From: a virus
Length of the DNA: 26,726 nucleotides
Strand: one strand, 5' to 3'
IMG/VR virus record: IMGVR_UViG_3300025118_000116
Span: 1 to 26,726 of that record
In this document: positions 1-26,726 of the stretch, piece by piece
Layout of the letters: each line of letters opens with the position of its first letter
How positions within the stretch are numbered: position 1 is the stretch's first letter
Made by a program: the position numbers and the translations under genes
Notes under the pieces: generated by a model
Seen by the model: the letters and a program-made list of their open reading frames with translations, nothing else
The model's database searches: none
Told to the model about the DNA's origin: nothing

Positions 1-3000
1 ATTTCTCAGTATGGAAGAGTAGAAACCAGTTATGACATGGGTTCCTTTGACTTTAGAACTTCTGGAACTGAAGGAGAACTTCTCTTCTTCCCAACTAAAT
101 TCTCTGCCAACAACTTCAATGTTTCGTTTGTCAATATTGGACTTAACAATAGCATAACAGGTGTTGGATCAACATCATTGGGAGATGTTGCAAGAATCGA
201 AACTTTCCAAAAAGAAAATTTCAGTTCCGAAACAAATATTGTTTCTATTGCTTCGACTTACAGATCTGCTCACTTAATTGTCGAAATCAATAATGATGAA
301 GGCGTATTTGAATATGATGAACTAAATCTAATTCATGATGGAACAGATGCAGAACTCATTGAATATAATCAACTTACCAGTAATAATTACAGCAATTTTG
401 GTACGGTTGGACTTGGAACATATGAATGTGATATTAGTGGAGGGAACTTAAATGTTTCGTTTACTCCAAACGCTGGCACTGCATGTACAACGCAAGTATT
501 TGGAATCTTCCTTCCAACTGCTGCTGGTGGTGGTATTGGTAACACGATTGCCATTGGAAACCCTGATGAAGGTATTGGACTGATTGATTCCCATCAAACC
601 ACGATTGCATCTTCTGGAACCCCAGGAATCCATACGATCGCAACTTACACTCATACTGCAGATAATGATTATCAAGCAGCATACTATGTTGTAAGTATTG
701 AAGATACGACTAATAGTCAATATCAAGTCTCTGAAGTTGTTGTTGTAAATGATTCTTCTGATGTTTATGTCACAGAATATGGTAATGTAACAACTGTAAC
801 TGGAATCGGAACCATTGGTGCCTTGAGGACATCAACTAATACTCATTTACAATTTACTCCACCTGCAAGCACCGCAACTCAAGTTCGCGTCTTCCAGATG
901 GCGATTGAGCAAGTAACACCAGCCGATTTTGGTAATGCAGCACTTAGATTGAACAATGGTATTATTGAAGCGTCTTATGGAACTTACACGGGCACTTCAG
1001 CGAATGTTCTGAGAGCATTTACACTCAGACATAGAGAATCAGAGATCTTTAGAAGAGATGTTGATGCTTCTGATACCGATATCATTTCTCTTTCTGAGGA
1101 TTCTTTGGTAGTTCCTGATCACTTCTTTGTTAGTGGAGAGGAAATTCTCTATAGTTATGTAGAAGCGTCTACTCCAATTGGAATTGAGAATACGACGTTC
1201 CCTGGAATTGGCGCTACTGACTTCTTACCCACGCATGGAGTTCCACTTTATGCTATTAAGGTTAATGACTCCACTATTAAGATTGCATCTTCTGCTGAAA
1301 ATGCTTTAGCATCAGTTGCAGTTCCTGTTGGTATTATTACTGCTGGTGTTAGTACTGCACATGCGTTCACTGCAAGAAATCAAAACACTAAGTGTTTGAT
1401 TGCTCTGGATAATATGATCCAGTCTCCAATCGTTGCTACCGCAACAACCACTGGTATCACTTCAACATTCTTCACCACTGAGGACATCATGAAGGTGTCT
1501 GGAATCACATCATTCTTCGGTGGAGACTTGATTCAGATTGATAATGAGATCATGAAGATCAATACTATCGGTATCGGAACCACAAATGCTATCTTGGTAG
1601 ATAGAGGATGGATGGGAACAACTGTAGCGATTCATACAGAAAATGCTATTGTTACCAAGGTGAATGGATCTTACAACATTGTAGATAACACAATCAACTT
1701 CTACACTGCACCTCAAGGCCCAACTCCTATCGGTACTACAACAAATTCACCTGACGAAAGAGACTTTACTGGAATCACAACATTCTCTACATTCCAAGGT
1801 AGAACATTCTTAAGATCTGGATCTGTAGGAGGTTCTACAAAAGCTTATGATAACAACTATGTCTTTGATGACATCTCGGATGGATTCAATGCTACGACTA
1901 AGGAATTCACACTTAAGTCTAATGGTGAAAATGTTACTGGATTTAGTACCAACAATGCAACAGTTCTGATCAGTAATATCTTCCAGGGTCCAACTGGACA
2001 ATTGACATCTAATCAGGATTATACCCTTTCTGAAGGATCTGGAATATCCACGATTACATTTACTGGTGCAGCAACATCATTGGCATCTGATCCAAATAAT
2101 GCAACAATTCCTGTTGGTGGAATCATCGTATCTGTTGGATCCACTGCTGGATTTGGATATCAACCTTTAGTTGCAGCAGGAGGTACATCCCTTGTTTCTT
2201 CAGCAGGAACTATTACATCCGTTAGTATTGGAAATAGTGGTTCTGGATATAGAGTAGGTGTTCAAACTGTCCATGTTGGGATTCAAACCTTTAGTACAGG
2301 ACTTCCTAATATAACTGGTATTGGTACTGCACAGATTGAAAATGGACATATTACGGGAGTTGCCGTTACTAATGGACAAGTATTTTATATTACGAGAGAT
2401 GTATCCAATGTGGGATATACCTCTATAACTGGAATTACGACTATTACTACTTCTAGTGCTCATGAATTAAATGTTGGTGATGAAGTTATACTTTCTGGAA
2501 TTGCATTGACTTGTGAATATGCACCAGCAGTGGCTATTAGTACGGTGGATTACAATAATACTGCTGGTATTATGACTGTGACTACTTCATCTGCTCATGG
2601 TTTAGTTACTACTGGAAAATCAAGTTTTGTTATTCTTTCTGGTATTGGAATGACTTGTGACTTAGATGCTGGGGTGGGTGTACATACGTATCCTAGAACT
2701 ACTGATCCTTATTATACTGGTTCTCCTGTAACTGCTGTTAATAGCACTACTGAATTTGTAATTCCCGTTGGTGTTTCAACTGTTCCTACTTTCCATAAAA
2801 CTGGGGGATTTGTAATACCAGCAATTCGTGCTCCTAGAACCGCTAATTTCTCTACTAGTGGAACTGATCCTGCTGCAGGAGGAACTCCAGTAACAAAAGT
2901 TATTGATAGTACTTCTTTTGTTGTTAATTCAGGTGTTTCTACTAGAGGACATCTTTATGCTAGAGGTGGTACAGTTACAAAACCTTTAGATATAGTATTT

Positions 3001-4818
3001 GATGATCCTGTTTCTTATTCCAATATCTCCTTGACTGGTGGTGGCGGAACTCAGGCAAAGGCAAACATTGTTGTAGGACAAGGATCTAGTGTAGTTCAGT
3101 TTGAATTTAAAAATAATGGTTATGGATACGGAGTAGGAGATGTCCTTACTGTTCCTATCGGAGGAATGACTGGGATTCCTACAGATACCACCAAGACGTT
3201 TGAAGAATTTCAAATCACTATTGGTGCAATAGAATCTGATTCGTTCTCTGCATGGCACTTCGGTGAACTGCAAGTTCTGGATCTTATTCAAGATCAGTTT
3301 GATGGAGTTAAGAGATCCTTTACTCTTAAAACTGCATCTGCACCTGTAACTATCAGATCTGCTCCAGGTTCTAATATTGTTGTCCAAGACACCCTGTTAG
3401 TTTTCCTGAATGACATCCTCCAAGTCCCCGGTGAAGGTTACACTTTAGATGGTGGTTCTACTTTGACATTCACATCTGCTCCAAAAGGTGCTGATACTGA
3501 TTATACTGGAGACACTTGTAAGATTCTTTTCTATAAAGGAAGTGGAGATGTTGACGTTGTGTTCAGCGATATTCTTGAAACTGTTAAAGATGGCGACACC
3601 TTACAAATTAAAGATCAAGAGAAGCGCCTGGTAACTGAAGTATTTGCCACCGACTCTGTAGATACCAATGCATATAATGGATTTGGAATTGATTCTAATC
3701 CAGATAACATACGTCGTGTTGACTGGTGTAAGCAGAAGGCTGACAAAATTATTGATGGACAAGTCGTAAGTAAGAGTAGAAAAGAAGTCGAACCTCTTGT
3801 CTTCCCAACTACCTTCCTTATTCAACCTGTAGGAGTTTCTTCTGGTATCGCATTCGTCGAAAGTGTCAAAACATTTTTCGACAATGACAAAGAAAATAAC
3901 ACTGAAGCACGCACTAAGAAGATTACTTTAACTTCACAAGATAATATCGTTGGTGCATCAGCAACTGCGGTTGTTTCTATCGCAGGAACTATTTCTGAGA
4001 TTGTCGTTAGTTATGGTGGAACTGGATACACTTCAGCACCAACAGTTATAATTGCAGATCCAGTTGGATTTGCTTATTCTGCACCTAAGACAACATTTGT
4101 CAATGGTAGTGATATCCCTGTTGGTTTGGGAACAACGGCAACGGCAACTGCAACCTTAACTGGGGATGCAGTCTCTGCAATCACTGTTACTAGAGCAGGA
4201 ACTGCGTATACTTCCGCAACTCCTCCTGACGTAATTATTAAAGTTGCAAATTCTCTCTCTGAAGATAACACCACGGATTCTTATTCTGGAGACTTTGGAT
4301 CCATTGTTGGAGTAACTTCAACATCTGTCGGTGTTGCATCGACGGGATATACATTTGACTTCTTCATTCCCATTGACTCGGCTCTCAGAGACATTGATAT
4401 TGTAGGAACTGCGGTTACTGTTAGTGGTATTCAGACAGGATATTATTTCGTGGTAAATAATAGTAATGTTGGTAGTGGTGTCACATCACTCTATCAAGAT
4501 AATACTGTTCTTGGCGTAACAACACAATTCCTAGATAGTGTTTATGAAGTCGCTGCTGTTTCTACAGCAACAACCGCAGTAGCAGGAGTTGGTATCACAT
4601 ATGTAAGAAGAGTCACTGTAAGTGTTCAAGACTTGGGAGATATCACTGGAATTGGACTTACAGAATTCTATGGTAACTATTCATGGGGAAGAATTGATTT
4701 AGGTACAAGAGTTGATGCTCAGGCATTTAATTCTTATACGTTAAATGGTTCTGCTGGAATTTCTACGTCAGCAGTTATTACCAGATCCTCACCTTTAAAA
4801 TTCCAAAACTACTTGTAA
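1..4818 (+). CDS. Giant virion structural protein in the T4 gp7 position (5' partial)
   Basis: The reading frame is open from base 1; the first ATG at 37 is internal because sense codons precede it, so the true start lies upstream. At least 1605 residues are present. Its position directly before gp8 matches T4 gene 7 (baseplate wedge), and T4-like cyanophages carry a very long structural protein here, sometimes annotated VrlC-like. The protein is rich in G, T, S, V and I, with no enzymatic motif seen. Visible modules: an IDNEIM...RGWMGTT segment (about 1519-1650), two TTSSAH segments (2431-2514 and 2563-2694), four GxGY-type repeats (near 2235, 3112, 4012 and 4192), and two segments of the FTLK...LQxPxxxY kind (one near 3310-3450). 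The C-terminus, SSPLKFQNYL, resembles ends of cyanophage baseplate-associated proteins from memory. A structural role is well supported; equivalence to gp7 is inferred from gene order only. Confidence 0.75.
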   Translation: MSQYGRVETSYDMGSFDFRTSGTEGELLFFPTKFSANNFNVSFVNIGLNNSITGVGSTSLGDVARIETFQKENFSSETNIVSIASTYRSAHLIVEINNDEGVFEYDELNLIHDGTDAELIEYNQLTSNNYSNFGTVGLGTYECDISGGNLNVSFTPNAGTACTTQVFGIFLPTAAGGGIGNTIAIGNPDEGIGLIDSHQTTIASSGTPGIHTIATYTHTADNDYQAAYYVVSIEDTTNSQYQVSEVVVVNDSSDVYVTEYGNVTTVTGIGTIGALRTSTNTHLQFTPPASTATQVRVFQMAIEQVTPADFGNAALRLNNGIIEASYGTYTGTSANVLRAFTLRHRESEIFRRDVDASDTDIISLSEDSLVVPDHFFVSGEEILYSYVEASTPIGIENTTFPGIGATDFLPTHGVPLYAIKVNDSTIKIASSAENALASVAVPVGIITAGVSTAHAFTARNQNTKCLIALDNMIQSPIVATATTTGITSTFFTTEDIMKVSGITSFFGGDLIQIDNEIMKINTIGIGTTNAILVDRGWMGTTVAIHTENAIVTKVNGSYNIVDNTINFYTAPQGPTPIGTTTNSPDERDFTGITTFSTFQGRTFLRSGSVGGSTKAYDNNYVFDDISDGFNATTKEFTLKSNGENVTGFSTNNATVLISNIFQGPTGQLTSNQDYTLSEGSGISTITFTGAATSLASDPNNATIPVGGIIVSVGSTAGFGYQPLVAAGGTSLVSSAGTITSVSIGNSGSGYRVGVQTVHVGIQTFSTGLPNITGIGTAQIENGHITGVAVTNGQVFYITRDVSNVGYTSITGITTITTSSAHELNVGDEVILSGIALTCEYAPAVAISTVDYNNTAGIMTVTTSSAHGLVTTGKSSFVILSGIGMTCDLDAGVGVHTYPRTTDPYYTGSPVTAVNSTTEFVIPVGVSTVPTFHKTGGFVIPAIRAPRTANFSTSGTDPAAGGTPVTKVIDSTSFVVNSGVSTRGHLYARGGTVTKPLDIVFDDPVSYSNISLTGGGGTQAKANIVVGQGSSVVQFEFKNNGYGYGVGDVLTVPIGGMTGIPTDTTKTFEEFQITIGAIESDSFSAWHFGELQVLDLIQDQFDGVKRSFTLKTASAPVTIRSAPGSNIVVQDTLLVFLNDILQVPGEGYTLDGGSTLTFTSAPKGADTDYTGDTCKILFYKGSGDVDVVFSDILETVKDGDTLQIKDQEKRLVTEVFATDSVDTNAYNGFGIDSNPDNIRRVDWCKQKADKIIDGQVVSKSRKEVEPLVFPTTFLIQPVGVSSGIAFVESVKTFFDNDKENNTEARTKKITLTSQDNIVGASATAVVSIAGTISEIVVSYGGTGYTSAPTVIIADPVGFAYSAPKTTFVNGSDIPVGLGTTATATATLTGDAVSAITVTRAGTAYTSATPPDVIIKVANSLSEDNTTDSYSGDFGSIVGVTSTSVGVASTGYTFDFFIPIDSALRDIDIVGTAVTVSGIQTGYYFVVNNSNVGSGVTSLYQDNTVLGVTTQFLDSVYEVAAVSTATTAVAGVGITYVRRVTVSVQDLGDITGIGLTEFYGNYSWGRIDLGTRVDAQAFNSYTLNGSAGISTSAVITRSSPLKFQNYL

Positions 4819-4826
4819 TTTAAGTA

Positions 4827-4834
4827 GATAAATA
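4827..4834 (+). promoter_or_regulatory. T4-type late promoter box (GATAAATA) before gp8
   Basis: GATAAATA lies in the 37-base gap between the gp7-position gene and gp8. It matches the T4 late -10 element TATAAATA at seven of eight positions. ATG 4856 of gp8 is about 22 bases downstream, leaving room for a short leader. No -35 box is expected for gp55-type late promoters. No strong Shine-Dalgarno sequence precedes this ATG. Confidence 0.5.
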
Positions 4835-4855
4835 ACCAAAAAAGACCTGTTAAAA

Positions 4856-6415
4856 ATGGCAGCAATCATAACTGATCAACTTCGTATCCTAAATTCAAAA
4901 GAATTTGTTGCCAGTGTGGCATCGACTAGTAATTCTTATTACACTTTTGTTGGACTTCCAAATCCAACAGAGGTGAAATCAACTTGGGATACTAGTCCGC
5001 CTGATCCTAGAGATAGTTTTAATGAGGAGAATAGTTATTGGGACACAATGATTGCTCTCAAGAAGATTAGTTCTTCTGACATCAAGAGAGTTGTAAGAAA
5101 GGTGTCTTGGGCATCTGGTGTCACATATGACATGTATAGAAATGACATTAAGGCAGAAAATCCATCAAAACCTTCAAATGCCACAACTTTGTACGGAGCA
5201 AATTATTATGTAATGAACTCTGATTATAGAGTTTATATTTGTCTTCAAAATGGAACTAATCCAGAGAACCCAAGTGGCAGAGCATCTCTTGACGAACCCA
5301 CTTTTACTGATTTAGAACCAAGAGAAGCAGGTACAAGTGGTGATGGATATATTTGGAAATATCTGTTTACGATCAGTCCAAGTGACATCACTAAGTTTGA
5401 CTCCACAAACTTCTTACCAGTTCCTGCTGACTGGACAACCACTACTGATGCAAATATTACTGCAGTTAGAAACAATGCTTCTTCTAGTGGACAAATCAAG
5501 ATTGTAACTGTCACTAACAGAGGTGTTGGATTAGGAACAGCAAATAGAACTTACACCAGAGTTCCCATCAAAGGTGATGGAAGAGGTGCAGAGGCAACTG
5601 TTGTTGTAAATAACAACTCTAAGATTGAGTCCGTCACTGTTTCAAATGGTGGTAGTGGATACACTTTTGGAACTCTTGATTTAGTTGGTGGAAATGTTCC
5701 AACAGGAACTACAACTCCAGTTTTTGACGTAATCATTCCTTCTCAGGATGGACATGGCGCAAATGTCTACAAAGAGTTGGGAGCACTCAATTCTTTGGTT
5801 TATTCTAGAATTGAAAACGATACTGAAAACCCAGATTTTATCACTGGAAACCAGATTGCAAGAGTTGGTATTGTAGAAAATCCAAAGGCATATTCATCTA
5901 CAGATCTTTTAGATCTGAACAAAGCCGCGGCAACATATGCTTTGAGATTGGTTGGAACTGGATATAGTTCTGCTACTTTTGAGGATGATGTTTTAATCAC
6001 TCAAACGATTGGTATTGGTTCTACTGCAGTAGGAAAAGTTGTTTCTTATGATCAAACAACTGGTGTCTTGAAGTATTGGCAAGACAGAACCATGGCAGGT
6101 TTTAATACCGATGGAACCAAGGATACTTCCCCACAATATGGATTCTCTCTGAATAGATTTACTGCTGATACTGTTACTGGCGGATCGTTTGATATTGTTG
6201 GTGGATCAGTGACTTTAGGTATTGATACAATCTTTACAGGTTTATCAACCGTAATAAATAATAAGACATATTATCTTGGACAAGAGTTCGATAGTGGAAT
6301 TGCCAATCCTGAAGTAGAGAAATACTCAGGCAACATCATTTATGTAGATAATAGGCCCTCGATCACTAGATCAGTGAATCAAAAAGAAGATATTAAAGTC
6401 ATTTTGCAGTTCTAA
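4856..6415 (+). CDS. gp8: Baseplate wedge subunit gp8
   Basis: Encodes 519 residues. The N-terminus MAAIITDQLRILNSKEFV, the WDTSPPDPRDSFNEENSYWDTMIALKKI region (about 44-71) and the following VSWASG-TYDMYR segment are recognised as the cyanophage form of T4 gp8, a wedge protein that binds gp7, gp10 and gp6 in the baseplate. T4 gp8 is 334 residues; the extra length here is mainly in the C-terminal half. It includes an NGGSGYTFGT copy of the window-wide GxGYT module (near residue 265) and a segment ending in a Y-Q-T-T-G-V-L-K stretch resembling the SGxxAxV...TxTLxL module. The gene follows a GATAAATA late-promoter box and is followed after 6 bases by the next baseplate gene, consistent with one operon. 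Identification rests on N-terminal residues and synteny. Confidence 0.88.
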   Translation: MAAIITDQLRILNSKEFVASVASTSNSYYTFVGLPNPTEVKSTWDTSPPDPRDSFNEENSYWDTMIALKKISSSDIKRVVRKVSWASGVTYDMYRNDIKAENPSKPSNATTLYGANYYVMNSDYRVYICLQNGTNPENPSGRASLDEPTFTDLEPREAGTSGDGYIWKYLFTISPSDITKFDSTNFLPVPADWTTTTDANITAVRNNASSSGQIKIVTVTNRGVGLGTANRTYTRVPIKGDGRGAEATVVVNNNSKIESVTVSNGGSGYTFGTLDLVGGNVPTGTTTPVFDVIIPSQDGHGANVYKELGALNSLVYSRIENDTENPDFITGNQIARVGIVENPKAYSSTDLLDLNKAAATYALRLVGTGYSSATFEDDVLITQTIGIGSTAVGKVVSYDQTTGVLKYWQDRTMAGFNTDGTKDTSPQYGFSLNRFTADTVTGGSFDIVGGSVTLGIDTIFTGLSTVINNKTYYLGQEFDSGIANPEVEKYSGNIIYVDNRPSITRSVNQKEDIKVILQF

Positions 6416-6421
6416 AGAATT

Positions 6422-9400
6422 ATGCCACAAGAAACTAATCTTAACGTCGCGCCATATTTCGACGATTTTGATGCGAATAATGACTATTACAAGGTTTTAT
6501 TCAAACCTGGTTATCCAGTACAAGCTAGAGAATTAAACAATCTCCAGTCCATCCTGCAAAATCAGGTTGAAACTTTTGGCAAGCACTTGTTTAAAGAGGG
6601 TGCTAAGGTAATTCCAGGAAATACGGCATATAACACTTCTTATTTTGCAGTTCAACTGGTAAACACTTATCTTGGTGTACCAGTTAGCAATTACGTTAGT
6701 CGCCTTATGGGCGCAAAAATCACTGGACAAACTTCTGGAGTAACTGCAGTAGTAGAAAAGGTTCTGGTTGATTTTGAGTCGGAAGCAGGAAATACAACAC
6801 TATACATCAGTTACCTTGGATCAGATTCTAGTAATAATACAACGCAAGTTTTTTCTGATGGCGAACTTTTAACGTCAAATGAGACGATTGCTACAGAAAA
6901 CACCATCATTGCTGCTGGTGAACCCTTTGCATCCACTATTCCAATCGGTGCGGCAGCTACTGGATCAGCATTTTCGATCCAAAATGGTGTTTATTTCGCA
7001 AAAGGTTCATTTGTAATCGTAGATAGCCAGACTATTCTTCTTGATCAGTATGGTTCTACTCCAAGTTATAGAATTGGACTTACTTTAAGAGAAGAAATCA
7101 TCAATGCTGATCTTGATCCAACTTTAAATGATAATGCAGGCGGATTTAACAACTTTTCTGCACCAGGTGCGGATAGACTTAAAATCACAGCATTTTTAAT
7201 TAAGAAGCAACCTGACGATTTTAACGATAATGACTTCATTGAACTCGCTACCATTTCAAATGGTATTCTGAGATCTAAAAAACAGTCTACTAATTATGCT
7301 CTCATCCAGGATGAACTGGCAAGAAGAACATATGCAGAGTCTGGTGACTACTATGTAACTCCTTTTGATCTGGTAGTCAAGAACTCTTTGAATGATAACC
7401 TCGGAAACAGAGGTGTATTCAACGCAAATCAATTAACTTATGGGGGTTCCTCCCCATCAGAGGATCTTGCACTATATAAAGTCTCTCCAGGTAAGGCATT
7501 TGTAAAAGGATATGAGATTGAGACTATTAGTCCAACATATCTTGATGTATTGAAGCCTAGAACTTTGAAAGTTCTAGAAGATCAAGCAATCAATTACAAT
7601 ACCGGATCCACACTCAAGTTAAACAGAGTTTTTGGTGCTCCCACAGTCGGAATTGGCAATACTTTTGTCTTAAGTCTTAGAAGTGCAAGAGTTGGAACTG
7701 CGGCAACAAGTGAACAAGGTAAAGAAATTGGACTTGCAAGAGTTTATGACTTTAAGTTAGACTCTGGTTCATATAATGCTGCAAATTCTAATATTAACGA
7801 ATGGGATATCTCTTTATATGATGTTCAGACTGTTACAGAAATCACTCTGAATGAACCAATCACACTTTCAACACCTACTTTTGTCAAAGGTGCGAATAGT
7901 GGAGCAACAGCGTTCTTGAAGTCTTCAGTTGCTGCTGGAGTTGCTTTAACGGTATATGAAAAAACAGGTGAATTCATCAAAAATGAATCATTCATCTTTG
8001 ATGGCGTAGCAAACACCAGAGTTGCAACCTCAGTCACTTCTTTTGGTATTGGAGATGTAAAATCTGTTCATGCAATTACTGGTAGTGCATCAACTATCAC
8101 ATATTTCTCTGCAGATACTATTCAATCCACATTTTTCAGCGTTGGTGTTGCATCTATTTCTGCTGCATATTTTGATGGCACTCCTGCAGGCATTACAACT
8201 GTAGTGAGCACAAATCCATCTTTCCCCGGTGGAATTAAGATCGGAAATCTTGTAAGATTTACAAATACAACATCAAATGATCCAACTTTTGCTTCTGTTG
8301 TAAGTGTTGCTAGTTCTTCTATCAATATTGCTGGTGTAACCACTGTGACTGGAGTCACCGATGGCGCACTTCCAGCAACTCAGTTAAATGTATCGGATTT
8401 CACTGTTGTAGCATCTGCACTTGACGGATCTATCGATAATTCCTTCTACACAGTGATGCCGAAGGAAAATATTGCTGAAATTGACTTAACTGACGCTTCG
8501 ATTAGCATTAGAAAAACGTTCTCAGTCAATATTGTTGATAATGAACTGGGTTCTGTGGTTACTGCAAGTACAAAGGAGACTTTTGAACCATTTGACGTTG
8601 AAAGATATCAATTAATTAGAAGCGATGGATCTACTGAGGTATTAACTTCTGATAAATTTGAGTTTACTAACGGAAATACTCAAATCCAAATTAGAAACCT
8701 TGGATCTAACAACACTTCAGCAACTCTTGTAGCAACTCTCAAGAAATTAAAGCCAAAATCTAAGGTTAAGTTAAAAAATAGAGTCATTAGCATCGTAGTA
8801 GACAAATCATCTTTGTCTTCTTCGGGTATTGGATCAACCACATTGGGTGATGGACTCACTTTTGGCAATTATCCTTTCGGAACCAGAGTTCAAGACGAAA
8901 ATATTTCTCTGAATACTCCAGATATCGTCAGAATTCATGCAGTTTATGAATCTATCAACAATTCTGATCCATCTGCACCTACAATTCAATTAAGTTCAAT
9001 CACTGGGCCTACTGGAAAAACCTCTGATTTGATTATTGGAGAGCAATTTGTAGGACAAGCGACAGGATCTATTGCAATTGTAGCAGAAAGAAATAGTGAT
9101 TCCACAATTCAGTTTATTGCAAAAAATAATATTAATTTTGCAGTTGGTGAGGTTATTGTTTTCCAGGAATCTAACATCCAAGCAGTCAATGCAAATGTTA
9201 CCATTCCTAGTCTTGAAATTTCTTCAGGATTTACGTTCGATAATGGACAAAATACATCTTTCTATGACTATGGTTTCTTAACAAGAAAGAAAGACGCTAA
9301 GGCACCCATAAGAAAACTCAAAGTTTACTTTGAAACTGGATATTATCAGTCAACTGATGAAGGAGATGTTACAACCGTAGCATCTTATGACACATTTGAC

Positions 9401-12400
9401 TTTGCTAGAGATGTTCAGTTTGTAAATGGAATTAGAAACACGGATCTCATTGATATTCGCCCAAGAGTCTCCGACTACACTGTTAGTGAGGGTGCAAGAT
9501 CTCCTCTGGAGTTTAATGGAAGAACATTTACTGGATCTGGAAACTCTGCGGCAAATATCTTAGCATCTAATGAGTCTATTGTTACTGACTTCTCATTCTA
9601 CCTTGGTAGAATTGATAGAGTTTATGTAACAAAGAGTGGAACCATGCAAGTTAAGTATGGAACTCCATCTGAGAAACCTCAAAAACCAGCTCCTGTTGAA
9701 GATGCTCTTGAGATTGCTACAATCAATCTTCCGCCATATCTCTATGATGTTTCTCAGGCATCTCTGAGTTTCTTGAATCACAAGAGATATAGAATGGTTG
9801 ACATCAAGAAACTTGAGAATAGAATCAAGAATCTTGAATATTATACTGCACTTTCTTTACTTGAAACTAATACTGCCAATCTTTTCATTCCTGATGCTAG
9901 CGGACTGAATAAATTCAAGTCTGGATTCTTTGTAGATAACTTTAGCAATCTATTGGCGCAAGAAGAATTCGTAGAATTCAAAAATAGTATTGATATTAAG
10001 AATAAGGAACTGCGTCCACAACACCACACAGATTCTATTGACTTGATCCTAGGCCCTGTAGAGGGTAATGATCCTGCTGCAGATCTTCAGTTTGCTGTAC
10101 CAGAAGGAAGCAACATTAGTAAGACTGGTGACATTATTACTTTGGATTATACTGAAACTGAATGGTTAAAGCAGACTTTTGCTACCAGAACTGAGAGTGT
10201 CACACCATTCTTGGTAAGTTTCTGGAATGGTTCTATGGAACTGACTCCAGCAACAGATACATGGACTGATACTGTAAGATTAGAAGCAAAAATTATCAAC
10301 ACTGAGGGTAATTACGCTGAAACTCTGGAGATCGCATCCAGAACTATGAATGTTGATCCACAAACAGGATTTGCACCTACTGTGTGGAATGCTTGGGAAA
10401 CTGAGTGGACTGGACAAGAAATTATTGAAACATCAGCAGAAAGAATCATCCGTGGTGGCGGAAACAGAAATGTTCAAGGCCCTGGTGGAAGAGCTAGACA
10501 AAGACGATGGCAAGAAACTGTCACTGATACTGTTGTTCAGGATACTTTCAAAGAAGTTAGAGACACTGGCATTCAAACCAGAAGTGGAACCAGAACTATT
10601 ATTACTGAGCAGTTTGATACTACCTCTGCTGGTGATAGAGTCGTTAATAGAAATCTCATTTCGTTCATGAGATCTAGAAACATTCAGTTTGTTTCTAAGA
10701 GAATGAAACCTTCTACAAGAATGTATGCATTCTTTGATGGAGAGGACGTAACCAAGTATTGTACACCAAAACTCTTGGAAATCACCATGAGTTCTGGAAC
10801 TTTCCAAGTTAGCGAAACTGTAACTGGAAGAATGCTTCCACCAGGAGCGCAAGCAAGAGAAGTTCTGAATTCTACTCCATCTATTACTTTCAGAGTTGCC
10901 ACCTCTAACCACAAAGAAGGCCCATATAATGCTCCTCTGACTGTATTCAGACAAAATCCATATGATGGATCAACTCTCCCATCAACATATTCATCTACTT
11001 CAACTGTACTGAATGTTGATACTTTCTCTCTGGCAAATCAACCTGAGGGTGCGTTTGAAGGATACACAGCAGCTGACATGTATCTGACTGGACAAACCAG
11101 TGGTGCTCAGGCACGAATTTCTAGAGTCAGATTGCTATCCGATATTAGTGCTACTCTGATCGGTAGTTTCTACATTCCCGATCCCAACTCTCAAAACAAT
11201 CCAAGATTTGAGACTGGACAGAGAGTATTTACTCTGGTTAATAATGAAAACAACGATCAGAGTGCTGCAAATACCATTGCAGAAGAAGCATTCACAGCAT
11301 CTGGAACTCTAGAGACTGTACAAGAGAATATTATCTCTGTTAGAAATGCAAGAATTGAAAATAAGCAGGAGTTTGGAGAGAGAACTACTGCAAGAACAAC
11401 TGGAACTCAGTTGGTTGCAACTAATGTTATTTCTACACAAGACAGAAACATAACTGTTACTCAGTGGTATGATCCTCTGGCACAGTCTTTCTTGGTTGAT
11501 GATGAAACAGGTATCTTCCTGACAAGTTGTGAAGTCTTCCTTGCATCTAAGGACGACAATGATATTCCCATCACTTTCCAGATTAGAACAATGAATGGTG
11601 GGGTTCCAACTCAAAAAGTTGTACCATTCTCTGAGGTTATTTTAGATCCTGATGATGTTAACATTTCTGCAGATGGATCTGTTCCAACTAAATTTACATT
11701 CAATTCTCCAGTATATCTGGAGGGCGGTAGTGAATATGCAATCGCACTTGCTTCTATCTCAACTAAGTATAGCGCATATATCTCTAGAATTGGTGAAGAG
11801 GATATCCTCACTCAAACCTTTATCTCCAACCAACCATATCTTGGATCTCTGTTTAAGTCTCAAAATGCCTCAACTTGGGAACCAAGTCAGTGGGAAGATC
11901 TTAAGTTCACATTATACAGAGCAGATTTTGTAGGGAATGGATCCGTTGAGTTCTATAACCCAGAACTCTCCAAAGGAAATGGAGAAATTGCTAGGTTGCT
12001 TACTAATCCACTTGAGTTTACCTCTAGAACTGCAAGAATCGGAATTGGATCCACACTCCAGGATACAGATCTACAACTAGGTAATACTATTTCTCAACTT
12101 GGAACAAATGCAACAGGTGACTATGTTGGAAACGCTGGTATTGCAACTGGAACTCTCCAGGTAATTAACAGCGGTATTGGATATACCCCATCTCAAGATA
12201 CTCTCTTGTATGGTGGTGTTCCTCTTACAACGATCACTGGTAGCGGTTCAAATGCTAAGGCAAATATCACAATCAACAATGGTGTTGCAGTAGCAGCAAC
12301 GATTTCTGAATCTGGAACTGGATATGTTATTGGCGACGTTCTTGGTATTGGTACAATTGGGAATGATTCTCTTGGTTCTGGAGCAAGACTCTCCGTTGTT

Positions 12401-13915
12401 TCAATTTCTACTACTACACAACTCATCCTCGAAAATGTACAAGGTGATTTTATAATTGCAGGATCTGCATCAACTGTTCAATACTTTAATAACTCTGGTA
12501 TTACAACAGACTTGAATGCTGCTGCTGGTGGTAATGTTCAAATTAGTTCTATCGATGTTGTTAATGACGGAATGCACTTCGTCGTTAACCATAAGAACCA
12601 TGGAATGAACTTCAGCGATAACTTCGTAACTCTTTCTGAAGTTAAGTCTGACATTACTCCAACCAGACTGAGCGTATCTCTGAATGCAACATCAACATCT
12701 CCAATTCAAATTGATGATGTAACTAACTTCGGGCAATTTGAAAGTGTTGGTGTTGGCACAACAAACCTTGGTTATGCTAAAATTGGTGATGAAATCGTCT
12801 CTTACACAACTGCTGCTGCTGGCACTCTTGGTGGAACAATCACCAGAAGTGTTGATTCCTCAACTGGTAGAATTTATCCTGCTGGAACTGAAGTTTACAA
12901 GTATGAGAACAGTGGCATATCTTTGAGAAGAATCAATAAAACACATAATCTGAATAAGGTAACTGCATCTGATCCAATTACATTTGATTCCTACAACATT
13001 AAGTTGGACATGGGATCTAGCGGAGTTGGAAGATCGACTGGAGAAAGTTTCCCCAAACTGTATGTTGGAGACACTAAGTCCACTGGTGGTTCTGCAGTAA
13101 GGGCAACACAAAACATTCCGTTTGAACTGATTACTCCTTCCGTACAAACAATGTCTGTACAAGGAACATCAATCAGTGCTCAACTCAGAAGCACAACTGC
13201 TACCAGCATCAGCGGAACTGAAATTCCATATGCCAATGCTGGATTTGAAAATGTTACTTTGAATAAAACAAATTATCTGACATCTCCAAGATTAGTCGCA
13301 TCTAAGATTAATGAGACTAATAAACTTTCTACATTACCTGGCAATAAGTCTCTGGGACTTAAAGTCAACCTCAATAGTGTAGATTCTAGATTGAGTCCTG
13401 TTGTTGATACTCAACGTGTTAGCGCGATTCTTATTTCTAATAGAGTCAATAACGCAGTATCTAACTTTGCAACTGACAATAGAGTCAACACAATCTTTGA
13501 AGATCCTTCGGCATTCCAATATTTGTCTAAGGAAATCACTTTAGAGAACCCAGCAACTTCTCTGAAGATTCTTGTTAACGCCCATGTCAATACATACTCT
13601 ACCATTAGAGCATTCTATGCGATTAGTGAAGATGAAAACTTCAATCCAATCTATCGTCCTTTCCCAGGATATAACAATATCAATGAGAGAGGAAATGTAA
13701 TTGATCCTGCTAATAATGATGGTTTACCTGACACATATAATTTCCCAACTGACAATTTGGGATTTGAATCTGATGAACTTGACTATAGAGAGTATACATT
13801 TACGGCAGACGAACTGCCATCATTTAGAACCTATAGAATCAAACTTGTCGCAACATCCACCTCTCAGGTATACGTACCAAGAATGACAGATCTACGAGTT
13901 ATTGCTCTTGCCTGA
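6422..13915 (+). CDS. Very long DUF4815-type baseplate/tail-fibre structural protein
   Basis: Encodes 2497 residues, the largest protein in the window. The N-terminus (NLNVAPYFDDFDANNDYYKV, then LFKPGYPVQARELNNLQSIL) is the hallmark of DUF4815 proteins of T4-like marine phages. Further on come SGxTA segments, a short coiled coil KKLENRIKNLEYYTALSLLE (about 1130-1149), a conserved-looking DPLAQSFLVDDETGIFLTS region (about 1682-1700) followed by beta-rich sequence, and two GxGYT-type repeats (near 12170 and 12310). It starts 6 bases after gp8 with AAAGAA as a weak ribosome site. In T4 this interval holds genes 9-12 (wedge pin, short tail fibre and collar parts), none of which is recognisable here, so this protein probably does peripheral baseplate or fibre-attachment work. 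That role is inference; the structural assignment is firm. Confidence 0.82.
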   Translation: MPQETNLNVAPYFDDFDANNDYYKVLFKPGYPVQARELNNLQSILQNQVETFGKHLFKEGAKVIPGNTAYNTSYFAVQLVNTYLGVPVSNYVSRLMGAKITGQTSGVTAVVEKVLVDFESEAGNTTLYISYLGSDSSNNTTQVFSDGELLTSNETIATENTIIAAGEPFASTIPIGAAATGSAFSIQNGVYFAKGSFVIVDSQTILLDQYGSTPSYRIGLTLREEIINADLDPTLNDNAGGFNNFSAPGADRLKITAFLIKKQPDDFNDNDFIELATISNGILRSKKQSTNYALIQDELARRTYAESGDYYVTPFDLVVKNSLNDNLGNRGVFNANQLTYGGSSPSEDLALYKVSPGKAFVKGYEIETISPTYLDVLKPRTLKVLEDQAINYNTGSTLKLNRVFGAPTVGIGNTFVLSLRSARVGTAATSEQGKEIGLARVYDFKLDSGSYNAANSNINEWDISLYDVQTVTEITLNEPITLSTPTFVKGANSGATAFLKSSVAAGVALTVYEKTGEFIKNESFIFDGVANTRVATSVTSFGIGDVKSVHAITGSASTITYFSADTIQSTFFSVGVASISAAYFDGTPAGITTVVSTNPSFPGGIKIGNLVRFTNTTSNDPTFASVVSVASSSINIAGVTTVTGVTDGALPATQLNVSDFTVVASALDGSIDNSFYTVMPKENIAEIDLTDASISIRKTFSVNIVDNELGSVVTASTKETFEPFDVERYQLIRSDGSTEVLTSDKFEFTNGNTQIQIRNLGSNNTSATLVATLKKLKPKSKVKLKNRVISIVVDKSSLSSSGIGSTTLGDGLTFGNYPFGTRVQDENISLNTPDIVRIHAVYESINNSDPSAPTIQLSSITGPTGKTSDLIIGEQFVGQATGSIAIVAERNSDSTIQFIAKNNINFAVGEVIVFQESNIQAVNANVTIPSLEISSGFTFDNGQNTSFYDYGFLTRKKDAKAPIRKLKVYFETGYYQSTDEGDVTTVASYDTFDFARDVQFVNGIRNTDLIDIRPRVSDYTVSEGARSPLEFNGRTFTGSGNSAANILASNESIVTDFSFYLGRIDRVYVTKSGTMQVKYGTPSEKPQKPAPVEDALEIATINLPPYLYDVSQASLSFLNHKRYRMVDIKKLENRIKNLEYYTALSLLETNTANLFIPDASGLNKFKSGFFVDNFSNLLAQEEFVEFKNSIDIKNKELRPQHHTDSIDLILGPVEGNDPAADLQFAVPEGSNISKTGDIITLDYTETEWLKQTFATRTESVTPFLVSFWNGSMELTPATDTWTDTVRLEAKIINTEGNYAETLEIASRTMNVDPQTGFAPTVWNAWETEWTGQEIIETSAERIIRGGGNRNVQGPGGRARQRRWQETVTDTVVQDTFKEVRDTGIQTRSGTRTIITEQFDTTSAGDRVVNRNLISFMRSRNIQFVSKRMKPSTRMYAFFDGEDVTKYCTPKLLEITMSSGTFQVSETVTGRMLPPGAQAREVLNSTPSITFRVATSNHKEGPYNAPLTVFRQNPYDGSTLPSTYSSTSTVLNVDTFSLANQPEGAFEGYTAADMYLTGQTSGAQARISRVRLLSDISATLIGSFYIPDPNSQNNPRFETGQRVFTLVNNENNDQSAANTIAEEAFTASGTLETVQENIISVRNARIENKQEFGERTTARTTGTQLVATNVISTQDRNITVTQWYDPLAQSFLVDDETGIFLTSCEVFLASKDDNDIPITFQIRTMNGGVPTQKVVPFSEVILDPDDVNISADGSVPTKFTFNSPVYLEGGSEYAIALASISTKYSAYISRIGEEDILTQTFISNQPYLGSLFKSQNASTWEPSQWEDLKFTLYRADFVGNGSVEFYNPELSKGNGEIARLLTNPLEFTSRTARIGIGSTLQDTDLQLGNTISQLGTNATGDYVGNAGIATGTLQVINSGIGYTPSQDTLLYGGVPLTTITGSGSNAKANITINNGVAVAATISESGTGYVIGDVLGIGTIGNDSLGSGARLSVVSISTTTQLILENVQGDFIIAGSASTVQYFNNSGITTDLNAAAGGNVQISSIDVVNDGMHFVVNHKNHGMNFSDNFVTLSEVKSDITPTRLSVSLNATSTSPIQIDDVTNFGQFESVGVGTTNLGYAKIGDEIVSYTTAAAGTLGGTITRSVDSSTGRIYPAGTEVYKYENSGISLRRINKTHNLNKVTASDPITFDSYNIKLDMGSSGVGRSTGESFPKLYVGDTKSTGGSAVRATQNIPFELITPSVQTMSVQGTSISAQLRSTTATSISGTEIPYANAGFENVTLNKTNYLTSPRLVASKINETNKLSTLPGNKSLGLKVNLNSVDSRLSPVVDTQRVSAILISNRVNNAVSNFATDNRVNTIFEDPSAFQYLSKEITLENPATSLKILVNAHVNTYSTIRAFYAISEDENFNPIYRPFPGYNNINERGNVIDPANNDGLPDTYNFPTDNLGFESDELDYREYTFTADELPSFRTYRIKLVATSTSQVYVPRMTDLRVIALA

Positions 13916-13916
13916 T

Positions 13917-14144
13917 ATGAAACACTTGAAAGTTGAAGGACATTCTCATCTTTATAGAGATCCAAAAACAAACTCTATAATTAATAAAAATTCATCACAA
14001 TATGCCGAATATATGTCAAAAAAGACATTGAAAAAAGAAGAGAATCAAAAGTTACAGAATTTAGAGACAGATGTTGCTAACATGAAATCAGATATTTTTG
14101 AAATAAAAACGTTACTTAGGAGTTTAGCAAATGATGGATCCTGA
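13917..14144 (+). CDS. Small conserved phage protein with C-terminal coiled coil
   Basis: Encodes 75 residues from ATG 13917, chosen over the upstream in-frame ATG 13902 because 13902 lies inside the preceding gene and MKHLKVEGHSHLYRD gives the natural N-terminus, one base after the upstream stop. The VEGHSHLYRDPKTNSIIN pattern resembles small hypothetical proteins seen next to the neck genes of T4-like marine phages (recalled, not searched). Residues about 40-70 (KKEENQKLQNLETDVANMKS and on) have a heptad-like spacing of hydrophobic residues, suggesting an oligomeric coiled coil. No enzymatic motif is seen. Its position suggests a neck or connector accessory role. It overlaps the next gene by 14 bases. 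Confidence 0.75.
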   Translation: MKHLKVEGHSHLYRDPKTNSIINKNSSQYAEYMSKKTLKKEENQKLQNLETDVANMKSDIFEIKTLLRSLANDGS

Positions 14145-14310
14145 TTCAATTGAATTAAGTAATTTGTCAAAAAGTTTTGAATATACTAAATTAGCATCTG
14201 AGATAGATAGTTGTGATGATAGAGATACTTTGAGAAATGTCGCAAAGTCATTTGTTAAGCTTTATTTTAAGCAACAAGAAACAATGTCGGTAATAGGATT
14301 AAATGGCTAA
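14131..14310 (+). CDS. Small acidic helical protein upstream of the neck genes
   Basis: An ORF of 59 residues from ATG 14131, or 58 from the adjacent ATG 14134. The protein reads MDPDSIELSNLSKSFEYTKL, then ASEIDSCDDRDTLRNVAKSF, then VKLYFKQQETMSVIGLNG. It overlaps the upstream gene by 14 bases and the downstream gene by 8, an arrangement typical of real phage genes. It is predicted to be mostly alpha-helical. I recall similar short hypothetical proteins in T4-like cyanophages. The FE-x-IELS/LY-x-QQ layout and length loosely resemble NblA phycobilisome-degradation proteins, but the match is weak and function is unknown. GGAG at 14119-14122 (in ...TTAGGAGTTTAG...) could act as ribosome site. 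Confidence 0.65.
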   Translation: MMDPDSIELSNLSKSFEYTKLASEIDSCDDRDTLRNVAKSFVKLYFKQQETMSVIGLNG

Positions 14311-14707
14311 TCAGAACGTAACTTATAATGTAGCAGGAGGAGTTCCTTATGCTGTAAATTTAAAAATTTATGGCAGATCTACTTTTAGTGATAAGTTTAC
14401 CATTGTCAATCCAGATAAAACTGCTTTCAGGTTTGACACTGGAGTAAATGGTGGAAATTGGACTGGATCTTCTGCAATGTCGAAGAGTGTTGCTGTTGGC
14501 GCTACATTAGGAGTTACAACTGTTTTCTCGGTTGGATTTACAAGTGCTGCAGGAGGTGTCATGACACTTTCTCTGAGTTCTACTGACACTGCAAATCTGA
14601 AACCAGGAAGATATGTATATGAAGTTTTGGTAAGTTCTGGTGCCACAATTTACAATATTATAAACGGAAATGTATTGGTAGCTGCTGGTATTGCGCCAGC
14701 ACTATAA
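14303..14707 (+). CDS. Small beta-sandwich virion protein
   Basis: Encodes 134 residues starting MANQNVTYNVAGGVPYAVNL. TAGGATTAA just upstream supplies a GGA ribosome site for ATG 14303. The composition and layout (beta-rich; a FRFDTGV segment; GGVMTLSLSSTDTANLKPGR followed by YVYEVLV and NGNVLV) resemble the N-terminal immunoglobulin-like domains of phage receptor-binding or baseplate proteins such as the BppU N-terminal family, where an xxTxxLxxGxYxYDlxl pattern is usual. It lies just before gp13, where T4 has wac (fibritin), so a neck- or tail-decoration role is possible. It is not fibritin: there is no long coiled coil. The family resemblance is recalled, not searched. The gene's last codons overlap a TATAAATA late-promoter box. 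Confidence 0.72.
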   Translation: MANQNVTYNVAGGVPYAVNLKIYGRSTFSDKFTIVNPDKTAFRFDTGVNGGNWTGSSAMSKSVAVGATLGVTTVFSVGFTSAAGGVMTLSLSSTDTANLKPGRYVYEVLVSSGATIYNIINGNVLVAAGIAPAL

Positions 14708-14710
14708 ATA
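14703..14710 (+). promoter_or_regulatory. T4-type late promoter box (TATAAATA) before gp13
   Basis: A perfect TATAAATA, identical to the T4 late -10 consensus, overlaps the stop codon of the preceding gene. ATG 14735 of gp13 is 24 bases downstream of the box, and AGAGGT (14718-14723) between them is a plausible ribosome site. Confidence 0.65.
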
Positions 14711-14734
14711 CTTAGTATAGAGGTATATGTTTAA

Positions 14735-15595
14735 ATGGCGCAACCAGGTACTAGACAAGAACTAATTGATTATTGCCTGAGAAAACTGGGAGCACCAGTT
14801 TTGGAAATCAACGTTGCAGAGGAGCAGATTCAAGATCTGCTTGATGATGCTCTGCAAATTTTTTATGAAAGGCATTTTGATGGTGTTCAACAAACTTATC
14901 TAAAGTATAGAGTAACTGACGATGATGTAAAAAGAGGAGAAGCACGTCCTCCAGGTGCAAGTGGAAAAGATCAAACAGGCATTACTACTTCAACTGCAGA
15001 AACAACTATTGTTGGAACTGATGTAACTTTCACATATCACGAAAATAGCAATTATTTACAAATCCCCCCCTCTGTCATTGGAATCACCAGAATTTTTCAA
15101 TATGATGAATCACGTTCTGCAAGTTTTTCCAATCTCTTTAGTTTCAAATATCAATTGTTCCTAAACGATATTTACTATTTCGGTGGAACTGATTTGTTAA
15201 CATACTCGATGAGTATGAGTTATCTTGAGACGATTAATTTCCTTTTGAATACTCACAAGCAAATTAGATTTAATCAAAGATCAGATAGACTTTATCTTGA
15301 TGTTGATTGGACTCAGTTAAAAAAAGATGATTTTCTAATTATAGATTGTTGGAGAACAGTTGATCCTGCAGATTATGCTAGAGTTTATAATGATTCTTTT
15401 CTAAAACCATATCTTACTGCAATCATCAAACGTCAATGGGGACAGAATTTGATGAAATTTCAGGGTGTTAAACTTCCAGGTGGTGTAGAACTTAATGGTA
15501 GACAAATCTATGATGATGGCGAAAAAGATATTGAAAGAATTATGGAGAAAATGTTCAACACCTACGAACTTCCTCCTCTTGACATGATCGGCTAA
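14735..15595 (+). CDS. gp13: Neck protein gp13 (head completion)
   Basis: Encodes 286 residues, close to T4 gp13 (309). The N-terminus (TRQELIDYCLRKLGAPVLEI followed by NVAEEQIQDLLDDALQIFYE) is diagnostic of T4-like gp13, which with gp14 closes the filled head and forms the neck to which the tail attaches. The middle is rich in aromatic residues (FSFKYQLFLNDIYYFGG; a YSMSMSYLETINFLLN helix), and the C-terminal part contains the conserved-looking IKRQWGQNLMKFQGVKLPGG and ELNGRQIYDDGEKDIERI segments. A TATAAATA late promoter and AGAGGT ribosome site precede it. The stop overlaps the start of gp14 as TAATG, suggesting translational coupling of two partner proteins. Confidence 0.95.
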   Translation: MAQPGTRQELIDYCLRKLGAPVLEINVAEEQIQDLLDDALQIFYERHFDGVQQTYLKYRVTDDDVKRGEARPPGASGKDQTGITTSTAETTIVGTDVTFTYHENSNYLQIPPSVIGITRIFQYDESRSASFSNLFSFKYQLFLNDIYYFGGTDLLTYSMSMSYLETINFLLNTHKQIRFNQRSDRLYLDVDWTQLKKDDFLIIDCWRTVDPADYARVYNDSFLKPYLTAIIKRQWGQNLMKFQGVKLPGGVELNGRQIYDDGEKDIERIMEKMFNTYELPPLDMIG

Positions 15596-18114
15596 TGGCA
15601 TTAAATCCTTTTTTCCTGCAGGGTTCTCAAGGAGAACAAAGTCTTGTTCAAGACTTGATCAACGAACAGTTGAGGATGTATGGTGTTGAGGTTTATTATA
15701 TTCCTAGGCAATATGTAACACAAAATACTATTATTAGAGAAGTAATAACTTCAGAGTTTAATAATTCGTATCCTATTGAAGCATATGTTAATAATTTTGA
15801 CGGATATGGAGATAATACGCAGTTGCTTTCAAAGTTCGGTATTCAAGCAACTAATGAAATTAATTTGATCATCTCTCAAGAAAGATTTAAAGAATATATC
15901 ACGCCACTGATTAGAAATCTATCAAACGTTAAACTTGCCACCAGGCCAAAAGAAGGTGATTTAATATATTTTCCGCTTGGTGATAGACTTTTTGAAATTA
16001 AATTTGTTGAGCATGAAAAACCCTTTTATCAATTACAAAAAAATTATGTTTATGAATTGTCATGTGAATTGTTCCGCTATGAAAACGAAGTTATTGATAC
16101 TGATATTGAAGAAATAGATGATAATATTCAAGATCAAGGATATAATATTACCTTGACTATGGTGGGATCTGCTGTTACAACTTCTGCAATTGCGGGAATT
16201 GTAAATGGTGGAATAAGACTCATATCCCTAACAAATAGAGGTGAAAAATACACTGTTGCACCTAGAGTTGCTATTTCTTCAGCACCTTCTGGTGGGTTAA
16301 ATGCAATTGGTATTTCAACGTTGCTTGGTGGACTCACCAATGAGAGTGACGGAACACAGGTTGGATCAAAAGTTCAGGGTGTTCAATTACGAAATTCTGG
16401 ACGTGGATATACTGTAGCACCAGGTGTTGTATTTGTACCGGAAACAGGTGTGGGAGCAGCTGCGACTACTATTATTGCTGATGGTGTTGTAGGAGTTAAC
16501 ACAATTTCTGAGGGTGGATCCGGGTACACTAGTGCTCCAATTGTTACATTCTCAACACCGAAACATGTCGGAGCTGCTGCTACTGCAGTGCTCGACACAC
16601 CAATTGTAGGAAATGGTGTAAGTATTGTCTCTGCTCCTATTAGCATTGGTGCGTCTGCTTTCTTATTCCATGGAGGTACTACTGGTGGAGTATTCTATAA
16701 AACTGTACCAACAGTAACATTTTCTGAGCCAACTGGATCTTCAGAGGTGGCAACTGCAGTTGCAACTATTACTGATTTTGAAACAACTGGGGGAAATGTT
16801 GCTACTCTTGCTTTAACGGATGGTGGTAGATTTTATACATCTGCACCTACTGTATCAATCTCTCATCCAGGATTTAGTTTTGTTGGAGCAACTATAGGTA
16901 TTGCTGGTTCTTCTATCGATCCAGGTTCTATTGCATTTAGCACTACTGGCAGAGCATATACAACTGCTCCTACTGTAGCAATATCTACATCTGGAACAAT
17001 GGCTGCTCCCACACAGGTTGCTGTTGGTATTGCTACTATACATCCTATTACAGGTATTGTAACTGCAGTCTCTTTCAATGATGATGATGCATGGGCAGTA
17101 GGTACTAGTGCAACAATTGGTGCTGGATATACCGTGGCACCTAGTATTTCTTTCTCTGGAAATCCATCACCAGTACAAGCAACTGGTACTGTTACTGTGT
17201 CCATTGCTGGAACAGTAAATTCAATAAGCATTGCTAACAGTGGATTTGGATATATTAATTCCATACCAACTGTTACAATTGCAGCGTCTGCAGGAATTAA
17301 TACTGAATTTATAGCGACTGGTATTGCTACCATGAGATTTGATTCTATCAAAACAGTTGGTACTATATCTACTGAATCAAATCAAATTACTGGCATATCA
17401 ACAGTTGGTGTTATTGCTGGAGATAGAGTTCGTCTTACCTTCCATCATGACGATAATATTGTTTCAAACAACTTTATTTCTACAACAACATATGTCTCTT
17501 CTATTGGTGTCGGAACTATATTCCTTTCAGAAGATTCAACAAGTGTAGGAATTGCTACAACATCATTTGAATTTGGTATAGATCAATGTGGAATTGTAAC
17601 TGGAATTCTAATTCAAAATGGTGGAGGTGGATATTTAACACCTCCTACTGTAACAATATCTAATGATCCTTCAGAGAAAAACTATGTTGAATTGATAGTT
17701 GGAGTTCATACCGCAAGAGGTGTATCTGCCATAAATGCTGGTATTGTTACAGAGATAAGATTAATTGATGGTGGTGCAAAATATGTTATCCCTCCAACAA
17801 TCACTGTTGGATCTCCAACAGGTGTTGGAACTGGATCATATGAGTACAATGAAGTAATTACGGGATCTGTAAGCGGAACAAGCGCACATGTTAATTCTTG
17901 GGATGCTACAACAAATACTCTAGAATTGAAGATTATCTCTGGATCATTTAGTGTTGGAGAAACATTATTAGGATCTGCTAGTGGTGCAAGCAGGGCTGTT
18001 CTTACAATTAACACAGACGATGTTATTGATCCATATACTGACAATGATAACATTCAAAATGAAGCGAATGCTATCTTAGATTTTACCGAAGTCAATCCTT
18101 TTGGTACTCCATAA
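15595..18114 (+). CDS. gp14: Neck protein gp14 with large repeat extension
   Basis: Encodes 839 residues, over three times T4 gp14 (256). The first 175 or so residues (MALNPFFLQGSQGEQSLVQD; MYGVEVYYIPRQYV; then KEGDLIYFPLGDRLFEIKFV and EHEKPFYQLQKNYVYELSCE) match T4-like gp14, the second head-completion/neck protein. From about residue 210 to 740 comes a beta-repeat region with roughly ten GxxYTxAPxVxIS-like units. Residues about 753-805 (NEVITGSVSGTSAHVNSWDA, then a TLELKII...GSFSVGETLLGS stretch) form another common structural module. The C-terminal tail ends DFTEVNPFGTP, which I recall from cyanophage gp14. The repeat region therefore sits as an insertion between conserved ends and could project from the neck. 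It starts by TAATG overlap with gp13. Confidence 0.92.
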   Translation: MALNPFFLQGSQGEQSLVQDLINEQLRMYGVEVYYIPRQYVTQNTIIREVITSEFNNSYPIEAYVNNFDGYGDNTQLLSKFGIQATNEINLIISQERFKEYITPLIRNLSNVKLATRPKEGDLIYFPLGDRLFEIKFVEHEKPFYQLQKNYVYELSCELFRYENEVIDTDIEEIDDNIQDQGYNITLTMVGSAVTTSAIAGIVNGGIRLISLTNRGEKYTVAPRVAISSAPSGGLNAIGISTLLGGLTNESDGTQVGSKVQGVQLRNSGRGYTVAPGVVFVPETGVGAAATTIIADGVVGVNTISEGGSGYTSAPIVTFSTPKHVGAAATAVLDTPIVGNGVSIVSAPISIGASAFLFHGGTTGGVFYKTVPTVTFSEPTGSSEVATAVATITDFETTGGNVATLALTDGGRFYTSAPTVSISHPGFSFVGATIGIAGSSIDPGSIAFSTTGRAYTTAPTVAISTSGTMAAPTQVAVGIATIHPITGIVTAVSFNDDDAWAVGTSATIGAGYTVAPSISFSGNPSPVQATGTVTVSIAGTVNSISIANSGFGYINSIPTVTIAASAGINTEFIATGIATMRFDSIKTVGTISTESNQITGISTVGVIAGDRVRLTFHHDDNIVSNNFISTTTYVSSIGVGTIFLSEDSTSVGIATTSFEFGIDQCGIVTGILIQNGGGGYLTPPTVTISNDPSEKNYVELIVGVHTARGVSAINAGIVTEIRLIDGGAKYVIPPTITVGSPTGVGTGSYEYNEVITGSVSGTSAHVNSWDATTNTLELKIISGSFSVGETLLGSASGASRAVLTINTDDVIDPYTDNDNIQNEANAILDFTEVNPFGTP
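16230..17812 (+). repeat. Ten-copy GxGYTxAPxVxIS protein repeat inside gp14
   Basis: Degenerate protein repeats, too diverged to be obvious at DNA level. Units seen in order include EKYTVAPRVAIS, RGYTVAPGVVFV, SGYTSAPIVTFS, FYKTVPTVTFS, RFYTSAPTVSIS, RAYTTAPTVAIS, AGYTVAPSISFS, FGYINSIPTVTIA, GGYLTPPTVTIS and AKYVIPPTITVG. Each is preceded by a glycine-containing turn (NSG, EGG, DGG, TTG, NGG) and followed by variable alanine/threonine-rich sequence. Spacing varies, so it is an array of short beta units rather than a strict tandem repeat. Confidence 0.85.
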
Positions 18115-18122
18115 TATAAATA
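18115..18122 (+). promoter_or_regulatory. T4-type late promoter box (TATAAATA) before gp15
   Basis: A perfect TATAAATA begins directly after the gp14 stop codon. ATG 18146 of gp15 is 23 bases downstream of the box end. AAGGA at 18129-18133 is the likely ribosome site, though slightly far from the ATG. Confidence 0.65.
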
Positions 18123-18145
18123 CTAACTAAGGATTAAGATTTACC

Positions 18146-19150
18146 ATGTTTGAGTATTTTTATCACGAAATTTTAAGAAAGACAATTATTGCTTTCGGTA
18201 CTCTTTTTAATGGTATTGAAATCAAGCACACTGATTCGTCTGATGATGTGACTGAGGTTATCAAAGTACCTCTTGCATATGGACCTACTCAAAAGTTTTT
18301 AGCAAGACTGGAGCAGTCTGCAGAGTTGAGTAAGTCAACTCAAATTTCTCTTCCAAGAATGTCATTTGAATTTGTTGGATTACAATACGACAGTTCTAGA
18401 AAAGTAACAACAACTCAAACATTTGTTACTACGGATACAGATGACAAAACTGAGGTAAAAAAAGCATACATGCCAGTGCCATATAATATGGCATTTGAGT
18501 TAACTGTTTACACTAAATTGAACGACGACATGCTTCAGATCGTCGAGCAAATTCTTCCATATTTTCAACCAGCATATAATTTATCAGTCAATCTGGTTAA
18601 AGAGGTTGGAGAAAAGAGAGATATTCCCGTTGTCATCGAAAGCATTACAATGCAAGATGATTATGAGGGAGATTTTACTACTAGAAGATCTTTATATTAT
18701 ACAGTCAGATTCACTGCAAAAACATATCTGTTTGGCCCTGTTTCTTCTGCAAGCAAAGATCTCATCAAAAAGGTTCGCGTCGGATATGTCGAAGGTGGAG
18801 ATACAAAAACTCCTACAAGAGACGTTACTTATTCTGTCGTTCCCAGGGCAGTCAAAAACTACACAGGAGATGAGATTACAACACTCTCTCAAGATGTTGG
18901 TGATTCAGCAAAATATCTTGAAGTTGCAGATACCTCTGGAATTTCTGATGCAAGTTACATTGTTATCGACAATGAGCAGATGTATATCCTTGAGATTATC
19001 TCTGGAACTAAACTCAAGGTTGAGAGAGGAACGGATGACACAACAAAGGCAAGTCACGTCTCTGGAACTGGTATCGGACTGATTACTGCTGCAGATAATG
19101 CTTTAATCGAAGTCGGAGACGACTTTGGTTTTGATGGAGAAGTATTCTAA
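18146..19150 (+). CDS. gp15: Tail completion / sheath stabiliser gp15
   Basis: Encodes 334 residues against 272 in T4. The N-terminus MFEYFYHEILRKTIIAFGTL followed by FNGIEIK closely parallels T4 gp15, which opens MFGYFYNSSFRRYATLMGDL. The VPLAYGPTQKFLARL, LPRMSFEFVGLQYD and PVPYNMAFELTVYTK segments fit the family. Gp15 caps the finished tail tube and sheath and joins the tail to the neck. Beyond about residue 250 lies an extra segment (YLEVADTSGISDASYIVIDN, then EQMYILEI and LKVERGTDDTTKASH) that is not part of the T4 core; it resembles the IDNEIM...RGWMGTT module of the gp7-position protein. A TATAAATA promoter precedes the gene. The stop and the gp16 start share TAATG. Confidence 0.93.
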   Translation: MFEYFYHEILRKTIIAFGTLFNGIEIKHTDSSDDVTEVIKVPLAYGPTQKFLARLEQSAELSKSTQISLPRMSFEFVGLQYDSSRKVTTTQTFVTTDTDDKTEVKKAYMPVPYNMAFELTVYTKLNDDMLQIVEQILPYFQPAYNLSVNLVKEVGEKRDIPVVIESITMQDDYEGDFTTRRSLYYTVRFTAKTYLFGPVSSASKDLIKKVRVGYVEGGDTKTPTRDVTYSVVPRAVKNYTGDEITTLSQDVGDSAKYLEVADTSGISDASYIVIDNEQMYILEIISGTKLKVERGTDDTTKASHVSGTGIGLITAADNALIEVGDDFGFDGEVF

Positions 19151-19590
19151 TGATTAAAATGACAAAAAAGTTTGACGATTTAAACGATACCTTCAATGTT
19201 GAAGGTGAAGTAGTTTCTACTGAGATTCAAGAAGTTAAATCTGAAAACTTAACTCCAACAAAACCTCAAAGTGATGACATCACAAAAGATTACGAATATA
19301 CAAGAGGTAATCTTTACAGTATAATTGAAAAGGGGCAAGAAGCAATTAATGGTATTCTTGAACTTGCTCAAGAAAGTGAAATGCCTAGAGCATATGAAGT
19401 TGCTGGACAGTTGATCAAAAACGTTGCAGATGCAACCGATAAGTTGCTTGATTTGCAAAAGAAATTGAAAGATGTAAACGAAGAAAAAGAAACAAAAGGG
19501 CCCTCTACTGTCAATAATGCACTTTTTGTTGGATCTACAGCAGAACTTGCAAAAATGCTAAAAGACGGACTTAAGGAAGATACTAAATAA
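19150..19590 (+). CDS. gp16: Terminase small subunit gp16
   Basis: Encodes 146 residues (T4 gp16, 164). After an acidic N-terminus of about 35 residues comes KDYEYTRGNLYSIIEKGQEA, then INGILELAQESEMPRAYEVA and QLIKNVADATDKLLDLQKKL, the central coiled-coil region typical of T4-type small terminases. The family forms a ring or lock-washer assembly that recognises concatemeric DNA and stimulates the gp17 ATPase during packaging. The tail SAELAKMLKDGLKEDTK is basic/acidic. ATG 19150 overlaps the gp15 stop; GGAGAAG about 9 bases upstream is a good ribosome site, while ATG 19159 (MTKKFDD) is a possible alternative start. Unlike in T4, gene 17 does not follow directly. Confidence 0.92.
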   Translation: MIKMTKKFDDLNDTFNVEGEVVSTEIQEVKSENLTPTKPQSDDITKDYEYTRGNLYSIIEKGQEAINGILELAQESEMPRAYEVAGQLIKNVADATDKLLDLQKKLKDVNEEKETKGPSTVNNALFVGSTAELAKMLKDGLKEDTK

Positions 19591-19638
19591 ACACAGGAGA
19601 GAAATCCTACAGTAGTATTTACTAATAACCCTTGTCTA

Positions 19639-22600
19639 ATGACGGAAGATAATAAAAATCTACCTTCTATTAATGATTTTACCGACTCTGGAGAGGATTT
19701 ACCTTCCGTAAAAGAGTTTATGGTGGAGGAGTCTCTGCCATCAGTAGAAGATTATATAGAGACTGAAGAAGAAGAGATAGAAGAAGAAACAACAGAGGAA
19801 CCTGTAGAAACAGCAGAGGATCTTACAGAAGTATTACGTTTAATCAGCGACGTAAGAAGGGATATCCCTGATATTCCTGAAATTAAGTATTACGACAAAG
19901 AATTAGAGCAACTTGCTGAGCAGATCTCTCAAGTCAGAAATGAGATCCCAGAAGTTCCAGAAGTAAGATATTACGAGAAAGAAGTAGAAGCAATCTGTGA
20001 GCAGATTGATCTTGTCAGATCAGAAATTAAAGATCTGCCAGAAGTCAAGTATTATGATGAGCAAGTCGATGCTATTGAAGATAGAATTGACAATCTTCAG
20101 ACTGAGGTAGCAAATCTTCATGAAGTCAAGTATTATGACGATGAAATCGTTGCAATCTGTGAGGCAATTGACAAAATTAGAGCGGAGATTCCAACTTTCC
20201 CTAAATGGGTAAATGAAGTAAATGAAGTTCCCGACTTCTCTTGGATTGGCAAGACTTTCAGTGTCATTGATGACGATTTCATCAAAATCAACGATGTTGT
20301 TGAAAACTTAAAGACAAGATTTTCTACTGATTTTGATACGTTAGCAGAAAGATTTGAAACTACTGATTTTAACACTAATGTTAATATCAATAGTAAGGCT
20401 GAGAAAATCAATCAAAGAATTGATGAAGAGAAGAAAAAGATTTGGAAAGAACTTAGTGATGCATCTTTGAAAATCTGGGAGCATCACAAAACTTTTAAAG
20501 ATGATGATAGAAAGTTAAAGAAACAAATTCTTGGAGAATACAATAAATTAAAGAATTCTCTCAATAAGTCTATTAAAGAGAGCACGGAACAGAATGTAAA
20601 GACTGATGAGTTACTTCTCAAATATTTTAGTGAACTAAAAGAAGAAATTACGGGACTTCCTGAAGTCAAATATTATGATGAGGATATTAGTAATGTAAAA
20701 GGTGAAATTAAAGCACTACAAAAAATTGTAGAGGAGATTAAATCATCTCAAAAGGGTTTTAATGAAGAATTAAAGCAACTAAATGAAGTTGCACTTGAAG
20801 AACCTCATGATGTACCTCAAAGTGTTGGCGGGCCGCAAGATCCTTTAACACCTATCGATCAGAAGTTTGCTACTTTTAAAGATTTAAAACAGCACTATCA
20901 AATCTTCATCAATAGAATTCAATCTCAACTGTCTGCTGTAGGTGGCGGCGGCGCTGGACGCATTCCAGATTTGGATGACGTTGAATTTGATGCTGGCATT
21001 GGCACTGGAAAACTCCTTATTTTCAATGGAGCAAAGTGGGTTGGTATTGCTAGCACCGCTCTTGGTGGTGGCGGTGGCGGTATTGGTACTGAAGGAAGTA
21101 TCAATACTACGGGTATTATTACCGCTGCTGCTCTTGATACCGATTTTATTACAGGTATTGCTGCAACATTCTCAGGTAATGTCACTGTCGGCGGTACGAT
21201 TACATATCAAGATGTAAGACACATTGATGCTGTCGGTATTATTACAGCACAGCAAGGTATTCAAGTTCTAGCAAATGGACTTGATATCACTGGAGTTGGA
21301 ACATTTGTCGGAACGTCTGGCACAACAATCATAGGTGGTGTAGGAAATACAGCACTATACGTTGATGGTAATGCCAGAGTTGTTGGTATATTTACTGTTG
21401 GTAGAGCATCTATTACAATTGATGGTGATAATGATATTATTAGTATTGGTAATACAGTAACCATTACTGATTCCTATATTAATATTGGCGCAGGGGTATC
21501 TATTAGTGCATTTGCTTCAGGTATTAACTCTGCTCCTAATGTATTGTATGTGGCTAAAGATGGTACAGACACTAATAACGGTACTTCCATTGATAATGCA
21601 TTTTTGACTATCGGCGGAGCAGTTGGTGCAGCTACCTCTGGTTACACTATTAAGGTTTTATCTGGCAATTATCAAGAATCTAACCCTATCGAAGTTCCTG
21701 CTTTTGTTTCTATTGTTGGTGATGATCAAAGAAGCGTAAAGGTTAGTGGAACTATTACTCATAAAGATATATTCTCCGTGAGAAAGGGAGTCAAGTTGGC
21801 AAATATGACATTCCAGAATCATGTAGCACCTGCAGCGGCAGTGGGATTCCCCACTGGAGAGATTGCAGAAAACGTAGGTGGTGGAAGATGGAAAGGACCT
21901 TACATTCAAAATTGTACCAGTAGTACTACAACTGGAACGGGCATTAGAATCGATGGGAATCAAGCAAGACTATTAAAAGCAATGAATGTAGATGCCTTCA
22001 CTCAATATAATGAGGGGGGTGTAGGTGTTGCTGTTACTAATGGGGGATTTGCCCAATTAGTATCTCTCTTCACTATTTGTTGCAATGAAGCGGTTACTTG
22101 TGATAAAGGAGGACAAGCAGATATTGCTAACAGTAACTGTAGTTTTGGTACTTATGGATTAGTGGCTAGAGGAGTTAATGATTTACAATATTCAGGTATC
22201 GTCACTTCTTCTGCATCTGCTGCTCAAGATAATATTGTCCTTAATATAACCAACACCAATCCTAGTTACAATATCAGTGGTGTCGATTATACACATCAAA
22301 CTGGAGTAGCAACGGTTACTACATCTGCTGCCCATAATTTCCAAGTAGGCATGGGAGTTACTCTTGCTGATATTGTCTTTAGTTGTAGTTATGGTAGTAA
22401 GACGTATCCTTATAGAAGGCCTTATGTATTTGAAGTAGATTCAATTCCTGCTACTACTAAATTTGTAACTAATTTAGGTATCTCTACTGTAGCGCATACT
22501 TATTCATCGGGAGGAACTGCTAGAATTGAAACTGATAGGCCTTATGATGGACAAGTATGTTATTTTGATACCCTTTATAATACAGTTGAAACTATTGCTG

Positions 22601-23220
22601 TGGGTTCGGGAGGGACTGGATATACCTCTACTCCTGTTGTAACTGTTGCAACTCCTGGAGGTCCTAATGGAGAAACCGCTACTGCTTATGCGACAGTAGA
22701 GAATGAATCTATTGCTTCTATTACAATTATTAGTAATGGTAGTCAATATGAATCTACTCCTACAGTGACTATTGGAGGCCCCAATGTTGGTATTAATACT
22801 GCCACCGCAACAGCAAGTATGGCTCCTATCTATTATACAATAAATAGTTCAACTCCAGTTACGGCTGGAATAACTACATTAACTCTTGATGAAAATCTCA
22901 TCAACACAGTTGGGGTTGGATCTACTGCATACTTCTTTGAAGTTAGTAAGATTATTGCTAGTTCACATACATTTGAATATGTTGGAGCTGGTGATTTAAT
23001 TGCTAATGCTACACCAAAACGTGGAGGTGTGACAGTTCAAGCAAATGAAGTTGTTACTGAGTCTGGGGGTAAGGTTCTTTACACCAGTACGGACCAATCA
23101 GGCAACTTCAGAATTGGTGATGATTTACAAATCAATCAAAATACAGGCACAATTAGTGGAAAATCATTCTCTAAGAGTTTGTTCTCAGAGATGACACCAT
23201 TCATCCTTGCATTAAGTTAA
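19639..23220 (+). CDS. Long tail-fibre-like protein: coiled-coil stalk plus beta-helix
   Basis: Encodes 1193 residues. The acidic N-terminus has three LPSVxxF-type motifs (residues 8, 21 and 33) and a glutamate-rich stretch. Then come four 27-residue repeats beginning [PH]-E-[VI]-[KR]-Y-Y-[DE] (residues 80, 107, 134 and 161), a fifth isolated copy at 341, and long charged helices, giving a coiled-coil stalk to about residue 390. Glycine hinges follow (GGGGAG and ALGGGGGG) around an IPDLDDVEF/NGAKWVGIAST segment typical of fibres. From residue 635 (VLYVAKDGTDTNNGTSIDNA) the sequence looks like a right-handed parallel beta-helix to about 860. A TTSAAH module, two GxGY repeats and the terminal SGNFRIGDDLQINQNTGTIS segment follow. 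It is probably a trimeric host-recognition fibre. No clear Shine-Dalgarno is seen in the 48-base upstream gap. Confidence 0.82.
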   Translation: MTEDNKNLPSINDFTDSGEDLPSVKEFMVEESLPSVEDYIETEEEEIEEETTEEPVETAEDLTEVLRLISDVRRDIPDIPEIKYYDKELEQLAEQISQVRNEIPEVPEVRYYEKEVEAICEQIDLVRSEIKDLPEVKYYDEQVDAIEDRIDNLQTEVANLHEVKYYDDEIVAICEAIDKIRAEIPTFPKWVNEVNEVPDFSWIGKTFSVIDDDFIKINDVVENLKTRFSTDFDTLAERFETTDFNTNVNINSKAEKINQRIDEEKKKIWKELSDASLKIWEHHKTFKDDDRKLKKQILGEYNKLKNSLNKSIKESTEQNVKTDELLLKYFSELKEEITGLPEVKYYDEDISNVKGEIKALQKIVEEIKSSQKGFNEELKQLNEVALEEPHDVPQSVGGPQDPLTPIDQKFATFKDLKQHYQIFINRIQSQLSAVGGGGAGRIPDLDDVEFDAGIGTGKLLIFNGAKWVGIASTALGGGGGGIGTEGSINTTGIITAAALDTDFITGIAATFSGNVTVGGTITYQDVRHIDAVGIITAQQGIQVLANGLDITGVGTFVGTSGTTIIGGVGNTALYVDGNARVVGIFTVGRASITIDGDNDIISIGNTVTITDSYINIGAGVSISAFASGINSAPNVLYVAKDGTDTNNGTSIDNAFLTIGGAVGAATSGYTIKVLSGNYQESNPIEVPAFVSIVGDDQRSVKVSGTITHKDIFSVRKGVKLANMTFQNHVAPAAAVGFPTGEIAENVGGGRWKGPYIQNCTSSTTTGTGIRIDGNQARLLKAMNVDAFTQYNEGGVGVAVTNGGFAQLVSLFTICCNEAVTCDKGGQADIANSNCSFGTYGLVARGVNDLQYSGIVTSSASAAQDNIVLNITNTNPSYNISGVDYTHQTGVATVTTSAAHNFQVGMGVTLADIVFSCSYGSKTYPYRRPYVFEVDSIPATTKFVTNLGISTVAHTYSSGGTARIETDRPYDGQVCYFDTLYNTVETIAVGSGGTGYTSTPVVTVATPGGPNGETATAYATVENESIASITIISNGSQYESTPTVTIGGPNVGINTATATASMAPIYYTINSSTPVTAGITTLTLDENLINTVGVGSTAYFFEVSKIIASSHTFEYVGAGDLIANATPKRGGVTVQANEVVTESGGKVLYTSTDQSGNFRIGDDLQINQNTGTISGKSFSKSLFSEMTPFILALS
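19876..20199 (+). repeat. Four 27-residue KYYD repeats in the fibre stalk
   Basis: Four consecutive units begin PEIKYYDKELEQLAEQI, PEVRYYEKEVEAICEQI, PEVKYYDEQVDAIEDRI and HEVKYYDDEIVAICEAI. Their first residues are 80, 107, 134 and 161, an exact 27-residue (81-base) period. A fifth unit, PEVKYYDEDISNVKGEI, occurs alone near 20659. DNA similarity between units is partial, so this is an older internal duplication. Confidence 0.92.
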
Positions 23221-23221
23221 A

Positions 23222-23554
23222 ATGGCACAATTAGCACTGAATAGGTTTCAAACAGAAACCTTCTCTTTAACAACCAACAAAGCTACTGCGTATACTGCAC
23301 CAACAGGATACACTGGTATTGTTCTGTATGCTCATGTGACGAACGTTGGAGCAGCATCGACTACATTCTCTATGTTTCACAATAGAAGTGGCACAGAGAC
23401 TGAAATCGTCGTTGATGCGACTGTGCCTGCTAACGATGCATACATCCCTCTGGAGGGAAAACTTGTTATGGAGACTAGTGATACCATTACCGTCCAAGCA
23501 GCTGCAAACAGCGAACTTAAATTAATACTCAGTGTTTTGGAGACTGCTAACTAA
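23222..23554 (+). CDS. Small fibre-associated structural protein
   Basis: Encodes 110 residues starting MAQLALNRFQTETFSLTTNK; ATG is one base after the stop of the long fibre gene. The sequence is beta-rich and uncharged (AYTAPTGYTGIVLYAHVTNV, then a SMFHNRSGTETEIV segment and IPLEGKLVMETSDTITVQAA). The pattern of a small beta-sandwich with a late LEGKLVMETSDTITV segment is common among phage proteins annotated as capsid decoration or fibre accessories, but I cannot name a family. Its place between two fibre genes and its TAATG overlap with the next gene suggest a tail-fibre accessory or collar function. Confidence 0.75.
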   Translation: MAQLALNRFQTETFSLTTNKATAYTAPTGYTGIVLYAHVTNVGAASTTFSMFHNRSGTETEIVVDATVPANDAYIPLEGKLVMETSDTITVQAAANSELKLILSVLETAN

Positions 23555-23853
23555 TGGGAAAACTACTTAGTACAAAGAACAGAGCACTACCTGCAGTTGA
23601 TGGTTACGTCCTTAAGGGCAATACCGATGGTTCTCAATTTTGGGCATCACCAGCGACAGGCAATGTTACTACTATCAACGCAGTTTTAGTTGTTAGTGAA
23701 CGTGACGATTCTTTTACAAGAGTGTCATTATCAAATTATACGTATACTGTACCAGATAGAAGTGGCGCGGAAGTTACCATTTCTGGCATGTCAGTAACCA
23801 CTAGAGCAGGCTTAGAAGCCCCACTACAATCATTCATAACATCAGTATCCTAG
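23554..23853 (+). CDS. Small fibre-cassette protein
   Basis: Encodes 99 residues starting MGKLLSTKNRALPAVDGYVL. The VDGYVLKGNTDGSQFWASPA phrase resembles the short linker found in many tail-fibre proteins (xDGxVLxxxxDGSxxxW). The rest is beta-rich (NYTYTVPDRSGAEVTISGMS). It starts by TAATG overlap with the upstream 110-residue gene and ends 4 bases before the distal fibre gene, so the three are probably translated together. No enzymatic motif is seen, and the exact role is unknown. Confidence 0.72.
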   Translation: MGKLLSTKNRALPAVDGYVLKGNTDGSQFWASPATGNVTTINAVLVVSERDDSFTRVSLSNYTYTVPDRSGAEVTISGMSVTTRAGLEAPLQSFITSVS

Positions 23854-23857
23854 TACA

Positions 23858-25198
23858 ATGGCAAACAGATATCCATTAATTCTTGACAGCAGTAATAATA
23901 AAATCAAGGAACTCCCCAGTGGAGATAATCTTGATCTGACTGGTGTAGGTATTAGTAGCGTAAGCAGTGTCAGCGTAGGCACAGCGGTTACTATAGGATC
24001 CTATGGAGTTCATGCTACTGGCATTGTAACTGCCACTAATTTTGTAGGTGATGGTTCAGGAATCACTGGTATTGCAAACACCGCTTTCATTGTAGGTACT
24101 GCGGCAACATTTAGTTCTGAAGTTTTTGTAGGCACAGCGGTTACTATAGGATCCTATGGAGTTCATGCTACTGGCATTGTAACTGCTACTGGTTTTGTAG
24201 GAATTGTAACTGGTAATGTAACTGGTAATGCTGATTCAGCAACCACTCTGGAAACGGCACGTAACATCGGTGGTGTTTCTTTCGACGGTACTGGTGATAT
24301 TAATCTTCCTGGTGTAAATGAATCAGGTAATCAGAATACATCAGGTACTGCTGCTGGATTAAGTGGAAGTCCAACAATAACAGTTGCCAAAGTAAATGTT
24401 GGTACTGCAGCAACGATACATCCTACAGGTGGTATAACTGCTGGAATTGTTACTGCTACAAGTTTTGTTGGCCCATTAACGGGTAATGTTACTGGTAATG
24501 CATCGGGTTCATCTGGTTCATGTACTGGTAATGCTGCTACTGCTACAATCCTTGCTACGGCACGAAATATTGGTGGTGTATCATTTGATGGTAGTGCTGC
24601 AATTAATCTTCCTGGTGTTAACGCAACTGGAACTCAAGATACCTCTGGAAACGCTGCTACTGCAACACTTGCTACGAACGCACAGGGACTTTCTGGTACT
24701 CCTGATATTGCGATTGGAGATCTTACTGCATCTGGAAACGTTTCTATTGCAGGAACTCTGACATACCAAGATGTAACCAACATGGATGTGTTGGGTATTG
24801 GTACGTTCCAACAGGGTATTCAAATTCTTGCTAATGGAGTTAATGTTACTGGTTTCTCCACGTTTAAGACTGGTGTAAACATCACTGGTGTTTGTACGGC
24901 AACTGACTTTAACTCAACATCTGATACGTCAGTTAAGAAAAATATTCAAGTAATTGAAGATCCTCTCGCATCAATCGTTAGAATTGAGGGTGTTACTTTT
25001 ACATGGAAAGACACTGGCAAGAATTCTGCAGGTGTTATTGCTCAAAACTTAGAAAAAGTTCTGCCAAATCTTGTTAGCAATGGAGACTTAAAATCTGTTA
25101 ACTATAACGGATTAATTGGATATCTGATTGAGGCAGTTAAGAGTCAGCAAGCACAAATTGATGAATTAAAATCTAGATTAGACTCACTCGATTCATAA
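23858..25198 (+). CDS. Distal tail fibre with C-terminal S74 intramolecular chaperone
   Basis: Encodes 446 residues starting MANRYPLILDSSNNKIKELP. The central region is repeat-rich: two VGTAVTIGSYGVHATGIVTA copies (one 59-bp stretch identical), then two copies of TARNIGGVSFDG followed by INLPGVN, a phrase common in phage fibres. Residues about 298-325 (GTLTYQDV, QQGIQILANG) match a segment of the 1193-residue fibre. The last 92 residues are a Peptidase_S74 domain: SDTSVKKNI (Ser355-Asp356), FTWKDTGKNSAGVIAQNLEK, VLPNLVS and VNYNGLIGYLIEAVK, ending in a short coiled coil. In this family the domain drives trimer folding of a beta-stranded fibre and cuts itself off at the conserved serine; Ser355 is the expected site. 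It is likely a receptor-binding fibre. Confidence 0.88.
   Translation: MANRYPLILDSSNNKIKELPSGDNLDLTGVGISSVSSVSVGTAVTIGSYGVHATGIVTATNFVGDGSGITGIANTAFIVGTAATFSSEVFVGTAVTIGSYGVHATGIVTATGFVGIVTGNVTGNADSATTLETARNIGGVSFDGTGDINLPGVNESGNQNTSGTAAGLSGSPTITVAKVNVGTAATIHPTGGITAGIVTATSFVGPLTGNVTGNASGSSGSCTGNAATATILATARNIGGVSFDGSAAINLPGVNATGTQDTSGNAATATLATNAQGLSGTPDIAIGDLTASGNVSIAGTLTYQDVTNMDVLGIGTFQQGIQILANGVNVTGFSTFKTGVNITGVCTATDFNSTSDTSVKKNIQVIEDPLASIVRIEGVTFTWKDTGKNSAGVIAQNLEKVLPNLVSNGDLKSVNYNGLIGYLIEAVKSQQAQIDELKSRLDSLDS
23975..24033 (+). repeat. 59-bp direct repeat, copy 1
   Basis: Identical over all 59 bases to 24128-24186, including synonymous positions; similarity continues for about 15 more bases with three mismatches. 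The copies are offset by 153 bases (51 codons), so both are read in the same frame. Each contains the 12-base palindrome ATAGGATCCTAT (23993-24004 in this copy). Confidence 0.97.
24128..24186 (+). repeat. 59-bp direct repeat, copy 2
   Basis: Second perfect copy of the repeat at 23975-24033 within the distal fibre gene. Perfect identity with in-frame spacing indicates recent duplication or gene conversion. Confidence 0.97.
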
Positions 25199-25201
25199 AT
25201 A
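25194..25201 (+). promoter_or_regulatory. T4-type late promoter box (CATAAATA) before the DUF192 pair
   Basis: CATAAATA overlaps the stop codon of the distal fibre gene and differs from the T4 late consensus TATAAATA only at the first base. The small ORF at 25222 and the DUF192 gene at 25310 lie downstream and might be transcribed from it, together with gp17. Confidence 0.5.
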
Positions 25202-25221
25202 AAAAGAAATCTCTTATTTTC

Positions 25222-25326
25222 ATGAAAAAGTGTCCTCCAGGACAACAACAAAAGACAGGCGCTGCAAAACCCACTTATGTAAAGACTGATAGTCCTAGGA
25301 AGAAAAAAAATGAAAGAATCAACTGA
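25222..25326 (+). CDS. Small basic ORF overlapping the DUF192 gene
   Basis: A 34-residue ORF, MKKCPPGQQQKTGAAKPTYV followed by KTDSPRKKKNERIN. It fills the space between the distal fibre gene and the DUF192 gene and overlaps the latter by 17 bases in another frame. The CPPG opening and PTYVKTDSPRKKK tail resemble short cysteine/lysine-rich segments of other marine phage proteins (from memory). No good ribosome site is seen. The overlap contains a run of eight A, so the ORF could instead be the N-terminal part of the next protein, joined by frameshifting or separated by an indel. Whether it is translated alone is uncertain. Confidence 0.45.
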   Translation: MKKCPPGQQQKTGAAKPTYVKTDSPRKKKNERIN

Positions 25327-26389
25327 GTTTGTAACTCTTCCTCTTGAGATTGAGATTCCAGATAACATTAGGGATTTCAATCTTGGATTAATGTTCCGTG
25401 AAAGTCTTGACTTTAACAAAGGAATGTTGTTTGTCTTTGATGAAGTAGGGCAAAAGTCATTTCATATGAGCGAGACAAAGATTCCTCTGGATATTGCTTT
25501 TATCACTGAGGATGGAATTGTTGATAGTATTAAAGAATTAGAACCATATGATGAAAATCCTGTGTCTTCTGACGGCAAAGTTCTGACAGCATTAGAAGTG
25601 AATCGTGGATGGTTTGCTGAGAACAACGTTGAAGTTGGAGATGAGATTGAAGTAGAACTTGATGAAGCAAAGGATAAGAAAGGAAAAGGAAGTGGTACAA
25701 AAGATGCTTGCTATCACAAAGTAAAGTCTCGTTATAGTGTAGGGCCTTCCGCATATGCATCTGGAGTACTTGTAAAGTGTCGTAAGGTAGGTGCCGCTAA
25801 CTGTGGCAATAGCACCAAAAAAGAAGAGTATGAAGTTTCTAATTGGAAAGATGACTTCAAACCAACAGAGATTGAATCAACTGACATCATCACACCAGAA
25901 CCTCTGCAACCAACAAAAGGCATCGGCAGTGACATGCTCGATGAGAAATGTAAGCAAATCACACAAAAACGTCGTGATACATTGAATAAGACTGAGGTTG
26001 CCGAAGCAAAGATAATTCGTCAGCAACATGGAAATATATATCGTGTATCTTTTATCTTTAGAGGTAAGTACATGATGATGAAGATCTTCTTCCCAGAGTT
26101 CTCAAGGCCTTCTAAAGAACAAGTGCAGGGTGCAATTGATAAGGTTTATCCAGGTGCTAAAGTTCAACGATTTGATATGACTCCTTATCAACCAGGAGAA
26201 CCTCTGGTGATGTCTGGAATTAAAGAGGATTGGCAAAAAGAAAACCGCAAAGATAAGACTGAAGATGCAAACCGTCGTAAATCCTTTTGTTCCAGAATGA
26301 AAGGAATGAAAAAGAGATTGACTTCTGCTAAGACTGCAAGAGATCCAGATAGCAGAATCAATAAAGATCTTAGACGTTGGAATTGCTGA
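25310..26389 (+). CDS. DUF192-containing composite protein of unknown function
   Basis: Encodes 359 residues. AGGAAG (25297-25302) seven bases before ATG 25310 is the best ribosome site in this region. Residues about 25-115 fit DUF192 (COG1430): GLMFRESL, GMLFVFDE, FHMSETKIPLDIAFI and the later ALEVNRGWFAENNVEVGDEI. Residues 131-168 (KDACYHKVKSRYSVGPSAYA, then SGVLVKCRK) form a cysteine-containing motif recurrent in marine phage proteins. Residues about 235-300 (YRVSFIFRGKYMMMKIFFPE, then KVYPGAKV and QPGEPL) form a third segment, and the basic C-terminus ends RDPDSRINKDLRRWNC. The protein thus looks like an assembly of at least three phage modules. DUF192 has no established function, so none is assigned. 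It lies 7 bases before the large terminase gene. Confidence 0.85.
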   Translation: MKESTEFVTLPLEIEIPDNIRDFNLGLMFRESLDFNKGMLFVFDEVGQKSFHMSETKIPLDIAFITEDGIVDSIKELEPYDENPVSSDGKVLTALEVNRGWFAENNVEVGDEIEVELDEAKDKKGKGSGTKDACYHKVKSRYSVGPSAYASGVLVKCRKVGAANCGNSTKKEEYEVSNWKDDFKPTEIESTDIITPEPLQPTKGIGSDMLDEKCKQITQKRRDTLNKTEVAEAKIIRQQHGNIYRVSFIFRGKYMMMKIFFPEFSRPSKEQVQGAIDKVYPGAKVQRFDMTPYQPGEPLVMSGIKEDWQKENRKDKTEDANRRKSFCSRMKGMKKRLTSAKTARDPDSRINKDLRRWNC

Positions 26390-26396
26390 GTGAATT

Positions 26397-26726
26397 ATGT
26401 TTGATGATGTATATCTTGGCAACCCCAATCTAAAAAAAGCCAACACTGCTATTGAATTTTCTCAAGATCAAGTTCTTGAGTTTATGAGATGTAAGGAAGA
26501 TCCTGTTTATTTTGCAAATAACCATATTAAGATTGTTTCTCTTGATGAAGGATTAACTTCATTTAAACCTTATCATTTTCAAGAGAAGTTAATTAGAAAT
26601 TTCCACGAGAATCGATTTAACATTTGTAAGATGCCCAGACAGACGGGTAAATCTACAACTGTTGTGGCGTACCTTCTTCATTATGCTGTTTTTAATGATA
26701 GTACAAATATTGGTATTCTAGCAAAC
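26397..26726 (+). CDS. gp17: Terminase large subunit gp17, N-terminal part (3' partial)
   Basis: The first 110 codons are present and run off the window. The start ATG 26397 is 7 bases after the DUF192 stop. The protein opens MFDDVYLGNPNLKKANTAIE. FKPYHFQEKLI (residues 56-66) fits the adenine-binding Q-motif region, with Gln62. PRQTGKST (80-87) is the Walker A-type loop of T4 gp17-like packaging ATPases, with Lys85 expected to contact ATP phosphates. The following NIGILAN matches the next strand of the ATPase core. Gp17 is the motor and nuclease that packages DNA into the prohead. Walker B and nuclease motifs lie outside the window. Confidence 0.96.
   Translation, partial: MFDDVYLGNPNLKKANTAIEFSQDQVLEFMRCKEDPVYFANNHIKIVSLDEGLTSFKPYHFQEKLIRNFHENRFNICKMPRQTGKSTTVVAYLLHYAVFNDSTNIGILAN

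Follow-up and report, generated by a model that had tools for sequence, protein, structure and literature searches.

The 839-residue open reading frame between gp13 and gp15 in this virus record is a head-closure protein of the T4 gp14 type. Its identity is ordinary, and its architecture is that of a new, long variant in which a large insertion of beta repeats separates a conserved core from a conserved tail. The insertion is a mosaic, and pieces of this arm have been gained, lost and swapped between related phages. We lean towards a reading in which the head-closure ring bears external beta arms that each have an exchangeable, probably distal, segment; we infer the outward placement and the contact role.

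The gp14 gene and its surroundings

The window (the whole stretch of DNA that was analysed, a 26.7-kb virus record of 26,726 nt) has a T4-type gene order (Table 1). It opens with a baseplate wedge protein, which is gp7 by its position. After gp8 come a 2497-aa protein, two small ORFs, gp13, gp14 and gp15, followed by the terminase small subunit, fibre genes and the start of the terminase large subunit. The fibre genes (19639-25198) lie between the two terminase subunit genes, and the same is true for S-SM2. The end of the protein at 23858-25198 resembles an S74-type chaperone domain. Directly before the terminase large subunit, DUF192 and DUF6321 are joined in one protein (25310-26389). We found psbA in none of the 15 partial contigs, which are short, but it is present in S-SM2 and S-CAM9.

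The 839-aa protein matches the head closure Hc2 family phrog_460 at 9e-138, and its residues 3-181 match Pfam PF11649 (T4_neck-protein) with 108.5 bits against a cut-off of 25. The gene is flanked by gp13 (phrog_211) before it and gp15 (PF16724) after it. A phmmer comparison of window gp14 with the solved T4 gp14 gave 7.6e-27 over residues 3-173. The stopper beta-barrel fold of the core is matched in the predicted structure as well: Foldseek paired the modelled core with T4 gp14 (9mkb_0) at 2.7e-08, and in structure alignment residues 24-164 reached Z 9.5 over 98 residues with T4 gp14 (9lu4_M), while the modelled core reached Z 9.6 with the Pam3 neck (8hdr_A). The original prediction of an enlarged gp14 was confirmed, with 839 residues against 256 in T4.

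Window gp15 has a C-terminal extension that matches the tail-fibre family phrog_9851. The extension is present in S-SM2 too and, judged by length, is apparently absent from P-SSM2 (280 aa) and HTVC008M (about 271 aa).

Table 1. Positions of the features discussed in the text, in window coordinates.
Feature	Position	Strand	Evidence
Baseplate wedge protein	1-4818		phrog_2885
gp8	4856-6415		
gp13, head-tail adaptor Ad2, without fibritin-binding domain III	14735..15595	+	phrog_211 4e-46; 9/50 domain III columns filled
gp14, head closure Hc2, long form, 839 aa	15595..18114	+	PF11649; phrog_460; position between gp13 and gp15
gp14 core, T4-like head-closure (stopper) fold, residues 1-180	15595..16134	+	Foldseek; structure alignment; phmmer
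Beta-repeat insertion, residues ~181-815	16135..18039	+	Repeat cores; DNA identity to L001
Long-form block, ~382 residues (323-704), separates long from short marine gp14	16561..17706	+	Alignment
Exchange block, 359 nt, residues 419-538	16850..17208	+	L084 differences; L085 identity; block scan
Separate beta domain in the model, residues 583-661	17341..17577	+	Structure matches below the Z 8 caution line
Conserved marine C-terminal tail, short helix (815-827) and NPFGTP end	18037..18111	+	
gp15, tail sheath stabiliser with C-terminal extension	18146..19150	+	PF16724 3.5e-88; alignment with T4
Fibre protein	19639-23220		

The beta-repeat insertion

L001 is a close relative of the window with a short gp14, and the comparison of the two marks out the insertion. 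Per 120 nt, DNA identity is 0.81-1.00 from 14095 to 16134, drops in the interval starting at 16135, is 0.53-0.78 in the insertion, and recovers in the interval starting at 18055, from where it is 0.83-1.00 through gp15. An insertion had originally been placed at 16134-17850, with about 530 residues. It is present, but it is somewhat larger than that (Table 1). The count of ten repeats was upheld: 'G..Y..P.V.I' cores start at residues 216, 269, 307, 364, 410, 452, 509, 550, 676 and 726, against a mean of 0.07 cores in 200 shuffles. A tandem array at the DNA level was ruled out with Tandem Repeats Finder, which reported only two trivial arrays of 11-12 nt, so the repeats have diverged at that level.

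Both ends of the protein had been described as conserved and gp14-like. This stands for the N-terminal part, where the matches to T4 stop at residues 173-181. It does not stand for the C-terminal end, as '..DF.E.NPFG' is kept among marine gp14s and has no match to T4.

Pfam had no family above its cut-off for the insertion or for residues 583-661. The repeat profile of phrog_460 also matches other virion proteins of the window, namely the fibre protein at 19639-23220 (residues 951-1051, 1.3e-6), the baseplate wedge protein at 1-4818 (residues 1285-1354, 6e-5) and, weakly, gp8 (residues 205-272, 7e-4), which suggests a repeat module common to several virion proteins. HTVC008M has repeat-type matches to phrog_460 in other proteins and none within gp14.

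The model of full gp14 (77 sequences) had a pLDDT of 72.9 and a pTM of 0.46. When the 382-residue long-form block was modelled alone the pLDDT was 55.8, too poor for structure searching. Helix in the modelled insert is confined to turns of 3-4 residues. The predicted separate beta domain at residues 583-661 resembles part of the tail tube protein of Mystique (9n71_A, 103-177; Z 7.8 over 72), 8eci_1 from phage Bridgette (Z 7.5 over 65, 1.8 A) and eukaryotic Uba1 (Z about 6), all of which fall below Z 8, the caution line of the structure alignment. In addition, 83 residues of the insertion (aligned range 178..816) resemble 760-852 of a large T4 baseplate chain, 5iv5_BJ, at Z 8.0; we take this chain to be gp7. 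The remaining insert is predicted to be beta-rich, with no clear match among the structure matches listed.

Long and short forms of gp14

When relatives were fetched by the gp14 core alone (the best 80 of at least 599 loci, 72 of them with a complete gene), 64 of the 72 complete genes encoded 454-482 aa, two encoded 563 aa and six encoded more than 800 aa. The short marine forms of 454-482 aa have 3-4 repeat cores. T4 is therefore the wrong yardstick for window gp14. The window protein falls outside the short form with its 839 aa, 10 cores and extra block of 382 residues. When the two forms are aligned, this single homologous block (residues 323-704 of window gp14) is what defines the long form as a discrete class.

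We then have 137 complete genes in the pooled set, about half of them fetched with the 382-residue block itself and two contigs counted twice: 64 of 454-482 aa, two of 563 aa and 71 of 829-864 aa, with nothing between. With only the best 80 loci taken in each of three fetches (of at least 599, of 161 for the block search, and of 93), these size-class frequencies are not population values. The 71 long genes have 7-11 repeat cores. Between the block search and the loci fetched earlier there were 88 ORFs with the block, and the NPFG tail of gp14 closes every one of the 84 that run to a stop codon. The close relatives L024 (2060-3508, 482 aa) and L027/L030 (L030 at 5001-6692, 563 aa) differ by 81 residues in gp14, a possible step of repeat gain.

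Among isolates, gp14 is 470 aa in P-SSM2, 481 aa in S-SM2, 657 aa in S-CAM9 and about 290 aa, with repeats absent, in the pelagiphage HTVC008M. With low-complexity filtering on, the 382-residue block had no match at 1e-5 among 50,697 isolate records, and at a limit of 10 it matched 310 isolate records, none of which covered 80% of it. A search with the complete 839-aa sequence aligned ten records, S-PRM1 and S-CAM9 included, over at least 80%, the best at ~35% identity. Among the papers listed from the literature covered, which has few subscription papers and no bioRxiv, none dealt with size classes of gp14 or with exchange of its alleles.

Gain and loss of the long form

Long forms are scattered among short ones in the gp14 core tree, and at least 11 changes between the two are needed, five of them forced by starred branches. 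The tree was made with a quick method and SH-aLRT support from 122 rows (distinct core or label) of 142 labelled, after removal of rows truncated at the N-terminus or without a clear label. Four loci whose contigs are cut inside the gp14 gene (L034, L036, L078 and L094) were labelled long.

Seven sister groups include both forms, and in these the sizes of gp15 and gp13 are mostly equal beside long and short gp14, in line with an arm that is not packed into those joints. For example, gp15 has 334 aa and gp13 has 286 aa in both the window-type L084 and the short L001. The exceptions are in gp15, which is 11-12 aa longer in L105/L118 and 4 shorter in L058/L135. Across the loci, gp15 has at least 339 aa in 20 of 65 long loci versus 3 of 58 short ones, and gp13 has at least 287 aa in 10 of 56 versus 0 of 57. 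This looks like an effect of clade. A clear link between these sizes and gp14 length was not borne out, the slightly larger proteins being more frequent in the long group apparently by clade.

Exchange within the insertion

L084 is near-identical to the window over 13.1 kb apart from gp14, and 132 of the 164 differing aligned positions are in the exchange block. Of the other differences, 14 are in 17785-17996, a 6-base indel accounts for six, and another six fall where the alignment stops. L085 matches the window at 0.97-1.00 identity (~99%) over 16855-17214, and at 0.45-0.79 in the rest of gp13 and gp14. L082 and L083 differ in the exchange block (0.61 and 0.70). In the five sequences compared, the block edges are in conserved repeat motifs.

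A scan of block positions found mosaic pairs at 416 (22 import-like and 10 export-like), 452 (8), 632 (16), 596 (5), 560 (1) and nowhere else, and these pairs, like the close pairs below, are not independent events because some contigs occur twice among the loci (L002/L091, L058/L154, L081/L171, L082/L172, L085/L173 and L086/L174). At the main block, the import-like pairs go back to a single transfer that involved two groups, and the export-like pairs form three sets: window/L081/L082 versus L083/L084, L115 versus L101, and L103/L112 versus L139. We judge that there were probably three or four independent exchange events at the main block. The second cluster of mosaic pairs, at residues ~632-739 (17488-17811; 16 import-like pairs), suggests another exchange segment.

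The window-type allele is found in L081, L082, L085 and L086 (L082 and L085 are from one sample), and the L084-type allele in L083 at 92%. Both types are in contigs of several sample numbers, which makes assembly chimeras a less likely explanation. Among the newly fetched loci, an ORF of L187 (from 1735, 807 aa) has the exchange block and lacks the NPFG tail, the only such case in 78 block-bearing ORFs, and the exchange-block ORF of L185 is cut short at 516 aa.

Exchange of the gp14 insert is sporadic. In close pairs of the same length, the insert was more diverged than all flanks by >0.05 in 7 of 121 pairs; in the other 114 it was not. Three of the seven pair a single locus with L058/L154/L155, and two of those partners are the same contig. 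As a mean of 40 long forms, variability in the exchange block does not exceed that of the adjoining segments. The window's exchange block had no DNA match in isolates with low-complexity filtering on.

Fibritin and the whisker site

The original prediction set the insertion where T4 carries its fibritin whiskers, a placement that is not supported. According to a preprint (PMC12270204), T4 fibritin docks on domain III of gp13 (residues 190-239) and not on gp14, which binds gp15, on the tail side, through its C-terminal region. Just 9 of the 50 columns of domain III are filled in every one of 122 marine gp13s (118 loci, the window and 3 isolates; HTVC008M left out), whereas 48-50 are filled in all three fibritin phages. 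With the domain gone from all 122, the whisker site has been lost and was not taken over by gp14. S-CAM9 gp13 (L162, 4871-5992; 373 aa) has an insertion of its own, elsewhere than domain III.

That no fibritin gene is visible, as first noted, is correct for the window: the fibritin profile phrog_1056 had no match across the whole of it. This profile did match T4 wac, our control, and it matches T4, Aeromonas phage 31 and KARL-1. It had no match in the complete marine genomes of S-SM2, S-CAM9, P-SSM2 and HTVC008M, nor in 12 partial relatives. The families listed for 15 window proteins (for 23858-25198, 25 of 36) contain no fibritin family. With phrog_9687, T4 alone matched among 15 records; the window search with it had no match. 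In that window search and in one with PF07921 no control genome matched either, and hence neither is evidence by itself. A tblastn search with T4 wac returned 1428 records, and Synechococcus and Cyanophage are absent from the ten commonest names, which are followed by 28 further names. T4 fibritin is a coiled coil. We rejected fibritin homology for the window proteins, as there was no profile match. The modelled insert has no long alpha-helical coiled coil.

T4-kind whiskers thus appear to be absent across the group, whatever the size of gp14. This weakens the idea that gp14 replaces them, although its insertion may do a similar job.

How the arm may be placed and used

The phage is a marine, cyanophage-like T4-type phage, and its gp14 core would form the usual neck ring, with six copies if the T4 ring is a guide. 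In each subunit, the beta-repeat chain would leave the end of the core barrel and return to the conserved C-terminal tail. Six copies with one chain each would give six beta arms per virion, outside the neck near the gp14/gp15 junction. Six inserts of ~640 residues should be far too bulky for the neck channel, judged by the volume of the residues and the channel widths given for T4 in PMC12270204, so the outward projection that was originally suggested is the likely geometry. The arm is modular, with the ~382-residue block present in some close relatives and absent from others, and a ~120-residue segment inside it swapped between phages. Since residues 419-538 are near the middle of an insertion that is anchored at both ends, this segment is probably distal.

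The pattern resembles the exchange of tail-fibre tips, and by that analogy it suggests a surface-contact role under selection for variety. The arm might touch the surface of a host or particle, or long fibres of the same phage. In its full version, this idea has the head-closure protein form a ring of six adhesin-like arms, whose tips are swapped as cassettes and diversify as tail-fibre tips do, which would make the neck a second contact surface, overlooked until now; we put it forward as a tentative possibility. The tightly conserved length of the long form is a counterpoint: a fixed structural part would explain it just as well as an adhesin. In the literature, positive selection on cyanophage gp14 was reported in one lineage, where the authors state that the signals match the false-positive rate (PMC5112629), and in pelagimyophages the region from the VrlC gene to gp14 is described as holding a hypervariable cluster for host recognition (PMC7029224).

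A structural part could be a collar or clamp, with the repeats packed round gp15 and the top of the sheath to strengthen the head-tail joint, and with the exchange being ordinary recombination of little functional meaning. The binding of gp15 by the C-terminal region of T4 gp14 (PMC12270204, as above) agrees with this, as do the nearly constant long-form length, the baseplate-like stretch of the insertion, and marine gp15 with its extra C-terminal part and its larger size at more of the long loci. However, gp15 is mostly equal in size beside both forms within sister groups, and between window/L084 and L001 the form switches on a flank that is 0.81-1.00 identical, and we regard a clamp as rather unlikely. 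Our doubts are greater about a whisker substitute, in which the six arms would hold or sense the long tail fibres as T4 fibritin does. The missing fibritin matches in the window, the 12 partial relatives and the four complete marine genomes would suit it, and so would a marine gp13 that lacks the fibritin-binding domain. Against it are a different ring, a different attachment and no predicted coiled coil. HTVC008M has neither wac nor gp14 repeats and the insert is much shorter in most near relatives, which argues that a large gp14 is not needed when whiskers are missing. We give very little credence to growth of the insert by slippage and recombination without any use. The 81-residue difference between L024 and L027/L030 and the recurrence of the repeat in other virion proteins are what such growth might leave behind, but the long block has been kept (its columns average 72% identity in 57 sequences, and many do not vary at all), the gp14 sizes are bimodal and not continuous, and the repeats form no tandem array in the DNA.

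Neck connectors are usually regarded as conserved plumbing. If a modular, swappable outer arm is what gp14 carries, then marine T4-like phages vary the neck surface and possibly use it, and the part of the neck that bears the arm may face the outside world beyond joining head to tail. The gp14 sizes seen in marine T4-like phages are about 290, 454-482, 563, 657 and 829-864 residues, and residues 419-538 are a defined target for asking what the neck touches.

Comparison with known systems

Window gp14 has the sequence and predicted fold of its core in common with T4 gp14 (PF11649; PDB 9mkb, 9lu4-9lu7), and the gene order 13-14-15-16 is shared too. The two differ in length (839 and 256 aa) and in what follows the core, which is a C-terminal region of ~80 residues in T4, disordered before tail attachment, and ~635 residues of beta repeats with an NPFG tail in the window. 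The gp14s of the marine Kyanoviridae (P-SSM2, S-SM2, S-CAM9 and HTVC008M) have both the core and the NPFG tail, and the first three carry the window-type repeat, with 3, 4 and 5 cores, respectively, versus 10 in the window.

As neck appendages, the T4 fibritin (wac) whiskers are like the window arm by analogy only: fibritin is the product of a separate gene and sits on gp13 domain III, and the gp14 insertion has no homology to it. The neck fibres of cyanophage A-1(L) (gp82-gp81-gp80) and the whiskers of Sf14 (gp30/gp31) are neck appendages that are not described as fibritin. According to the reports on them (PMC10966104, PMC11821841), the carbohydrate-binding module at the tip of the A-1(L) neck fibre failed to bind its host, and the appendages of both phages are separate proteins on the neck ring (gp5 and the adapter gp37, respectively), whereas the appendage of the window would be an insertion in the closure protein itself.
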